A stretch of 64,000 bases of DNA. Source: Haloarcula sp. CBA1127 (lineage in GTDB: Archaea; Halobacteriota; Halobacteria; Halobacteriales; Haloarculaceae). The position numbers were made by a program, and so were the translations under genes. The notes below the pieces were generated by a model that searched no databases, had not been told where the DNA came from, and saw only the letters and a program-made list of their open reading frames with translations. Positions 1 to 64,000 of the stretch are shown piece by piece. The DNA lies in assembly GCF_001485575.1 (NCBI RefSeq), contig NZ_BCNB01000004.1, positions 62,001-126,000 on the forward strand. Reading direction: 5' to 3'. The stretch's first letter is position 1. Each line of letters begins with the position of its first letter.

Positions 1-78
1 GACTACATCATCGACCGATGCGTGGTCGGGATTCTCGGTCTGCTCATGAACGTCATAGAGGGGCTCAGTATCAGGCAT
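1..78 (-). CDS. N-terminus of an unidentified protein, cut by the window edge
   Basis: An ATG on the minus strand at 78 opens a frame that runs off the left edge after 26 codons (MPDTEPLYDVHEQ...). The residues are acidic, as expected for a haloarchaeal protein. Another open frame on the same strand ends seven bases before this ATG and could be an upstream partner, but I cannot show that it is a gene. No function can be given from so short a piece. Confidence 0.4.
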   Translation of the reverse strand, partial: MPDTEPLYDVHEQTENPDHASVDDVV

Positions 79-547
79 TGCGAGTTACTCTGTGGCGTCG
101 TCTGAAGTAGCCGTGCTACCGAACTCTTGGATGGTGACGCACGAATAACCAACAGAAACTGGACTGGGGCACCCGCGCACATCCCGGCGGTGGGCCGGAT
201 CGCGCCCGCTACTGCAGGCACGATTGGACCGCCGCGAGGCGCGCGATAGCGCCGAGCGCAGCGCCCCGTCGGCGTCGCGCGCTGTCACGTCCACCAGCCA
301 CTCAGCCCCAGTGTCTCACGGGCCGGCTGGCCCACGTCTACGCACACACCAGGCCACCAGCCCTCCCATAGCCCCCATCAGACTGACCCACGTCGACGCG
401 CTGTCGCTGTTGGCGCTCCAGTCCGTGCGCGCGGTTGTTTCGCCGCCGCCCGGCTCGCCGGAGGCGGCGGCGAGGCCGCGTGCGCGAGCACCGTCGCGCC
501 GCCTGAGGAAGCCCCCGCTCGATGGGGGACGCCCCCGCTATCGGGCG
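79..547. other. GC-rich stretch without a convincing gene
   Basis: Several short frames are open here, but their translations are rich in Arg, Ser, Pro and Ala and look like shadows of GC-rich DNA. A weak candidate is the minus-strand frame ending at 85 (…GSTATSDDATE). I see no RNA gene or clear repeat. Confidence 0.4.
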
Positions 548-1693
548 TCAGTCTGCGGAGTGGACGAGACCCTGATGGGTGGCGGCCCCATGCTCAGTGT
601 CGAAGAGGTCCGAACACTCGGGACAGCGGGCCTTCCCGAGCGTCACGGCGACCGCGCGGTCAGTGTCCCGCTCGTTGGCCCACTGATGGGTGTCTGACTC
701 AGCCTCCCACGACGCCGCCGTTCGGCTTTCGCCGGAGCAACCGAACGCACAGCCAGCGTGTCCGGTGGGCGCGGAACCGTCGCCGCGCTCGATGACGCAC
801 ATGAGCGTGTCACTCGTGACTGCCACCGTCGCCATGCCGTTATACTCGTCTGGCTTGCCCCCGGAGATTCGCACCCGGTCGCCTTCGTGGAGGGTACGGA
901 CCATTTCGCCGCCGTGCATGGACTTGCCCCAGACCGTGACCTTCGCGCTCGTTCCCTCGTCGTCTTCGAGGTACAGCACTTGGTACTGGTTCCGAGCATC
1001 GGGGTCCTCGATGATGTGGGTCACTTCCCCCTCAACGGTACACTCGTAGCCGTAGGGCGAGACATCCGCGATAGGCGTGGGTGATTCCAGTTCGTCGCGG
1101 GCTTCCGCAAGCACGGTAAAGGACGCCTCATACAGGTCGTTGCAGTCGCCTATCTGCCCGGACACGAGGGCCGCGAGTCGGCGAGCCGCCGCCGCCCGTG
1201 ACAGACTGGTCTTGTCTGCGAGCGTTGCGGCCTGCTGGTTGACTCGGGCCAGCGTGTCGCGGTCCATCCACTGCCGGGGGTCAGCCGGCGAGCGGAAACC
1301 GTCGGCACGTTCCGTCTCGGCTTCGGTGAGCTGGCGAGCCGAGGCTTCGCGGTCGGGACCGTCGACGTGAGCGCGTGCGACCTCGGAATGTCGGGCTTGC
1401 TCGGCCTCGCGTCCGTGGCGCTCCTCTTGCTGTTCCAGAGTTTCGCCAAAGTATCGGTCCGGCCCCACCTCGGTCGAGCGGGTCCAGTCGTAGCGCGTGT
1501 AATCCTCTTGACGGGCGTAGTAGTTGCCACGGCTGTCGCTGCCCTTGTTCATCCGGAAATCGAGTTCGTCGCCGTTCTCGGTTGCTGCGACCTGCTCTAG
1601 AAGTTGCTCGGGACCGCCGTCGACGTGGGCGGAGAGAGTAACCGTTTGGTTGCTTGCCGATGCTTTCTTACCGCTGGAATTGGTAGCGTACAT
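548..1693 (-). CDS. OB-fold and C2H2 zinc-finger DNA-binding protein (SSB/RPA-like, plasmid type)
   Basis: The 381-residue protein has an acidic N-terminal half, then a segment (about residues 200-300) with the look of an OB fold: repeated beta-strand-like stretches around YECTVEGEVTHI, YQVLYLEDDEG and EGDRVRISGGKPDEY. It ends in a single C2H2-type zinc finger (CPECSDLF...HQGLVH). By family knowledge such proteins bind single-stranded or recombination DNA, and plasmids of halophilic archaea often carry them. I chose the ATG at 1693; a GTG at 1720 would add nine basic residues. The specific substrate is unknown. DNA binding is the likely role, replication or repair support an inference. Confidence 0.8.
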   Translation of the reverse strand: MYATNSSGKKASASNQTVTLSAHVDGGPEQLLEQVAATENGDELDFRMNKGSDSRGNYYARQEDYTRYDWTRSTEVGPDRYFGETLEQQEERHGREAEQARHSEVARAHVDGPDREASARQLTEAETERADGFRSPADPRQWMDRDTLARVNQQAATLADKTSLSRAAAARRLAALVSGQIGDCNDLYEASFTVLAEARDELESPTPIADVSPYGYECTVEGEVTHIIEDPDARNQYQVLYLEDDEGTSAKVTVWGKSMHGGEMVRTLHEGDRVRISGGKPDEYNGMATVAVTSDTLMCVIERGDGSAPTGHAGCAFGCSGESRTAASWEAESDTHQWANERDTDRAVAVTLGKARCPECSDLFDTEHGAATHQGLVHSAD

Positions 1694-2799
1694 TGTCTTT
1701 CTGGGGTAACGGAAAGACACTTGTCGGGTGTACCAGCACCCGATTTCTGCGGCGTGATACTGCTTCGTGAGCGCCGCCTGCGTCGTATCTTTCCGTACTT
1801 AATGGCACGGGTGCATATCACTTAAAGATAACGGACTAATTGGATTGTTTCAAGTGCAATATTTGGGTGTCTGGATGGTATCTAAGCGGCGTATTGTGTT
1901 TCTATTTTCGAGGGAAATTAGTATATAAAGAACGGTATGGTATTGACACCCCAGCGGGCGGTCCTATCGTGTGCGGTTGCGGTGAGCCAGCATCCCGCGC
2001 GGCCAAGCGAGTGCCGGATGGGTGAAAGCCCGGCAGCGCAACGGAGTGAGCAGCCCGGAACACAGGGCACGGAGTGCCCGTCCTCGTTCCGGCGAGGGAG
2101 CGCCGGCCGCGAGGGTTCCTCACCCAGACCGCGCGCGACTTAGACGCGTGCGTCGACTACTGCTGTGCCGCAGTAATTGGGTGGGACTGAAAGGGGCACG
2201 CCGCTGGCGCTTGTTGGAGTCGGTTCAGCGGCCCCTATCCGAACGCAGTGAGGATATGTCGCTGAGCGACCGCCAGCGGCGTGGGGCTTTCAAGATGTGC
2301 TGATCCGACACCGAACTCGTCGTCGCGACACCGTTTGCAGTGGTTCCAGTCCAGCATGCCTTAGCAGTCCCATAGCAGTCAGTAGTGACTCCGAGGGTAG
2401 TGCCACGAGTTCCGCCATTAGCAGTGCCGTGAGTCTCGCCTTCTGTAGTGCTATCTCCCTTGACCTTACCACGAGTGCGATAGTTTCCGACTCTAGGTAT
2501 AGCAGTGCCAGAACCCTCCTCCCGCCATACACGTGACCCTTATACTCTGCACCCGTCTCATCCCTTCTCTGTTCCCGTCCCGGCACGGGAAAGAGCGAGA
2601 GTGCCGCCCAGCGGCGGCTGCTCGGCGGCCAGAGAGCACACCAGCCAGCCATCCGTTCCTGCCCGGCTGTCAGTCCCACGCCGACATACGCTGGTCTCTC
2701 GCGTTCTCAGCCGGCTTGCCAGCCCCACGCTGAGTGCGTTCGACTGCCAACGGGAGTGTAGTCGTGTCGCTCTCGGGGACACCCCCTACAGGGAAGCAA
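1694..2799. other. Long intergenic region with a 3-phased repeat tract
   Basis: No convincing gene is seen over 1.1 kb. Between 2365 and 2510 short AGTGC/AGTCC-like motifs recur (for example at 2398, 2422, 2446, 2473 and 2503) with spacings of 24, 24, 27 and 30 bases, all multiples of three. Both strands stay open through this tract, giving Ser/Ala-rich (+) or Leu/Ala-rich (-) translations. The stretch 2640-2780 resembles 22,600-22,700, so part of this region belongs to a duplicated segment. Confidence 0.5.
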
Positions 2800-4257
2800 C
2801 TAGCAGAGGAAAAAGTAAATCCAGGCAGGGATATGGACAATGCCGTCCTCATTATCAAGCACGTCTGCATTGTTGACGCAGATGCCGAATTCGGCATCAC
2901 GTTTCTCGATAAATTCTTTCACTCCACGTAGTGACCGCGACGTAGAGTCGCCGTTCTTCACTTCGATGGGGACAAGGTATTCGTTCCCGTCAAGGATGAA
3001 ATCGACTTCACCGCCTGAATCGTTGTAGTAGATGTCTGCGTTCTGAGCATTCGATAAGAAAAATTGGAGGCGTCGCGTGTGATCACAGACAGCTGTTTCG
3101 AAAATTGGGCCCATTGCATCTAAATTCTCCAGCGTCGATTCGGCAAGTGTTCCATTCAACGCATTGTATATTCCGACATCCTGCAAGTAGATTTTCGGCA
3201 GTCCGCCAGAGGAGTACTCGGACCCTTTGTAGGTCGGACATCGGTTGATCAAATAAAACTCGTCCAGATGCTCCAAATATGCGTCGACCGTCTGCCGGCT
3301 GATATCGGCCGCATCGGCGATACTGGACTTGCTCACTTTCGACCCTGTCGACGCGGCCAGTAGTGAGAGAACCCGAAGCACTTTCTCCGGCTTTTCGACT
3401 TTGAACACGTTCGCAAGATCGCCAGTGACTGTATTTCGCAGGTCAGTATCCAGCACAGTGTAGGAGTCGGCGACTGTCTCATCGAGGACGCCAGGATACC
3501 CACCTTTGAGGAGGTACTCGTCTTTCAGTCGCTTCAGCTGTGGCTTCTTATTCTCATAGAGCCCGAAGAAGCGCGAGAGCGCACCACGGAGTGCCGTTGA
3601 ATCCCCTTCTTTCACACTTTCTGCGAGCTTGGAACGTAGTTTGGTAGACTCGTCATAGACTGTCTGCTCATCAATAACGGATTCATACCGGACGTACTCG
3701 ATAAATTTCACCGGCAGCATTATCCGCTCGTCCAACCGGCCAATAAGCGTATCACCCGCATCACTCTTGATCAGAGTACTGATTGAACCAGTCGCAACGA
3801 ACTGGAGATTCGAGTACGTATCAGTATAGTATTTCAGCGTGTCCGCCCAGTCCGGTGCTTTCTGAACCTCATCGATGAAAATATAGACTGTTCCATCCAC
3901 GTCCCGGAAGTCCTTCTGAAGGATATTGTTCTTGAAAGCCTCAATCGCGTCTTCAATCACTCCTTCGGGCTTCGAGAGGATCGCACTGTTTTCAATCGTG
4001 AGATACATGATCCGATCACTGGGGATCTCGTCCTCATTGAGAAGGGACTCGATCAACTGTCCGCAAAGCGTTGTCTTCCCGACTTGGCGGGGGCCACGGA
4101 CCGTCATGATCGACCGCTGGGAAGTCATCAACCGCTCTCTGATCTTGTAAAAATCTCGCCGCCGGTGTTCTGCCTTCTTGAGAGAATCCTGCACTTCCTC
4201 GCCCTGCCACCAGAGATTCATTCGGTTCAGCAGAGCCAGTAGATTCGCTTCATCCAT
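2800..4257 (-). CDS. AAA-type ATPase with DUF4143 C-terminal domain
   Basis: A 485-residue protein with Walker A GPRQVGKT (about residues 55-62), Walker B YIFIDEVQKA (about 123-133), and a sensor-like ATGS. A winged-helix segment (SSIADAADISRQTVDAYLEHL) follows, then a C-terminal nuclease-like fold with GGEVDFIL and IEVKNG, the pattern of the PD-(D/E)XK-like DUF4143 part. These ATPases are common in archaea, often mobile, and their cellular role is not established. The ATG at 4257 gives the usual full length, so the gene looks intact. It sits alone between a gene-free stretch and an IS200/IS605 remnant, and appears to interrupt a segment that is continuous in the copy near 22.6-23.6 kb. Confidence 0.9.
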   Translation of the reverse strand: MDEANLLALLNRMNLWWQGEEVQDSLKKAEHRRRDFYKIRERLMTSQRSIMTVRGPRQVGKTTLCGQLIESLLNEDEIPSDRIMYLTIENSAILSKPEGVIEDAIEAFKNNILQKDFRDVDGTVYIFIDEVQKAPDWADTLKYYTDTYSNLQFVATGSISTLIKSDAGDTLIGRLDERIMLPVKFIEYVRYESVIDEQTVYDESTKLRSKLAESVKEGDSTALRGALSRFFGLYENKKPQLKRLKDEYLLKGGYPGVLDETVADSYTVLDTDLRNTVTGDLANVFKVEKPEKVLRVLSLLAASTGSKVSKSSIADAADISRQTVDAYLEHLDEFYLINRCPTYKGSEYSSGGLPKIYLQDVGIYNALNGTLAESTLENLDAMGPIFETAVCDHTRRLQFFLSNAQNADIYYNDSGGEVDFILDGNEYLVPIEVKNGDSTSRSLRGVKEFIEKRDAEFGICVNNADVLDNEDGIVHIPAWIYFFLC

Positions 4258-4634
4258 ACCCCTGTGTGAGACGGGAGGGGCATAATGTTGTTGACTGCAG
4301 TTAACGATATTAGATTGAGGTTGTGTACTGGAGTATACAATATAACAATGAGGATGAGGACTACGTTATACGGTTCGTGAAGGACTCCGCTCGAAGCTAA
4401 ACATTGACATCCCCCTCTGCGTTCACGCGGAGGTTGATGTCAAACCACAGGGATTCGAGCGGTATCCATGTACGTTGCTCTCTGGGACTTCGAGTTTTCT
4501 ATCGACGCGACTGTCAACTTCTTCGCCGGAACTTCGACAACAGGTGCGAGAGTACGAAGGCGGCGTTTGCTTTTATAACAGTCTCCCCATGTTTCGTATG
4601 AAACGATGTCTTCATTGGGGCAGAGTAAAGGCGC
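4258..4634. other. Gene-free stretch with insertion-sequence end
   Basis: The first 120 bases hold the probable promoter of the ATPase gene (AT-rich, with TATAACA-like sequence). The rest carries the hairpin described separately and open frames that do not look like proteins. Confidence 0.45.
4406..4441. mobile_element. Hairpin typical of an IS200/IS605-family end (remnant)
   Basis: GACATC (4406-4411) pairs with GATGTC (4436-4441), and inside them CCTCTGCG pairs with CGCGGAGG (one G-T pair) around a TTCA loop. Haloarchaeal IS200/IS605 and IS1341-type elements commonly end in a GC-rich hairpin bordered by such a GATGTC-type sequence. No tnpA or tnpB coding sequence remains beside it, so this is inferred to be a leftover end. 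Confidence 0.5.
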
Positions 4635-5000
4635 TCACAAGAGACGAGCGAGCAACCGTTTGAAGCGACCTGTGAGACTGGACATCTCGTTGATCTCGAT
4701 CTCGACAAGACAAGAACATAGTAGCAGCTGCTCGCCGCATGCGGGGCACTCCTCGTAGTCACACGACCGATGGTGGAACTCGCCTTGCTCGACGCCACAG
4801 GCAGGACATGAGCGGTTGCGCCATTGTTCGGGGTCGATTACAGCAGTTGGCTCACCACTTTTGAGGGTTTGCCGCTCGTAGGTGAGATACTGGCTGCCCT
4901 CGCCCCACGGAATCGGGTCGAAAGCCTGCCCGTCGATATGGTAGCGTTTCTGTACACATGCCGACGCCGACTGTGGCCGACGGCAGTCGGGACAACACAT
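4635..5000 (-). CDS. Small zinc-ribbon protein
   Basis: A 121-residue protein with three cysteine pairs: CPDC near the start, CPACGVEQGEFHHRSCDYEE and CPACGEQLLLCSC. The CPxCGxxxGxxHxxxCxxExCPxCGxQ pattern recurs in small zinc-binding proteins of bacteria and archaea whose function is unknown. The middle part (WGEGSQYLTYERQ...VIDPEQW) is acidic. It follows directly after the 45-residue ORF at 5001-5138, so both are probably one transcript. The duplicated region near 23 kb keeps the small ORF but not this gene. Confidence 0.75.
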   Translation of the reverse strand: MCCPDCRRPQSASACVQKRYHIDGQAFDPIPWGEGSQYLTYERQTLKSGEPTAVIDPEQWRNRSCPACGVEQGEFHHRSCDYEECPACGEQLLLCSCLVEIEINEMSSLTGRFKRLLARLL

Positions 5001-5138
5001 CTACCTGTCACCTCGGTGACGGCCCTGAAAAACTTCGCCACTGGCCTGTGCCTGTCGATGCTGGGCACGAACGTCTGGTTGGTCGTCGGCTTCGGTATCT
5101 GAAGGCTGTTCGTCGACGGACTGCTGGTCAGTGCTCAT
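5001..5138 (-). CDS. 45-residue acidic small protein, copy 1
   Basis: ATG at 5138 opens a 45-codon frame (MSTDQQSVDEQPSDTEADDQ...). Its stop TAG abuts the ATG of the zinc-ribbon gene. The same protein is encoded at 23,068-23,205: the first 39 residues are identical and only the last six differ. Conservation of the frame in two separated copies supports real coding, although recent duplication could explain it as well. It looks disordered and highly acidic. Function unknown. Confidence 0.55.
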   Translation of the reverse strand: MSTDQQSVDEQPSDTEADDQPDVRAQHRQAQASGEVFQGRHRGDR

Positions 5139-5540
5139 GATCGGGAAACCCCTCACCCATCGGGGGGTCACAAAATTGGCAGTGTGTGCAAGTATCCGAT
5201 AGAGGTCACTTAGGCCTCAGCGACGTCCCAGACAGAGAGATGGCCGTGAGAACAGACGCCGGCGTGACGGCCGACAGCCATGCATGGCCCGTATTCTCCG
5301 TCGACACATGCGATGCGCTCGGCATCGAAGACCGACGCGTCGCACCCAACGCTCTGCAGATCATGTACGCCTGGGATGAGTCACTGGACGCCACGCTTCA
5401 CCCCTCCATCGCTTGTTGGCAGACTTCGTTTTCACTGGGCAGGTCCTAGTCGTGGTACTTGCGAGCGATGTGGCGCGCTCGTGTGACGGTGACCACGACG
5501 CCGGCTGCTGGAGACTGGTGTTCCTCAATACCTAGTTCAG
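5030..5540. repeat. Diverged duplicated segment, copy 1 (partner near 23,105-23,540)
   Basis: From about 5038 to 5155 the sequence is nearly identical to 23,105-23,222. Further right it diverges but can still be followed to about 5540 (for example TTCACTGGGCAGGTC in both). The frame open on the plus strand here (5186-5449) is matched at 23,253-23,486, but with many amino acid changes, so I read this part as non-coding drift, not as a gene. Confidence 0.7.
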
Positions 5541-5566
5541 GAACTCGGATAACGGATCCTCGGGCG

Positions 5567-5746
5567 TTATTGAAAATACTTCACCCGTACTCTATACAGA
5601 GCATGACCGACGATTGCTGCTGCTATTAGCAGCACTGCATCTGCTTTGCCACCGGTAGTTTGGGGTAATGCCATCACACCTGCCGTTAGAAGGTTGATTA
5701 GATATCCTACCACCCACCACACCGGTGAATCTCTTGAAATCGTCAT
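5567..5746 (-). CDS. Small membrane protein (59 residues), partner of a degraded halocin-like gene
   Basis: ATG at 5746 opens a 59-codon frame with two hydrophobic segments (WWVVGYLINLLTAGVMAL and ADAVLLIAAAIVGHALY). It lies 47 bases downstream of the remnant at 5794-5895. The same order, acidic C-terminus then small membrane protein, is seen intact at 9364-10,100. If those loci make a secreted toxic peptide, a small membrane protein of this kind could give immunity; that is inference. Confidence 0.6.
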   Translation of the reverse strand: MTISRDSPVWWVVGYLINLLTAGVMALPQTTGGKADAVLLIAAAIVGHALYRVRVKYFQ

Positions 5747-5793
5747 CAGGTTACGTATCTACAATAATATATGGTGCTGATATTGACATTTCG

Positions 5794-5895
5794 TTATCCA
5801 AGAATGACGCCTTCTCCCTTATCTATTATATCATCGGTTTCGTCGGCCCCTTGATCAAGTAGATCGTCTATTTCGGCGGCAGCAAGAGATTCCGA
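5794..5895 (-). pseudogene. C-terminal remnant of a halocin-like gene
   Basis: The minus strand reads …EIDDLLDQGADETDDIID…GVILG and stop. This matches in style and spacing the C-terminus of the protein at 9570-10,100 (…VVDEIEDTLEDGVDEIGDII…DFVLQ). The rest of the gene is missing: its upstream part meets the transposase fragment that starts at 5895. I read this as a second copy of the cassette cut by an insertion sequence. Confidence 0.55.
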
Positions 5896-6457
5896 TGAAG
5901 CGGTGGCGAGCGATGCTTGACTCGTCAGTCGAGATGTACGATCTCGGTGATGTTTAGGCGATCGACGCAACCGGCGTGGATCGTGTCCAAGCGAGCCAGC
6001 ACTACGCGAAACGGACGGATTACACGTTCGAAGCGGTGAAGACCACGCTACTCATCGATTGTGAAACAAGTGCGATTCTAGATATACATTGTTCGATGAA
6101 ACAACTGCACGATACACAGGTGGTTGGCAGGTATTGGTGCGGAATCTTGACGACTTGACGGCTGTGGCGGCCGATAAAGGATACGGCTGGGAAGCACTTC
6201 GCACAAGGTTGCGCGCTGAAAGTATCACACCGCTGATTCCGCAACGCGGCACAGGTTTCCGAGGAAGGACGAGAAACTTACTCATCCATAATCAGGCGTA
6301 AAACCAGCGTTCGAATGCTGAGTCCGTGTTTTTCGGATTGCGAAAGCGATATATTGAGACGCTATGGGCGAGAACGTGGTTCGGTCAATTCCGCGAACTT
6401 GTCATGAAATCAGCGGTGCGAAACATCGAACGCGCAATCGAGGGGGCTGACCGCTGA
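5895..6457 (+). pseudogene. IS5-family transposase remnant
   Basis: In pieces of different frames the plus strand encodes transposase-like text: MKRWRAMLDSSVEMYDLGDV, stop, AIDATGVDRVQASQHYAKRT…, then after a frameshift RNLDDLTAVAADKGYGWEALRTR…PLIPQRGTGFRG…, and finally FGQFRELVMKSAVRNIERAI. The DATG and ADKGYGWE motifs are those of DDE transposases of haloarchaeal IS5-type elements. The N-terminal part is missing and there is an internal stop plus at least two frameshifts, so it is dead. Confidence 0.8.
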
Positions 6458-6611
6458 ACGCTGGCGTCTAAACAATGCCCAATGCGCGAATGCACCACAT
6501 TTCTGTATGTTATGTCCTACGAAAAGTACGATATTGATCCTCTAACGAACTAATATAATGGCTTTTTATGATAATGGAAACAGTTATCAAATTGGCAGAT
6601 GTACTGGATAT

Positions 6612-7286
6612 ATGACTCCAACAGCGAAAAAACCCGATATTGAGAGGATTACTGGGCGCTATATCGATGCTTGGGAATTATTCGGGGATGAAATATTTTC
6701 AGCTGAAGAACTTGAAACAGAGCTACTGCGTAATCGAGACCCGGAGGATGTACCTGACTCAGACAAAATTGACCAAGACCTTTACAGAGTTTCGGTTCTC
6801 GGTCTGGTAGAATGGTTCGGGGAAGGAAGGTATCGAGTGTCAATCCCACCTGAAAGTGATGAAGAACAGTGGTCAGATATTATCGAAAGTCAAGTTTCGT
6901 GGGTCCGTTCGGAAATTGACGCGAGAAGAGACGAGCGACGACAAAAACAAGATGAGCCAGAAGAGAGGAGCAAGGATGAACCAGAAGTTCTGGAGTACGA
7001 CGGCAACCGATATATGTCTGCGTTTGTTGGGCCGAACAGTAATCTAAATAGCCAGGCAAGATATTACCAAGCCGCATTATCTCCACAAGATCACGACGGT
7101 GTGGTCCTACGTTCTTATCAAGGTGTTGCGAATGCGACTACGAAGTTGGCAGAAAAAATTTGTGACGATGAAAAAATGTCAGACACAGATTGTGTGTATC
7201 GTTTTGAAATTAGCGATGAGGAAATGGCCGATGTGGGGGATGATTTAGAATACCGTGTGTATCTCAAAGAAACTCGTCTCTTGTAA
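6612..7286 (+). CDS. Hypothetical acidic protein
   Basis: A 224-residue protein (MTPTAKKPDIERITGRYIDAW...). The N-terminal 80 residues look like a helical, winged-helix-like domain (DAWELFGDEIFSAEELETELL…VLGLVEWFGEGRYRVSIPP). A charged linker rich in Glu, Arg and Gln (about 100-130) follows, and a C-terminal domain with FVGPNSNLNSQARYYQAALSP. An in-frame ATG at 6558 would add 18 residues; I prefer 6612 because the added part is not acidic. Codon use is more AT-rich than the neighbours, suggesting transfer. Function unknown. Confidence 0.7.
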   Translation: MTPTAKKPDIERITGRYIDAWELFGDEIFSAEELETELLRNRDPEDVPDSDKIDQDLYRVSVLGLVEWFGEGRYRVSIPPESDEEQWSDIIESQVSWVRSEIDARRDERRQKQDEPEERSKDEPEVLEYDGNRYMSAFVGPNSNLNSQARYYQAALSPQDHDGVVLRSYQGVANATTKLAEKICDDEKMSDTDCVYRFEISDEEMADVGDDLEYRVYLKETRLL

Positions 7287-7564
7287 TATCTTACAACGGC
7301 CGATTCAGCACGCAACCTGTGGACCAAACACTCGTGCTGACTACACCCTCTATATTCAGCAAGATGATTCAAACCTATCACTAACTGAGGATTTCAACAG
7401 AGCCAGATGACCCTGTACAAAATACGCGCCCTGTACTGACCAGTAGCCGTGAATGAGGGCTGTTGTGTAGTCTATCGTACCCACACCGGACTGAAGCAAT
7501 AGCCAACCGACCGACACTGGAGCGAACACGATACCTACATATCGATCCGTTCACACCGGCGGGT

Positions 7565-8068
7565 ATGAGCGAGTGGGTCGTCGACGCTCGTGGGGGCGTC
7601 TGCAACCAGTGCGACAGCGAGTATCAGCGCCTTGCACAGCACTGGTCGCGGAGCAAGCGGTGTTCGTATCGTGACCTGAGCGATGCCAAGCACGAGGCGA
7701 TTCGGGGCTGTCTGGTGGGTGATGGGAATCTCGATAACCCCAACGACGGGCCGCCAGCGCTGCGGCTGTCCTCGATGCGGCGGCCTCACCTCACATGGGT
7801 TCGTGACCAGCTCGGTTGGCTTGTCCGTGGGATTACTCGCGACGATGCTGGTGCCTACCGCCTTCGGACACTCTCACATCCAGCCCTCGGGCGGTACTGG
7901 ACATGGATGGACAGCCCGCCGTTGGACTGGACGCTACCGAAATCAAGTGCACGTGTCTGGTATGCCTGTGACGGTGAGCTAGTGTTGCCAAGGGCTCGAC
8001 GCGGCCACGGGCCACCTGGACGCTCACCGACGATGGGAAGCGACGTATCAATATACCTGTCATGGTGA
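7565..8068 (+). pseudogene. Truncated LAGLIDADG-type homing endonuclease-like gene
   Basis: From ATG at 7565 the protein has a Cys-containing head (CNQC), a helical segment, then GCLVGDGNLDN, which fits one LAGLIDADG motif, followed by RLSSMRRPHLTWVRDQLGWL and ARVWYACDGELV, as in archaeal homing endonucleases. After residue about 140 the frame turns into Arg/Gly-rich nonsense. Another frame then reads a separate zinc-like tail (YQYTCHGDPEWDKPCPDCG, ending about 8112). The C-terminal half of the nuclease is therefore missing and the gene is fused to a foreign fragment. Assignment to the family rests on these motifs only. Confidence 0.55.
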
Positions 8069-8432
8069 TCCAGAGTGGGACAAACCATGCCCAGATTGTG
8101 GCGTTAGAAATTCTAAGAGATAGCTCAGCGGCAGCTGATGGGTGACAAGCGAACTTTTTTATATTCACCTGCGCTAATTTTGAGTGAGGACGCAGGCCAC
8201 TCCCTTGCCTTTGTGGCGGGGACTGGCTTGGTAACCATGTGCGGTCACAGCGCACGTGTGCTGACGTCCGGCGGTTCCTTTACCGTTACAACTCGTTTAG
8301 CAGGTATTCCCGTACAACGTCCGATTGTAACCGATTGGCGAGCGACTGGAGTGGCTGACTACCTCTAACAGGCCCCAGCGTAGGGTCACTGTCGGTCAGT
8401 TTGAATTCAGGAACTACCGCCACTCATGCAAA
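8069..8432. other. Intergenic stretch with gene fragment and repeat
   Basis: It begins with the tail of the zinc-like fragment noted at 7565-8068. No whole gene is visible. The right end (8366-8432) is a repeat shared with 13,195-13,253. Confidence 0.4.
8366..8432. repeat. Dispersed repeat, copy 1 (partner 13,195-13,253)
   Basis: Both copies run TAACAGGCCCC … GGGTC … GGTCAG or CGTCAG … GAATCAGGAAC … ACCGC … TGCAAA, with about three quarters of the positions the same. Each lies just downstream of a minus-strand small gene (the PIN gene here, the 87-residue gene there). Confidence 0.6.
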
Positions 8433-8924
8433 TTACTCTTCTTCAAAGAGGTTCTGTGCCCGCCGATAGATCGGCTGTCCAAGCCAGGAACGTTGTTCGG
8501 CGAGGTGGTCAAGCTTCTCCAGAGCCGTTTGTCTATCGAGGACCTGCCGGGTTACCAGTGCTTTGAGAACGATAGGCGAAATAGCGACCTGTGCGTCGAC
8601 AGCGGTCTGCAGTTCCGGCAGGGCACGGAAATCATCAGTGATGAGGAACGCTGCGTCAAGATCGTTGCACAGGAGCGCACAGCTCCCTTCGCCCTCGTCA
8701 ATCCGAGATGAGGACAGCGTGCCGTCAACGTCTCTGACAGTGAACTGTTCTGTGCTGTCGAGCACAGTCTGTGCGGCACGACCGTGGGTGTCGTCGTAGT
8801 CACTGGTCGCGTCGAGTTCGTCGATCACTGTCTCTGTAGTCGCAACCTCGAATTCGGTGAGCAACGTATCGAACAGGTCGACCGACGCCAGGGAGATGAG
8901 CGCAGCTGTATCCGCGACAATCAT
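8433..8924 (-). CDS. PIN-domain toxin (VapC-like)
   Basis: A 163-residue PIN-domain protein with the expected acidic residues: VADTAAL near the N-terminus (Asp5), an Asp/Glu cluster in IDEGEGSCALL, and LITDDFRAL. PIN toxins are Mg-dependent RNases. The C-terminal helical part (LDRQTALEKLDHLAEQRSW) is typical of the longer DUF3368-like PIN proteins. It follows its ribbon-helix-helix antitoxin gene by 10 bases. All key residues are visible, so it seems active. Confidence 0.88.
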   Translation of the reverse strand: MIVADTAALISLASVDLFDTLLTEFEVATTETVIDELDATSDYDDTHGRAAQTVLDSTEQFTVRDVDGTLSSSRIDEGEGSCALLCNDLDAAFLITDDFRALPELQTAVDAQVAISPIVLKALVTRQVLDRQTALEKLDHLAEQRSWLGQPIYRRAQNLFEEE

Positions 8925-8934
8925 ACAGTGCCCA

Positions 8935-9234
8935 CTACAGTTGCGCGAGGTCGTCGGCCATTTCCTCGCCTTGTGCGAGCAGGGTCTTCGAGGCGCGGAC
9001 GGATTCGGCGTCTTGCCGGCCGATAACCTGCTTCAGAGACTCAAACCCGATCTCATCATCTAGATAGAGGTCGACGACGGTCTGCTTGAATGCCTCTTGA
9101 TCTTCCATCTCGTCTAAGTAGTCCTCCAGCGCCGCAACGACGATCTCCGTCCGGTTTTTGTGCGTTGCTGCAGCCGCGACATCCGCCTTCTCCACGAGGT
9201 TATCAGGCAATCGAAAGTTGACTCGGGTCGTCAT
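8935..9234 (-). CDS. Ribbon-helix-helix antitoxin for the PIN toxin
   Basis: A 99-residue protein whose N-terminus TTRVNFRLPDNLVEKADVAA followed by a helix reading NRTEIVVAALEDYL is a classical ribbon-helix-helix DNA-binding domain. The acidic C-terminal part should bind and block the PIN toxin encoded immediately downstream. The start at 9234 is chosen over a TTG/GTG-type extension because the RHH strand then begins at the N-terminus. A palindromic sequence at 9238-9250 lies directly upstream and is the probable autoregulatory operator. Confidence 0.88.
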   Translation of the reverse strand: MTTRVNFRLPDNLVEKADVAAAATHKNRTEIVVAALEDYLDEMEDQEAFKQTVVDLYLDDEIGFESLKQVIGRQDAESVRASKTLLAQGEEMADDLAQL

Positions 9235-9237
9235 GTA

Positions 9238-9250
9238 TGTACAGTGTACA
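9238..9250. promoter_or_regulatory. Probable operator of the PIN/RHH operon
   Basis: Two self-complementary TGTACA hexamers separated by one base lie immediately upstream of the antitoxin start. RHH antitoxins bind repeated short sites as dimers of dimers, so this position and shape fit an autorepressor site. Binding is inferred. Confidence 0.55.
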
Positions 9251-9363
9251 CACAAGTTGATAAATATCCGGGGCCGTTGCTCAGGCTGAAGCGGTTGTTC
9301 TGGATTTATTTTTGAGTATATTATTCGGATCTAAGACGCTGGTTTTTGAAGACGAATCTCTGA

Positions 9364-9531
9364 TCATTGTATATATTTTATTATGACCACGCGCAAGACT
9401 AATCCAATAGCTATTGCCGAAATATATAGCATTGCCAAAGCTGCCTCACCAACATACACCAGACCAGCCATCATTAGCAAAAAAAAGGAATAGGCAGCTA
9501 TATTCGACCACGAAACTTGGTATGTTGTCAT
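9364..9531 (-). CDS. Small membrane protein (55 residues), third gene of the halocin-like cassette
   Basis: ATG at 9531 opens a frame of 55 codons (MTTYQVSWSNIAAY...) with two hydrophobic segments (AAYSFFLLMMAGLVYV and ALAMLYISAIAIGLVLRVVII) and a basic tail. It starts 38 bases after the stop of the 176-residue gene. A similar small membrane gene follows the remnant of the same family at 5567-5746, so the linkage is repeated and unlikely to be chance. An immunity or export-helper role is inference. Confidence 0.6.
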   Translation of the reverse strand: MTTYQVSWSNIAAYSFFLLMMAGLVYVGEAALAMLYISAIAIGLVLRVVIIKYIQ

Positions 9532-9569
9532 ACTATTGAATGAGAAGGATTTCTAATTACTGAATAGTA

Positions 9570-10100
9570 TTATTGGAGAACGAAATCCTGTCCCATATTT
9601 ATTATATCTCCTATCTCATCAACTCCATCCTCAAGTGTGTCTTCTATCTCATCAACAACGTCTTGTCCTACTTCAACAGCATAGTCAGCGCTATCGGCAG
9701 CATCCTCAAGACTCTGAGACATTTCTTTTGCAACTTCTTTTGCCTCCTCAGTAGAGTCAATTCCTTCACACTCGACCCTAAAGGATATTGGATACTTCGT
9801 CTCAGAAATTTTCGTATCCGTAAGATATACCCCAACGTATTGTACCCCACACGGGGTGTTCTCTCGAATTGCGTCATTGGCTACACATCCTAAAACGGGT
9901 CCGGCGCAAAGTCCAGCCACAACAACTGCAACTTGGGGAGATGCACCTACCGTTCCAATACTGATAGTTGCGCAACCTATATCCTTTGCATTATAATCAA
10001 TCCCGTGCTCGTCTAACCAATCATTTAACCGGTGGTCCGGGTCTTCAAAAGCATCACAAAGCTCATCCATCGGAATTCTGCCGAGGTAAGTTAGGGCCAT
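9570..10100 (-). CDS. Cysteine-containing halocin-like protein of unknown function
   Basis: A 176-residue protein. The middle part is hydrophobic with spaced cysteines and glycines (GCATISIGTVGASPQVAVVV, then GLCAGPVLGCVAND and TPCGVQYVG). The C-terminal third is an acidic helical stretch (SLEDAADSADYAVEVGQDVV…). No signal peptide is evident. Its start overlaps the stop of the Tat-signal gene upstream (TAATG), so the two are translationally linked. A secreted protein beside a Gly/Cys-rich hydrophobic one recalls the halocin C8 type of haloarchaeal antimicrobial, but I see no direct sequence identity, so this is only an analogy. Confidence 0.6.
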   Translation of the reverse strand: MALTYLGRIPMDELCDAFEDPDHRLNDWLDEHGIDYNAKDIGCATISIGTVGASPQVAVVVAGLCAGPVLGCVANDAIRENTPCGVQYVGVYLTDTKISETKYPISFRVECEGIDSTEEAKEVAKEMSQSLEDAADSADYAVEVGQDVVDEIEDTLEDGVDEIGDIINMGQDFVLQ

Positions 10101-10630
10101 TATGCGTCACCTCCATCAACGACTGGGACTGTATATGTGGAGGCTTGTCCAGTCTCAGACATTGTGAAACGACTTGCTGAACCTTGCGCTTCGTGAACTT
10201 TGACTGATTCTCCCTCATGCTGCGAGATACCGCGGACGGAGGCGATACCGTCTTTCTTATGGACATAGAGGATTGCGCCGTGGTCTTCGTTATCTGTCGC
10301 TTCTCCCGTGTAGGAGAACCCTAATCTGAGGGCAGACCACTGCTCATCTGTGTCTTCATTCATTATTTCAGCAGCGACAGTATGTTCTTCTACTTCAGCT
10401 TTGAAATCGTCACTCTCTATTTTTTCGCGGACAGTTTCGACGGGACCGGTGGACAGCAATTCTGTACGTAGTTGTTTGGCCTCTTGGCCAGACAGTTTCG
10501 TAATACTAAGCTTATCTTTTTCATGGCTTGTTTCCTTTGCCGCACCTGGAGCGGCAATTTGGGAGAGTCCGACACCAACTACTGTACTACTTGCGATTGA
10601 CTGCAATATCTGACGGCGATCTGGATTCAT
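10100..10630 (-). CDS. Tat-exported protein, first gene of the halocin-like cassette
   Basis: A 176-residue protein from ATG 10,630 with a twin-arginine start (DRRQILQSIASSTVVGVGLS), then AAPGAAKE as a likely cleavage region. The mature part is acidic and contains LSGQEAKQLRTELLSTGPVE, a pattern seen at the head of haloarchaeal halocin precursors and related secreted proteins. A beta-rich stretch (WSALRLGFSYTGE…GAILYVHKKDGIASV) follows. It lacks a cysteine for a lipobox, so it should be released. It heads a three-gene unit with 9570-10,100 and 9364-9531. Role as precursor, carrier or immunity protein is inferred. Confidence 0.7.
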   Translation of the reverse strand: MNPDRRQILQSIASSTVVGVGLSQIAAPGAAKETSHEKDKLSITKLSGQEAKQLRTELLSTGPVETVREKIESDDFKAEVEEHTVAAEIMNEDTDEQWSALRLGFSYTGEATDNEDHGAILYVHKKDGIASVRGISQHEGESVKVHEAQGSASRFTMSETGQASTYTVPVVDGGDA

Positions 10631-11339
10631 TGGATCTATATCTATCGGGAAGTTCGCACCGGAGGGCAATTTATGATCGATACATGGCAACATATATATA
10701 CTAATTCTATTTAGTAGTACCGGATTTCTTATTATATCATATTCTATACCATTGGCCTGAATATCAAGGCGCAGTAAGCATGTCTGTCATTTATGATTAC
10801 CTACACTAAGGATTAACATTCACCTCGCACTTCGGGCCGCGGCTGAACTGGCGACTGAGTGCGGGCACCCGTACATGAGGCTATTGATGTGCAGGACTCC
10901 TTCGACCGAGCGCAGCAGGAGTTCCGAGAGCAAGCCCTTGAGGGTCTGCCACGCAGCATCACGTTCTTCATGAGATAATCCGAGGGGAGGGCGAGGTCAG
11001 ACAGTGGCAATCAACGACCGATACGACGCGATCTCCGAGGCAACCTACGGCGGGTATGACCAGATGCCAATCGGCAAACGAGGGCACCGGACGAAGTTGA
11101 TGAAGCTCCACGAGTACAACCTCGTTGAGTGTCGGGACAGTGACGGTAGCCGGATCTGGGCCTGTGACTCATCACTCTCGTCGCCGCTGGACCCTCAGGT
11201 ACTGGTTCCGTGGTAGACGGATATCGCGCACTGTGTTCATGCTGAGAGTGCGTGAGATGGCGGTTGGTAAGCGCGCGAGTCTATCGATTAAAATTCACGG
11301 ACAGGAAAATATACATTTAATCCAACATTTCGATTCGAT
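10631..11339. other. Intergenic stretch with two gene fragments
   Basis: The left 120 bases are AT-rich with TATA-like sequences and likely hold the promoter of the Tat-signal gene. On the plus strand 10,865-10,978 reads as the end of a protein (DVQDSFDRAQQEFREQALEG…ITFFMR, stop). The stretch 11,004-11,216 reads as a second fragment (RYDAISEATYGGYDQMPIG…RTKLMKLHEYNLVECRD) with a winged-helix look. Neither has a convincing start, and both appear to be leftovers. Confidence 0.45.
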
Positions 11340-11936
11340 ATGAGTCCTCCATCCTCGCGTCGTCGATTCCTTGCGCTCTGTGCGACCGGCTGTTCCGCCT
11401 CTCTTACAGGGTGTGAAGCAATCAGCTCATCTAACGACACGCAGAGTACGACGACTCCAGAGATAATACAGTCAGCGAGTGGGCAGGTCTGGCAGAAGGA
11501 AGTGGATGTCAAACTCTCTCAAGCAGACCCAGCTATTTGGACCGAAGTCTTGCGCCTCCAGTTTGACTGTGAGCAAAACGAGGTATTCGGTGGCTTCGAC
11601 CCGAAGTATATCGATGGGGCTGTCAATAACGCGTCTGTCACCATTTCATCGGAGACCCAAGACACTCTGATAGCCGAGTTCGGTCAGGTGAAGTACAACG
11701 TTAAGCTTGGACCAATAAACGAAGATGGCGACCATCTTCATGCACAGGCTCGCCGTGAGGCGTTCAACGGCCTACCGCTTGCTGGGCACGTATCTGTAGA
11801 GAACTTCTGGGTACAGGCGACTGATGACCTCCGAGTTGGGTACGTCCGTCCGACGGAAACTGAACCCCCCAGTCAGTCTCCAGCGTCTGTTGATATTGGC
11901 CGCTTCAACCTTGGTGACCGTTTCGACGGGTACTGA
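11340..11936 (+). CDS. Tat-type lipoprotein, hypothetical
   Basis: A 198-residue protein with a twin-arginine signal (SSRRRFLALCATGC) and lipobox LTGC at about residue 25. A Ser/Thr-rich linker and a beta-rich mature domain (KEVDVKLSQADPAIWTEVL…ASVTISSETQDTLIAEFGQV) follow. It should be exported by Tat and lipid-anchored on the outside of the membrane. AT-rich sequence before the ATG at 11,340 gives a likely leaderless promoter. I do not recognise the domain. Confidence 0.8.
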   Translation: MSPPSSRRRFLALCATGCSASLTGCEAISSSNDTQSTTTPEIIQSASGQVWQKEVDVKLSQADPAIWTEVLRLQFDCEQNEVFGGFDPKYIDGAVNNASVTISSETQDTLIAEFGQVKYNVKLGPINEDGDHLHAQARREAFNGLPLAGHVSVENFWVQATDDLRVGYVRPTETEPPSQSPASVDIGRFNLGDRFDGY

Positions 11937-12019
11937 CTGGCCGTCCTCAAGAAAGACCACACGTCAATCGCGCTGTTTAAGTCATAAGTCTCGCCCATAC
12001 TGTGCGGTTTGTAGTTTGT

Positions 12020-12134
12020 CTGTACTGACCGATAGCAGAAGGGGAATGGCCAGCTGGCATGGTTCTTACTAACCAACAGGTGGTCGCTATCGCCGCCAAC
12101 TGTTGGTTAGCGAATCCTCACTCCGGAAGTACAA
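12020..12134. repeat. Composite repeat, left copy (partner 13,002-13,117)
   Basis: The unit starts with CTGTACTGACCGATA. Fifty bases later comes a palindromic element with arms CTAACCAACA (12,069-12,078) and TGTTGGTTAG (12,101-12,110) around 22 bases. It ends with TCCGGAAGTACAAG. The same order and spacing recur at 13,002-13,117. The two copies are direct repeats around a 0.87-kb unit with two small genes. Confidence 0.75.
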
Positions 12135-12166
12135 GCCCGTTTTAATAGCCAGTCTCCCGTATTCGG

Positions 12167-12424
12167 TTGTATATAGCCGCAACAGAGGTCCAGACGGTCG
12201 AATTGCATGATGGGACTGAACTCGCCGTCCAGTACCATGGTGCAACCGGCGACGACACTGCGGAGTTCGAAGTCGAACCCAAAGCCGAGGACGATACGCG
12301 CCGGTGGCGGCTCGAAATCGAACGCACTGGCGGCTACGAGGTCGTCGAGGCGTGGGAGCGCGGCGTTGCAGCTGACCTCGACGCTCCTGACTGGGTGCAC
12401 GAACTCGTTGATCGGGCGGTCTGA
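12167..12424 (+). CDS. Small acidic hypothetical protein
   Basis: An 85-residue frame starting with TTG at 12,167. The product is acidic and regular (VELHDGTELAVQYHG…DDTRRWRLEIERTGGYEVVE…DWVHELVDRAV), with a beta-rich centre. Amino acid composition is that of a real haloarchaeal protein and unlike the shadow frames. No ATG is available in frame, so the start is uncertain. It lies inside the unit bounded by the two composite repeats. Function unknown. Confidence 0.6.
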   Translation: MYIAATEVQTVELHDGTELAVQYHGATGDDTAEFEVEPKAEDDTRRWRLEIERTGGYEVVEAWERGVAADLDAPDWVHELVDRAV

Positions 12425-12641
12425 GGTGACTGTTCGAAATCGCTTATTCAGAAATACGCTCTAACTAGTTGTTGTCAATCTGATCATTTTGGCAGTGGTA
12501 GCAATGAAACGCCTGTTCAGTAGGTCTGCGAACTAACCACCCACTTGTTGTCAGTACAGTCCGGTTCTACGAAAGGACGTACGGAGACCGATGATAGCGT
12601 GTTCCTAAACAGTTTTCCAATAGGGAGATGTACGATTTCGT

Positions 12642-12956
12642 ATGGCTACGTCGGAATCACGTGTCCCCGCCGATGTTCTGAACCTCTACGACGGACTCGC
12701 GGGGATTGTCGCGTTCACCATCCTCGCGTGGGCGTTCCTGTACGCAATCCAGCCAATCTTCGGCCTGCTCCTGACGGTCGCCTTCGGCTCAGCGTACGCG
12801 GCTGGCCGTATCGACGATCTCGAACACGCTGGTGTCGTTGCAGGCCTCTGGGGTCTCGTCCTCGCGGCATTCTGGGTTATCGGGACGTACCTCGGCGTTG
12901 GTGTCGCCGGCATCCTTGCCGTTATCGCGTACGGTCGCTGGCACGGCGTGTGGTAA
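12642..12956 (+). CDS. Small membrane protein with about three hydrophobic segments
   Basis: A 104-residue protein. Hydrophobic segments are GLAGIVAFTILAWAFLYAI, FGLLLTVAFGSAYAAG and AGLWGLVLAAFWVIGTYL, with a fourth short one (VAGILAVIAYG). The N-terminus carries a few charged residues (SESRVPADVLNLYDG). The ATG at 12,642 is well placed. It resembles the many uncharacterised small haloarchaeal membrane proteins. It sits between the two composite repeats with the 85-residue gene. Confidence 0.75.
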   Translation: MATSESRVPADVLNLYDGLAGIVAFTILAWAFLYAIQPIFGLLLTVAFGSAYAAGRIDDLEHAGVVAGLWGLVLAAFWVIGTYLGVGVAGILAVIAYGRWHGVW

Positions 12957-13001
12957 CTTGTATCGGCCTCATAATCGATTCGTCACCCGTTAGTGAACAA
13001 T

Positions 13002-13117
13002 CTGTACTGACCGATATATACGGAAGGATAGTGGGCCATGACGTTTTCTGACTAACCAACAGTTGGCCGGTGCTGCCACCGCATGTTGGTTAGCGAGTCC
13101 CCATTCCGGAAGTCCAA
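13002..13117. repeat. Composite repeat, right copy
   Basis: Begins with CTGTACTGACCGATA. The palindromic element has arms at 13,052-13,061 and 13,084-13,093 around 22 bases and is followed by TTCCGGAAGTCCAAG. It matches the copy at 12,020-12,134 in order and spacing; the middle of the palindrome differs. Confidence 0.75.
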
Positions 13118-13194
13118 GGGGAGGTTACGTACCAGTCGCTCGTCAGCTATGAATACACACTCGCCCCGTCGTGGGGCCTGCCACTAACAGGCCC

Positions 13195-13253
13195 CTGAGC
13201 TGGGTCGCGGTCCGTCAGCGGATGGAATCAGGAACCACCGCAACCCCTGCAAA
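13195..13253. repeat. Dispersed repeat, copy 2
   Basis: Partner of 8366-8432. Shared blocks are TAACAGGCCCC, GGAATCAGGAAC-like sequence and the end TGCAAA. It is preceded by a short GC-rich hairpin (CGCCCC … GGGGC). Confidence 0.55.
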
Positions 13254-13298
13254 ATAGGCACGCAATTCAGCAAAAAGATAGAGGTATCGCCGTCTCGC

Positions 13299-13562
13299 TC
13301 AGGCCGTCGCCACGACGTGCTGGTGTTCGGCCTGGGCAGGCATCGGCTGCAGCGTCAGGTCCGCAAGCGCCAGTTCCCGGAGGACATCGGGCGGGACGCC
13401 CTCGGTGTCTTGGAGGACGGCGTCAACCGTCCAGGCGTCGTGTTTCGAGCGCACCGGCGGCGTCGTTTCGACCAGCACGGTCGGCACAGCCTCCCGGAGC
13501 GCACGAGCGGCACGCCGGACACGCTGACGGTTCTCGACCGTACAGCGAACGGTCTTACTCAT
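13299..13562 (-). CDS. Repeated small protein B, copy 1
   Basis: An 87-residue protein, one of three intact paralogues in the window (also 15,789 and 17,686). Shared blocks: CTVE.R.RVRRAARA.RE near the start, W(T)…V.DTEGVPP.VLRELALA in the middle and LTLQP.P.QA at the end. The N-terminal basic helix could bind nucleic acid; the rest is acidic. Its ATG overlaps the stop of the partner gene A (ATGA), which is truncated here. Copy 1 is the most diverged. Function unknown; the family is recognised only by its repetition here. Confidence 0.75.
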   Translation of the reverse strand: MSKTVRCTVENRQRVRRAARALREAVPTVLVETTPPVRSKHDAWTVDAVLQDTEGVPPDVLRELALADLTLQPMPAQAEHQHVVATA

Positions 13563-13843
13563 GCCGTCAGCCCCCGAGCGATATCGCCAACGAGCGACCC
13601 ACCGACGTTTGGGCCGATATCCCAGCCGCGTTCGTTGTTCGTGTACTCACACCACTGTGCGAGTGTTTCAAACGGCGTCTCGGCAAGTGGGACTTTCTCG
13701 GCGTCGCCGTCGGTCGCGACAACGGTAACGGCGAACTCATAGCTGTCCCAGTAGTGGGCCGCGCCTTCACCGCCGACGCCAAGGAAGAGAGGTCGGCCCT
13801 GGGTGAGTAGCTCGTGACCGGGACGGTCAGTACAAAGCGGATA
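13559..13843 (-). pseudogene. Repeated small protein A, copy 1, start lost
   Basis: The frame encodes most of protein A (HELLTQGRPLFLGVGGEGAA…HYWDSYEFAVTVVATDGDAEKV…WCEYT…ERGWDIGPNVGGSLVGDI). Upstream of HELL it diverges from the intact copy at 17,934-18,230 and meets a stop with no possible start codon. The break coincides with the dispersed motif GGTCAGTACA (13,825-13,834). The gene therefore lost its first 15 or so codons by recombination. Confidence 0.7.
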
Positions 13844-13910
13844 TTAGCGCTGTTACGACGAAAACCGAGTATCAAGAAGATATTTATTCTGCGGACCACC
13901 CACCGCTATT

Positions 13911-14132
13911 ATGACTTCTAGAAGTGGATCTTGGTTCCACGGCTACGTATCATGGTATCTTCGAGGTGTTATTTGGTTCGTACAAACTGCCGTCGTGGGG
14001 GCGGTTTTGCTAGTCATTCTCGGGACGGAAGGATTACTCGGAACAGTCGGGACTGTCTTGGCTGGACTTCTCACCGCACTCCTCCTTTTCAGACAGGTAG
14101 ATCTGCACATTCAACAGGAGATGAAAAACTGA
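13911..14132 (+). CDS. Small membrane protein
   Basis: A 73-residue protein with two hydrophobic segments (GVIWFVQTAVVGAVLLVILG and LLGTVGTVLAGLLTALLLF) and a charged tail (RQVDLHIQQEMKN). The ATG at 13,911 lies shortly after an AT-rich TATA-like sequence (AGATATTTATTC), suggesting a leaderless transcript. Function unknown. Confidence 0.7.
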   Translation: MTSRSGSWFHGYVSWYLRGVIWFVQTAVVGAVLLVILGTEGLLGTVGTVLAGLLTALLLFRQVDLHIQQEMKN

Positions 14133-14221
14133 GCTTACCGACACCGCGGTCCATATGTCTGTGTGCTGAGCGTTAATCTCAGTAAGTTGAAACCCACTCC
14201 TATCTAGCAAACGCACTGACC

Positions 14222-14588
14222 GTGCTTGAAGCGGGTATTCCAGCTGCTGAACTGTCGCCACAAGCCCAGAGTGGCGGCGACCTTTCTGGAACGACTCGAC
14301 CCAGGCGAGGCACAGGCCGTAGCCGTTGCAGGGACCGTCGATGGGACCGTCATCACTGACGACGGCGATGCTCGCACAACCGCGACCCAACGAGACATCA
14401 GGTTACCCGGATCGATCGGCCTCCTCGTCAGTTTTGTCGAGAGCGATCTGATTTCTGCGGCGAGTGCAGATACGTATCTCAAACGTTGGATCGATGAAGC
14501 TGGGTTCCACTCGCCCGCCCGCGAGTTTGAGTTCCGGACTGAGACGTTTTCGTTCCAGTCACTCCAGAACGACGACGCCAGCCAATAG
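14222..14588 (+). pseudogene. PIN-domain (DUF3368-like) toxin remnant
   Basis: The frame ending at 14,588 encodes FLERLDPGEAQAVAVAGTVDG…VITDDGDARTTATQRDI…PGSIGLLVSFVE, the C-terminal half of a DUF3368-type PIN protein with its Glu and Asp-Asp residues. The N-terminal half with the first Asp is missing. A short upstream piece in another frame (VLEAGIPAAEL) shows a frameshift. No antitoxin gene is adjacent. Confidence 0.6.
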
Positions 14589-14589
14589 T

Positions 14590-14850
14590 CTAATCCGCTG
14601 TGGACTGGTGTTGCTGAACACGCTCAGCAACGGCAGACTGGAACGCGGATAGCGAGGCGACAAACTCGCCACCCACGAACAGATCCACATATGCCTCACG
14701 GGCCACATTGGCGACGAGCCGGTCACGTATTGTATCGACAGTCACCGAGTGTCCATCTGCCTGCAGCTCAGCAACCGTCTGCTCGATTCGCTTGTCAGTC
14801 GCATACTCCGCTGCTAAATCCACCGCTGCCTGTGGTTCGAGAGCAGTCAC
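14590..14850 (-). CDS. Small helical hypothetical protein
   Basis: An 86-residue frame with GTG start. It reads AAVDLAAEYATDKRIEQTVAELQADGHSVTVDTIRDRLVANVAREAYVDLFVGGEFVASLSAF and is acidic and helical. Its composition is that of a coding sequence. It converges with the PIN remnant, with one base between the stops. I do not recognise the family. The GTG could be internal if the gene was truncated, because the region upstream is another fragment. Confidence 0.5.
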   Translation of the reverse strand: MTALEPQAAVDLAAEYATDKRIEQTVAELQADGHSVTVDTIRDRLVANVAREAYVDLFVGGEFVASLSAFQSAVAERVQQHQSTAD

Positions 14851-14864
14851 TGTGTTTTGTTCTC

Positions 14865-15217
14865 GACACCATTCGGCGGCACGTCGTCAATCTGAGTTCC
14901 GAGAACTACGGCGAACAGGAGTACGAACTCCAGTTCCTCGTCGACGGTGAGGTCCGTTCGAGGTCCACGTTCAGCTTCCAAGAGTCAGGGAATGTTGAGC
15001 GACGGAGTGGCGCCACGCTACTGGTACAGGGACCGTCGTCCGGTGAGACCCACACCTGCGGTGGAAACGTCTCCTGCTATCGGGCTGTGGTCGAGAGGGC
15101 GGTCAGTACGAAATCAATGGGGAGTTCAAAAAAGAGCGAATGATGACGTCGTTCGACGATTCGGACGCTGTCGTCCCCTGGTCAGAACGAGATGAACTCC
15201 TTGAGGCCGTGAAGTGA
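14865..15217 (+). pseudogene. Frameshifted remnant of a secreted or lipoprotein-like gene
   Basis: Two pieces in different frames look coding. The first is RRHVVNLSSENYGEQEYELQ…VRSRSTFSFQESG, a beta-rich extracellular-type domain. The second is LSGCGREGGQYEINGEFKKE…WSERDELLEAVK with stop at 15,217. No start or signal peptide remains. The join lies between about 14,990 and 15,080. Confidence 0.45.
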
Positions 15218-15266
15218 CCAACGGAACGTAGCTGGCACATATACTAAAACGATCAGTGCAGGCGGT

Positions 15267-15605
15267 TCATGATTCAGCCATGTCGCCGATAGCTCCAGCC
15301 ATGCCAAGAAGCATTAGTCCATACCCAGCAAGTCCAGCGGGGATTGATGCTTGGAGAAGCAAATACCCAGTAAATGCGCCAAGGCCTCCGATAATAGCTC
15401 CTCGCTTTCTCGCCGACCGGGTGGTCTTGCCACGAGACAGAGCGAGCCACTGTTGTTTGTGTGCCAAAAGCATCGACGTTACTGCACCGTAGAGTGGAAG
15501 AAGCGAGACCATGATCAGGTGGTCCGATGTGGCGAACTCTGCTGTAAGAACTGTGATTACTACTCCAACAGTTAGTGAAATGGTGTATCGGAGGGCGGGA
15601 CGCAT
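15267..15605 (-). CDS. Membrane protein, hypothetical
   Basis: A 112-residue protein with four hydrophobic segments (YTISLTVGVVITVLTAEFA, LIMVSLLPLYGAVTSMLLA, GAIIGGLGAFTGYLLLQASI and LAGYGLMLLGMAGAIG). The loop WLALSRGKTTRSARKRG is basic, so it should face the cytoplasm. The start at 15,605 is followed by a short basic N-terminus. No family recognised. Confidence 0.75.
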   Translation of the reverse strand: MRPALRYTISLTVGVVITVLTAEFATSDHLIMVSLLPLYGAVTSMLLAHKQQWLALSRGKTTRSARKRGAIIGGLGAFTGYLLLQASIPAGLAGYGLMLLGMAGAIGDMAES

Positions 15606-15735
15606 AGATTAACTTACAACTACCAGAAATAAGTACGATACGAAATCTGAACACAAAATTCGCACGCTTACCGAGCAGTCGTTTCTGGGAGGTACTCGAG
15701 AACTAAATGACTGCCAGGAAGCGGAGTTAGGACCG

Positions 15736-15776
15736 CTAACCAACAAATGTGGCTACGATCGTTCATTGTTGATTAG
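15736..15776. repeat. Palindromic element, third copy
   Basis: Arms CTAACCAACA and TGTTGATTAG (one mismatch to the other copies) flank 21 bases. It lies 12 bases beyond the stop of gene B copy 2, the same distance as the element at 17,632-17,673 from B copy 3. It may work as a hairpin terminator or mark a recombination site. Confidence 0.65.
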
Positions 15777-15788
15777 CGCTCTACTCGC

Positions 15789-16040
15789 CTACACCGTCGC
15801 TGCCACATGCTCATACCCTGCCTGCGACGGCGTCGGCTGTAGCGTCAACCCAGCAAGTGCCAACTCCCGAAGCACCTCCGGTGGCACACCCTCAGTATCT
15901 CGAAGCACAGCGTCAAGCGTCCACTGACCGTACTGACTGGCGCTCGGCGCAAGCACATCGACGGACTCGTTCGGTACCTCCTCTCGAATCGCCCGAGCAG
16001 CCCGCCGAACACGCTTGCGCTCTTCCACGGTACAGCTCAT
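15789..16040 (-). CDS. Repeated small protein B, copy 2
   Basis: An 83-residue protein about 95 percent identical in sequence to copy 3 by eye (SCTVEERKRVRRAARAIREE, then VDVLAPSASQYGQWTLDAVL). The ATG overlaps the stop of the truncated A gene upstream (ATGA). The high identity to copy 3 suggests recent duplication or gene conversion, while copy 1 is older. Function unknown. Confidence 0.75.
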   Translation of the reverse strand: MSCTVEERKRVRRAARAIREEVPNESVDVLAPSASQYGQWTLDAVLRDTEGVPPEVLRELALAGLTLQPTPSQAGYEHVAATV

Positions 16041-16200
16041 GCTTCCACCGCCCGAACGAGATCGCCGACCAACGACCCACCGACGTGCGGGCCGATGTCC
16101 CAGCCACGCTCCGAACGCGTGTATTCGCACCACTGTGCAAGCGTTTCGAACGGCGTCTCTGCCAACACAACCGTTCCATCATTACCAGTCCTGATAATGC
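16037..16200 (-). pseudogene. Repeated small protein A, copy 2, N-terminal half lost
   Basis: Only the C-terminal half remains in frame: VVLAETPFETLAQWCEYT, ERGWDIGPHVGGSLVGDLVR and the stop overlapping gene B. Upstream of VVLAET the match with the intact copy ends, and no start codon is found before the divergent promoter region of the lipoprotein gene at 16,244. Confidence 0.7.
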
Positions 16201-16243
16201 TTAATTACATTTATACCATCGAAATTGAATATATCCAAATGTT

Positions 16244-17590
16244 ATGCCAAAAGAAAATGTCTCTCGACGTGAATATTTGATTGCTACTGGTGCTGCTGGG
16301 ATTGCTAGTCTTGCCGGCTGCTCATCAGGTGGCGACAGTGACACACCGAGATCGACCTCATCAGGTAGCGACAGTGATACACCGGAATCGCCCACATCGA
16401 GCGGTGAGAACAGTACCCCGACATCAACACCTGATCAGATTGGCGAAACACGTCTTTCCTCTGGAGAAACCCGCCTCAAGGTTAATGAAGCAGTTGTCAC
16501 ACAGACGCTATACACTATCGGTACATACGACAACAATGCAGTGACTGCGGAGGACGGGAAGCAATTTATTCTCATTGACGTACAGGCAAAAAAACAAACT
16601 GAAAACGGTAGTATACCCGAAATAGCAGACTACCGAATTGAGGCTGGATCGGTTTCCTACAGTATCAACAATATCGATTCTGAAAGCCTCAATCAGCCAG
16701 TGAACGCTGAGTTATATCAGGTTGAGGCTGGATTCGAAGGCCCTGAGGTTGGGAGTACCACCCGTGGATGGTTAGTATTTGAGATTCCTGCTGACATCTC
16801 TACCGGGACGCTACAGGTGCGTGAGATGCAAACACAGGATGACGAACCAGTAGCTTGGAAATTGCGATTTGATGATGCAAAAACAATTACATTTGAAGAA
16901 GAGATTGATTTCCCCGATAAAGCTAAATTGTCCGACACGGTCAAAGCTACAGTATCGGTAGAAAACACAGGGGGTCGGACAGGTCGGTATACCACTGTGG
17001 TAACGTCTGAACTTCTTTCGGATAGCCACACGCTTGAGTATACCCTTAAGGCAGGCGAAACCAAAGAGGAGACGTTTGAACTGCCCGTTAACAGCTACTA
17101 TGAGGGTAATGCCAGTCTTTCGGTTGGCTCAGCAAAGACGGCGACTACGAATATCGTTGCACCAAATATCCAGTTAGGTGACACATGGACGGCTCCAAGC
17201 GGTATTGAGTATACTGTCTCAGACTTGGCGCTTACGCAGTCAATAGAGTCTGACAGATTGGAGGTAGGGGATGAGAAGCAGATCGCTATCGCTAGATTCA
17301 CTGTAACAAATACGACGACAGAGAATCAGATGTTCCCTGAGCGCTGGGAAGAGCCATTAGCGATTGTGACTGGCGATCAGGCTTACACGAATATCGAGAA
17401 TCGTTCAGTCGACGATTTGGAACTCACATCACCAGTAAGTGGGAGCATCTACCCGCGCACTCTCCTAGCCAGTGACCCCGGGGCTGAGGTTTCAGGTCTT
17501 ATGATATTCTACCTGCCAGCGTCTATTTCGAAGAGTGATGTTGAAATTAGATTATCTCACAATGAAATCCGTGCTATCTGGACTCCCTAA
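16244..17590 (+). CDS. Tat lipoprotein with DUF4352-like domains
   Basis: A 448-residue exported protein. The N-terminus SRREYLIATGAAGIASLAGC holds a twin-arginine signal and lipobox. A low-complexity linker follows (SGGDSDTPRSTSSGSDSDTP, built from a tandem DNA repeat of about 39 bases). Two beta-sandwich regions, about residues 70-200 and 310-440, have the FILIDVQAKKQ and IAIARFTVTNTTTENQ motifs of DUF4352-type immunoglobulin-like domains. Between them is a CARDB-like module (LSDTVKATVSVENTGGRTGR). It is probably surface-anchored and may bind a ligand or polymer. The AT-richer codons suggest transfer. Confidence 0.85.
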   Translation: MPKENVSRREYLIATGAAGIASLAGCSSGGDSDTPRSTSSGSDSDTPESPTSSGENSTPTSTPDQIGETRLSSGETRLKVNEAVVTQTLYTIGTYDNNAVTAEDGKQFILIDVQAKKQTENGSIPEIADYRIEAGSVSYSINNIDSESLNQPVNAELYQVEAGFEGPEVGSTTRGWLVFEIPADISTGTLQVREMQTQDDEPVAWKLRFDDAKTITFEEEIDFPDKAKLSDTVKATVSVENTGGRTGRYTTVVTSELLSDSHTLEYTLKAGETKEETFELPVNSYYEGNASLSVGSAKTATTNIVAPNIQLGDTWTAPSGIEYTVSDLALTQSIESDRLEVGDEKQIAIARFTVTNTTTENQMFPERWEEPLAIVTGDQAYTNIENRSVDDLELTSPVSGSIYPRTLLASDPGAEVSGLMIFYLPASISKSDVEIRLSHNEIRAIWTP

Positions 17591-17631
17591 TCACATCATT
17601 GGTTTATCAGAATTGTTGTAGTGAGAGTTAG

Positions 17632-17673
17632 TTAACAGACAGTTGTGGGCGTTAGTCTGCCATTGTTGGTTAG
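17632..17673. repeat. Palindromic element, fourth copy
   Basis: The left arm is degenerate (TTAACAGACA, 17,632-17,641), the right arm is the standard TGTTGGTTAG (17,664-17,673). Twelve bases separate it from the stop of gene B copy 3. Confidence 0.6.
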
Positions 17674-17685
17674 CGTTCCACCCGC

Positions 17686-17937
17686 CTACACTGTCGCTGC
17701 CACGTGCTGATACCCTGCCTGCGACGGCGTCGGCTGCAACGTCAACCCAGCGAGCGCTAACTCTCGAAGAACCTCCGGCGGCACACCCTCAGTGTCCCGA
17801 AGCACTACATCCAACGTCCATTCACCGTACTGACTCGCACTCGGTGCGAGCACATCCACCGACTCAGTAGCCACTTCCTCCCGAATCGCCCTCGCGGCCC
17901 GCCGCACCCGCTTGCGCTCTTCTACAGTGCAGCTCAT
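17686..17937 (-). CDS. Repeated small protein B, copy 3
   Basis: An 83-residue protein, intact, coded after the only intact gene A of the window, with the A stop overlapping its ATG (ATGA). It has a basic N-terminal helix (CTVEERKRVRRAARAIREEV) and an acidic remainder with DTEGVPPEVLRELALAGL. The constant A-B order in four copies argues for a functional pair, for example a complex or a toxin-antitoxin-like unit, but no catalytic motif is visible. Confidence 0.8.
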   Translation of the reverse strand: MSCTVEERKRVRRAARAIREEVATESVDVLAPSASQYGEWTLDVVLRDTEGVPPEVLRELALAGLTLQPTPSQAGYQHVAATV

Positions 17938-18230
17938 GCCCCACCACCTCGGACGAGATCGCCGACGAGCGACCCGCCGACATGCGGGCCAATATCCCAG
18001 CCACGTTCCGAGCGCGTGTACTCACACCACTCGGAGAGCGTTTCAAACGGCGTCTCCGACGACTCGACCTTCTCGGCGTCTCCCTCAGCCGTGACAACAG
18101 CCACGGCAAATTCATAGCTGTCCCAGTAGTGGGCAGCACCTGCGCCGTCAACGCCGAGAAAGAGCGGTCGGCTCTGGGTGAGTAGTTCGCGTGCGGTACG
18201 TTCTTGTGGATTGGATTGCGTAGTTGCCAT
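17934..18230 (-). CDS. Repeated small protein A, intact copy
   Basis: A 98-residue protein from ATG 18,230. Blocks conserved in the other copies are ARELLTQSRPLFLGVDGAGA, HYWDSYEFAV, ETPFETLSEWCEYT and RGWDIGPHVGGSLVGDLV. It is acidic and has one conserved Cys in the WCEYT block. The promoter region (18,231-18,382) is shared with the divergent winged-helix gene at 18,383 and holds a palindrome at 18,333-18,356. Function unknown. Confidence 0.8.
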   Translation of the reverse strand: MATTQSNPQERTARELLTQSRPLFLGVDGAGAAHYWDSYEFAVAVVTAEGDAEKVESSETPFETLSEWCEYTRSERGWDIGPHVGGSLVGDLVRGGGA

Positions 18231-18332
18231 TGGTTCTTGGACGGAACCACGTGCCTCGGTGTTCCAAGCACCGGGGCGATTTCGTGAGAAATCGACCAGC
18301 GGCGCGTGTGTTCCTACTTGTACTGTTTGTCC

Positions 18333-18356
18333 CCAACAACAAAAAACTATTGTTGG
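18333..18356. promoter_or_regulatory. Palindrome between divergent genes, possible operator
   Basis: CCAACAA (18,333-18,339) and TTGTTGG (18,350-18,356) are perfect inverted repeats ten bases apart. They lie 27 bases before the start of the winged-helix gene and about 100 bases before gene A. The CCAACA/TGTTGG core is the same as in the arms of the 42-bp palindromic elements. Confidence 0.5.
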
Positions 18357-18382
18357 TCGACAATAGATAGGAATTGAGAACC

Positions 18383-18619
18383 ATGTCCACAAGAGGGCCT
18401 GATCCAGAAGTCACAGACGAAGCTCTTCTTAATTCGATCAGGAATAGTGAGAGGCCATTCGCTACAGTAACAACGGTTACCGAAAAAGTGTCTTTAGGTC
18501 GTGAAAGGGTGCGTCAAAGGCTAAATAGACTAAGTTCGGAGGGCAAACTTAACCGGGAACAACTCAGTGGTAGTGTGGTTCTCTACTGGCTTGACGAACC
18601 ATTCCTTCCGGACAAATAG
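18383..18619 (+). CDS. Winged-helix DNA-binding protein
   Basis: A 78-residue protein (MSTRGPDPEVTDEALLNSI...) that is entirely one winged-helix domain: DEALLNSIRNS, TVTEKVSLGRERVRQRLNRL as recognition helices and a wing (GKLNREQLSGSVVLYWLDE). The gene at 18,583-18,846 on the other strand encodes a clear paralogue and the two genes overlap by 37 bases at their ends. It lies next to the A-B cassette with a palindrome in between, so it may regulate it. The start is the second ATG; an upstream in-frame codon adds three residues. Confidence 0.8.
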   Translation: MSTRGPDPEVTDEALLNSIRNSERPFATVTTVTEKVSLGRERVRQRLNRLSSEGKLNREQLSGSVVLYWLDEPFLPDK

Positions 18620-18846
18620 CCACGCCCATCGTCTGTAACCCACCAGACGCGGACAGATCCCAGCTTATCTGTTGAAAGGTATCCTTCCTCTTCCAGTCGT
18701 TTCAGATGACGGCGAGTTGCTTCGCTACTTAATTCGACTTTGTCAGCTACATCTGAGGTTCCCAAAGCCGGTGGATATGCCTCTAAAACCGCCCGGATAA
18801 GGGCTTCGTCGCTGACAGACGGATTCGGTCCAGGTCGGTCAGTCAC
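18583..18846 (-). CDS. Winged-helix DNA-binding protein, paralogue
   Basis: An 87-residue protein from GTG 18,846 (TDRPGPNPSVSDEALIRAVL...). The helices TSDVADKVELSSEATRRHLK and wing GYLSTDKLGSVRVWWVTDD are typical of a winged helix. The RGPDPEVTDEAL and RPGPNPSVSDEAL starts show that it and the convergent gene are related. I prefer GTG 18,846 over a TTG 63 bases upstream since it gives the same start as the paralogue. Target unknown. Confidence 0.75.
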   Translation of the reverse strand: MTDRPGPNPSVSDEALIRAVLEAYPPALGTSDVADKVELSSEATRRHLKRLEEEGYLSTDKLGSVRVWWVTDDGRGYLSGRNGSSSQ

Positions 18847-18986
18847 TGTATCCAAGTTCAGTCTATCTGGTAAAAAGTTCGACCATCCTGAAGTGTTGCC
18901 AGTTGGCAATAGTTAAGTGAAGGTGGCTATACATTACTCTGTACAGGAGGCCGACCGGCAACGGAGTCCGGTGTCCCGCTGAAATC

Positions 18987-19118
18987 ATGATCACACGCGA
19001 GCTCACCCACGACGAGTCGCATCGCTCACCAACGCACTTTCGCCCACGCGCTCGCCTCATCCCTACCACCCAGCTGCGTGATCCAGAAGCCATTTCTATA
19101 AGCGGAGGCCACCAATGA
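18987..19118 (+). CDS. Possible 43-residue ORF coupled to the PadR-like gene
   Basis: ATG 18,987 opens 43 codons (MITRELTHDESHRSPTHFRP...) ending in a TGA that overlaps the next ATG (ATGA). The tight coupling is the main support; the composition (His, Arg, Pro) is unusual for a haloarchaeal protein. Confidence 0.35.
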   Translation: MITRELTHDESHRSPTHFRPRARLIPTTQLRDPEAISISGGHQ

Positions 19119-19432
19119 CGACCTACTACGCCCTGTCGGGCTTCCAGCGCGACCGGCTGGAAGCCATCGCCTCCGTCGAGAACGAACCGTATGGCCTCGC
19201 ACTCAAAGCGTACCTCGATGAACGCTACGCCGAACCGATCAACCACAGCCGGCTCTACCAGAATCTCAGCACACTCGCCGAACAGGACTTCATCAACCGC
19301 GATGAACTCGACGCACGCACCAACGAATATACGCTGACCAACACCGGCCGAAAAGCACTCCAGCGCCACGCTGACACGCTCGCAAGTCTTTGTGAGCAGC
19401 CTCGGTCCGCCACTAGAGGGAGACAGCAATGA
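19115..19432 (+). CDS. PadR-like winged-helix regulator
   Basis: A 105-residue protein with the order of a PadR-type regulator: ALSGFQRDRLEAIASVE, then PYGLALKAYLDERY, INHSRLYQNLSTLAEQDFI as recognition helix, and the wing DARTNEYTLTNTGRKALQRH. Such proteins are frequent on haloarchaeal plasmids and proviruses. The last 25 codons are found again as a remnant at 25,430-25,518. It starts a run of closely spaced small genes. Target unknown. Confidence 0.85.
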   Translation: MTTYYALSGFQRDRLEAIASVENEPYGLALKAYLDERYAEPINHSRLYQNLSTLAEQDFINRDELDARTNEYTLTNTGRKALQRHADTLASLCEQPRSATRGRQQ

Positions 19433-19495
19433 CGGTAGTTACACTACTCTCTCACAACCTCACTGAGACCAACTACGCTATGGGGAGATGAGCCG

Positions 19496-19795
19496 ATGAC
19501 TCCTCAACCGACCGTCGGCGAAATTGTCGCGATCACGACCATCGACAGTGAGCCGCTGTTGCTGGTCAGTTCCACCACCGACGACCATGTCACCGGCGTC
19601 TTGCTGGCAGACCTCCCAACAGAACCACTCCGCCGGCTGCAAGCGTCCGACCCGGACACAGCCACACGCCGGCAGCTGGCTCAGGCACTCGGTCGGACTG
19701 ACGACCGCCAGTCATTCACCGTACCAACGACCGACTACGCACTGGTTGAACGCGACAGCAGCCGTCCTCACCCCTTCGCAGGAGACGAGAACTGA
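19496..19795 (+). CDS. Small hypothetical protein, full-length copy
   Basis: A 99-residue acidic protein (MTPQPTVGEIVAITTIDSEP...). A second copy at 26,258-26,542 has the same first 53 residues with few changes, but then a different end produced by a deletion. The N-terminal half is beta-rich (VAITTIDSEPLLLVSSTTDD) and the rest is helical and Arg/Asp-rich. The stop overlaps the next ATG (TGATG). It belongs to a plasmid-type run of small genes and its function is unknown. Confidence 0.7.
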   Translation: MTPQPTVGEIVAITTIDSEPLLLVSSTTDDHVTGVLLADLPTEPLRRLQASDPDTATRRQLAQALGRTDDRQSFTVPTTDYALVERDSSRPHPFAGDEN

Positions 19796-19932
19796 TGGCC
19801 CGTGCTGATCCATCACCGGGCCCTGCGACCGATACAGCGCCACCAGATACGGCCCAGTGGCGACTCTGCTACCACGTTGGCGACCACACCCACGATGTAG
19901 CCATCGAGCGCCGGGCGGTGATCAAGGGATGA
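19795..19932 (+). CDS. 45-residue ORF in the small-gene run
   Basis: ATG 19,795 overlaps the preceding stop. The 45 codons include TAQWRLCYHVGDHTHDVAIE. The second copy of the region keeps the segment SQWRLHHMVGDRTHDVATE, now fused in frame to the end of the preceding gene. Conservation of this frame in both copies supports coding. Confidence 0.5.
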   Translation: MARADPSPGPATDTAPPDTAQWRLCYHVGDHTHDVAIERRAVIKG

Positions 19933-20090
19933 CTGGCGACAGCACTCACTCTGGTGTCGACCACGACTGGAGCCCTCCCACCAGCGGGAGCGTTCCACTA
20001 CCAGTGAACCCAGTGCCACGCTGGCCGAGGCGACAGTGCATCCAGACAGCTAGTCACCGCCGGCGCAGTGCCACAACGCAAATTCACTAG
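19929..20090 (+). CDS. Possible 53-residue ORF
   Basis: ATG 19,929 overlaps the stop of the previous ORF (ATGA). The product begins MTGDSTHSGVDHDWSPPTSG and then becomes Pro/Arg-rich. The beginning is also present after 26,527 in the duplicate, where the frame stops early. Weak support. Confidence 0.3.
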   Translation: MTGDSTHSGVDHDWSPPTSGSVPLPVNPVPRWPRRQCIQTASHRRRSATTQIH

Positions 20091-20210
20091 ACGGGGCAGG
20101 GTTGCCACGAGCCAACTGCCACGTCCGGAGAGCGCCAGCCACGTCACCAAGAGCCCGTGCTGTGGTCAGCCCCGCTCGGTTCGATTCCGGGCACGGGTCC
20201 TGTGGTCACG

Positions 20211-21092
20211 ATGCCACGACACCCAACCGCCGACGACGACGGGACCGAGCGTACAGCCACCGATCAAGCGCTTGCCGATGCACTCGGGATAGATCTCGGA
20301 CAAGAGAGTCCAGACACCGATGAACTGCAGTCACTCATCGCCCAGCTCGACGACGAAGTGTCACCCCCGGTTTCGAGTGTTCTTGAGCTATTGGTCGCAA
20401 CTATCGATGACCTCCAAGAGCGCGTCAACGAACTAGAGAAAGACCTCGAACAGACACATGACGTTGCCACCACAGCGGTCGGCGACGCCGCCACGAACGA
20501 ACAGCGTCTCGAAGACCTCGAAGCCCAGCAGGAGGCGACCCACGACGTAGCCAAGAGTGCTATCGCCAAAGCCCAGCAACTCGACGCCGAGACCGACCAC
20601 CAGGAAGACGCCGAGCAGCTACCCGACGGCACCGAACCCAGTAGTTCGCCGCTGGATTTCTTCGCGAACTGCCGGCAGTCAAAGGTCAAGACCATGTTCG
20701 TCGAACGTGCGAATCGCCAGAACACCTACCGCGCCATCTCCGTCGCCAAGCGGTGGCCGGAATTTGCCACGAAGCGAACCGACGGCAGCGGCGTGTTCAT
20801 GACCAAAGCCGACGTGCAAACAGCCTTGACGGCCGAACTCGGAAAGGAACCACACCGCCAGACAATCAAGCGCGTCTGGGAGAAGTTAGTCGAAATCGGC
20901 GGCGACGACATCGTCGAGAAGACCCGGCAGGTCGGACGGGAGCAGACCAAAACCGAACTCCTCGCGATGGATATGGATACAGCCGAAGGCTTGCTTGAGA
21001 AACGCTACATCGGCCTCGATCTGTTGGAAAGCAGCGACCACAAAGCCACGACGGGTGGCGTCACACCCGTTGTGGTAGAGTCCGCACCCTAA
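20211..21092 (+). CDS. Plasmid protein with coiled coil and C-terminal winged-helix-like domain
   Basis: A 293-residue protein (MPRHPTADDDGTERTATDQA...). Residues about 60-150 form a long acidic coiled coil (LQERVNELEKDLEQTHDVAT…). The C-terminal domain after FANCRQSKVKTMFVERANRQ is basic-acidic mixed and looks like a DNA-binding winged helix (FMTKADVQTALTAELGKEPH, QTIKRVWEKLVEIG). I chose ATG 20,211 since the upstream extension is not acidic. Such proteins occur on haloarchaeal plasmids. The gene was deleted from the duplicate copy at 26.5 kb, so it is not needed there. A role in plasmid maintenance is inference. Confidence 0.75.
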   Translation: MPRHPTADDDGTERTATDQALADALGIDLGQESPDTDELQSLIAQLDDEVSPPVSSVLELLVATIDDLQERVNELEKDLEQTHDVATTAVGDAATNEQRLEDLEAQQEATHDVAKSAIAKAQQLDAETDHQEDAEQLPDGTEPSSSPLDFFANCRQSKVKTMFVERANRQNTYRAISVAKRWPEFATKRTDGSGVFMTKADVQTALTAELGKEPHRQTIKRVWEKLVEIGGDDIVEKTRQVGREQTKTELLAMDMDTAEGLLEKRYIGLDLLESSDHKATTGGVTPVVVESAP

Positions 21093-21428
21093 CCCTGTGA
21101 CACAAGCCTGTCGAGACAAGCATCGGCACTGAATCGACGCTGGTGGACGCGGTGGCACGTGCCCTGCCGCTGCCGACGCCGCTGTCTGCTAGCTGCAGGA
21201 ACCGGGAGCGACCTCATTGTTTCAGGAGTGTAGTGAGTGGTTGTAACACAAACGGGGCGACGACAGCGATTCCACTGGTCACAACAGGTGTGACGCCACG
21301 CCCAGTCACATGAACTTCCTGTGGCTCTCGCCCTCGATTAGGGTTAGCGACGGTGTCCAGTTGCCCCGATATATCGTAAAACTAGCGAGCGGCTGTTGAC
21401 AGACTGAGGCTGGGTTTTATACTAATAC
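21093..21428. other. Gene-free stretch shared with 26,580-26,850
   Basis: No gene is visible. The bases from about 21,130 to 21,380 match 26,595-26,850 closely (for example GGTGGCACGTGCCCTGCCG in both). It is the right end of the segmental duplication. Confidence 0.6.
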
Positions 21429-21443
21429 ATTCCTAATAGGAAT
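21429..21443. promoter_or_regulatory. Palindrome before the MNT/HEPN operon
   Basis: ATTCCTA and TAGGAAT flank one base and end four bases before the start codon at 21,447. This is a good candidate for autoregulation by the winged-helix part of the MNT protein. Confidence 0.5.
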
Positions 21444-21446
21444 AGT

Positions 21447-22115
21447 ATGCCTACTACGAAAGAGACGACAACGCTTGCTTTGGAGTATCCGTTTCCACAA
21501 GACCGGGTCTTTCGATATCAGGCGATGCAGGATGTACTCTCTCGCTTGATTGAGGAGCCATATAATGAGTTCACTATCGGCCAACTCGCGGAGATGATTG
21601 ATGGAAATCAGGCAACGGTCTCGAAGGCAGTAAAACTGCTCAAAGAGCTCGGCACGGTGCAGACCCGTCAAGAAGGCCGGAAGCAATACGTGCGTATCCA
21701 TCGTGACCGACTCACCAAACCCGATCCGGTCCTGTCGATCCCCCAATCTGAGTTTCATAAGCCTGTCCAGGCCTTCGTCAATAGCGTTCAGGAAGAGATT
21801 GATAATCTCGTTGGCGTCCTGCTCTTCGGTAGTGTTGCACGGGGGACAGCCGACCGCGCAAGTGATATCGATATTCTCGTTTTCGTCGAAGATGACAGGA
21901 CACAGGCTCGCCGAACTGTCCAATCAATCGTAAGCTCCCTCCAAGAGACGAAATTCGAGGGGAACCGCTACACGTTCGAAGCATTAGTTGAATCGACAGA
22001 GAGCGCGAAACGGATTGGCGACCGGCTCCAACAGCAGTTTGACGAAGGACTGACACTGGTTCGGACAGATCAGTTGTCCGATATCCGCGCCGAGGTGTAC
22101 GCGAATGAAAAATGA
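21447..22115 (+). CDS. MNT-type nucleotidyltransferase antitoxin with N-terminal winged helix
   Basis: A 222-residue two-domain protein. The first 90 residues are a winged helix (FTIGQLAEMIDGNQATVSKA, then GTVQTRQEGRKQYVRIHRD). The second half is a minimal nucleotidyltransferase with GVLLFGSVARGTADRASDID and the acidic residues of the GS-x-ARG-x-DxD motif. By family knowledge MNT antitoxins silence their HEPN toxin by adding nucleotides to a tyrosine. The HEPN gene overlaps it by 11 bases. The winged helix probably binds the palindrome at 21,429. Confidence 0.9.
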   Translation: MPTTKETTTLALEYPFPQDRVFRYQAMQDVLSRLIEEPYNEFTIGQLAEMIDGNQATVSKAVKLLKELGTVQTRQEGRKQYVRIHRDRLTKPDPVLSIPQSEFHKPVQAFVNSVQEEIDNLVGVLLFGSVARGTADRASDIDILVFVEDDRTQARRTVQSIVSSLQETKFEGNRYTFEALVESTESAKRIGDRLQQQFDEGLTLVRTDQLSDIRAEVYANEK

Positions 22116-22590
22116 ATCAGTCCTCAATGCACTGGAAGCCGCTGAACGTAGTTTCGAGCAAGCACCACAGAATGTTGAGGACGGACTCGATGTTGACGAA
22201 GCCGAATTGGTCCAACTTCGGCGAGCGTGTCGGCTTCTGGCAGCTGCGTCCCGCCTGCTTGATGACGGCTACTACACGGTTGTTATTGAGTCGTCATTCG
22301 TCGCGATAGAGCGGACGATCCAGTTCCGACTCATACACGATGGCGCGATGGACGCAGCCGAAGTCATCAGTAGTCATCGGCGACTGTACCAGCGAGGTGC
22401 AGAAATCGGACTCTATGATGACGCGTTTGGGGAGCGATTAGCTGCACTGTGGAACCAGAACCGGACAAAAACCTACTACCGGCTCGGAATTGCCACCGAA
22501 TCGCAAGCACAGGCAATGCACGAACTTGCCACCGATGTCCATCAAGACCTCGTCAACGCGAGTCAAGTGCGCCACGAATGTCTCTGCTGA
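22105..22590 (+). CDS. HEPN-domain toxin (HepT-like)
   Basis: A 161-residue helical protein. The segment ACRLLAAASRLLDDGYYTVV and the core AIERTIQFRLI match a HEPN fold. The catalytic region reads NQNRTKTYYRLG, where the RxxxxH motif of many HEPN RNases is replaced by an Arg-Thr-Lys-Thr-Tyr-Tyr version, seen in the archaeal RNxxYY subgroup. The Tyr would be the likely target of the MNT protein. It overlaps the MNT gene. Whether it still cuts RNA without the usual His is open. Confidence 0.85.
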   Translation: MKNESVLNALEAAERSFEQAPQNVEDGLDVDEAELVQLRRACRLLAAASRLLDDGYYTVVIESSFVAIERTIQFRLIHDGAMDAAEVISSHRRLYQRGAEIGLYDDAFGERLAALWNQNRTKTYYRLGIATESQAQAMHELATDVHQDLVNASQVRHECLC

Positions 22591-22829
22591 TCGACGGACA
22601 GACGCCACACCAGCCATCCAGCCGTTCCTGTCGCCTGTCTGCCCACGCTACAAGTACTCGACTGCCAGCGACAGTACAGCCGTGTCCCTCTCGTTTCCAA
22701 CCGCGCACGACGTTGATGTGCGCGCCGATATTCAGCTTACGACAAAAGAACAAAACCGTCGAAAAAAGGGACCAAGCAGCCCTTAACCCCGAACAACGCT
22801 GTACAAGCAAGCGTAGAACGCGGCACTTC

Positions 22830-22973
22830 TCACTCGTTTTCGAGCGCTGCGTAGATGTCTGCGTGGCGGCGTCCGTCAAGCTTCCCCATCTTAAGCGCAA
22901 TCTTATGGCGTTTGGCGTCGCTTTCGGCCGTCTGGTATCGCTCGTACAATTGGCGGACCTCCTCGTCGATCAT
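22830..22973 (-). CDS. 47-residue helical small protein
   Basis: ATG 22,973 opens 47 codons: MIDEEVRQLYERYQTAESDA, then KRHKIALKMGKLDGRRHADI and YAALENE. The composition is strongly coding-like, unlike the frames around it. The frame stays open 13 codons upstream, so a GTG just before the ATG, or a lost N-terminus, is possible. It lies downstream of the 45-residue gene on the same strand in the duplicated segment. Function unknown. Confidence 0.55.
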   Translation of the reverse strand: MIDEEVRQLYERYQTAESDAKRHKIALKMGKLDGRRHADIYAALENE

Positions 22974-23067
22974 CACACGATCGACTTCCCTATCCAGTTG
23001 ATTAACCGTTTCTCAACTGTCGAGGTCAATCTCCCTTGTGGGCCTGCCGTCAGTCGAGATTGGACAC

Positions 23068-23205
23068 CTACTTGCTACCGTGAGGCTGGCCTTGGAAGAC
23101 CTCACCACTGGCCTGTGCCTGTCGATGCTGGGCACGAACGTCTGGTTGGTCGTCGGCTTCGGTATCTGAAGGCTGTTCGTCGACGGACTGCTGGTCAGTG
23201 CTCAT
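23068..23205 (-). CDS. 45-residue acidic small protein, copy 2
   Basis: Same start and length as 5001-5138. The first 39 residues are identical; the last six are QPHGSK in place of RHRGDR. In this copy no zinc-ribbon gene follows. The change coincides with the end of the nearly identical DNA, which looks like a recombination border. Confidence 0.5.
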   Translation of the reverse strand: MSTDQQSVDEQPSDTEADDQPDVRAQHRQAQASGEVFQGQPHGSK

Positions 23206-23540
23206 GATCGGGAAACCCCTCACCCAGTGGGGGGTCACAAAATTGGCAGCGCGTGCAAGCAACCGATAGGGCTCACTCAGGCCTCAGCGACATCTCAGAC
23301 AGAGTGGTGGCCGTGAGAACGAAATCCAGCCTAGCGTCCGACAGCCATACCCGGGCCGCACTCTATATCAACACATGCGAGGCGCTCGGTATCGAAGACC
23401 GGTACGTCGCACCCAACAGTTCTGCAGATAATGCGTTCCTGAGACGAGTCACTGGACATCACACATCGCCTTCTATCGCTTGCTGACAGACCTCGTTTTC
23501 ACTGGGCAGGTCCCCGTCGTGGTAGTCGCGAGCGGCATCT
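23105..23540. repeat. Diverged duplicated segment, copy 2
   Basis: Partner of 5038-5540. Near-identical up to about 23,222, then gradually diverging to TTCACTGGGCAGGTC at about 23,510. The rest up to 23,628 shows no gene. Confidence 0.7.
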
Positions 23541-23628
23541 GATTGGGGCCTGCGTCACACAAATTGGGCCATCGTGTCGACCGCGGGACACACTCACAAA
23601 TGGAGGGTGACTGCAAAATTAAACCGTC

Positions 23629-24027
23629 TCAGTCCATGAACTTCTGCTGTTGCTCCTGAGCCCACTCAAGTGCGTCGTCAAAGTCTTCAAATCCTTTTGT
23701 TGTGACGCTCTTAGCTTCATTGTTCTGGCTAATTGCTAGACGTGACAGCCCATCAGCGACATATGCAGTCGTTTTGACGCCAGATTCTTCGGACACTTCA
23801 GTCCAGTTCTTATTGACATGCTTGAGAACCTCGCGGTTAGCGTTTTCTACGTTCCCGATTTCAACAACGACACTATGCATATCTGGATCGCTTGCTGTCT
23901 CAACATAGTGTTGTTCAGCTTGTTCCATGTCGCCGCTCTCGACGGCTGCAGGCATATCTTCAATATACCAGACACCGACACCGTCTTACTTCTCATACTC
24001 GACATACTCTGAAATCGACTGTACCAT
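23629..24027 (-). pseudogene. Small STAS-like gene with an in-frame stop codon
   Basis: From ATG 24,027 the frame reads MVQSISEYVEYEK, then TAA, then continues without shift as DGVGVWYIEDMPAAVESGDM and on to a regular acidic protein of 118 further codons (MHSVVVEIGNVENANREVLK…, ALEWAQEQQQKFMD). Strands and helices alternate as in STAS-like domains, but the family assignment is weak. The single stop at codon 14 either kills the gene or forces initiation at the internal ATG at 23,955 (108 residues), which would remove the first strand. Confidence 0.6.
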
Positions 24028-24460
24028 TACACACGCTGCCACCTCTGTGTATATTAATCCACCCCGCACATTTCCAACTGTGATATTCAGGGTGTCTGCA
24101 ATCCTGCCAGCAGAGCCATTCACCGACACCAGTGGTCTACATGAGAACTCCGGCGATCTTCGGGTCCTCGTAATTCAACGTATTCGACGATCCCTAATGG
24201 GCTTGTGAACGCTGGATGCTGAACTTACTGCAGGGCAGGGTCGGATTTCGCACTCTGTGACAGGGAGGGTAATGTGGGACATCTGGTCCTGGCTCTGTCA
24301 ATGACCGCCGCTCCCGTCGTCTCCTTTCATCGGCCGTCGGAATACCTCATGGGATGATATCGGTTTTCGCTTCGACCGCTATTCAGAACGATACCTTCCG
24401 GGGAAGCCTTCTACTCTGTCGCGAAGCCTGTCGCTTGGGTGCTACTCCCGGAGAGCCCGT
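24028..24460. other. Gene-free stretch
   Basis: No convincing gene or repeat; the open frames are short and lack an acidic composition. Confidence 0.4.
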
Positions 24461-24733
24461 CTATTGCCCTCCAATAATGGATGTAAAACCGGTGAACGGA
24501 GCAGCGAGTAAAATCCCCAAGACGAAAATTGCCACGAAGCGGAGTACCCCCGCCACCTGGCGCCGATTCTTGGGGAGTGACTCTGCGAGTCCGGACAGCG
24601 CGAGTCCGACAACAAGAAACAAGACCCATCTAGCATCGTCTGCGCCGCCGATACTTGCGGTATACGCGAACATACACAAGAAGGTGAGCGACACGCCAAA
24701 CTGAAAGAGTGCGTTGACGGCCTTGTGGCTCAT
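24461..24733 (-). CDS. Small membrane protein
   Basis: A 90-residue protein with three hydrophobic segments (ALFQFGVSLTFLCMFAYTA, ARWVLFLVVGLALSGLA and VLRFVAIFVLGILLAAPFTG) and a basic cytoplasmic loop (LPKNRRQVAG). The ATG at 24,733 gives a charged short head (MSHKAVNA). Another small membrane gene lies 270 bases away on the same strand. Function unknown. Confidence 0.7.
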   Translation of the reverse strand: MSHKAVNALFQFGVSLTFLCMFAYTASIGGADDARWVLFLVVGLALSGLAESLPKNRRQVAGVLRFVAIFVLGILLAAPFTGFTSIIGGQ

Positions 24734-24999
24734 TGAACAGCATCTCGCTGATATAGGGGACCATACGATATCCGTTCCTGCTCACGATACAAAGGAATGT
24801 TTCAATGTGATACCAGTAAAACGACCTCTCCTATGCTACGCGATTGTACTACCGGAGACGGGAGGCGACAGACTACAGGGCTCGCACTCTGTATGCAGCA
24901 GTATCCTCGGCAACTATTCGGCACCTGTCAGTAGCGGTGTGGTCCACACAGAAGTTGTCTGCGGCACTGAATGCTCACTCGCCCCAATCTGGACTCGTG

Positions 25000-25176
25000 T
25001 TATCCAGTCTGCCACCCGATGAACTTCTCAAACCCAAACGTAAAGCCGAGAAAACCGACAGCGAACACGAACCAACGGAATACATCGAAGGTACCAGTGA
25101 ACGCAAGTACGTTGAAAATGTACGACAATGATGCACCAACGAATGCCGCGACGTAGAGGTTCCGTCGGATGTTCAT
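25000..25176 (-). CDS. Small membrane protein (58 residues)
   Basis: ATG 25,176 opens 58 codons: MNIRRNLYVAAFVGASLSYI, FNVLAFTGTFDVFRWFVFAV, then GFLGFTFGFEKFIGWQTG. Two hydrophobic segments with a basic N-terminus (inside positive) make it a plausible membrane protein. The rest of 24,734-24,999 shows no gene. Confidence 0.6.
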   Translation of the reverse strand: MNIRRNLYVAAFVGASLSYIFNVLAFTGTFDVFRWFVFAVGFLGFTFGFEKFIGWQTG

Positions 25177-25236
25177 ACAGGCGCTTCTAACGACAGTGTG
25201 TTAATTCTTCATCAGCTACACGAACGTGTATTTTGT

Positions 25237-25425
25237 TTGCCGAATACAGCAACCGACTCGGTCGCTAGCTTATTGCGAATCGCCTGCGCTGCACGCCGCA
25301 GTCAGTTGCGCTCCTCGACGGTACAGCTGCCGCCTCAACATCTCGGGTGAGATCGCTGACCAGCGAGCCACCAACGTGTGGCCCGACATCCCAGCCACGC
25401 TCGCACGAACGTGTATACGCTAACT
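25237..25425 (-). pseudogene. Fused remnant of repeated genes A and B, copy 4
   Basis: The minus strand contains the end of A (AYTRSCERGWDVGPHVGGSL then VSDLTRD) and the start of B (SCTVEERN, stop, LRRAAQAIRNKLATESVA). B has an in-frame stop and is cut after about 30 codons; A has lost its first two thirds. Next to it lies the PadR remnant, an order explained by deletion inside a copy of 17.7-19.4 kb. Confidence 0.7.
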
Positions 25426-25429
25426 GACG

Positions 25430-25518
25430 CTGGTAGACAGCTACTCCAGCGCCAGGCAAGCACACTCGCAGGCCTGTGTGACCTGCCACAGCTCGTCACT
25501 GACAGAGGTGGGCAGTAA
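25430..25518 (+). pseudogene. 3' remnant of a PadR-like gene
   Basis: Reads QLLQRQASTLAGLCDLPQLV…GGQ and stop. It aligns with the end of the gene at 19,115-19,432 (ALQRHADTLASLCEQP…RGRQQ). Confidence 0.6.
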
Positions 25519-26257
25519 TGTCTCTACAGCTAACACAGCGGTATCGAAAAGCGGCGGAATATCGGGACGCAGTCGGTTGATGCTGTCAGAGGCATACGGT
25601 CACTAGACGAGTGATTACCGACTGGTACCCTACAGTAATAACTGGACACTTCGTACATAACCGTTGCTATCAGGGCATCTCTCACAGGTCGATTCCCCAG
25701 TACAAAGTGGTTTGTTCTGTGCTGGTACTTGCTATGTGAGTGATAAATACAAATGTAGTTTGTGTCTCACATGAGGCAGAGCATGTCTCGAAACAGTCGG
25801 AAAAGCTGGCTCTGACCCTGTCACAACTGGTGGGTGTGAATACCAAGTGAAACTCGACAGGGTCCACCGCCCACTTGCTCCTGACACGAGTGCATATCAA
25901 GCGGTCTACGATACTTTCACGCGGTCTGTCGGGTTACTAAGACAGCATCCCCGATTCACCGGCCAACAACTGACTACAATCACGGCTAAACAACTTCTGT
26001 ATCCTGTGCCCCGGAAAAGTGGGTGGCAGCCGGGGGAATGGCGTGCGACACACCTGTGAGGGTCGGTATCCACGACGACAGGTCCCAGCCCCGGGCCAAT
26101 CGATGAATTGGAGGTGGAGTGGAGAGCGATTGAACGGGGGCCGGAACCCAACCAACCGTTATAAAACTGGTATCAAAATCATTTGTGATTCAGGGTTACA
26201 GTCGGTCAATCTGGCGAGGGCTGAATGTCTTCCATTTTGCTCTCAGGAGGCGGGCCG
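25519..26257. other. Gene-free stretch
   Basis: No convincing coding region. A 70-codon open frame (25,847-26,059) has a non-acidic composition and no recognised motif; I do not support it as a gene. Confidence 0.4.
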
Positions 26258-26542
26258 ATGACTCCCCAGCCGACCGTCGGCGAGATTGTCGCTATCACGA
26301 CCATCGACAGTGACCCACTGTTGCTGGTCAGTTCCGCCAGCGACGATCACGTCACGGGCGTGTTGCTGGCAGACCTCCCAACAGAACCGCTCCGCCGGCT
26401 GCAAGCGTCTGACCCGGACCCTGCGACCAATGCAGCGCCACCAGAAACGTCTCAGTGGCGACTCCACCACATGGTCGGCGACCGCACCCACGATGTAGCC
26501 ACCGAGCGCCGGGGCTGGGACTCAAAGGATGACCGGCCATAG
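26258..26542 (+). CDS. Small hypothetical protein, deletion-fused copy
   Basis: A 94-residue protein whose first half equals the product of 19,496-19,795 (MTPQPTVGEIVAITTIDSDP...). From residue about 54 it continues with what is the next gene in the intact copy (SQWRLHHMVGDRTHDVATE). The junction lies at a CCGG(A/G)CCCTGCGACC sequence present twice in the intact copy region, so a short-repeat deletion of some 170 bases fused the two genes in frame. It may still be expressed. Confidence 0.6.
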   Translation: MTPQPTVGEIVAITTIDSDPLLLVSSASDDHVTGVLLADLPTEPLRRLQASDPDPATNAAPPETSQWRLHHMVGDRTHDVATERRGWDSKDDRP

Positions 26543-26928
26543 CACTCACTCCAGCGTTGACCACGACCGTAGTCACCCACCAGCGGGAGTGTCCCAACGG
26601 CACTGAATTGACGCTGATAGACGCGGTGGCACGTGCCCTGCCGCTGCCGACGCTGCTGTTGGCTAGCTGCAGGAACTGGGAGCGACCCCATCTTTGCAGG
26701 CGTGTAGTGAGTGGTCGTAACACGAACGGAGCGACCAGAGCGATGTGCTCGGTCACAACGGGTGTGACGCCGAGAATCAGATGGATGTGTTGTAGCTCTT
26801 GCCCCCGATTTTGGTTAGCGACGGTGTCCGACTTTCCGCATATATATGAATATCGGATATCTGGCGAGCTAACCAAAATATACCACAGGTGTTTTTGCCT
26901 TAGCCCGAATACGACGACTGCAAGCAAA
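26543..26928. repeat. Right end of the segmental duplication (partner 21,130-21,390)
   Basis: Closely matches the end of the 19.1-21.4 kb segment. The coiled-coil gene is missing between 26,580 and 26,600. The last 80 bases hold the AT-rich promoter region of the Fic gene. Confidence 0.6.
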
Positions 26929-28077
26929 ATGGTGGGCAACAGCCTCCCGGATGAAGCACCTGGCGAGTACGTCCCCTTCGGACGCCGGCCATACTATCTT
27001 CCAGATCCACTGCCACCGGCACACGAACTCAACTTTGACACTGACTTCCAGCAGTTGCTGCAGGACGCGATCTATCAGCTCGGCCGGCTGGAAGGTATCG
27101 GCGACGAGACCGAAGCCAATCCGCTCCTGTACACGACGATGGTCCGTCGCGAAGCAGTTGAATCGGTCGTGCTTGAGGGTGCAGATATCGATATCGAGGA
27201 CGTATTCCGGTCCCAGGAACTCGCCGATAGTGGAACCACTCAGAAGGATGTCCAAGAGGCACTCAATTACGAACAGACGATCACCGAAGGTTCGGCCCGA
27301 CTCTCTGAGGGCGACCGTATCACACTCGGACTGTTGCAGGACCTGCACGAGGTACTGATGGCCGACGTGCGTGGCCACTGTGAGTACCCCGGCGAGTTCC
27401 GTGCGAAGCCAATCAATCTCCCAGCAGCCTCGTCGTTTCAGGAACCTTTCGTCCCGCCAGCACCCGACCGGATTCCGGAGCTAATGACGAATCTCGTCGA
27501 GTACTGCAACACAACCAGCGAGTACCACGATCTTGTCCAGCTTGGCCTTGTCCACTATCAGTTCGAGACGATTCATCCCTTTGAGGATGGGAACGGCCGA
27601 CTGGGACGCATTCTCATCACGTTACAACTGATTCAGAACGGCTACCTCACGCAGCCGTATCTGTATCCGAGTGCGTATTTCAACCGCAACAAGATCGAGT
27701 ATGCCGACCGGATGCGAACAGTCAGCGAAACAGGTGCCTGGGAGCCTTGGCTAGAATTCTTCGTCGAGGGGATTCGCTCGCAAGCTGCCGAGGCTGTCAC
27801 CCGAACGAATGATCTCCGAGATCTCCGTCGGGAGTATGAGCGAACCTATGGACACGAAAAAACAGCCGCCGACCGGCTGGCGATGCGCCTGTTCAAGCAG
27901 CCATACCTGACCACGAACGACGTTGCCGAGCTGCTGGATGTAACCCAACAGACAGCACGGAACGCGATTCAGGAGCTTGAGGGACAGGATGTCCTGACCG
28001 AAACGACTGGCAAAAAACGGTATCAGGAGTTCAAAGCTGTCGATATCTTCGACATTCTCGATCAACCTCTGGAGTGA
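26929..28077 (+). CDS. Fic-family AMP-transferase-like protein
   Basis: A 382-residue protein. Residues about 78-84 carry the inhibitory motif SVVLEG ([S/T]xxxE[G/N]) in an N-terminal helix. The catalytic Fic motif HPFEDGNGRLGR starts at about residue 216. The C-terminal part is a winged helix (YLTTNDVAELLDVTQQTARN). Fic enzymes of this class II/III architecture transfer AMP or other groups to protein hydroxyls and are held inactive by the motif. ATG 26,929 is chosen because the upstream open frame is a shadow of repeat DNA. The gene stands alone; target unknown. Confidence 0.92.
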   Translation: MVGNSLPDEAPGEYVPFGRRPYYLPDPLPPAHELNFDTDFQQLLQDAIYQLGRLEGIGDETEANPLLYTTMVRREAVESVVLEGADIDIEDVFRSQELADSGTTQKDVQEALNYEQTITEGSARLSEGDRITLGLLQDLHEVLMADVRGHCEYPGEFRAKPINLPAASSFQEPFVPPAPDRIPELMTNLVEYCNTTSEYHDLVQLGLVHYQFETIHPFEDGNGRLGRILITLQLIQNGYLTQPYLYPSAYFNRNKIEYADRMRTVSETGAWEPWLEFFVEGIRSQAAEAVTRTNDLRDLRREYERTYGHEKTAADRLAMRLFKQPYLTTNDVAELLDVTQQTARNAIQELEGQDVLTETTGKKRYQEFKAVDIFDILDQPLE

Positions 28078-28210
28078 GAGCGGGTCATACGAACAAACCG
28101 CTCGAAAGACAGTGGGCAGATTGTTAGGTCGCAAATGAGCAAGCGAACACGAACTGCTCACACCTCAAACTGGCGCAACTGTACGGTCCCGGTTATATCG
28201 AGCAGGTACA

Positions 28211-28312
28211 TCATATCTGTTCGCGGGCATCCCGGACCTCGGCAACAGCGTCCACATCGAGATCAACGGCGACTGCGGCGAGGGCGTCCCCGAGTCCGAG
28301 ATCTTCGCTCAT
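28211..28312 (-). CDS. 33-residue ORF coupled to vapC
   Basis: Its ATG overlaps the stop of the VapC gene (TGATG). Product: MSEDLGLGDALAAVAVDLDV then DAVAEVRDAREQI, strongly acidic and helical. The coupling and composition favour real coding. It could be a third component of the toxin-antitoxin operon or the residue of a longer gene. Confidence 0.45.
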   Translation of the reverse strand: MSEDLGLGDALAAVAVDLDVDAVAEVRDAREQI

Positions 28313-28695
28313 CAGTACTGTTGAACTTCCAGGCCTTGAACGCGATCAAAGTGCTTGTCACGCGTAACGATCCGCGCACCATTGTGGCGACACACCCCTG
28401 CGATGAGTGTATCACCGAGATTGACGCGCTCGCCGGCGTCCAAGAGTTCAGCCTCGATGAGAGCGGCTTCTTGAGCGGCTGCATCCTCTAACGGCAGGGG
28501 TTCCGCCCAATCAAGAGCGGATACAACCCGTTCTATTTGCTCACGGCCGCCGGTTCGTGCAGCTCCGCGATAGGCCTCAAAAAGTGCCAGTGATGGAGCA
28601 AAGAACGGTTTCTCTTCGTGATCCGCAAGATACTCGGCTGTGGCTTCGACGCCGTCAAGATAGTCGAGAAGGAAACTGGTGTCGAACGCAATCAT
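28312..28695 (-). CDS. vapC: VapC-type PIN-domain toxin
   Basis: A 127-residue PIN protein with all four acidic positions visible: FDTSFLLDYLDG (Asp5), a Glu in LALFEAYRG, Asp in VNLGDTLIAG and VTRDKHFDRV. PIN toxins cut RNA, often tRNA or rRNA loops. Its ATG overlaps the stop of the antitoxin gene (ATGA), and a small ORF overlaps its end. Length is normal for the family. Confidence 0.92.
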   Translation of the reverse strand: MIAFDTSFLLDYLDGVEATAEYLADHEEKPFFAPSLALFEAYRGAARTGGREQIERVVSALDWAEPLPLEDAAAQEAALIEAELLDAGERVNLGDTLIAGVCRHNGARIVTRDKHFDRVQGLEVQQY

Positions 28696-28916
28696 CGTTC
28701 AGTCCTGTCTCGGAGGTCAGCGTCGAGATCGTCACGAGTTGCTTCAACGGCATCACGGAACCCTTCGACGTCGCTCATGGCTCCGAACCCCTTCATCAAG
28801 TCCCGATCACTTCCGGTCAGTCGAAGAATCGTGTCCGTGAAACTCTCATCCTCACGTTTGTGTTCTTTGAGCCGGTTGTACGCTTCGTCAGTGATGGTGA
28901 GACTTTTTGTTCCCAT
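28692..28916 (-). CDS. vapB: VapB-type antitoxin
   Basis: A 74-residue protein beginning with a short strand (KSLTITDEAYNRLKEHKRED) and a helix (SFTDTILRLTGS), a pattern of the archaeal VapB family that folds as a ribbon-helix-helix-like or AbrB-like dimer. The acidic C-terminus (DAVEATRDDLDADLRD) should wrap the toxin. Short inverted sequences (TACATGTA) directly before the start are a possible operator. Confidence 0.9.
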   Translation of the reverse strand: MGTKSLTITDEAYNRLKEHKREDESFTDTILRLTGSDRDLMKGFGAMSDVEGFRDAVEATRDDLDADLRDRTER

Positions 28917-28946
28917 ACATGTAGGTATAGACGTACACCTCCTTAT

Positions 28947-29192
28947 TTATTGGGAGAGGGGATAGGAACTGATCCACGCAGGAGCAGCGTCGTGGGTGCC
29001 ACCGTAGATCGAGTGCTCGGGATACTGGTCGTCATCAGCCTCGACAGCAACGATCACGTCGCCGCCGGAGCGCGAGATACCTGATACGCTTCCAATGACC
29101 TCGTCGAGTGGGCTGTTGCCATCTGTCCAATCAACCCGGACGCGGTCACCGTGGTCAAACTCGTACTTCTCGAAGGAAGGTGTAGGACTCGT
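28947..29192 (-). pseudogene. Small protein gene whose start codon is ACG
   Basis: An intact 81-residue acidic frame (SPTPSFEKYEFDHGDRVRVD… to …HDAAPAWISSYPLSQ). By alignment with the copy at 29,578-29,816, the position of the ATG is occupied by ACG here. The ribosome-binding-like GGAGG is kept in both. Either translation uses the weak ACG, or this copy is silent while its coding part is still clean. The domain looks like a small beta barrel. Confidence 0.6.
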
Positions 29193-29345
29193 GATTGCCT
29201 CCAGCCATAAGGAGACACAAAATCGTTCGTAGGCCAACCAAAGTGCTGATGTCTTTCGCAGATAGGAGGTCTTGTCCTGTTGGTGGTGCTCCACGGTTTC
29301 TGCACTGTCGCTGTCACTTATGAACGCACAGAGCCAAATTATGGC

Positions 29346-29519
29346 ATGGGATGGTCCTCTGCACAAGTCGATCAAATCCAGAACGTTGGTGTTTTCGTGA
29401 TACTGTTGGCTGATTGCCTTGCGTTGTTGTTCTACCCCAATACATGGACCGCCATCGCTGTCATTCTTGTCACAGCAGTCTATGTCATGATGACACAATT
29501 CCGTGAACTGACCAAATGA
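29346..29519 (+). CDS. Small membrane protein (57 residues)
   Basis: ATG 29,346; MGWSSAQVDQIQNVGVFVIL, then ADCLALLFYPNTWTAIAVIL and VTAVYVMMTQFRELTK. Two hydrophobic segments separated by a short turn. It lies between the two copies of the small acidic gene, on the other strand. Function unknown. Confidence 0.5.
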   Translation: MGWSSAQVDQIQNVGVFVILLADCLALLFYPNTWTAIAVILVTAVYVMMTQFRELTK

Positions 29520-29577
29520 ATTTTCGCCGTCGCAAAGAGGTATAGAGTACAGGCGGGTCTCCTCCGTCAGACTAGGA

Positions 29578-29816
29578 TTACTCCAGCGGTTCGACCCACT
29601 CGGGAGCAGCGTCGTGGGTGCCACCGTAGATCGAGTGCTCGGGATACTGGTCGTCGTCAACCTCGACAGCAACGATCACGTCGCCGCCGGAGCACGAGAT
29701 GCCAGAGACGGTTCCAATGACCTCATCGAGTGGGCTGCTGCCGTCTGTCCAATCAACCCGGAGCGGTCACCACGGTCGAAGTCGTACTCCTCGAAGGAAG
29801 GTGCTGTAGTACTCAT
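29578..29816 (-). pseudogene. Small protein gene, second copy with a frameshift
   Basis: ATG 29,816 is present and preceded by GGAGGAG. After MSTTAPSFEEYDFDRGDR two bases are missing compared with the copy at 28,947 (CGCGTCCGG versus CGCTCCGG region), so the frame is lost. The remaining sequence would continue in the other frame as DEVIG…GTHDAAPEWVEPLE. The length of 239 bases is not a multiple of three. Confidence 0.7.
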
Positions 29817-29899
29817 GATCTCCTCCAGCTACAAGGAGACACAAAATCGCTTGCAGGCAGCCAGAGCGCTGATATCTTTCGCCGACAGAAGAAGAGGTA

Positions 29900-30160
29900 A
29901 TGACCGAGTTCCGGGTCCGGAAACCCGATGGCTGGACAACCGTTTCGTTTCCCGACGCAGTCGACTCAATCTCGGTCGCTGGCGGCAAAGTTGACGGCCA
30001 GCTGTGCCTGACCCTCACCGGTGAGCGGGAGGACGGCCCCCGCATCATCGAAACCGGTGTCCTCAACGTCGACGAAAGCGACGAGCATCGACTGGAGAAT
30101 ACAGTACCGCGGACTGAGGATGGGACGAGCGTTGTACTAGACCGATTATTGCCAGAGTAG
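29900..30160 (+). CDS. Small acidic hypothetical protein
   Basis: An 86-residue protein: MTEFRVRKPDGWTTVSFPDA, VDSISVAGGKVDGQLCLTLT and a Glu/Asp-rich second half. The composition is typical for a haloarchaeal cytosolic protein, beta-rich. It starts 83 bases from the divergent frameshifted gene, so both may once have shared a promoter region. Function unknown. Confidence 0.65.
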   Translation: MTEFRVRKPDGWTTVSFPDAVDSISVAGGKVDGQLCLTLTGEREDGPRIIETGVLNVDESDEHRLENTVPRTEDGTSVVLDRLLPE

Positions 30161-30520
30161 CAGTTGCCAGGTACAGTTTCTTTATTAAACAAAGGGTGCG
30201 AAATGTCTGCTCAATAAGACCGCATACTGAACGCCAAAATTTCCATCAGATGCCGATGCTGTTCACTGGATCGTGCTGAATACATAGCACATATTGTTCA
30301 CTGTGACTGAATACCGGACACGGGTACAGACTGTGCTTCCAAACGGCATAACAGTGCAGCGGTTCTGTGAAATAGCAACCTCACAGTCTTACTTAAATGC
30401 GACTCACTGAACACACTCCGGTTGACCGGCAGTGTTGGACACCCCACGTTCAGACATTGCCAGACAATACTGGACATTATCAGAACGATTTTTATCACCT
30501 CGCGCATCCACTTTTGCAGT

Positions 30521-31234
30521 ATGGGTGTAGATGTCTTTCTAATAGGACCGATGCTCAGAGACTCTTGGGACGATGCGACGGTGGCTACCGCCCACGAGGC
30601 TCTGACCTCGGTTGGCATCGAATCCACATCGGACCGGGACGGCGAGGTCGCGTGCGAGATTACAGCCGACGAAGATGGGTACTCATCAAGCGGGACCAGC
30701 TACGCTACCATTCCCGAATTCACCGAGCGGCTCTATAATGCAAAATCCGGAGATATTCACTACGAGTTCGAGTCGGAGCGACTCAGGGTCACACACCGAT
30801 CCAGTGCTGAGTTCGGTAGCTGCCCCATCCCCGTCCGCCTAGGCGGACTGAACGCGCACTTCTTCGACACGCAAAACAGTGACGAAGACACCGTTGATAG
30901 ACGGACAGAGAAACTATACGAGGTCTTTTATCGCCTCGCAGAGGCGATTGACCCCGATGTCGCGTCGCTCCTGTTATGGAACGACCACGGCAGGACCGAC
31001 ATGATACCGGAGGTGACAATCCCGTCCGAACACGATATGAACGCACTGCCGTGGCTGCTTCTGCTGAGCGAGTCTTGGATTGACTACTGTGGTGGGCGGG
31101 AACGCGTGCGTCAAGCGCCCGTTTACGACGTTCGTTCACTAGATACGGGAAGCATGATCCTGCGGGTGAAAGAACGGCCCTCAATCAATGGGTGCAGATA
31201 CGATAGCGGGTTCGACTATCTATTTGATTCGTGA
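30521..31234 (+). CDS. Hypothetical protein
   Basis: A 237-residue acidic protein. It opens with GVDVFLIGPMLRDSWDDATV and later has RLGGLNAHFFDTQNSDEDTV and ALPWLLLLSESWIDYCGG. I chose ATG 30,521, after an AT-rich stretch with TTTTTATC that can serve as TATA box; the in-frame upstream part is not acidic. No transmembrane segment or catalytic motif is clear. Function unknown. Confidence 0.7.
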   Translation: MGVDVFLIGPMLRDSWDDATVATAHEALTSVGIESTSDRDGEVACEITADEDGYSSSGTSYATIPEFTERLYNAKSGDIHYEFESERLRVTHRSSAEFGSCPIPVRLGGLNAHFFDTQNSDEDTVDRRTEKLYEVFYRLAEAIDPDVASLLLWNDHGRTDMIPEVTIPSEHDMNALPWLLLLSESWIDYCGGRERVRQAPVYDVRSLDTGSMILRVKERPSINGCRYDSGFDYLFDS

Positions 31235-31585
31235 GTCAATACTCGCCCAGCGACTCTATCGTACTCCTTTTCGTCTGATAAAAATCTTAACGTAACACTG
31301 TTCTGAACTTACTCTCTGTATTCAGCCGGCTGTTGTTGGCGGTTATCAGGGTATTGACTGCGTTTGCGGTCACTGCTTGACCTGTACTGACCACTGGTCG
31401 TTATACTTGCCAGCAGTCCGTGGTGTTGACTATGATCTGTGCGTGCAGCAGGACTGCCGATACCTGTTATCTGCTGAAGGCTTCAACACGTCTGCAATAT
31501 ATGGAGTAATTCTACGTGTGACGGTCTGTATAGCCGACTGTGGCAGTTCACAGTAAGGAAACTACGCGCCCGTTTGACGCGATAG
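31235..31585. other. Gene-free stretch
   Basis: No gene. It contains one copy of the dispersed motif CTGTACTGACC (31,382-31,392). Confidence 0.45.
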
Positions 31586-32599
31586 CTACCGCTCCCACGG
31601 GAAGGAACCATGCCGCTCGCGATAAGCTTCGATCTGGTCCTGAAACTCCTGCTCCTGGAAGTCAGGCTCATCGCTGTGGATGTCCTCCGGTGAGACACCG
31701 TCGGGAAGGTGCTCATAGCCTGTGGTCTCTTCCGTGTCGTCCTCCTGCTCGGGCTCGTGGCGGTGCTGTCCACACTCCCTGCAGGTCCAGATTAGCCGGT
31801 CAAGATGTGAGTGGCACTCGAACCCGTCGAGCCCATGTGACTCGTGACCCGTTATGGCGCCACACTGCCGACAGTGGAACTCAACGCCAAGTGTCCCCAG
31901 CTCGGATCTCGCTTGATGGCGCTGCACGATGCCGGGAACAAGCCAGTACGTGCCGTCATCCTGCTTGAACTCGTCTCTGAGGCGCTGGAACTCTGAGCGG
32001 TCGGTGACTGGTGACCCGTCCTCGAGGTAGATCCGTGGCTGGACGTCTGACTCATCCCAATCGGTCTGCTCGTCGGCCGTCTCCAAGAGCGTCTGTCCGC
32101 GGCCCTCCCGGATCGTGGTTTCGGTCGGAAGCTCGGGCCACCCCTTCGTGAGATTGGAGGCTGGCTCACTCCCGAACGCTGCACGGCACTTCACGGTCCC
32201 GTGGGAGGTTTCCTCGCCGCTCGCGATACTATCGGACACGGAGAAGGCCGCAGCGCCGAGGGCTCGTGCGTGGAAGGTAGTGTTTGCCTCGACGAGCGCG
32301 AGCACGACCCGACCGAACGTCCACTCCCCGAGTGGGCTGTCATCTTGGTCGTCGGTAGGCGTCTCTGAGACGCTGGTGTGAGCGCAGAACGGACACTGGC
32401 GCTCATCCCGGGGGATATCTTTCCCACAGGTCGCACAGGTTCGAGAAGCATCGTCTGGCTCGCTTGGATACCTGCGGGATTCGAGGACGTGTTCCCGCCC
32501 GTTCTCCCTCGATTTAGGGTCCGAACTTGCTGCATCACGGATATCTGCGGGGTCAAACTCGGGGTTCCGATCCGTCACACGCATGGTTGCGTTCGTCAT
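31586..32599 (-). CDS. Zinc-finger plasmid protein
   Basis: A 337-residue acidic protein. An N-terminal zinc ribbon (CATCGKDIPRDERQCPFC) is followed by a helical domain (FGRVVLALVEANTTFHARAL), a middle region with IYLEDGSPVTDRSEFQRLRD, and a second ribbon (FHCRQCGAITGHESHG … CRECGQHRHEPEQED). Proteins of this layout are frequent on haloarchaeal plasmids and have been labelled in various ways without proof of function. The start at 32,599 is supported by two closely spaced ATGs. Nucleic acid or protein binding through the zinc ribbons is inference. Confidence 0.8.
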   Translation of the reverse strand: MTNATMRVTDRNPEFDPADIRDAASSDPKSRENGREHVLESRRYPSEPDDASRTCATCGKDIPRDERQCPFCAHTSVSETPTDDQDDSPLGEWTFGRVVLALVEANTTFHARALGAAAFSVSDSIASGEETSHGTVKCRAAFGSEPASNLTKGWPELPTETTIREGRGQTLLETADEQTDWDESDVQPRIYLEDGSPVTDRSEFQRLRDEFKQDDGTYWLVPGIVQRHQARSELGTLGVEFHCRQCGAITGHESHGLDGFECHSHLDRLIWTCRECGQHRHEPEQEDDTEETTGYEHLPDGVSPEDIHSDEPDFQEQEFQDQIEAYRERHGSFPWER

Positions 32600-33024
32600 C
32601 GTATTTAAACCTCCAGCTTAGAGGTGGCGCAAAGTAGAGTATGGACGTGTGCAGACTCCAGTAGATGATATTCTCACGAGAGTCCTTGAGTATCCATCTA
32701 TACTATCCTACACCCTATATCTCACTATATTAATCTATTCTATATGTTCTCTTACTTCTGGAGAGATATGCTCATTGTATAATTGGGTGGATGATATGAT
32801 ATCGAAATGGAGTGTTTGGAGTGGGACCGACTTTTACTCTGTTTTCGTGTTCCGGGCATAAGGTGAACTCGGTCCCGATAGTCGGTCGGGACTGCATGAT
32901 CCCTTCGAATTGGTTCTGCTCTTGAGTTGTATATAGTCTTATGAGTCCCAGTAGACGATTCATAGTAGTCAGTACATATATTATAAATATTCAAACACGT
33001 AATCAGTATGCGTTCCAGTGTAGC
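32600..33024. other. AT-rich intergenic stretch
   Basis: The divergent promoters of the zinc-finger gene and the ECF operon lie here. AT-rich TATATA-like sequence at about 32,975-32,995 lies 30-50 bases before the ECF S-component start and probably contains its TATA box. No gene is supported. Confidence 0.5.
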
Positions 33025-33879
33025 ATGAGCACACTCTCGGCTGATACGGAGGGTTGGTTATCGTTTGGTAAACAGGACATGATGGTGTTCATACTCGTTA
33101 TGTCCCTTACTGGGTTGCAGAATGCGTTCACAGAAATCATGCCTGAGTTCACGGTCGGACCGCTAGAACTGGGCGTTGGTGGCTTCATCTTTATCCCGAT
33201 CGTGCTGGTGCTACTCTTCAGGACCTACTGGGCTGCAGTAGCTGTGCCTGTTGGCGAAATCGTATTCGGCGAAATACTGCTCGGTGAGTTCGATGGACTG
33301 GGTGCCATGGAGGGATTGCTCCTCATCCCTGTTTGCTATTATTTCGCCGCGAAACTGCTTCAGGACCCGGAAAACACCACTCAGTTGGCAATTGTCGTGT
33401 TTCTGGCTGAGGCACTCGAAGAGTTCTTCGCTACGTTCATCGATATTGGGAAGGTGTATATCGGGGTTGAAGAATTGGAAGCCGTACCCGGTCTCCCCGA
33501 GAGCATTATCGTGCTTGAAGGGGTCGACTTTCTCACACAGCTGCTGATCACGGGGATTCTTTTCGGCGTAATCCCCGCACTGTATCTCTACCCCAAGCTT
33601 CACCGGAAAGTCGAACCGCTGCTCGGTATGGAACCGTTTGAGGGTGAACGCGGCGGGTCGATGTGGCGTGGCTTTTCGCCGAAGGCGCTGTTGGCGGTGC
33701 TTATCGCCTTCCCGCTCGCCTTTGTGGCCGAGGCTGCCAGCGAAGTTGGTGGAGCGGTCAACGTCGTCTGGGAGCCGGAATTCCTCGCGACGTTCGGCCA
33801 GAGTTACATTGTAGTCCCGATTGTCGTTTCCGCTATCGTGGCCTCCATCGTCTGGTACCGCGCAACGCAAACGGCATAA
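33025..33879 (+). CDS. ECF transporter S component-like membrane protein
   Basis: A 284-residue membrane protein with about seven hydrophobic segments (for example MMVFILVMSLTGLQNAF, GGFIFIPIVLVLLFRTYWAA and SYIVVPIVVSAIVASIVWY). It is followed two bases later by the fused ATPase and then the T component, so I take it as the substrate-binding S subunit. It is longer than typical S components (about 200 residues) and has an extra C-terminal part with AFPLAFVAEAASEVGGAVNV. It contains many acidic residues in loops. I cannot deduce the substrate. Start chosen at ATG 33,025. Confidence 0.8.
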   Translation: MSTLSADTEGWLSFGKQDMMVFILVMSLTGLQNAFTEIMPEFTVGPLELGVGGFIFIPIVLVLLFRTYWAAVAVPVGEIVFGEILLGEFDGLGAMEGLLLIPVCYYFAAKLLQDPENTTQLAIVVFLAEALEEFFATFIDIGKVYIGVEELEAVPGLPESIIVLEGVDFLTQLLITGILFGVIPALYLYPKLHRKVEPLLGMEPFEGERGGSMWRGFSPKALLAVLIAFPLAFVAEAASEVGGAVNVVWEPEFLATFGQSYIVVPIVVSAIVASIVWYRATQTA

Positions 33880-33880
33880 G

Positions 33881-35626
33881 ATGATGACAAAGACACATAA
33901 CTCTCACATTGACGTTGAACAACTGCAGTTCCAGTATCCTGGTGCTGAGGAAGCCGTGTTGTCCGGGGCAGATCTGACAATCGAACCCGGCGAGTTCGTC
34001 GCCATCATCGGTGGGAACGGGTCCGGCAAGACGACGCTGTGTAAGTTGTTTAACGGGATCATCCCCCATTTTTACGAGGGGGATATGCAAGGACAAGTTA
34101 CCGTCGCTGGACACGATGTCTCGGAAAGCTCTGTTGCAGACCTCTCTCAGCATGTCGGCTACGTGTTCCAGGAGTTCGACAACCAACTTGTCAGTCCGAC
34201 TGTCTTCGAGGAAGTCGCGTTCGCCCCGATGAACTATGGGCACGAGGACTACCGCGAGCGAGTCCACCGAACACTAGATCTGCTTGATTTGAGTGGGCTG
34301 GAGGACCGTTTCGTCTGGGAACTCTCCGGCGGGCAAAAACACTTGGTTGCGCTGGCAGCAGCGTTATCGCTAGACCCCGACATCCTTGTCGTCGACGAAC
34401 CAGCGGCACAGCTTGACCCAGTCAACGCCCGAGAGACCTACGACCGTCTCGCCATGCTCAACGAAACCCATGGGAAAACCGTGGTCACTATCGAGCATCA
34501 GACAGAGTTCATCGCCGAATATTGTGATAGCGTTGTCCTCGTTGAGGATGGCATTGTCAGTTGGAAATTACCGGTCGAGACGGCTCTGAATAAGCTCGAA
34601 GATCTCAGAGGGCAGGATGTCCATCCCCCACAGGTCACGCGTATCGCCGAGCGCATCCTTGATGATGCTCGCCCACTCCCGGTGACTCTTGCGGATGGCC
34701 TTGATTTGTTCACCGATTACGGCAGCAACACTGGAGCACGAACTGATGGATCATCGAAAGTGAACCAGACTGGGAAGCCTGTCATCTCCTTTGATAGCGT
34801 CTCCCATTCATATGATACACTCCGGAGCGGGACGAAAGACGTTCTCGATACTCTCTCACTGGATGTCTACCCGGACGAACGAGTCGTCCTCGCCGGCAGC
34901 AACGGTGCTGGGAAATCCACGCTCATGCAACTGGTGACTGGCTTGGAAACACCCGACGAAGGGACGGTAACCGTCGGCGGAACGGACACTGAAGATGTAC
35001 TCCCGGAGCAACTGGCCGAGGAGGTGGTGTACGTCAAGCAGAACCCAGAAGAGATGTTTATCGACGATAGTGTCCGGGCTGATGTCGCCCACTATCTCGA
35101 TGATAGGGACTACCCGAACGTTGAGCAGCGAGTTGATGAGGTGATCGAATTCCTCGACTTGGAGAACCTCCAGTCCCGGGATGGCCGTCTGCTCAGCGTC
35201 GGCCAGCAGCGACGGGCGTCACTGGCGATCGGGCTGGCGACGAACCCGTCGATTATCTTGCTTGACGAACCAACCGGCAGTCTCGACCTCGCAAGCCGTG
35301 AGGAGGTCGGTCGAACCATCAACCGGGCAGGCGAGCGTGTCGAGACGGTCGTGATTGCGACACACGACCTCGAACTCGCGGCATCGTGGGCGACTCGTGT
35401 TGTCGTGCTCGACGACGGTGACATCATCGCTGACGGTCCGCCAAGTGACGTGTTTGCTGACCTTCCTGCCCTCAAACAAGCAAACCTTCACCCACCGCAA
35501 GTGGTTCGCCTGGGGACAGAACTCGGTCTCAGTCCCGCACCGCTCACAGTTGAGGCGTTCACAGACCGACTGAACACGGCAAGTCCGTCGACCGAGACAG
35601 CAAAATCGCCCGTGGAGGAGCAGTGA
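33881..35626 (+). CDS. ECF transporter ATPase, two fused nucleotide-binding domains
   Basis: A 581-residue protein with two ABC ATPase domains. First: Walker A GGNGSGKTT, signature LSGGQKHL, Walker B ILVVDEPAAQLD. Second: GSNGAGKST, signature LSVGQQRR, Walker B IILLDEPTGSLD. Both contain Q-loops and H-loops (TIEHQTEF, IATHDLEL). It thus replaces the EcfA1/EcfA2 pair. A linker (TDYGSNTGARTDGSSKVNQT) joins the halves. The gene lies two bases after the S component and overlaps the T component by one base (TGATG). Confidence 0.95.
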   Translation: MMTKTHNSHIDVEQLQFQYPGAEEAVLSGADLTIEPGEFVAIIGGNGSGKTTLCKLFNGIIPHFYEGDMQGQVTVAGHDVSESSVADLSQHVGYVFQEFDNQLVSPTVFEEVAFAPMNYGHEDYRERVHRTLDLLDLSGLEDRFVWELSGGQKHLVALAAALSLDPDILVVDEPAAQLDPVNARETYDRLAMLNETHGKTVVTIEHQTEFIAEYCDSVVLVEDGIVSWKLPVETALNKLEDLRGQDVHPPQVTRIAERILDDARPLPVTLADGLDLFTDYGSNTGARTDGSSKVNQTGKPVISFDSVSHSYDTLRSGTKDVLDTLSLDVYPDERVVLAGSNGAGKSTLMQLVTGLETPDEGTVTVGGTDTEDVLPEQLAEEVVYVKQNPEEMFIDDSVRADVAHYLDDRDYPNVEQRVDEVIEFLDLENLQSRDGRLLSVGQQRRASLAIGLATNPSIILLDEPTGSLDLASREEVGRTINRAGERVETVVIATHDLELAASWATRVVVLDDGDIIADGPPSDVFADLPALKQANLHPPQVVRLGTELGLSPAPLTVEAFTDRLNTASPSTETAKSPVEEQ

Positions 35627-36435
35627 TGACGGCACTCGATGCGCTTCGCGATGCCACGTCTGTCGAGGCGATCAAGTCTGACTTGCTTCGGACGGCCTAC
35701 GAGAATGAGGGTTCGTTCCTCCACCGCTTGGACCCCAGAGTCCTGTTACTCTGGTACGTCGTCTTCCTGTTCGTCCCGTGGCTGTTCTACGACACGACCG
35801 TCCTTCTCGGACTGCTAGCGTTCGTGTCAGTGCTCGCAGTCCTGTCACGGGTCAGTCTGTTTCTCGTCGGGCTGATGGCGTTTACTGTGGCAACGACATT
35901 AGGATCGTACGCTGTCGTGACTGTCTTCACGGGCGATCCCATCGCGGCAATTCGAGCGCTAATTCCGTACACGCTGAAGTTAACGATCATCTCCGTATCG
36001 AGTTTGGCAGTGTTCTCGAGCATGGGCCCAAAGACCCTCTCTCAGGGCCTCAGAAGTCTCGGGGTTCCACGACAGTTCACATTCCTCATCACGTACGGCT
36101 ACCGGATGCTCCCAGTACTGTTTGAGGAATACCACGATCTGGTGAATTCGTTCCGGCTACGGAGTACGGCTCCTGACTCACCCGGGCGATTCCGCTGGCG
36201 TCATTACGCCTACCTGCTGAAGCTATCGGTACGTGCGTTCTATCCGATGATATTCAATGTCGCAAAGCGAAGTCGAGTCACTGTCGAGGCTATGGAAGCC
36301 CGGGGATTCTCGCATTCATTAACTGACGAGGCAAGCACGGAGCTTCGACTGGCAGATATGCAGATCCGGCCCGTCGATGTCGGTTTCTTTGCCGGCTCTC
36401 TCCTTGTCGTTGCCGCGCTCGCGCTTCTCCTCTAA
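35626..36435 (+). CDS. ECF transporter T component
   Basis: A 269-residue membrane protein with five or six hydrophobic segments and the EcfT coupling helix SRVTVEAMEARGFSHSL (Ala-Arg-Gly motif). The segment LRSLGVPRQFTFLITYGYRM is also typical. It couples the ATPase domains to the S component. The start ATG at 35,626 overlaps the preceding stop. Only one of the two Ala-Arg-Gly signatures known from EcfT is obvious. Confidence 0.93.
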   Translation: MTALDALRDATSVEAIKSDLLRTAYENEGSFLHRLDPRVLLLWYVVFLFVPWLFYDTTVLLGLLAFVSVLAVLSRVSLFLVGLMAFTVATTLGSYAVVTVFTGDPIAAIRALIPYTLKLTIISVSSLAVFSSMGPKTLSQGLRSLGVPRQFTFLITYGYRMLPVLFEEYHDLVNSFRLRSTAPDSPGRFRWRHYAYLLKLSVRAFYPMIFNVAKRSRVTVEAMEARGFSHSLTDEASTELRLADMQIRPVDVGFFAGSLLVVAALALLL

Positions 36436-36611
36436 TGTCTTTCCACCGTTGACGGTTCCGCCCCCTTCGTGTTCTCATTCTCACTCTCAGACTGCCGTTC
36501 CGATTGGTTGTACAGGGGATCTACTGGTGTTGTACAGACTTATTGAGGCATATATATCGAGTGTAACGGGTGTATAGCACTCTTAGCGATCCTTTTGACA
36601 TGACGGATTGA

Positions 36612-37367
36612 GTGAGAGATGTGAGCTTGATTACTGGTAACTCACTCGAATCGAAACTGCTGGAGACGATTATCCTCGGACGAGCAAAGATCCCGGATGA
36701 CCCTGATCCAGGGAACTATGTCGTCGTCGACGTAGCGCAGTTCTCGACGACGGTCCCGGAGCTATTTGCAAATGGCGCGGAGTATATCTACATTACCGAG
36801 GAACGGGGGAACGAACCAGCATTCAAGGCTGAGCATCCAGACGCGAAAATCGGCGGGAGTTCCGGTCCAGATTATCGAGGCGAAGAAGGATACGACTTCT
36901 TCAATTCGCCGAGCTTTGTGCAGAATATTGACGTCGCTGGTCGACCGACTGCGATGACCTCGACCAACGGTGGGAACGCAGTCACGGATCTTCGCTTAGC
37001 AGGCGGTGACGACATCGATATCCTCGTTGGTGGCTTGACTAACGGGAAAGCGGTTGCCAACTATCTCGCAGACAGCGACCGCGAGACGTATTTCGTTGCC
37101 GCCGGCTCAAAGGGAAAACCCTCACCCGAGGATCTGGTTGGCGCGCTGTATATTGCTCGGCAACTGCACGGGAAGCCACTGACACCGGAACAACGCGAAA
37201 TCTATCGAGAAGTCGTTCAGTTCGGGAAGGGACCGAAGTACGAGGAGAAACCCCAGATCAAGCGGACGGATCTTTACGAGTACACACTCGCGTTCAACAG
37301 CCGTGACATCGTTCCGAAACTGGAAGGGCAACGACTCTATGACGTAAGCGGCGAGAGCGAGACCTGA
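36612..37367 (+). CDS. ComB-like phosphatase (2-phosphosulfolactate phosphatase family)
   Basis: A 251-residue protein. Features of the ComB family are VVVDVAQFSTTVPELFANGA at the N-terminus and TAMTSTNGGNAVTDLRLAGG, then VLVGGL-like sequence and a C-terminal region with ARQLHGKPLTPE. ComB hydrolyses 2-phosphosulfolactate in coenzyme M synthesis, which haloarchaea are not known to need. Another phosphorylated hydroxy acid is therefore likely. The start is a GTG at 36,612 or 36,621. It overlaps the PHP gene by one base. Confidence 0.85.
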   Translation: MRDVSLITGNSLESKLLETIILGRAKIPDDPDPGNYVVVDVAQFSTTVPELFANGAEYIYITEERGNEPAFKAEHPDAKIGGSSGPDYRGEEGYDFFNSPSFVQNIDVAGRPTAMTSTNGGNAVTDLRLAGGDDIDILVGGLTNGKAVANYLADSDRETYFVAAGSKGKPSPEDLVGALYIARQLHGKPLTPEQREIYREVVQFGKGPKYEEKPQIKRTDLYEYTLAFNSRDIVPKLEGQRLYDVSGESET

Positions 37368-38143
37368 TGCAGACCGATATCCACTCACATACTACATACT
37401 CGGATGGGTCGGATCTTGATGCAATGATTACGGCGGCTGAGCAGGCTGGTTTGTCTGCACTCGGGCTGACCGATCATTGTATCGTCACTGAAGACGACTT
37501 CGGGCGACGTGCGAAATACGACCTCGTCGAAACGTATCAACAACGTCGGAAAGCTATTGATGCTGCCAGAGACACGACTGACCTCCGACTGTATGATGCC
37601 GCCGAGGTAAGCTACGTCGAAGGTACTGAATCGCGAATTGCGTCGTTTCTCGACACGGCCGATTTCGCATACACTATCGGGAGCGTCCACTTCGCCGACC
37701 AGTACGACTACACCAGTGGGACGCAGTACGGCACTGCGTCCGCAACCCAACGCCGGAGAGCAGTCGAGCGGTACTACGATGCGGTAGTTGCACTCATCGA
37801 ATCTGAACTCTTCGACGTAGTGGGGCATCTTGACCTCCCAGAACGTGTCCCAGCATTGCGGCGGCACACAACTCGGGACGATTATGACCGGGTTGCGCGG
37901 GCGCTTGGTGACTCCAAGACAATCCCTGAAGTGAATGCTGGCCGCGTCCATGGATCACTTGGCCGGGTACATCCTGACCCAGCGGTGCTAGATCTGTTCA
38001 CTGAGTATGGAATCCAGTTCGTTCTTGGATCGGACAGCCACACGCCTGCGGAACTCTCACAGCGAGTCCCCCAACTACGAGCGGTGACTGGAACTTCAGA
38101 CCGGTATCCTGTTTCTGAGGTACTACGTGACAATCAACAGTAA
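37367..38143 (+). CDS. PHP-domain phosphoesterase
   Basis: A 258-residue PHP protein with the metal-binding motifs DIHSHTTYSDGSD, GLTDHCIV, AAEVSYVEG, GSVHFADQ, VVGHLDLPE and GSDSHTP. It resembles histidinol-phosphatase-type PHP enzymes and should be a trinuclear metal phosphatase. The ATG overlaps the stop of the ComB-like gene, so the two phosphatases are coupled and probably act on the same compound after uptake by the ECF transporter. Not linked to histidine genes here. Confidence 0.92.
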   Translation: MQTDIHSHTTYSDGSDLDAMITAAEQAGLSALGLTDHCIVTEDDFGRRAKYDLVETYQQRRKAIDAARDTTDLRLYDAAEVSYVEGTESRIASFLDTADFAYTIGSVHFADQYDYTSGTQYGTASATQRRRAVERYYDAVVALIESELFDVVGHLDLPERVPALRRHTTRDDYDRVARALGDSKTIPEVNAGRVHGSLGRVHPDPAVLDLFTEYGIQFVLGSDSHTPAELSQRVPQLRAVTGTSDRYPVSEVLRDNQQ

Positions 38144-38145
38144 GT

Positions 38146-38225
38146 TCTGGAAACTGCGCTTCAGTGGGTTCGGTTGTTGAGTCTTGTTCTCCGTTCTGAC
38201 CGCTTTTGGTGGTCTTCGATGCCAT
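38146..38225 (-). pseudogene. Possible N-terminal fragment of a small acidic gene
   Basis: ATG 38,225 on the minus strand reads MASKTTKSGQNGEQDSTTEP then TEAQFPEL before running into the end of the PHP gene. The sequence before the ATG (GGGTGAGG … GATCATG) resembles that before the 45-residue genes at 5138 and 23,205. It may be a gene cut by the arrival of the ECF operon. Confidence 0.35.
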
Positions 38226-38495
38226 GATCCCGTCAGGGCGATCTCATTGGACGTACCTCACCCGACTGGGGCGAAAAAATAGGTCCCATGCGTGTGATAC
38301 CAATCGTTGGATGTAGTTTCTTCACCTGCGAAAGCGAGTGAACCAAGTGAAAGGTAGACCTGCTTTCTGAGCACCAGTGACTGATTTTTCGTCCAAATTC
38401 GGCTATCGAATCGCTACGGACTTATTTCGAATACATTGCTTGTCTTGATAGAGAGCTATCACAAGCATCTTTACTGGTAGCTAATTTGTGCTGAT

Positions 38496-39224
38496 ATGGT
38501 CAACCGCCCTCAAGATTCCCTCCCTGCGGTAACACTGGTCGTTGTCATCCTCTTGGCTGGCTGTGCTGGGGTGCCTACCATAGACCAACAGGCTCCGACT
38601 CCCGAATCGACGGTGGAGAACTTTTCTTATCCACCGGGGTGGTCTCAGGAGGGGATTACAATCTCAAACGTCTCCACTGCACTGCAAACACACTCTGCGA
38701 CAGTGAAGAACACCTCTCGCAAAAGCCGGTTGGTTACTATCAGCGGAGACACGAACCGCACGATAGTGCGAACGCTCGATGCCGATGCTGGCACCGCCGA
38801 AATACAGTTTGTCGATACGAGGTTCGATACAGAGTCACACACATATTATAACGCTGATGGTGTGTACAAGTATGATCGGATAACAGGTGAACTTGACCAG
38901 CGTCCCGGCAAGGATTGGGAACGAGACCGTGTCGCCTCGCACGAGGGACTTCGACGGCCCTTGCTGAGTCTCGAAATAAACGCGACAGAGACTGTCATCG
39001 TTGAGGGAACGACAGCTGTCAGATACACTGTGACTGGTATCAGAAATCCTGACTTTGCTCCAGCCAATACCGCAACCGGTCACATCATTGTTGCCGAGGA
39101 AGGATACATCGCAGAATTCAACATCACGAGAGGGAACGATAAGTTCACTCAGCAGACGATATACGACGTTTCTGAGTTTGGAAACGCGACGGTATCCCGG
39201 CCAGCGTGGATGCCCGAGGAGTAG
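38496..39224 (+). CDS. Haloarchaeal lipoprotein (DUF7537-like)
   Basis: A 242-residue protein with a Sec-type signal peptide and lipobox (LVVVILLAGCAG), then the arrangement seen in a large haloarchaeal lipoprotein family: FSYPPGWSQEGITISNVSTA, repeated beta strands with Asn-Thr glycosylation-like sites (NTSRKS, NATETV, NITRGN), and TIYDVSEFGNATVSRPAW at the end. It is anchored outside the cell. Role unknown; family members may be chaperone-like or LolA-like carriers (inference). Confidence 0.85.
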   Translation: MVNRPQDSLPAVTLVVVILLAGCAGVPTIDQQAPTPESTVENFSYPPGWSQEGITISNVSTALQTHSATVKNTSRKSRLVTISGDTNRTIVRTLDADAGTAEIQFVDTRFDTESHTYYNADGVYKYDRITGELDQRPGKDWERDRVASHEGLRRPLLSLEINATETVIVEGTTAVRYTVTGIRNPDFAPANTATGHIIVAEEGYIAEFNITRGNDKFTQQTIYDVSEFGNATVSRPAWMPEE

Positions 39225-39407
39225 CTTCAGTGCCACTGTTGAACGCTATTGGTCAGACGCTGGTCTCGGTGACATAGCCGTTCAGAGAATCTGCGAACTA
39301 CCCTTTCCTGCCTCGGTGTGTGTTTGATTCGCTCGCGTTCAGGATACCGCACTCACTCCGTTCGTGTGGGTGGTCGCTGCACCACCTGTACTGACCGCTG
39401 GAGCAAC

Positions 39408-39618
39408 CTACACTTCAAGTCGCTCCATCGGCTCAACCTCGAAGGTCAGCAGATGGGACCGAAGACGGGCGTAGGCCCCGTCGCCGTCAGTCGTCACACA
39501 GGCCACAGAACGTACGTCCGTCTGCTGCAAGCTGCCAGAGCAAGAGCTTTCGGTTCTGGTAGGTTGCAAGTTCGGCCAGTAATGCATCGCCGTTACCGTC
39601 TTCTGTTGAGTTGGACAC
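39408..39618 (-). pseudogene. Frameshifted small gene (CGLCDD protein)
   Basis: GTG 39,618 opens SNSTEDGNGDALLAELATYQ then NRKLLLWQLAADGRTFCGLC and DD with stop at 39,487. One base out of frame the coding character continues as TDGDGAYARLRSHLLTFEVE then PMERLEV and stop at 39,408. The text reads like one protein of about 70 residues with a frameshift after the CGLCDD motif. Alternatively the first 43 residues alone are made. Confidence 0.45.
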
Positions 39619-39835
39619 GTCTTAGAACCACCAGCTGGGGGGTGACAAAAACTGTAACGGGAGTGACCAATAAACATGGCAGATACAACTGGTTGTTGGG
39701 TAGCAATTTCATAGACATGGCCAACGGCATTGTGTCACTCGGTTTTGCGGAGTTGGCCATGACTTCGTAGAGCAGCCCCGACCTAGAAGGCGGAACCCCA
39801 CCAACACCAGCTGCCGTTTCAACACCAGCTAACCC

Positions 39836-39929
39836 GCCTACCTAACCTACCTCATCCACCTCACCCACCTAATCTACCTTAGGTGACTAATCCACAATAT
39901 CTAAGCCACCTAAGGTAGATTAGTCAGCT
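39836..39929. promoter_or_regulatory. Partition-site-like repeats before parA
   Basis: A run of short direct CCTA/CCTC/ACCC units (39,839-39,870) leads into a perfect 16-bp inverted repeat: TAATCTACCTTAGGTG (39,870-39,885) and CACCTAAGGTAGATTA (39,907-39,922), 21 bases apart. Each arm contains CCTTAGG or CCTAAGG. The repeat ends 7 bases before the parA start. Such repeats beside parA commonly serve as centromere and operator. Confidence 0.65.
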
Positions 39930-40808
39930 ATGAATGATGAGTCAACCCCACGCGCAGTCAGTGTAGGCGTCCTCAAGGGTGGCTTCGGTAAGACAACGAC
40001 CGCAATCAATCTTGGTCGCGAACTTGCACATCGGAACGAGCGCGCATTACTGATTGACCTTGATGATAATGGCCACATGACGCTCATCCTAGGTCACGAC
40101 GACGCATACCGGGGCGAGCGCTGGAACACAAACCACGCCGCTGACGTATTGCTCAACGGTGCGGACCCACATGACTACATCACGCAGGTGAGCGACGGTC
40201 TCGATTTGTTCCCTGCCCACGTCGACTTGGAGGATGTCCAGTCCGGACTCAAGGAGGCAACAATGGGGACGACACGCCTGAAAGAAGAACTCGTCGGCGA
40301 ACTACTCGGCGAGAGCTATGACTACATAATCATCGACTGCCCAGCGAACCGTGGGAAGCTCAACGATAACGCGATGTACGCGACGGGGAACATCATCATT
40401 CCATTGCGACCGGAGAACGGCTACGAGACCGGCCTTACGAACACAGTCCAACGTCTGGTCATGGAGGCTCGTGAATACTTCGACCTCGACATCCTCGCCG
40501 TCACGCCGACAGACCTTAGCGACCGCATCGACCAAGAAACACGTGACCGCCGACTTCTACGAGAGATGACGACCCGTGAAGCCGTCGCAAAGCACGTTCC
40601 CAACTACGCGTACATCTCGCCAGATGACTGGGACGCCATCGACAACGGCTCATATGATGGCAATTTGCCAGGCATCCGCCACCGCGCGGCCATCGACAAT
40701 GCCAACGACGAGGGCGTGCCATTGCGTGACTACGACGCTGAATGTGATCAACTCCAGTGCTACGACGAACTCGCACAAATCGTTGAGATCGGGGAGGTGC
40801 GTCGCTGA
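39930..40808 (+). CDS. parA: ParA-family partition ATPase
   Basis: A 292-residue MinD/ParA-type ATPase with the deviant Walker A KGGFGKTTT (about residues 16-24), Walker B-like YIIIDCPANRG and ALLIDLDDNGHM. It lacks an N-terminal helix-turn-helix, as in short (type Ib) ParA proteins and Soj. It forms an operon with the acidic protein at 40,808 (one-base overlap) and is preceded by inverted repeats. Its task should be segregation of the replicon. The intact length and neighbouring sites suggest a working partition system. Confidence 0.92.
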   Translation: MNDESTPRAVSVGVLKGGFGKTTTAINLGRELAHRNERALLIDLDDNGHMTLILGHDDAYRGERWNTNHAADVLLNGADPHDYITQVSDGLDLFPAHVDLEDVQSGLKEATMGTTRLKEELVGELLGESYDYIIIDCPANRGKLNDNAMYATGNIIIPLRPENGYETGLTNTVQRLVMEAREYFDLDILAVTPTDLSDRIDQETRDRRLLREMTTREAVAKHVPNYAYISPDDWDAIDNGSYDGNLPGIRHRAAIDNANDEGVPLRDYDAECDQLQCYDELAQIVEIGEVRR

Positions 40809-41191
40809 TGGGCTTCGACGATCTCGAAGATGCCGCGGCCGAGCAGGACGGGGACAACACCAACACTGCCGACGATGCGGTTGAGACGGAATCGATGCCA
40901 GACACGACACAGACCGATAGCCGACAGTCGGAACACTCTACAGACGACAGTAACGATTGGAAGCGGCGGCCGGCGTTTCCCTATGACGACGCTTCTCAGG
41001 AGGCTATTTACCCACGCTCGGATACGTGGGATGAGTTCGAGGATACGCTCGACTTCGAAGTGAAGCGGGAACTCCGTGATGCCGGCCTGCGAGATATCCC
41101 GAAGCGGGAGTACCACGAGGCACTGCTCAAACTCGCTATGGAACACCCACAGCGGCTAGCTGAACTTGTCAAAAACGGACGGAAGGAGTGA
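40808..41191 (+). CDS. Partition partner protein (ParB-like role, archaeal type)
   Basis: A 127-residue protein. The first 55 residues are acidic and disordered (DLEDAAAEQDGDNTNTADDA…). The C-terminal half (FPYDDASQEAIYPRSDTWDE, then EFEDTLDFEVKRELRDAGL… KREYHEALLKLAMEHPQRLA) is helical and could bind DNA. It overlaps parA by one base (TGATG), the usual place of the site-binding partner. No canonical ParB motifs are present. Confidence 0.75.
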   Translation: MGFDDLEDAAAEQDGDNTNTADDAVETESMPDTTQTDSRQSEHSTDDSNDWKRRPAFPYDDASQEAIYPRSDTWDEFEDTLDFEVKRELRDAGLRDIPKREYHEALLKLAMEHPQRLAELVKNGRKE

Positions 41192-41241
41192 ATTCCTACT
41201 CAAACCGCAGTTGAAACGATTCGAGACGGCTCCAAAACGGC

Positions 41242-41369
41242 GATGCACCGCAACTGAGCCGACATTGAGGGGCTCCACGTTCGTAGACTCTAGGATGGAG
41301 AGAGAACAACTGGTCTCGCGCTCAGACGGCGGTCTTGCGGCTTGCCGAAGCCGTGCTTTGCGGTGCATC
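41242..41369. mobile_element. Short inverted-repeat element (MITE-like)
   Basis: GATGCACCGCAA (41,242-41,253) and TTGCGGTGCATC (41,358-41,369) are perfect 12-bp inverted repeats 104 bases apart. The enclosed sequence has no gene. The layout matches a miniature inverted-repeat element derived from a haloarchaeal insertion sequence; the parent is not in the window. Confidence 0.5.
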
Positions 41370-41411
41370 TGCGTAAATTGTCAAGAACACAAAATCACTC
41401 CCAGGCGGATT

Positions 41412-41427
41412 TTTAGGCCCGTCTAAA
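41412..41427. promoter_or_regulatory. DtxR-type metal-repressor box 1
   Basis: TTTAGGCCCGTCTAAA. The left half matches the other five boxes; the right half has one change. It lies 70 bases before the RraA-like gene and marks the left edge of the siderophore regulon. Confidence 0.6.
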
Positions 41428-41498
41428 TTTCAGTAGGCTTATTATTAGTTAACATAACATACAATTTGTATGTTACAAAACAACTCATTCGGTAGCCA

Positions 41499-42197
41499 GT
41501 GGATATCAGGGACAATGACAAGATGGTAATCGGTGATATCGATCGGCCAGCTGAGCAACAGCTGGAAACACTCAAACAGGTCGACCCAAACGAACTTGGC
41601 CATCACAATCATTTCGGGCATTCGTCACCAGAACTCAGCTTTATGCGGACTGCCCAGTCAGCACAGGTGGTTGGTTCGGCACTAACTGTACGGATTCCCC
41701 CCGTCGACGGGACGATGGTGCACAAGGCAATCGAGCTAGCGGGGCCAACAGATGTGATCATCATCGAGATGGGTGGCCACGAAACAAACGCCCCCTGGGG
41801 CGAGATTACAACCCACGCAGCCGTGGCGAACGGCGTTCGGGGAGTGGTTATCGACGGTTCAGTGACCGACACGAAGCCAATCACCGAGATCGGATTCCCG
41901 GTGTTTGCTCGCGGTCGGACCAACCGCACGGTCCAACGGCTGGGAGAAAGCTTGGGTGGGGATATCAACGTCCCAGTCCAAGTCGGGGGCGCAGTGGTGG
42001 AGCCGGGCGACGTCGCAATCGGCAACGAAGACGGGGTTGTGTTCGTCCCCCAAAATCGGATCGACCGAACTATCGAGCACTACACCGGAACCGACGAGGC
42101 GGAGTCCGCACTCATCGAGCGTCTTTATGATGGCGAGTCGCTCGCGGATATCTCGGGAGCGAACGACCGCATTGCCGATCTTGACGAGCAGGCGTGA
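41499..42197 (+). CDS. RraA-fold protein with altered aldolase motif
   Basis: A 232-residue protein of the RraA / HMG-aldolase fold: SAQVVGSALTVRIPPVDGTM, VIIIEMGGHETNAPWGEITT, GVRGVVIDGSVTDTKPITEI and PVQVGGAVVEPGDVAIGNED. Metal-dependent aldolases of this fold carry Arg-Asp in the DGxxRD position; here the sequence is DGSVTD, so the catalytic Arg is replaced by Thr while Asp stays. Start at GTG 41,499 or ATG 41,523. The iron box and position next to the synthetases suggest a role in making or modifying the carboxylic acid unit of the siderophore, but RNase-E-inhibitor-like or other roles are possible. Confidence 0.82.
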   Translation: MDIRDNDKMVIGDIDRPAEQQLETLKQVDPNELGHHNHFGHSSPELSFMRTAQSAQVVGSALTVRIPPVDGTMVHKAIELAGPTDVIIIEMGGHETNAPWGEITTHAAVANGVRGVVIDGSVTDTKPITEIGFPVFARGRTNRTVQRLGESLGGDINVPVQVGGAVVEPGDVAIGNEDGVVFVPQNRIDRTIEHYTGTDEAESALIERLYDGESLADISGANDRIADLDEQA

Positions 42198-42208
42198 GCG
42201 ATGTGGGC

Positions 42209-44026
42209 TCAATCCCGTGATTCTGAGAGCCGAGTGACAAGTGGGTTCTCGACGCTGATGTAGACCGACTCCTCTTCGAGCGGTGCCGCCAGTTCATCGC
42301 GGCCCTCGAACCGCGTGCGGAGGTTACCCTTGGCAGGAATATGTGACTCTTCGAGCAGTGCAGTGGCAAAGCTGGATGCAGCTGGTTCGTGTTCGGCTAG
42401 GTCGGCGATTGCGGATCGCAGAGATTTGAGGAGTGTTGTCTCGTCGACGAGCCCTGCGACTCCGAGGGCGTTGATGACGCCGAACGCGTTGTTGATGACC
42501 GTGTAGTAACGGATACATTCGTCGGCGATACTGTCGGGACAGACCGTGTCGACACGGTCGGTGATGCCTGGGAGCCAGCCTTCGATCTCCTCGCAGCGTG
42601 ATTCGGGGAGGTAAAACCCCTCATTATCCCTATAAAACCCTTCGACCGGCCAGCCGTCAATATCGAGTCTGATGAGGGTGTTCTGCTGATGGGCCTCGAG
42701 ACCGACACCGAGTTCGAGGTACATCCAGATCACTGGTTTGAGTAGAACGGCCAGATACTCCCGGAACCACTCTCTAGCGATACCGCTGGTGGACCGGCCC
42801 GTTCTGTCGGCAATATCGCTCACTAGACGAGCGAGCCGTGATGGGCCATTGATCCCGTCCTGGCAAAGTGCGACGACTGGCGAGACGTTTGCTGCGGCCT
42901 CATCGCGGAACGGGTTCTCTCGAAGCACTGTCTCGAAGCCGGACTCAGGACCGTCACCGACATCGAGTGTCAGCGCTGCGGGATCCCGCAGGATAGAAAA
43001 CTGTGGGAAACGGTCGGTAATCCGGTCGCCGAACCCGGTATCCAGCAGCTCCGCCGCGGCTACCCCAAGCTTGAGTTCCGGAATCTTGCCCGTGCGCTCG
43101 GCATTCGTGATCTGGACCGCGAGCGAGGTTTTCACCATGAACGGAGCCTCGGGCGACCACAGCGTGCGAACCGAGGTGGTAGGATAAAACGTCGGCCCGA
43201 ACGCACCGAGATCGGTGAGTCGTCCCTCATCGAGTACCCCCTCAACGTGTGGCTGTGAAATGAGGTAGGAGGCTTGCCACGGATGGGTGGGGATCAGGAG
43301 ACGACCGTTGTCAACGGCGCGCTCAGCCCTGGCCGGAAGCTCCGTGGGGGCCTCGTCGAGTCCCAGCAGAAGCCAGTCGGTCGCGTGTCGCTCGTCGGTC
43401 GACCACTGGCTGACGAGATCCGGATCGGCGGCGAAATACCGGAGCTGGAACGATCCGTTGAGCTCCGGTGCGTAGGTGGGTGCCTCGTGATCGGCGATTC
43501 CCTCCCGACTCTTGGGTGTCGGATGAAGATGGTGGCCGTAGATCAGTGACTGTTCAGCCTCTTGGAACAGGATGGGCTCATCGGTCGCTCGGCAGGCATC
43601 GTCGCGCGCTGAGACGAAGCGCTCGATAGCCTGCCGTGAGGCGAACAGTCGACGGAGGAGGTCAGTACCCTCCGTCAGAGTGGTGGTGTCGGCCGATAGC
43701 GCGAGTTCCCGTCGACAGAGCGTAGCGACCGTTCCCGCATCAATCGGTTTCGGCTCGCCACCAGCGGCCCGGCCATAGGCGGGCAGCTCGAAGAGGTGTC
43801 GGCCGGTCGGTGACTCATAGCGGAGCGGGACGATCAGTTCGAACTGCTGTTGTGGCAGCAAAATACGGACCGCGTCGCCCTCGGAAGCTGCGTCCGAAAG
43901 TGCTTGCTTGGAGCCGACAATCTCACCGGCATCGGTTTCGCGGAGATAGCAGTTCAGAAACGCGTGCAGCGTTGCCGACTCGGCGCGGTCGGCTGCAGTC
44001 TCGCAGCCAGCGCTGACACCAGTCAT
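42209..44026 (-). CDS. IucA/IucC-family siderophore synthetase 1
   Basis: A 605-residue NIS synthetase. Conserved blocks are YGHHLHPTPKSREGI (usual GHPxHPxxKxRxG), IPTHPWQASYLIS, SVRTLWSPEAPFMVKTSLAV with NAERTG, and GVGLEAHQQNTLIRLD. It condenses a carboxylate such as citrate with an amine or alcohol using ATP. It is encoded after the decarboxylase and aminotransferase in one operon (each ATGA/GTGA overlap), so its amine is probably 1,3-diaminopropane or diaminobutyrate. The ferric-reductase-like C-terminal Cys motif is absent. ATG 44,026 overlaps the stop of the preceding gene. Confidence 0.93.
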   Translation of the reverse strand: MTGVSAGCETAADRAESATLHAFLNCYLRETDAGEIVGSKQALSDAASEGDAVRILLPQQQFELIVPLRYESPTGRHLFELPAYGRAAGGEPKPIDAGTVATLCRRELALSADTTTLTEGTDLLRRLFASRQAIERFVSARDDACRATDEPILFQEAEQSLIYGHHLHPTPKSREGIADHEAPTYAPELNGSFQLRYFAADPDLVSQWSTDERHATDWLLLGLDEAPTELPARAERAVDNGRLLIPTHPWQASYLISQPHVEGVLDEGRLTDLGAFGPTFYPTTSVRTLWSPEAPFMVKTSLAVQITNAERTGKIPELKLGVAAAELLDTGFGDRITDRFPQFSILRDPAALTLDVGDGPESGFETVLRENPFRDEAAANVSPVVALCQDGINGPSRLARLVSDIADRTGRSTSGIAREWFREYLAVLLKPVIWMYLELGVGLEAHQQNTLIRLDIDGWPVEGFYRDNEGFYLPESRCEEIEGWLPGITDRVDTVCPDSIADECIRYYTVINNAFGVINALGVAGLVDETTLLKSLRSAIADLAEHEPAASSFATALLEESHIPAKGNLRTRFEGRDELAAPLEEESVYISVENPLVTRLSESRD

Positions 44027-45624
44027 TGTTCCACCTCCGATCCACAAACAGGTGAAACATCGAGTTCACCGTCCGATTGGTCCGGCTGGCTGGCGGTGAC
44101 TTGGGCTTCGGCCTGGGCCGCATCCTCCTTCAGGGCGAGTAGCAGGTCATGTACATCGTCAGCCGTGGTACGTGGGTTCAGAAGGGTGAATTTCAGATGG
44201 ACGCGGCCGTCGACCTCGGTTCGAGCAACGACGCCCTCCCCCGAGAGAAGTAGCTGATCTCGCGCCCATCGATTTACCTGATCGGCCCATTTGCCAGGTG
44301 GTTTCGTTGGGTGGTCATGGTCCGGTGTATACCGGAACGTCACGATGTTGATCTCCGGAGGGCAGGCGAGTTCAAATGCCGGGTCTGAGCGAACGATATC
44401 AGCGGCTTGGTCGGCAAGCTCGATGGTCCGGTCGATCAGTTTCCCCATCCCCTTGCGGCCGAGCGTCCGAAACGCGACGTACGGTTTCAGTGCGTCGAAC
44501 CGTCGTGTCGTCTGCAGTGATTTTGAGACGAGGTTGGGAACCTGGTCGCCAGTTGGATTGAGGTAGGCAGCGTTTCGTCCCATGAGATCGAACCGACTCC
44601 CATCGGCCAGCAGGAAGGCCCCACAAGAAATCGGCTGATACAGCAGCTTGTGGAAGTCGACGGCCAATGAATCAGCGCGCTCAATACCGTCGAGGGCCTC
44701 AGCATGGCTGTCGCTCAGCGCGAGTGCCCCACCCACGGCCGCATCGACGTGAAACCAGAGCCCATGTTCGTTGGAGAGATCGGCAAGTGCCGGCAGCGGA
44801 TCGATACTCCCGAAGTCGGTCGTCCCGGCCATCCCGACCAGCGCGAACGGTCTGCAGTCGGTCTGCTCCAGGCGGTCGAGTTCGTCGGCGAGTGCGGTAG
44901 GGTCCATCCGATGTCTGTCGTCGGTTGGGATCGCGATCACGGCATCTTCGCCGAGTCCAAGCTGGGCGGCCGCCTGCGCAACAGTGAAATGGGCATCGGC
45001 CGAGGTCAGGATCCGGAGCTCGCTGGCTGCTGGTGGCAGCCCCGCCGCCCGTACCGAGTGATCGAACGCGTCGGCGGCGTACCACTCACGTGCGAGGAGC
45101 AGGCTCTGGAAATTCGACTGTGTTGCACCTGATGTCATCACACCATCAGCACTCTCTCCAAGATCAAACAACGAGGCGAGGTCATCGATCAACCGTTCTT
45201 CAAGCACCGTCGCAGCTGGGGCCTGATCGAACGAGTCCAGCGACTGGTTGAGCGCCGACAGCATCACCTCGGCGGCCAACCCTGGTACCATCGGCGGACA
45301 CTGGAGATGCGCGTTACAGGCCTTGTCAGTTGGGTATACAGATGCTTCGAGGAGATCGGTTGCGAGGTCGTCGATCACCTCCTTGAGTGGCTCGCCCGAC
45401 TCGGGGATTGTCTCGTGGTCGAGTCGGTCCTGGTGTGCCGCATACGTCCCTCCGGAGTAGGGACCCTCGGTCTCACTGACCGCCGAGATCACCGCGTCCC
45501 GACAGTGATCTATCGCCGCCGCGTAGGCGTCGTTCCCCTCCGGTGTCCCAAGGAACAGCCGTTCGCCGAGCGTGCGCCCATCGAGTTGCTCCCTTCCAAT
45601 CGCATCCGGATCGTGGGATCTCAC
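44023..45624 (-). CDS. bdb: L-2,4-diaminobutyrate decarboxylase-like PLP enzyme
   Basis: A 533-residue group II PLP-dependent decarboxylase. Motifs: GVMTSGATQSNFQSLLLARE, ALVGMAGTTDFGSIDPLPAL, LWFHVDAAVGGALALSD and the PLP lysine in LAVDFHKLLYQP. Family members in siderophore clusters turn diaminobutyrate into 1,3-diaminopropane. Gene order dat-bdb-iucA/C on one strand matches this role. The start is GTG 45,624, overlapping the stop of dat. An unusually long tail after the family end (QVTASQPDQSDGELDVSPV) is acidic. Confidence 0.92.
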   Translation of the reverse strand: MRSHDPDAIGREQLDGRTLGERLFLGTPEGNDAYAAAIDHCRDAVISAVSETEGPYSGGTYAAHQDRLDHETIPESGEPLKEVIDDLATDLLEASVYPTDKACNAHLQCPPMVPGLAAEVMLSALNQSLDSFDQAPAATVLEERLIDDLASLFDLGESADGVMTSGATQSNFQSLLLAREWYAADAFDHSVRAAGLPPAASELRILTSADAHFTVAQAAAQLGLGEDAVIAIPTDDRHRMDPTALADELDRLEQTDCRPFALVGMAGTTDFGSIDPLPALADLSNEHGLWFHVDAAVGGALALSDSHAEALDGIERADSLAVDFHKLLYQPISCGAFLLADGSRFDLMGRNAAYLNPTGDQVPNLVSKSLQTTRRFDALKPYVAFRTLGRKGMGKLIDRTIELADQAADIVRSDPAFELACPPEINIVTFRYTPDHDHPTKPPGKWADQVNRWARDQLLLSGEGVVARTEVDGRVHLKFTLLNPRTTADDVHDLLLALKEDAAQAEAQVTASQPDQSDGELDVSPVCGSEVEQ

Positions 45625-47018
45625 ACTGCCCCCCCATAGCTGTCGTCGACAACCGCCTCGACTGCCTCACTGAACCGACTAGCGATTTCGTCGACCTGAC
45701 TGTGGGAGAGTGTCAGCGGTGGCAGGAACCGCGCAACCGCTGAGTCACGGCCACCGGTCTCGATCACCAACCCCCGGTCGAAACACGCCGTTTGGACTGC
45801 CGATGCAAGCTCACCGTCAGGTGGTGGGAGTTCGCTGCTGGCCTCCGGGTCAATGAACTCGACGCCCAACATCAGCCCACGACCCCTCACGTCACCAACA
45901 ACCTCAAAGTTCGCAGCCATCTCGGTCAGCTGATCCTTTAGACGTTCGCCAACTACCGCAGCGTGTTCATCGAGATCATTTTCCATGATGTAATCAATCG
46001 TTGCCCGACCCGCCGCCATCGCGAGCTGGTGGCCACGGAAGGTGCCAGCATGAGCACCTGGCTCCCACTCGTCCAGAGACTCGTCATACATGACGACTGC
46101 TAGCGGAAGCCCACCGCCGATTGCTTTCGAACATGTGATTACATCCGGCACGATGTCGGCGTGTTCGAACGCCCACGTCTCGCCCGTCCGGCCCATCCCA
46201 GTCTGGATCTCGTCAACGATCATCGGAACACCGTGTTCCGCAGTGATCTGTCGAATCTCCTGTATCCACTCTATCGGGGCCGGGTTGACACCGCCCTCAC
46301 CCTGCACCAGTTCAAGAATCAGTCCGGCAGGGTCGGTGACACCACTCTCGGGGTCGGCAAGCACACGTTCGGCAAACCGGCTCACTGGTTCGTGATCAGC
46401 CGGGTCCAAACCGAACGGATGTCGGTATGGATCGGGATACGGGAGGTGGTGGACGTTCGACATCAGCCCTGGTACTGACTCCTTGGCCGCCGTATCTCCC
46501 ATCAGACTGAGTGCTCCGTTGGTCATTCCGTGATAACCGCCCTGAAAACCGAGCACGCTCCGGTTTCCCGTCGCGGTTTTGACGAGCTTGAGGGCTGCTT
46601 CGACCGCATCAGTGCCTGCTGGAGAGCAGAACTGGACCCTAGCGGTGTCGGTGAACTCGTCAGGTAAGCTCTCGAACAGCGTGTCCACGAACGCTTCCTT
46701 TTCGGGTGTCGTCACGTCGAGCGTGTGAAGCGGGCGGTCTTCAGCTAACAGCCGCTCGACTTCCCGCGTCACGGCTGGATGGTTATGTCCGAGTACGAGC
46801 GTGCCAGCTCCGGCAAGGCAGTCGATGTACGTCTCGCCGTCGGCATCGACGATTTCAGCACCCTGTGCCCGCTCGACGGCAAACGGTAACGACCGTGGAT
46901 AGGTCCGAGCATTAGACTCACGTGCCTTCTGACTCCGCTGCAACTGTTCGTTCGATTGGTTGTATCTCGGTGGAGAGTCGGCCGACGATGGTTGGCCATC
47001 TGATTTGTCTGTTTGCAT
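45621..47018 (-). CDS. dat: Diaminobutyrate-2-oxoglutarate aminotransferase
   Basis: A 465-residue class III aminotransferase. It shows IDCLAGAGTLVLGHNHPAVT, FQGGYHGMTNGALSLMG, LILELVQGEGGVNPAPIEWI, MIVDEIQTGMGRTGETWAFE and the PLP lysine in VITCSKAIGGGLPLAVV, as in enzymes making L-2,4-diaminobutyrate from aspartate semialdehyde and glutamate. It starts the minus-strand operon dat-bdb-synthetase 1. A metal box (47,027-47,042) lies 9 bases before the start. Confidence 0.93.
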   Translation of the reverse strand: MQTDKSDGQPSSADSPPRYNQSNEQLQRSQKARESNARTYPRSLPFAVERAQGAEIVDADGETYIDCLAGAGTLVLGHNHPAVTREVERLLAEDRPLHTLDVTTPEKEAFVDTLFESLPDEFTDTARVQFCSPAGTDAVEAALKLVKTATGNRSVLGFQGGYHGMTNGALSLMGDTAAKESVPGLMSNVHHLPYPDPYRHPFGLDPADHEPVSRFAERVLADPESGVTDPAGLILELVQGEGGVNPAPIEWIQEIRQITAEHGVPMIVDEIQTGMGRTGETWAFEHADIVPDVITCSKAIGGGLPLAVVMYDESLDEWEPGAHAGTFRGHQLAMAAGRATIDYIMENDLDEHAAVVGERLKDQLTEMAANFEVVGDVRGRGLMLGVEFIDPEASSELPPPDGELASAVQTACFDRGLVIETGGRDSAVARFLPPLTLSHSQVDEIASRFSEAVEAVVDDSYGGAV

Positions 47019-47026
47019 GATGTGTT

Positions 47027-47042
47027 TTTAGGTCAGCCTAAA
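47027..47042. promoter_or_regulatory. DtxR-type metal-repressor box 2
   Basis: TTTAGGTCAGCCTAAA, extended by A/T on both sides, directly before dat. The palindrome TTTAGGnnnnCCTAAA is the type bound by DtxR/IdeR/SirR-family repressors with Fe or Mn. Confidence 0.75.
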
Positions 47043-47131
47043 AATTCATAAAAGCTTTGATACTGGTAACATATCAGAGAATTTTGAACTCGTACCACCA
47101 GTTCCACCGACAACACGACCGCCGGCGAGAA

Positions 47132-48469
47132 TCAGTAGACGCTCCGGAGCCGATCTCGTTGCCAAGAGTTGGCGCTTCGAGTAAAGGCCTCCCAGTGACT
47201 GCGTTTGACGCCGAGATACGTTTCGAAGAGGTCGGGACCGAGCGCGCGCTGTAGCGTCGTGTCGGCTTCGAGCGCGTCGAGTGCCTCACCAAGCGTCTGA
47301 GGGAGCCGGTCGATACCGCGGTCGGCCCGTTGGCCTTCTGAGAGGGATCCAGGGTCGACAGCAACCGGTTCCGGCGGTTCGAGGTCACGTTCGATCCCGT
47401 CACGTCCGGCTGCCAGCAGACCGAGCAGCCCGAGATAGGGATTGGCAGTGTTGTCGGCCGCCCGGAACTCGATTCGTGTCGAGCCCGCTGGGTTCTGTGG
47501 GTCTGGGGCCGGAATCCGAACGAGTGCCTCGCGGTTGCCTCGTCCCCAGCAGGCGAAGGCGGCCGCACCGTATTGCGGACGCAATCGTGCATACGAGTTG
47601 GCCGTCGGGGCAGCAAGTCCACAGAGTCCGGGCGCGTGTTCGAGCACGCCGGCGACGAACTGCCGACCGGTTCGGCTGAGCCCCTGTTGATCGGCGTCAT
47701 ACATCACGTTGTCGTCGTCCCACAGAGAGAGGTGAATGTGACAGCCAGCGGTCGCGTTATCGAACGGTTTTGGAACAAACGTCGACTGGTAACCCTGCTT
47801 GCGCGCAACGCTGTCGACTGTCTCCCGGAGCAGCACGTAGTCGTCGGCCGCCCGGAGTCCCGACCGGTGGCCGGTGACGATTTCGTGTTTCCCGGCAGCG
47901 TACTCCGGATAATACTTTTCGACCGAGATCTCTTGTGTCTTGAGCGCGTCAGTGATCGCTAGGATCGTCTCGTGAGTCTCTCGTGTGCTTGCCGTCGAGT
48001 AGGCACCCCGATGGCCGACACGCTGGCTCTCTCCATCTTGCTGTTCGAACAGGTGGAACTCGCTTTCGAACGCAACAGACGGAGCCAGCCCGGCGTCGGC
48101 GAACTCCGTTTGGAGTGCTCGCAATGAGGACCGTGCGTCGACGGCCCATGGCTCACCATCGAGTGTCTTGATATCGCATAGCATTGCCCCAGCCCGATCG
48201 GCGTACGGGAGCCGCCGAAACGTCTCTGGGTCGGGTTGAAGTATCACCTCACCCGCCGCGTCGAACCGTCCGTCCTTGTCGCGTCGACCGAACGCGTTGT
48301 ACGTCTGGACCAGCTCGGAGATTGTGACACCGGTTTCGACCGCCGAGTCGACTTTCTCAACATCGACTGCATGAGCCCTGACCGCCCCGCTTTGGGTAAC
48401 AAATAACAGGCGAATGAGATCGATCCCCTCGTTGGCACATATCTCGCTTACTCTGTTTGTAGACGTCAT
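47132..48469 (-). CDS. Glutamine-synthetase-like ligase of the siderophore cluster
   Basis: A 445-residue protein of the glutamine synthetase fold. Blocks: [17 protein letters not shown] (E-x-E metal ligands), [33 protein letters not shown] (usual GSGxHxHxSL), [25 protein letters not shown] and [20 protein letters not shown]. It lacks several features of true GS, for example the ammonia-site surroundings, and resembles gamma-glutamylamide ligases acting on amines. Own metal box at 48,491. In the cluster it may add glutamate to a diamine or to the siderophore. ATG 48,469 chosen; codons up to 48,487 are also open. Confidence 0.88.
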
Positions 48470-48490
48470 GTACACCTGCATCGACATTTA

Positions 48491-48506
48491 TTTAGGCCAA
48501 CCTAAA
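48491..48506. promoter_or_regulatory. DtxR-type metal-repressor box 3
   Basis: TTTAGGCCAACCTAAA, 21 bases before the start of the glutamine-synthetase-like gene (minus strand). Confidence 0.75.
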
Positions 48507-48577
48507 AATTTTCCTGTAGACCCAACCAGTCAGAATACAGTACCAATTGGCCAAAGAGGTCAAAAAGTTTTTATATT

Positions 48578-48593
48578 TTTAGGTAGGCCTAAA
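48578..48593. promoter_or_regulatory. DtxR-type metal-repressor box 4
   Basis: TTTAGGTAGGCCTAAA, before the second synthetase on the plus strand. Boxes 3 and 4 lie 71 bases apart in the divergent promoter region. Confidence 0.75.
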
Positions 48594-48596
48594 AGT

Positions 48597-48671
48597 ATGA
48601 CACCTCTAACAGTAGGAACCGATTGCGCTGGATCACACCGGTCCGTCGAACCGACCATGGAGGAACAGTAA
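48597..48671 (+). CDS. 24-codon leader ORF before synthetase 2
   Basis: ATG 48,597, right behind metal box 4, opens 24 codons (MTPLTVGTDCAGSHRSVEPT then MEEQ). Its stop overlaps the ATG of the synthetase (TAATG). If the transcript starts at the box, this leader would be the first ORF and could couple translation. No attenuator hairpin was noticed. Confidence 0.4.
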   Translation: MTPLTVGTDCAGSHRSVEPTMEEQ

Positions 48672-50524
48672 TGCAGAACCTCTCGCAACTTGAGTCGGCA
48701 CTTACCGACGAGATTTGGACAGCAGTCAACCAAGATCTGTTTCGGAAGGTCCTCGCGGAGTTCATGTATGAGGATATTGTACTACCAGTACCGATAAACA
48801 CGGTTCCGGCCGACAAGAACGAGCCCGGAGACTCCTGGACTCAGTACCACCTCGGGCTAACCGACGGCGTCGAATACCGGTTCTCGGCCCAGCAGCGACC
48901 CCTCGACAGCTATCGTATCCGTGAGGGGACGATTCGTCGACGAAACGGCAGCGGAGAGTGGCGTTCGGCGACCGACCCTATCCAGTTTTTACTCGACTCC
49001 CGAGAGTACATCGGTGTTGAACCAACGACTGCTGCCCACCTCGTCAGAGAGTATAACAACACGCTCATCGCCGACGCCCACATTCGGGCCCGGAAAAGCC
49101 AACACGACGCGGAGTCGATACTCGACCTTCCCTCTGCAGCGGTCGAAGGGGAGATGGAGGGCCACCCATGGTACACTTACAACAAGGGTCGGATCGGCTT
49201 CGGTTACGATGACTACCGTCAGTACGCTCCTGAGTCGAAACAGCGTCAGCACCTCTCGTGGATCGCGGTGAGCCGTGACCGGGGGATGTTTCAGGCCGTC
49301 GAGGGGCTTGAACACACTGAGCTGCTCAGCGACGAACTGGGCGATTCCTATGACCAGTTCTACGAACAGTTGGTCGACCGTGGACTCGATCCAGCCGACT
49401 ACTTCTTGATGCCGGTCCACGACTGGCAGTGGAACGACAGCATCGTCCAGCTGTTCGCCGAGGATATCGCCACCGATAACATCGTCCCACTGGGTGAGGG
49501 GCCCGATGAATACCTCCCCCAGCAGTCAATCCGGACGTTCTCGAACGTCACCGATCCTAAAAAGCGCCACGTGAAACTCCCTATTCGCGTACTCAACACT
49601 AACGTCTATCGGGGAATTTTGGGCGAGCAGGCCGAAGCCGCCCCGGCAATAACTGAGTTCATCAAGTCGACTCGGGACAACGACGCCTTCCTCCGGGACG
49701 ACTGCGAACTACTACTTCCGGGAGAGATCGCCAGCGTCAACTACGAACACCCGACGTTTTCACAGTTCGACGAGGCTCCCTACCAGTACCACGAACTGCT
49801 TGGCTGTGTCTGGCGGGAGAGCGTGGTATCGCTCATTGATGCCGACGAGCGCCCTCTTACGCTGGCTGCGCTCATCCACGAAGATCTCGATGGTACGCCG
49901 GTCGTCTCGCAGCTGGCAGATCAAGCTGGCCTCGACCTCGGAGCCTGGCTTGATGAGTTCCTTGGCACACTCCTCGACCCCTTGCTCCACTACCTCTACA
50001 AGTACGGCCTAGTGTTCATGCCCCATGGGACGAACGTTATCCTCATCCATGACGATGGATATCCGACACGGATTGCTGTCAAAGATTTCGTCGACGAGGT
50101 GGCCATCAGTGACCACGATTTCCCGGAGCTGACCGCTATGCTTCCGAACGACCTTCGAGACGACGACCGATACAAACACCATATTCTTCATCAGGCACGG
50201 CCGGAGTCACTCTGTCACCGAATCGTCGGTACGCTGTTTGTCGGTGTATTTCGGTATATGGCCGACCTGCTGGCTCGCCACCACAACTACTCCGAACAAC
50301 GGTTCTGGCAGCAGATCCGAGCGGCTATCGACGATTATCAGGCCCGGTTCCCCGAACTCAAAGCACGGTTCGAACTGTTCGATCTCTACCGACCTCGGTT
50401 CAAAAAGTACTGCCTCAACCGCAACCGCATGGTGAGACACGGCTATGAGGACAGTTCCACGCGTCCGGACGTAGCAACTCATGGAACGCTTTCCAACCCA
50501 CTCTCAGAAGTCGACCGACAGTAA
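48671..50524 (+). CDS. IucA/IucC-family siderophore synthetase 2 (type C-like)
   Basis: A 617-residue NIS synthetase. EGHPWYTYNKGRIGFGYDDY, LMPVHDWQW, HVKLPIRVLNTNVYRGILGE and YGLVFMPHGTNVILIHDDG place it near the DesD/AlcC (type C) group, which joins a second amine to a citryl monoamide or acts on succinylated amines. The usual Glu in the HGEN motif is Thr here (HGTN). The C-terminal part holds LCHRIVGTLFVGVFRYMADL and FKKYCLNRNRM. ATG 48,671 overlaps the leader stop. It opens the plus-strand half of the cluster. Confidence 0.93.
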   Translation: MQNLSQLESALTDEIWTAVNQDLFRKVLAEFMYEDIVLPVPINTVPADKNEPGDSWTQYHLGLTDGVEYRFSAQQRPLDSYRIREGTIRRRNGSGEWRSATDPIQFLLDSREYIGVEPTTAAHLVREYNNTLIADAHIRARKSQHDAESILDLPSAAVEGEMEGHPWYTYNKGRIGFGYDDYRQYAPESKQRQHLSWIAVSRDRGMFQAVEGLEHTELLSDELGDSYDQFYEQLVDRGLDPADYFLMPVHDWQWNDSIVQLFAEDIATDNIVPLGEGPDEYLPQQSIRTFSNVTDPKKRHVKLPIRVLNTNVYRGILGEQAEAAPAITEFIKSTRDNDAFLRDDCELLLPGEIASVNYEHPTFSQFDEAPYQYHELLGCVWRESVVSLIDADERPLTLAALIHEDLDGTPVVSQLADQAGLDLGAWLDEFLGTLLDPLLHYLYKYGLVFMPHGTNVILIHDDGYPTRIAVKDFVDEVAISDHDFPELTAMLPNDLRDDDRYKHHILHQARPESLCHRIVGTLFVGVFRYMADLLARHHNYSEQRFWQQIRAAIDDYQARFPELKARFELFDLYRPRFKKYCLNRNRMVRHGYEDSSTRPDVATHGTLSNPLSEVDRQ

Positions 50525-50689
50525 CCCATCAAGTGGCAGTCCCAGTTTTTCACTGGGATTCAACCGAGCCGACAGACGGCGTCTGCTGAGGAGCTCGTCG
50601 CTCGATCCGGTGGGAATCTCCGGCAGTCGGCCCGACTCTCAGTAGGTCTGGACAATTCTGATAAACAGAAACGACAAGGATTAAGTGTT

Positions 50690-50705
50690 TTTAGGTTAGC
50701 CTAAA
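50690..50705. promoter_or_regulatory. DtxR-type metal-repressor box 5
   Basis: TTTAGGTTAGCCTAAA ends four bases before the start of the binding-protein gene, in the place of the promoter of a leaderless transcript. Confidence 0.75.
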
Positions 50706-50708
50706 AAT

Positions 50709-51899
50709 ATGGGATATAACAACCGATCAACACGCCGCCAGCTACTCGCGGGGACGGGCCTCGCGTTCGGTTCGGCACTGGCCGGCTGTGCGTCGATATC
50801 TGGATCAGACGACACGGATGACTCCAATGAGTCGACTACGACAGAACAGGCAGACAGCTACGAGGCCTGTATCGAGCCAGTAGGCTGTCAGACTTTCGAG
50901 TCGGTACCTGAGACCTACATCGTCAACAACGGCGAGTGGGCCGATATGGCCTTTGCACTGGGTAAACGCGATGGGTTCCTGACGTCGACTAACATGATAC
51001 CCGGATTCCTCTTCGAGCCGTTCGGGCTGGACGTACCGCCGCGCTCGGAGACAGAGTCGATGTCAGCGGTTAGCTGGGACAAGGAGATCTTCTACGAGCG
51101 CGAGCCCGATGTGATCTTGATGGACCCCAACTACATGCATGGCACCGGCTGGGACGACTCATGGGACGAGGCAGACACCCAGGAAATCAGCGAGAACGTT
51201 GCTCCCTTCTTCGGGAACAACATCCTGCGTCGACGAGATTTCCACGACTACAAACTCTACTCGCTGTACGAGGCCTTCGAGCGGCTTGCTGAGCTGTTCC
51301 AAGAACGCGAGCGCTACGAGGCAATGGTGTCTGTTCACGACGACCTTCAGAAGGAGATCCAATCGCGGCTCCCGTCGGATGGCGGCCAGCCGACGATTGG
51401 TCTTGTCAACAGTGCCACTAATCCGAGCGAAGGGACGTTTTATCCGATGAATACGGACGCGGACGGTATCGAAATGAAACCGTACCAGGATCTCGGCATC
51501 GAAAGCTCATTCACCCCTGAGCTGGTCGAGAGTGGAACCATTGACTACGAACAGCTGCTTGACGTCGATCCCGAGATCATCGTCGTCCACTGGGGAATCA
51601 AAACCACCGGCGACACTGATAGCTTCTCGTCGTCGGCGTTCCACAAGCAGTTCGTTGAGCCAATGGAGACCGATCCGGTCGGCAGCCAGCTGAAAGCGGT
51701 CGAGGAGGGCAACATCTATCCCGGTGCGTTCGGCTCGCAAGGCCCACTGGTGAACCTGCTCCAGACCGAGATGGTCGCCCAGCAGCTCTATCCCGAGGAG
51801 TTCGGCGAGTTCGAGCCCGAACGGTTCCCCGAGGTAGCCGACGACAAACAGCTGTTCGACCGCCAGCGGGTGAAAGACATCGTTCAGGGACGCTTCTAA
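50709..51899 (+). CDS. Tat-exported lipoprotein, siderophore-binding ABC component
   Basis: A 396-residue protein with twin-arginine signal and lipobox (TRRQLLAGTGLAFGSALAGC), then a type III periplasmic-binding fold: YIVNNGEWADMAFALGKRDG, EREPDVILMDPNYMHG, a long connecting helix (FERLAELFQERERYEAMVSV), and DYEQLLDVDPEIIVVHWG. It resembles iron-siderophore binding proteins (FepB/FecB group). No permease or importer ATPase follows, so these must be elsewhere. Metal box 5 controls it. Confidence 0.9.
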   Translation: MGYNNRSTRRQLLAGTGLAFGSALAGCASISGSDDTDDSNESTTTEQADSYEACIEPVGCQTFESVPETYIVNNGEWADMAFALGKRDGFLTSTNMIPGFLFEPFGLDVPPRSETESMSAVSWDKEIFYEREPDVILMDPNYMHGTGWDDSWDEADTQEISENVAPFFGNNILRRRDFHDYKLYSLYEAFERLAELFQERERYEAMVSVHDDLQKEIQSRLPSDGGQPTIGLVNSATNPSEGTFYPMNTDADGIEMKPYQDLGIESSFTPELVESGTIDYEQLLDVDPEIIVVHWGIKTTGDTDSFSSSAFHKQFVEPMETDPVGSQLKAVEEGNIYPGAFGSQGPLVNLLQTEMVAQQLYPEEFGEFEPERFPEVADDKQLFDRQRVKDIVQGRF

Positions 51900-52010
51900 C
51901 TGACGAATGCAGTCAACACGCCACGTAATTGGAAATAACGGCCCCAAACGACCGATCACTCTGCCAGTCTCTATAAATAACCGCTGTCTAAAACGTGGTT
52001 GGTTACAGCT

Positions 52011-53924
52011 GTGAGTTCAGATGAATTTGATTCCGGTACAGGTGAACTCGGAACACGCCAACAGGAGGTGACAAGCCCTCTTCTCCGGCTGTTTTTGAAC
52101 TACGGCCGTCCAGAAGCCAGTTGGCTTGGGGTGGGGTTGGTGGCCAGTCTCGGTGCCCACACCGCGACGCTGGTGACGCCGCTTATCCTCGGGACGACTA
52201 TCGACGCTGTCTTCACCGGAGAAAGTCCTTACCGACTCCCGCTGGTCCCAGCAGCGTGGCTACCTGTCGAACCGACCGCGCAGTTTTGGTTGTCGGTGGC
52301 GCTCATCGGCGCCTCACTCGGTGTCACGACCTCGCTGACCTGGGTCCGTGGTGTAGCAATGAACGTGTTCGCATACAAAGTGTTACACGAGATCCGGATT
52401 GATGCTTACGAACGGCTCCAGCGTTTGGATATGTCGTTTTTTGACGACACACAGACCGGCGAGGTAATGTCAGTCCTCAATAACGACACCTCGAATCTTG
52501 AACGGTTCCTCGACAACGCCCTGAGCCAGAGTGTCCGTATTCTCGCCATTGTTGTGGGAATCTCGGTCGTCTTGTTCCACACGAATGCACAACTCGCCGT
52601 TGTCACGTTAGTTGTCGTTCCATTCCTCGTCGGTTTTACGTGGTGGTTCATGCGCGTTGTCGAACCACGGTATGCAACCCTACGCTCGAAGATCGGGAAG
52701 CTGAACACGCAAATCGAAAACGGAATCAGTGGGATCGAACTCGTCAAAACAGCGAACACGGCTGCACGTGAAAACAGGCGGATGCAGGGTGTTTCACATG
52801 GATTGTTTGAGGCGAGAGTCGACGTCTCAAAGTTGGCGTTCCTCTACCGACCGGGGATGAAGCTGCTGACGGGGACCGCCCTGCTCGCAACGTTCATTAT
52901 CGGCGGTATCTGGGTCTTCTCAGGTCCACCCCCGGGATTCTCCGGCGAACTTAGCGTTGGCGAGTTTGTCGTGTTCATTCTGTTGGTCCAACAGCTCACC
53001 GCGCCGCTCGCACAGTTGTCGAACATCGTCGACTGGTACGAAAACGCTCGCGCCTCAGGCAAGCGAATCTGTGGTCTGTTCGATGTCCCGGTCCGCATCC
53101 ACGAGTCAACCGACCCTGTTTCGCTCAATACCGTCGATGGCCATGTCGAATACGATGACGTCAGCTTCGCATACGAAGCCGACGAGCAGATTCTCGACAG
53201 TATTAGTTTCACTGCTGAGCCGGGCGAGACGATAGCGCTGGTCGGTCCAACGGGAGCCGGTAAATCGACAGTCGCCAAGCTCCTGTTACGACTGTACGAT
53301 GCTGACGAGGGAACTGTCCGAATCGACGGCCACGATGTACAGAACGTCCGTCTTGGTGATCTCCGTGAGTCAGTCGGCTACGTAAGTCAGGGAACAGTGC
53401 TGTTCGATGGGACTGTGGCCGAAAATATCCGGTACGGACAGTTTGATGCGAGCGATGAGGCGGTCAGGGAAGCCGCCCGGGCTGCCGAGGCCCACACATT
53501 TATCCAGGCGCTTTCGTCCGGATACGACACCCGCGTCGGTGAGCAGGGCGTCAAACTCTCCGGAGGACAGCGTCAGCGGATTGCGCTGGCACGAGTTATC
53601 CTCCAGGACGCCGATATCATCCTGCTCGATGAGGCGACAGCCAGCGTCGATACCAAAACCGAGGCGCTGATACAGCGGTCACTTGATCGCGTCACTACCG
53701 ATCGGACCACTGTTGTTATCGCCCATCGACTGTCAACAATCAAGGATGCTGACACAATCCTCACACTCGATAACGGACGGATCGTCGAGTGTGGAAGCCA
53801 CGAAGAACTGCTGGCCGAGGACGGTCTCTATGCAAACCTCTGGGGTGTCCAGGCGGGCGAAACCGACTCGCTTCCCGATGCGTTCCTCAAACGGACGTCA
53901 AAACCATCTGTAAACAACAATTAA
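52011..53924 (+). CDS. ABC-type exporter, half transporter
   Basis: A 637-residue ABC exporter (membrane domain followed by ATPase). The membrane part has six hydrophobic segments (about residues 25-330). The ATPase shows Walker A GPTGAGKST, Q-loop, signature LSGGQRQR, Walker B IILLDEATASVD and H-loop VIAHRLST. In NIS clusters such a protein can release the siderophore. I chose GTG 52,011; TATAAATAA (51,972-51,980) lies 31-39 bases upstream. A TTG at 51,999 is the alternative. No clear metal box at this promoter, so it may rely on read-through from the binding-protein gene. Confidence 0.92.
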   Translation: MSSDEFDSGTGELGTRQQEVTSPLLRLFLNYGRPEASWLGVGLVASLGAHTATLVTPLILGTTIDAVFTGESPYRLPLVPAAWLPVEPTAQFWLSVALIGASLGVTTSLTWVRGVAMNVFAYKVLHEIRIDAYERLQRLDMSFFDDTQTGEVMSVLNNDTSNLERFLDNALSQSVRILAIVVGISVVLFHTNAQLAVVTLVVVPFLVGFTWWFMRVVEPRYATLRSKIGKLNTQIENGISGIELVKTANTAARENRRMQGVSHGLFEARVDVSKLAFLYRPGMKLLTGTALLATFIIGGIWVFSGPPPGFSGELSVGEFVVFILLVQQLTAPLAQLSNIVDWYENARASGKRICGLFDVPVRIHESTDPVSLNTVDGHVEYDDVSFAYEADEQILDSISFTAEPGETIALVGPTGAGKSTVAKLLLRLYDADEGTVRIDGHDVQNVRLGDLRESVGYVSQGTVLFDGTVAENIRYGQFDASDEAVREAARAAEAHTFIQALSSGYDTRVGEQGVKLSGGQRQRIALARVILQDADIILLDEATASVDTKTEALIQRSLDRVTTDRTTVVIAHRLSTIKDADTILTLDNGRIVECGSHEELLAEDGLYANLWGVQAGETDSLPDAFLKRTSKPSVNNN

Positions 53925-53972
53925 CGATCAGCAACACTAGACCGAACCCCAAAGACTGGATGCAAAAATGAT

Positions 53973-53988
53973 TTTAGGCCAGCCTAAA
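53973..53988. promoter_or_regulatory. DtxR-type metal-repressor box 6
   Basis: TTTAGGCCAGCCTAAA, ten bases before the start of synthetase 3. Confidence 0.75.
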
Positions 53989-53998
53989 ATAAAGCCGT

Positions 53999-56083
53999 AT
54001 GACACGACGGCTGTTATCCGATACAAACGGTGAGGATGATCTGCTCGACCACGCAGCACTGACAGAACACGAACGAAGTGGACTGCCTGCAGCCTACTAT
54101 TATGCCGACCAACACGACTTTGCAAGTCCCGCTGACAAAGGCTACCGCCGCCAACTGGTCAACGCTAGACGATCGATCCTCGAACGGTTGCTCGGTGGAT
54201 TGGCTCGGGATGCTCCAGCAGGAATTCCAGAGCCAGTGGTTGTCAGCATCGACGGGGCCACGAAAGCGGCGGTAGACACGGTTCCAGGGGCGGACGATGT
54301 AGCGACACTCGTAGAGCGCGTTCCCGATTCAGGAGAGGCCGAGCAATTGCTCGTGATCCGGTTTCCAGCTGTGACGGCTTCTGTCGTTGCCCCTGTTGTA
54401 ACAAGTGGGCCGTACGGTCGTTTTCGGTTTGGTAAGTGGGCTGTGATCTGTCGTCCCGACGAAGTCAATCCAGTTGGGAGTCCAGAAGCAGTCGTGAGAC
54501 TTCTCGAACGGGAAGAAGCGTTTCCAACGGCCGACGACGCCGACCGCTTCCGCTTGGAGGTGGGCAAGAGCGTTGCAAACCTCGCGTTGGCGCGTCTCGG
54601 TCAGCACACTCTCTGGAGCCATCTCGACCAAACGCCAGTACCGACAGCCGACCGACCACGTCCAGCCGCCGACACTGGTGCCTTTTTTGATCGGCTCGTG
54701 ACCGGTGGTCACCCGATCCATCCGGGTGCAAAGCTGCGGCGGAATATGTCGCCGACAGAGCTGTTGTCGTTCACGCCGGAGTTCACCGATTCAATCTCCC
54801 TCCGATTTGTTGCGGTCCACAGGACGCGCACGCTGTCGGTGTCGGCCGACGAGAGAGCGATCTCCGAGTGGCTCTATGACCTGTTTCCCGGGTTAGCATC
54901 GGCGGTTGAACAGTCACTCCCAGCCGGTCGTGACCGGAGTAACTACATCGTTCTCCCTGTTCACCCGTGGCAATTCAGACATGTGGTGCCGGCGCGCTAT
55001 GCCCAGGCGTGTCGAAAAGGTCACGTTGTCCCCATTGTAGACTATTCGCGGTCGGCAACACCATTGTTATCACTCCGGACAGTCGTTCCTGATGCCGACG
55101 AAACGTCACGCACCACGCCGCCACACCTCAAACTCGCCATCGGCGTCCAGACGACCAACGCCGTCCGCACGCTGTCGCCAAGCGTCGTTGCCAACGGGCC
55201 ACCGCTCGGAGAATTCATCAGACAGCGGTGTGAAATCGAATCCTTCGACCGCTTCGGGGTTTGTACCGAACCAGTTGCCGCCTGTTATCACCCACCTGAT
55301 GGCCCCCATTTTGACGGAGAGGGCTACGACGATGCCCGTCATCTTGGGGCACTTATTCGACGCCACCCTGCAACCCACTCAATCGTTGCTGACTGCGAAC
55401 AGGCAGTAACGGCTGCAAGTATCCTTTCGTGTCCTCCACCGGACGACCAGTCGGTTCTTGCTGCACTCCTCGATACCACTGCCACCAATATGATCACGGC
55501 GGATCGGTCTGAGACAGTAAAGACGTTCCTTGAGGCGTATCTCGACGCTGTTATTCCCGGGCCACTCACGCTTCTCGTCAAACAGGGTATTGCGCTAGAA
55601 GCCCACCTCCAGAATACGGCCATCGTATTCAACGACGGCCGACCCACAGGCGCACTGTGTAGTGATTTCGGTGACATCAGTCTCTGCACACCACGAGTCG
55701 GTGATATCGACTTTGACCTCTATCCCGAGTCGGAGATTTGTACAGCCGATCCACAACCAGCCCGTGAGAAGCTGTGGTACTCCCTCTTCCAGAACCATTT
55801 AGGTGAGTTGATCGGCCGACTTGTCGCGACAGAACCGGTCGAGGCAGACGACTGCTGGTCGCTGGTGAGAGAGCGCTGTGAGCAGGTGTTCGACCGCTTA
55901 GCTGCTGAACGATCGGTTCCAGATGCTCGCGTCTCGGCCGACCGCGAGTCGCTGTTTGCACCACGACTGGTGCATAAACCACTGACTGCCATGCGAATGG
56001 CTGGATCCAATGGCGGACAACCGCACACGACAGTCCCCAACCCACTGTCAGAGATGACACCCAAACAGACAACATTTCAGTAA
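53999..56083 (+). CDS. IucA/IucC-family siderophore synthetase 3
   Basis: A 694-residue NIS synthetase, longer than the other two. Motifs: TGGHPIHPGAKLRRNMSPTE (standard GHPxHPxxKxRxG), IVLPVHPWQFRHVVPARYAQ, HLKLAIGVQTTNAVRTLSPS and LVKQGIALEAHLQNTAIVFN. An N-terminal extension of about 200 residues precedes the core. With box 6 it has its own iron-controlled promoter. It could attach the third building block (for example alpha-ketoglutarate or a second citrate). Confidence 0.93.
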   Translation: MTRRLLSDTNGEDDLLDHAALTEHERSGLPAAYYYADQHDFASPADKGYRRQLVNARRSILERLLGGLARDAPAGIPEPVVVSIDGATKAAVDTVPGADDVATLVERVPDSGEAEQLLVIRFPAVTASVVAPVVTSGPYGRFRFGKWAVICRPDEVNPVGSPEAVVRLLEREEAFPTADDADRFRLEVGKSVANLALARLGQHTLWSHLDQTPVPTADRPRPAADTGAFFDRLVTGGHPIHPGAKLRRNMSPTELLSFTPEFTDSISLRFVAVHRTRTLSVSADERAISEWLYDLFPGLASAVEQSLPAGRDRSNYIVLPVHPWQFRHVVPARYAQACRKGHVVPIVDYSRSATPLLSLRTVVPDADETSRTTPPHLKLAIGVQTTNAVRTLSPSVVANGPPLGEFIRQRCEIESFDRFGVCTEPVAACYHPPDGPHFDGEGYDDARHLGALIRRHPATHSIVADCEQAVTAASILSCPPPDDQSVLAALLDTTATNMITADRSETVKTFLEAYLDAVIPGPLTLLVKQGIALEAHLQNTAIVFNDGRPTGALCSDFGDISLCTPRVGDIDFDLYPESEICTADPQPAREKLWYSLFQNHLGELIGRLVATEPVEADDCWSLVRERCEQVFDRLAAERSVPDARVSADRESLFAPRLVHKPLTAMRMAGSNGGQPHTTVPNPLSEMTPKQTTFQ

Positions 56084-56110
56084 CAACGTCTTTCGACTCT
56101 GAGACGGCTG

Positions 56111-56547
56111 ATGTCGTCGTTTATTAAGGATCTCATCTTCAGTGGGAACGACACTTACCTTGTCCGATCGAAAAAGGCCGGAATCACACCCCTTACGCTG
56201 TTTCCCGGTACCAACGTGCCAGCGACAAGCGGCGACGGGACGACGGTGTTCGCGACGAATCTCAGAGTCGGGCCAGATGAGGCCGAGGCGTTCTGTCGGC
56301 GCTACAGCCGCCGCTGGCAGATCGAAAACGAGTACAAGTCCATCAAGGGTGATTTCCTTGCGAAGACGTCCTCAAAGGACTACCGCGTGCGGTTGTTCTC
56401 CTTCGTGCGGTACTCTTGTACAATATCTGGCAACTCACGGACTTCTTGTTGAAAGCGGATGTCGACGGCGAAATGGACTACGCGCCGGTCCTGACAGCGG
56501 GTGAATGTGTGGAATTGATCGCGTCAGTGTTGATTCCGCCTGACTGA
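56111..56547 (+). pseudogene. Transposase C-terminal remnant (IS4-type, ISH-like)
   Basis: Pieces in two frames: FATNLRVGPDEAEAFCRRYS, RRWQIENEYKSIKGDFLAKT, YRVRLFSFV, then after a frameshift LYNIWQLTDFLLKADVDGEM and DYAPVLTAGECVELIASVLI with stop at 56,547. The WQIENEYKSIK motif is the YREK-like Glu region of IS4-type DDE transposases. Only the C-terminal third is left. It borders the siderophore cluster on the right. Confidence 0.75.
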
Positions 56548-57156
56548 GGGCCTTCAATCTCGCCGGTTGCGCAAAAGTGGCGACGCTCTTCGAAATCACC
56601 AGGTTCCTACACAATTTTGCAAAAGTAGCAGATTCTGTAGACGGTCGGTGCTGGAACTGACCCAATCACCGCAACAGTCACGGAAGACAAGCCAAAATCT
56701 GGGAAGGAAATACCCCATCCTCCGAAACTGTGAACTTCCAGATACGGCCACTAGTTGAGACTGGAGCTCTCAATGCATACGGCTATGCTTCCCGCAGTTT
56801 CATTCAGAGGGCCGTGGTGAATCGCTAGATTTCGCGTGATTTCACTGTTTTACCACCCGTTGGTGTTATGAACTGCACACATCAAGACCTGTTACAGAAG
56901 TTTACCATACAAAGTTCGCGTACCCGAAACGGAGTATGAACAAGAACTAGAGCGAACTTGCAAGCTCCGAGCGTGTGTGGGTTACCATAACAGCGTTTTG
57001 AGGGCTGAAATCTGCCTTGATCGGGTCGAAGATTGCACTTTCTGGAGAACGGATTAGCTGTGGTATCATACCATTGTACTGATTCACGTTAGCGATCCCC
57101 GAAGCCACGGCCTGAACCGAAACCCACTACACACGACGATTGGTACACCCTAATCT
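56548..57156. other. Intergenic stretch with possible fragment
   Basis: No complete gene. A short frame reads VETGALNAYGYASRSFIQRA and stops at about 56,828; a similar VETGAINAYG occurs near 63,750. TTGCGCAAAAGTGG and TTTTGCAAAAGTAG (56,565-56,630) look like remains of an insertion-sequence end. Confidence 0.4.
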
Positions 57157-58008
57157 ATGCTGGCATTGCCAGCCTTGAGTATGATATCCGCAGTTCTCGT
57201 ACAGTTGAGTGAGATTAGCATCACAAATGGCTACGGCCTGGTAGTGTTTTTCTTGATTGGTCTCTTCGGGGGTGCACACTGTCTTGGAATGTGTGGCCCG
57301 CTCGTTGCAACCTATGCCGAGCGTATGGAAACTCAGGACCGGTGGTCGAGCGCACTCACTCTGTATGAAGTGCGTCAGCACACGCTGTTCAACATTGGCC
57401 GGACGATGAGCTATGCTACCATCGGATGCGTCTTCGGGGCTGCCGGCGCGTTACTGTACGGAACCATCGGGCTCGCCGGATTTCTCCGGCCAGCTCAGGG
57501 TGTCGTCGGTATCTGTATCGGCGTAGCAATTATCATTATGGGACTCACCCGGTTAGCTGGCTACAAACAAGGAGCCGTTGAAGGAGTTGTTGCCGGTACT
57601 GGTATCGGCTCACTATTCGCGCGAACCTACGCAGTCATTTCAACACGGGTCGACCGCTGGGTCAACGGTATCGGCATTATCGGCCTCGGTGCGCTTCATG
57701 GATTGTTGCCGTGTATGCTTCTTTATCCGGCATTCCTGTACGCGTTTGCTCAGGGCTCACCTGTATATGGCCTCCTCTCGCTCGGTGCGCTCGGGGCAGG
57801 GACGGTCCCCAGTGTGTTTCTCTACGGAACAGTTATCCAATCAGTGAGCACGCGCCAGCGACAGGTAGTCCATTACGGACTCGGTGTGTTGTTTGTTGGG
57901 CTTGGATACATACTGGTAGCAATGGGACTCATGCGGTTTGGCGTCATGCTCCCATTACCAGATATCCCGTACTATCAGCCGATCTCCGAATCGGGGGCGG
58001 TTGCGTAA
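57157..58008 (+). CDS. SafE/TauE-like (UreH-type) membrane protein
   Basis: A 283-residue protein with six to seven hydrophobic segments. FFLIGLFGGAHCLGMCGPLV and GLGALHGLLPCMLLYPAFLY each hold the conserved Gly-His-Cys or His-Pro-Cys motifs of the CcoS/SafE-like family often found next to CcoI copper ATPases. It ends one base before the start of the ATPase gene, so the two are an operon. A part in copper handling or heme-copper oxidase assembly is inferred from this linkage. Confidence 0.87.
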   Translation: MLALPALSMISAVLVQLSEISITNGYGLVVFFLIGLFGGAHCLGMCGPLVATYAERMETQDRWSSALTLYEVRQHTLFNIGRTMSYATIGCVFGAAGALLYGTIGLAGFLRPAQGVVGICIGVAIIIMGLTRLAGYKQGAVEGVVAGTGIGSLFARTYAVISTRVDRWVNGIGIIGLGALHGLLPCMLLYPAFLYAFAQGSPVYGLLSLGALGAGTVPSVFLYGTVIQSVSTRQRQVVHYGLGVLFVGLGYILVAMGLMRFGVMLPLPDIPYYQPISESGAVA

Positions 58009-58009
58009 C

Positions 58010-60463
58010 ATGTCCACCTGTACACTCTGTGACCTCCCTATCGAAGATCCGATTACCGACGATGACATTGACGGTGAGTTCTGCTGTCGGGGCTGTCTAG
58101 AGGTCGCACACTTGGTTGACAACGGCGAGGATGTCGACCTTTCGGTTGCGGCCGTCCGTGACCGCGTTGAGGCCGAGAATTCCAGGCCAGATGTCCCCGA
58201 GGGCGCCGAAACGGCCTACCTCTCGATAGACGGAATGCACTGTCAGACCTGTGAAGGATTCATTGAACTCCTTGCCGAAGAAGAGGACGGGGTTCACGAG
58301 GCACGCGCGAGTTACGCGACTGAAATGGCGCAGGTGGTGTACGACCCTGACTGTATCAATCGCAACGCGATCGCTGCGGCACTAAGTCGACTGGGCTACC
58401 GAGCCCACGGTCCCGACGAAGAAAACGACTCACTGCGTTCACGCGTCGAGTTCGGCAAATACCGTTCGGCGCTCGCGGCGGTTCTGATGATGCCTGTGCT
58501 GATTCTCTACGTTCTGTTCATATACCCGGTATATCTCGGCATCTATCCCGAGAATTTTCTCTATGGGAGTACTGTTGAGGCGATGGTGTTCTGGCCACTA
58601 ATCGTCTGGAGCACACTCATACTCATCGGACTTGGATACCCGGTCTTCCGTGGAGCCTACGTGAGCTTGAAAGTCGGTCGCCCAAACATGGACGTGTTGA
58701 TAGCTATCGCAGTACTCGCAGCGTATCTCTATTCGCTGGTGGCCTACTTCACAGGCGGGCGTGACCCGTACTTCGACGTCGCAGTGATGGTGCTCGCAAT
58801 CGTCACCATCGGAAACCACCTTGAGTCACGGGTCAAACACGCTGCGCTCGGAAATCGCGCCGACCTCACGGATTCACGCGTGGATAAGGCCCGCCGGCTC
58901 GATGACGACAGTGAGGCCACTGAAACCATCGAGATTGCAAAGTGTGAGCCTGGCGACCGGCTGTTAGTCAAACCTGGTGAACGGGTCCCGGTTGACGGCC
59001 ATATCGTCGACGGGACTGCCGCAATCGACGAGGCACTCATCACGGGTGAATCCCTCCCACAACGAAAATCTGAAGGAGACAGTGTACTCGGCGGGTCGAT
59101 CCTTACAGACAATGCGATCGTCGTTGAAGTTGGTCCAGAAAAAACCAGTACGATGGATCGCCTCGTCGAACTCCTTTGGAACGTCAAGAGTTCTGCCACA
59201 GGCGTTCAGCATATTGTCAACCGCTTTGCGGTACTGTTCGTTCCGTTCGTACTTGGACTTGCCGCGTTGACTGCCACTGGCTGGTTCGTCCTTGGCAACG
59301 ATCCAAACACAGCTATAATGGCCGGTGTCTCCGTGCTAGTGGTCTCGTGTCCGTGCTCGCTCGGTATCGCTACCCCACTTGCTCTTGCGGCGGCTACCCG
59401 CGATGCCACGGACAATCGCACGCTTATTCTCAATGAGACAGTACTTGAGCGGATCGACGACTCCTCGGTCGTTGTGTTCGACAAGACTGGGACGCTCACT
59501 ACTGGAGAGATGGAACTCGTGGATGTCGTTGGCGACGATCCTGACGAAGTACTTGCGATGGCGGCTGCCGTCGAACGTCGGTCAAGCCATCCCATCGCCG
59601 CTGCGATCGACGATGCCGCCCCACCGACCACGCGCTCGGTGTCAAGCTTCAAAAGCGCCGACCGTACCGTGTCCGCACTCGTCGAGGATACGCGTGTAGT
59701 TATCGGCCATCCAGACTCCTTCGATGCTGACGCGTGGACGATTTCCACGGAGATCGAGGCAGCCGTCACACACGCCTACGAGTCGGGCACTCATCCCACG
59801 GCTGTTGCTTGGGAGGGCGCCGTCCGAGGAATCGTTACAGTCCGAGATACGCCGCGTGAGAACTGGGACCGCGTCGTTTCAGATATCACAGACGCGAACC
59901 GGGATATCGTCGTACTGACTGGCGACGACGAGCGGATGACCGAGACGTTTGCGAACCACCCCGCAGTTGATCACGTATTCGCAGGCGTGCGCCCCGAGTC
60001 CAAGGAAGTGATCGTCCAAGGACTCCGCGAGCGCGGTACGACGACAATGGTCGGCGACGGAACGAACGATGCTCCCGCACTCGCAAGTGCCGACCTCGGG
60101 ATCGCGGTGTCAAGCGGCACCGATCTGGCGATTGAGGCCGCCGATGCAGTAGTGCTTGATGACCGTCTCGATGCCGTTCCCGAAGTCTTCGAGTTGGCAA
60201 GTGTAACTCGAAGCCGGATCAAGCAGAATCTCATTTGGGCGGCTGGCTACAATGCCATAGTACTTCCATTGGCAGTGTTCGGCGTCATCACGCCGTTGAT
60301 TGCCGCCGCTATGATGGCTATCAGTAGTCTCATTGTCGTCTTTAATTCGAAACGCCGACTCCTCGCAACGGATGGAGACCGCTCGGCTGAGCCCGACTCT
60401 GGTGAGGGCACCGAACGACTCGGACCACCAGAAAAATCACCTGATTCACGAGGGGGTTCCTGA
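58010..60463 (+). CDS. CcoI/FixI-like copper P-type ATPase
   Basis: An 817-residue P1B ATPase. The N-terminus has an extra cysteine region (CTLCDLPIED…FCCRGCLEVAHL), then a heavy-metal domain (SIDGMHCQTCEGF). The core has TM6 motif VSCPCSLGIATP, phosphorylation motif VFDKTGTLTTGE, SSHPIAAAI (His-Pro) and TMVGDGTNDAPALASAD. The CPC motif indicates Cu(I) transport. The extra N-terminal Cys domain together with the SafE-like partner is typical of CcoI/FixI pumps feeding oxidase assembly. ATG 58,010 follows the preceding stop. Confidence 0.94.
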   Translation: MSTCTLCDLPIEDPITDDDIDGEFCCRGCLEVAHLVDNGEDVDLSVAAVRDRVEAENSRPDVPEGAETAYLSIDGMHCQTCEGFIELLAEEEDGVHEARASYATEMAQVVYDPDCINRNAIAAALSRLGYRAHGPDEENDSLRSRVEFGKYRSALAAVLMMPVLILYVLFIYPVYLGIYPENFLYGSTVEAMVFWPLIVWSTLILIGLGYPVFRGAYVSLKVGRPNMDVLIAIAVLAAYLYSLVAYFTGGRDPYFDVAVMVLAIVTIGNHLESRVKHAALGNRADLTDSRVDKARRLDDDSEATETIEIAKCEPGDRLLVKPGERVPVDGHIVDGTAAIDEALITGESLPQRKSEGDSVLGGSILTDNAIVVEVGPEKTSTMDRLVELLWNVKSSATGVQHIVNRFAVLFVPFVLGLAALTATGWFVLGNDPNTAIMAGVSVLVVSCPCSLGIATPLALAAATRDATDNRTLILNETVLERIDDSSVVVFDKTGTLTTGEMELVDVVGDDPDEVLAMAAAVERRSSHPIAAAIDDAAPPTTRSVSSFKSADRTVSALVEDTRVVIGHPDSFDADAWTISTEIEAAVTHAYESGTHPTAVAWEGAVRGIVTVRDTPRENWDRVVSDITDANRDIVVLTGDDERMTETFANHPAVDHVFAGVRPESKEVIVQGLRERGTTTMVGDGTNDAPALASADLGIAVSSGTDLAIEAADAVVLDDRLDAVPEVFELASVTRSRIKQNLIWAAGYNAIVLPLAVFGVITPLIAAAMMAISSLIVVFNSKRRLLATDGDRSAEPDSGEGTERLGPPEKSPDSRGGS

Positions 60464-60559
60464 CGGCCAGCGGCAGCGCTGGCCCGTCGTCTCAATGCAT
60501 ATGGAACTACTTTCTTTCGGTAGCCCCAGTTGGGTGTTTGTTCGACAACCTGCGACACA

Positions 60560-60763
60560 ATGTGGTCCTCGGCAGCCGAAACCGATACTGGACCGCCGGA
60601 CGCGGTTCGTCGAGTATTGACGCAAACCAGAGACGGAGACTTCCTAGGGCCGCTCGTAGTAGCCGTGATTGACTGCCGCTTTCAGCCCCTGTCAGTGTTC
60701 CGATGGGAAATCCGTGGCGATCCGCTCGATCACGTTCCAGTTGCCGGCACAAGTGATGTATAA
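60560..60763 (+). CDS. Small hypothetical protein
   Basis: A 67-residue frame: MWSSAAETDTGPPDAVRRVL, TQTRDGDFLGPLVVAVIDCR and FQPLSVFRWEIRGDPLDHVP. Composition looks coding. It follows the copper ATPase by 97 bases on the same strand. The single Cys and the hydrophobic centre are not diagnostic. Function unknown. Confidence 0.5.
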   Translation: MWSSAAETDTGPPDAVRRVLTQTRDGDFLGPLVVAVIDCRFQPLSVFRWEIRGDPLDHVPVAGTSDV

Positions 60764-60875
60764 CACCGAGAACGATACTCAATCGCCAAGATGCGATTCC
60801 ATCGTATCGTATACATCGCCGATCGGAGAGTCACCAGCACTGAGCAGAGAACGGAACGGCGAGAGGTCAGTAGGG

Positions 60876-61871
60876 TTACCCCCCGTAGCCCTCACCCTCG
60901 ATTGGGCCGCGAAACACGCCGTAGAGAAACTTGAAGTACCACAGCACCAGCAGCAGCACCGGGAATCCAAGAACGGTCACGAGGTTCAGCGCTAGCGGCG
61001 ACACGACCGCTTCCCTAACCAGTAGCCCGGTCGGCGGATAGATCGTCGGGTACAGCAGAATTGCGACCAAGATCGTCAACAGTGTGGGAAGCGCCAGTGC
61101 GCTCGCCAGCCAGGCCCGGTACTGGCCGCGTCTGGCCAGCACGCTCCCGATCAGCCCCACGGCGACCGAGAGGGTGACGACTGCAGCCACGGGAAGCGAG
61201 AGCACTGTGTCGGCAGCGCCACCCGCGTCGGTCAGGACAACAGTTCCCAGCAGTACGATAACCCCACCAAGGTATGCCAGTGTTGCACCGATGCCGTACG
61301 TACGTAGTTCTGACGCTAGGCCGGGCTCGGTTTTAGCCGCGAGGAACGCCGCACCTGTGACGACCGAGACGGCGACCAAGCCGACACCAGTCAACGCCAC
61401 TGGTAGCGTCGCCCCGCCGAACAGCCAGCGACCCGCGAGCATCCCCAACAGGAGCGGCGCAAACACGCTCCCGCCGATGAACGCGTAGTCGGTGTAGCGC
61501 TTCCAGCGCTCGTCGTCGCGCTGCTCGCGGAGTTCCGGACCGAGGCCGCGGAACACTAACGCGACGACGAACCCGAGCGCGAGCAGATAGTTGTCCGCCA
61601 GCAGGCGCGAGTACACGCGCGGGAACGCCGCTAGCAGCATCGTCCCGAAGGCGACGACCCATACCTCGTTCGCGTCCCAGACCGGTCCGAACGCCGCCAG
61701 GAACGTCTCCCGCTCGTGTTCGTCCGTCCGGGTCGCGTAAAGCATCCCGATACCGAAGTCGAACCCGTCGAGGACGACGTACATTCCCAACGCGAACAGC
61801 ACGGCGCCGAACCAGATCTCCGGCAGGGACTCAACGAGGTACGCGTCGACGGGCAACAGCGCGTCAGTCAT
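60876..61871 (-). CDS. cydB: Cytochrome bd oxidase subunit II
   Basis: A 331-residue membrane protein with about eight hydrophobic segments. WFGAVLFALGMYVVLDGFDF, DEHERETFLAAFGPVWDANE and VWVVAFGTMLLAAFP are the standard N-terminal blocks of CydB. The gene overlaps cydA by eight bases. With CydA it forms the copper-free quinol oxidase of high oxygen affinity. Confidence 0.95.
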   Translation of the reverse strand: MTDALLPVDAYLVESLPEIWFGAVLFALGMYVVLDGFDFGIGMLYATRTDEHERETFLAAFGPVWDANEVWVVAFGTMLLAAFPRVYSRLLADNYLLALGFVVALVFRGLGPELREQRDDERWKRYTDYAFIGGSVFAPLLLGMLAGRWLFGGATLPVALTGVGLVAVSVVTGAAFLAAKTEPGLASELRTYGIGATLAYLGGVIVLLGTVVLTDAGGAADTVLSLPVAAVVTLSVAVGLIGSVLARRGQYRAWLASALALPTLLTILVAILLYPTIYPPTGLLVREAVVSPLALNLVTVLGFPVLLLVLWYFKFLYGVFRGPIEGEGYGG

Positions 61872-63312
61872 CGCTACTCACCCACGGAATCGGGCCGTGC
61901 CAGCGGCCGCCACTCGACTCCCGGACGCCGAGTGACTGGAGTTCCTCTCGGACCAGCCACTTCAGGATGTACAGCGCAGTCAGCAGCAGCCCGACGTAGA
62001 GCACGACAAACGCAACCAGGGTCAGTGTCGCCTCGGCCCCGGTCAGCGTCGATGACACCGCCTCGCTCGTCTTGAGCTCGCCCTGGATGACCCACGGCTG
62101 CCGGCCGATCTCGGTGACGTACCAGCCGGTGAGCAACGCAGCGTAGCCGAACGGCGATGCAGCGATCATCGCCTTCAGGTAGCGTGTGCTGTCGGAGAGT
62201 CGCCCGCGGTACATGAGGTACCCGCCCCACAGTGCCAACCCGATGAACAGGAACCCGAGCCCGACCATGAAACGGAACGACCAGAACACGAGTGCTACGG
62301 GGGGGTTCTCCTCGTACTCGTTCAGTCCGATGACCTCGGCGTCGAAGTCCCCGCCACTGGCGAGGAACGACCCGACTGCGGGAAGGCTCACGGTAACGAG
62401 GTTCTCGGCCCGCGGGTCGGTGAGTGCCTCAGGTGACTTCGGAAACGCGAGCAGGTGTAGGTCGGCCTGCCCCGTCTCGTAGTGAGCCTCCATCGCGGCA
62501 AATTTCTGTGGCTGGGTGTCCTCAACGTGGCGGCCGTAGGCATCGCCGTGGACCGCTTGGAACGGTGCGGAGATGATCAGGAGTACGACAGCCAGCTTGA
62601 GTGCGGTGTTCCAGGCTTCAGTGTCGGGCTTTTTCCAGACGATGTACGCCGAGACACCCGCGACCAGCAGTGCGACCGAAATAACCGACGCGTTCATCAT
62701 ATGGACGTACATCCAGGGCATTCGCGGGGTGAGGAACGCGGCGAGCGGGTCGGTTAGTTTGGCGACTTCCATCCCGTTGCGGGTGACCATCTCGTAGCCC
62801 CGTGGGGTCTGCATCCAAGCGTTAACGATCAGGATCCAGAACCCCGATAGCCAGGCGCCGAAGCCGACGAGTACCGACGAGATGACGTATGTTCGGTCCT
62901 CAACGCGGTCGCGGCCGTACAGCAACACGCCAAGGAAGACGGCCTCTAAGAAGAACGCCATCTTCGCTTCGAAGGCCAGTGGGCCGCCGATCAGTTCACC
63001 GGCCACCTCGGCGAACTGTGGGAAGTTTGTGCCGAACTGGAAGCTCATCGGAATCCCGGTAACTGTACCCATCACGAAGCCGGCGGCGAAAACCTTCACC
63101 CAGAACGAGCGCAATCGTGCATACCGCTGCTCGCTCGTCCGTACGTCTTTCCAAGTGAAATAGATAACAAACGGGGCGAGCCCGATCGAAAGGGACGCGA
63201 AGATGATGTGAACGGAGATTGTCCATCCGAACTGCATGCGACTCGCGAGTTCCGGAGAGAGGGACGCCGTCCATACTGAGCTGACGGCGTTCAGTGGTAT
63301 GATTGGACCCAT
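61864..63312 (-). CDS. cydA: Cytochrome bd oxidase subunit I
   Basis: A 482-residue CydA. Heme ligands are recognisable: FGWTISVHIIFASLS (His of b595), MPWMYVHMMNASVISVALLV (His of b558), and the Met partner in the FWSFRFMVGLG stretch. GWYVTEIGRQPWVIQG is the Gly-Arg-Gln-Pro-Trp signature. The short periplasmic Q loop marks it as the CIO-like short type. Its promoter region lies in 63,313-63,480. Situated next to the copper ATPase. Confidence 0.95.
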   Translation of the reverse strand: MGPIIPLNAVSSVWTASLSPELASRMQFGWTISVHIIFASLSIGLAPFVIYFTWKDVRTSEQRYARLRSFWVKVFAAGFVMGTVTGIPMSFQFGTNFPQFAEVAGELIGGPLAFEAKMAFFLEAVFLGVLLYGRDRVEDRTYVISSVLVGFGAWLSGFWILIVNAWMQTPRGYEMVTRNGMEVAKLTDPLAAFLTPRMPWMYVHMMNASVISVALLVAGVSAYIVWKKPDTEAWNTALKLAVVLLIISAPFQAVHGDAYGRHVEDTQPQKFAAMEAHYETGQADLHLLAFPKSPEALTDPRAENLVTVSLPAVGSFLASGGDFDAEVIGLNEYEENPPVALVFWSFRFMVGLGFLFIGLALWGGYLMYRGRLSDSTRYLKAMIAASPFGYAALLTGWYVTEIGRQPWVIQGELKTSEAVSSTLTGAEATLTLVAFVVLYVGLLLTALYILKWLVREELQSLGVRESSGGRWHGPIPWVSSDD

Positions 63313-64000
63313 TCACCTCACGCTACAGCACAATAGCTTATGAATAGGCCCTCGGTTTCCACTTTGAAGAATTCACCACAAAGTATTCGATTATTAGAAC
63401 CGTACTCCTTGGACACCTCAATTGCCGGAAGAGTATACGAAAGCTGATAGATAGAGTTGACTGGTGAGTACGAATACTCACCGATGGTGACGGCAGATAA
63501 CACGCTGACGCTATTGAAGAAAGAAACCGGAATCGGATAGTGAGGGTCTCCACCCGTAATAGCGCAGTGTCTGAGTGGCAACGCTGTCGGAAGTCACCGA
63601 AATTCGTGTATGTAGTTGGGATTTAAACAGGAAATGGCCGTTTGGAGAGCAATCTGAGCCAGTTCCCGATCACTGAACCAGCCGAAACAACGCATCATAG
63701 CACCGCTAAACCCGCTGTAGTCTCAGCTCAGCATTTCCATGGAAGTTGAGACCGGTGCGATCAATGCATATGGTTCGATTTCTGCCTACATACTGTAGAG
63801 AGTCTGCATTCGGTCACGCTACTGGTCAAAATATATACTTCTCAAGTATTTCAACAGAATCAACTTTCTTGAAACCATATATCCCGGACGTATACTTTGA
63901 GATTACACGTATGCTGGTGGTCACGAAACCGGACGGTCAAATTGATTTCTTTCGGGACGGTGTCTCGAAGTGTGCTGAATTCAATATTGGGTTCTGACAA
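63313..64000. other. Gene-free stretch at the right edge
   Basis: No gene is supported. An 83-codon frame (63,746-63,997) and another one on the minus strand (63,318-63,581) have no coding character. A short VETGAINAYG-like reading near 63,745 recurs from 56,758. Confidence 0.4.

Follow-up and report, generated by a model that had tools for sequence, protein, structure and literature searches.

What does a glutamine synthetase (GS)-like enzyme do inside a siderophore cluster of the NIS type? The question is raised by a 64,000-nucleotide stretch of Haloarcula sp. CBA1127 (G000:C4:62001-126000; hereafter the window, meaning the whole stretch that was analysed), in which an earlier note had placed a GS-fold gene at 47132-48469. 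We found the gene there, with its strand (minus) as the sole addition, and its nearest named relatives were in Haloarcula species. The longest open reading frame spans 47132-48487 on the minus strand (451 amino acids). A 5' end at 48469, which gives a protein of 445 amino acids, is the likelier start since it agrees with the starts of orthologues. The true GlnA of this organism is encoded elsewhere (G000:C6) and is distinct from the GS-like gene. The locus contains the following features:

41499..42197, plus strand, RraA-like (aldolase-fold) protein, candidate pathway member, with a one-mismatch box at 41412-41427
42209..44047, minus strand, NIS synthetase A (NIS_A), IucA-like, with a GLEAHQQN motif
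44023..45624, minus strand, PLP decarboxylase (Pyridoxal_deC), diaminobutyrate decarboxylase-like, which would yield 1,3-diaminopropane
45621..47018, minus strand, diaminobutyrate--2-oxoglutarate transaminase (Dat; 673.6 bits against NF005393, with a cut-off of 671)
47027..47042, perfect metal box before dat
47132..48469, minus strand, GS-like gene for a probable gamma-glutamyl amine ligase of the haloarchaeal GlnA-2 ('glnA2') clade, assigned by NF045547, active-site residues and tree
48491..48506, metal box TTTAGGCCAACCTAAA, a perfect palindrome just before the GS-like gene
48578..48593, another perfect box between the two divergent genes, serving NIS_B
48623..50524, plus strand, NIS synthetase B (NIS_B), IucC/DesD-like, with the signature NTNVYRGILGEQA ... 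FMPHGTN, co-evolving partner of the GS-like gene
50690..50705, perfect metal box before the binding-protein gene
50709..51899, plus strand, iron-siderophore substrate-binding protein (Peripla_BP_2)
51999..53924, plus strand, ABC exporter in which membrane and ATPase domains are fused, a candidate for siderophore export
53973..53988, perfect metal box before NIS_C
53999..56083, plus strand, NIS synthetase C (NIS_C), whose best NCBIfam match was FslA (rhizoferrin synthetase), under its cut-off

As had been described, the GS-like gene has its own metal box, a perfect copy at 48491-48506, and lies between a minus-strand half of the cluster (NIS_A, decarboxylase, transaminase) and a plus-strand half (NIS_B, binding protein, ABC exporter, NIS_C). 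The coordinates given for NIS_B are those of the longest reading frame, and an ATG at 48671 may be its true start. The decarboxylase scored 407.9 bits against the RhbB model, under the cut-off of 900. Genes for RraA were found near the loci of 8/22 GS-bearing genomes versus none of the 40 sampled GS-less NIS loci, and in Haloprofundus (L083) such a gene begins 3 bases after a GS2 gene; in the window RraA-like protein, Thr occupies the position that is usually Arg in the DGxxRD motif. Two further genes adjoin the cluster without belonging to the box-bearing set, one for a membrane protein (57157-58008) and the other for a heavy-metal P-type ATPase (57938-60463).

Alignment to E. coli GlnA indicated that metal ligands (E129/E131/E212/E220/H269/E357) and the arginines of the glutamate and ATP sites (R321/R339/R344/R355/R359) are conserved in the window protein; both FESEF and HIHLSL, which the earlier note had listed as kept metal-binding motifs, were present. 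In the same alignment the ammonia site was gone (D50 to S, Y179 to A, E327 to G), and the adenylylation Tyr was also replaced (Y397 to G). The organism's own GlnA retains D, Y and E at the ammonia site together with the adenylylation Tyr. The window protein scored 716.7 bits against NF045547, the NCBIfam model for gamma-glutamylputrescine synthetase (cut-off 650), and 275 bits against the GlnA model TIGR00653, under its cut-off of 429. NF045547 is a broad model: examined with the proteins of L055, L063, L065, L066 and L078, it accepted haloarchaeal proteins of three separate clades (GS1, GS2 and a Trp-327 clade), including non-siderophore homologues, and E. coli PuuA was not listed by it at the threshold used. 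Names taken from this model are therefore too specific. Phylogenetic analysis placed the window protein in GS1, together with the GS1 protein of locus L055 (discussed below), on one side of a branch with SH-aLRT 92, separate from the sister group GS2 (glnA-3-like) and from the non-siderophore haloarchaeal clade with Trp at 327; there was no grouping with housekeeping GlnA. An AlphaFold model had the GS fold (pTM 0.86, pLDDT 79) with archaeal GSI as the best structure matches, and its low-confidence loops (55-69, 153-161 and 296-302) contain or border the altered ammonia-site positions, the model confirming only the fold. The ammonia-site residues, the GlnA model score and the tree rule out a housekeeping GS and bear out the suspected difference from true glutamine synthetase. 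The protein is likely to have gamma-glutamyl amine ligase chemistry.

The TTTAGGNNNNCCTAAA palindrome occurs in five perfect copies in the cluster, one each ahead of dat, NIS_B, NIS_C and the genes for the GS-like enzyme and the binding protein, and matches with no more than 2 mismatches numbered 7 in the window versus 0.63 expected. The association extends to the whole GS1 group, as a perfect TTAGGNNNNCCTAA box was present 20-40 bases before the start of 17/17 intact GS1 genes (the window counted), and before none of the 14 homologues outside NIS clusters. A DtxR/SirR-type metal repressor would act on the promoter-proximal box to control expression of the GS-like gene; regulators of this family, the presumed binders of the box, have been described in haloarchaea (PMC11349517, PMC11218638).

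We analyzed the occurrence of the enzyme in 293 genomes of the order, with a homologue threshold of at least 52% identity. GS1/GS2 homologues were found in 21 genomes, all 21 of which had NIS synthetases, compared with 88/293 overall (hypergeometric p 1.7e-12, uncorrected for kinship and, like the correlations below, descriptive since the compared genomes are related). These homologues were located in or beside NIS clusters of Haloarcula, Halocatena, Halorussus, Halostella, Halostagnicola, Haloprofundus and Haloferax. The gene is thus kept in the NIS clusters of several genera, and neither of the outcomes that the earlier note had named as contrary to its reading, a grouping with housekeeping GlnA or absence from related clusters, was found. 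The GS-like enzyme was missing from 67 of the 88 sampled haloarchaeal genomes with NIS genes, and so marks a sub-type. One exception to the linkage was the L055-type locus, for which the iuc operon is on a separate contig (L126). Homologues with identity of 51% or lower (L065-L077) had no NIS genes nearby; among these, L068 falls into GS2 in the tree and adjoins an IucB-like acetyltransferase gene. Around the non-siderophore homologues L066, L069 and L074 no clear amine-catabolic context was seen, and bacterial homologues (L038-L044) had no NIS genes within the sampled stretches.

Additional arrangements were observed in these loci. L064 (G097) is decayed, with a degenerate GS1 (E129 to D, no box) that overlaps a partial NIS gene on the opposite strand. 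L120 and L121 (G134, G276) had 1 or 2 NIS_C-type (rhizoferrin-synthetase-like) genes, without Dat, decarboxylase, NIS_A or NIS_B, and perhaps encode stand-alone carboxylate siderophores. Genes for a polysaccharide deacetylase (NodB-type) and a MATE transporter recurred near haloarchaeal siderophore genes (L055, L059, L060, L103 and L119). In two loci (L081:11544-17149 and L068:8667-10673), a GS2-type ligase followed an IucB-like acetyltransferase, and in Haloferax larsenii such an acetyltransferase/GS2 pair was flanked by genes for an amidase and an HpcH/HpaI aldolase; these pairs are possibly a siderophore variant or a recycling set.

To see which cluster genes the GS-like gene accompanies, we set GS-bearing clusters against 40 NIS loci without GS, 38 of which had the standard Dat-decarboxylase-IucA-IucB-IucD-IucC set and two only NIS_C-type genes. 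Pairwise distances (descriptive, as above) correlated strongly between GS and NIS_B (r=0.91) and less so between GS and NIS_A (0.40), DAT (0.48) or DDC (0.57); Dat and decarboxylase formed a second module (0.91). GS1 presence could be mapped on the NIS_B gene tree with 2 changes, compared with 8 for NIS_A and 9 for DAT. Several genomes (G118, G124, G181, G292 and G293) combined a window-type NIS_B and GS with ordinary NIS_A, Dat and decarboxylase, and the converse combination was seen in G064 and G158. In G292 and G293, NIS_B, GS and an MFS exporter made up a unit separate from a DAT-DDC-IucA-IucB-IucD operon that lacked IucC. The two kinds of NIS_B also differ in sequence: NTNVYRGILGEQA and FMPHGTN were present in NIS_B of 15/15 members of the main GS1 group, whereas 35 of the 38 GS-less genomes had NTLV[WY]RGLPG[ED]RT and FSPHG[QE]N. 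Comparison with AcsD (R305, E442 and H444; PMC3323832) would place these signature motifs at the substrate site. The counter-examples G103, G239 and G284, which had an FMPHGTN-type NIS_B without GS, fall in a sister branch of the NIS_B tree.

Eight GS-bearing clusters had neither IucB nor IucD and the remaining ones had both. An IucD-family protein was missing genome-wide in 7 of the 8 (G000 and six others), and G150 contained an IucB/IucD pair unlinked to its GS cluster. In the whole genome G000, no member of the IucD family (PF13434) was detected, and the search for an IucB-type acetyltransferase (PF13523) gave just weak, unlinked GNAT matches. With IucD absent, the arm-building pathway proposed below would give the window cluster a siderophore of a carboxylate or aminocarboxylate type. 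Because many GS clusters also have IucB and IucD (both were found in more than 10 GS-bearing genomes), GS does not track hydroxamate chemistry, and the idea that it replaces IucB/IucD everywhere was rejected. The clusters of G125, G131 and G177 had Dat and no decarboxylase within the sampled stretch, so diaminobutyrate may be their amine.

A characterized relative is available in Haloferax mediterranei. Its GlnA-2 (HFX_1688 / E6P09_11460) has glutamate-putrescine ligase activity but no GS activity and behaves as a dodecamer in gel filtration, and deletion of glnA-2 affected growth on putrescine, which its authors read as catabolism (PMC8394153). The residues in Table 2 of that study (S51, E74, E135, E137, A157, E190, E197, G240, T241, H245, N247, G302, R314, R319, E335, R337 and C375; PMC8394153) are those of the L055 GS1 protein after removal of its 50-residue N-terminal extension; V53/V56 and R295/R296 differ by alignment register only. 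The gene order at L055 (MATE-GS1-SBP-GS2) also corresponds to the published one, in which a MATE gene is followed by glnA-2, a gene for an ABC transporter and glnA-3. As both the residue fingerprint and the gene order agree, we take L055 to be the H. mediterranei glnA-2 locus or one very close to it. The window protein is 62% identical to L055 GS1, both being members of GS1, and GlnA-2 is replaced at D50, Y179 and E327 like the window protein. They differ at N264 and H271, which are G and N in the H. mediterranei relative and A and H in the window protein, and the siderophore operon on contig L126, unlike the window cluster, includes IucB and IucD.

Published expression data of H. mediterranei agree with a link to the siderophore genes. 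In an RNA-seq comparison of oxic and denitrifying growth, log2 changes were -4.05 for glnA2, -5.37 for glnA3 and -4.25 for the intervening 'putative iron transport' binding-protein gene; the siderophore operon was repressed alongside them (-6.0 to -7.1 log2), and the authors considered repression of glnA2/glnA3 unclear and not caused by ammonium (PMC11218638). We found a box at -35 of L055 GS1 and more boxes before the binding protein/GS2 pair, the RraA gene and the deacetylase gene. In our reading of the published data, an iron box would explain the repression of glnA2/glnA3 alongside the siderophore operon.

These observations point, with a reasonable degree of probability, to a gamma-glutamyl amine ligase of the GlnA-2 clade that makes the gamma-glutamyl-diamine arm of a citrate-based NIS siderophore, with NIS_B handling that arm. 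In the pathway that we infer, including which amine is used, how the steps follow one another and the presence of a gamma-glutamyl unit in the final siderophore, the ligase would activate the gamma-carboxylate of glutamate as gamma-glutamyl phosphate by GS chemistry and pass the gamma-glutamyl group to an organic amine rather than ammonia. The amine in the window cluster would most likely be 1,3-diaminopropane, made from aspartate semialdehyde via Dat and the decarboxylase, and diaminobutyrate in clusters that have Dat without the decarboxylase. Gamma-glutamyl-diamine might be made free, or the glutamyl unit added once the amine sits on citrate, and the co-inherited NIS_B would join the arm to citrate. 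In the window genome, which has no IucD, gamma-glutamyl arms and the carboxylate chemistry of NIS_A and NIS_C would replace hydroxamates, and clusters that also have IucB and IucD may produce a mixed siderophore with one hydroxamate and one gamma-glutamyl arm. The broader proposal of a new archaeal class of NIS siderophores, consisting of citrate with gamma-glutamyl-diaminopropane arms as aminocarboxylate ligands and built by a swappable module of a GS-derived ligase and a dedicated NIS synthetase whose active site is altered, is more tentative, and we give it slightly less than an even chance. Two uses of the enzyme had been suggested in the earlier note. A gamma-glutamyl bond to the diamine is the best chemistry, as the fingerprint-matched H. 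mediterranei relative is a glutamate-putrescine ligase (PMC8394153), and its part in a siderophore building block keeps the status of a presumed role; nothing was found in favour of joining the amine to a side carboxylate.

It is also conceivable, although unlikely, that the enzyme serves diamine homeostasis and has no part in the siderophore, with surplus 1,3-diaminopropane, or diamine released from the imported siderophore, being glutamylated for Puu-like disposal. PuuA/PauA-type enzymes begin such routes, the glnA-2 deletion strain grows worse on putrescine (PMC8394153), and an amidase and an HpcH aldolase are found near one GS2 locus. Simple disposal of this kind is weakened by the observation that GS tracks NIS_B and not DAT/DDC, and 38 sampled genomes with GS-less clusters are predicted to produce the same diamine without the ligase. 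Moreover, the window cluster has no Puu oxidase or dehydrogenase gene, its neighbours being NIS, Dat, decarboxylase and transport genes; matches to PF07722, used to search for PuuD in the same genome, occurred in every control genome as well.

The tie to NIS_B could also be accounted for by a transient protecting group, whereby one amine is glutamylated so that NIS_B couples the other and the glutamyl is later removed and absent from the product. Gamma-glutamyl protection is known in other pathways, such as that of butirosin. We give this model little chance, as no gamma-glutamyl hydrolase or cyclotransferase was consistently linked to the GS-like gene in the loci compared, and ordinary NIS pathways couple diamines unprotected.

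Similarly improbable is that another siderophore amide is formed, from a different amine (e.g., N-hydroxy-N-acetyl-diaminopropane or an amino acid) or from a citrate-derived acid. The altered ammonia-site loop and flap suggest a pocket that may admit larger nucleophiles, and putrescine was the only amine tried on the H. mediterranei relative (PMC8394153); however, the glutamate-site residues R321, R359 and H269 are kept, which argues for glutamate as the acid, and that fingerprint-matched relative acts on a simple diamine. Finally, an ordinary, misplaced GS paralogue with no siderophore role would fit the GS fold and catalytic metal residues, but is very hard to reconcile with the lost ammonia site, the clade-wide linkage, the box and the co-regulated relative.

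If the ligase does supply a gamma-glutamyl-diamine arm, a GS-fold enzyme would be a class new to NIS siderophore assembly within the literature searched, and a new siderophore structure would be predicted in archaea. To our knowledge, few archaeal siderophore structures have been described. It would also provide a likely physiological role for the published H. mediterranei GlnA-2 and account for its unclear expression pattern; because a glnA-2 deletion strain exists, the idea is directly testable. There is a consequence for annotation too, since these genes carry the name gamma-glutamylputrescine synthetase and would be taken for polyamine catabolism. New beyond the earlier note are the tie of the enzyme to NIS_B instead of the diamine genes, the existence of a published relative and of published co-regulation, and the absence of the enzyme from most sampled NIS-bearing haloarchaeal genomes (67 of 88), by which it marks a sub-type. 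Our search of the open-access literature returned no report of a GS-like enzyme in NIS siderophores, nor of its conserved place in NIS clusters, its iron box or its coupling to NIS_B.

The enzyme family itself is already known, and databases name such proteins gamma-glutamylputrescine synthetase. E. coli PuuA shares with the window protein the GS fold, replacement of D50 and E327 and an organic amine acceptor. However, it is only 27% identical, has a Tyr at 327 where the window protein has Gly, and is encoded among the catabolic genes puuD, puuR and puuC, whereas the window gene is located in a siderophore cluster. GoaS enzymes NpaA1 and AtdA1 (PMC11335346) and gamma-glutamylmethylamide synthetase (PDB 9qur, 27% identity to the window protein) are also GS-like proteins that have lost ammonia-site residues and glutamylate organic amines, but their roles are catabolic and involve aromatic or methyl amines, unlike the role proposed here. 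On the siderophore side, the closest comparison is with the schizokinen-type iuc operon of H. volcanii (HVO_B0041-B0046, PMC7407949), which, like the window cluster, has Dat and a decarboxylase leading to diaminopropane, two NIS synthetases and iron control. The six genes described for that operon include those for IucB and IucD but none for a GS (PMC7407949); the window cluster differs in having GS and a third synthetase, in a genome without IucD.
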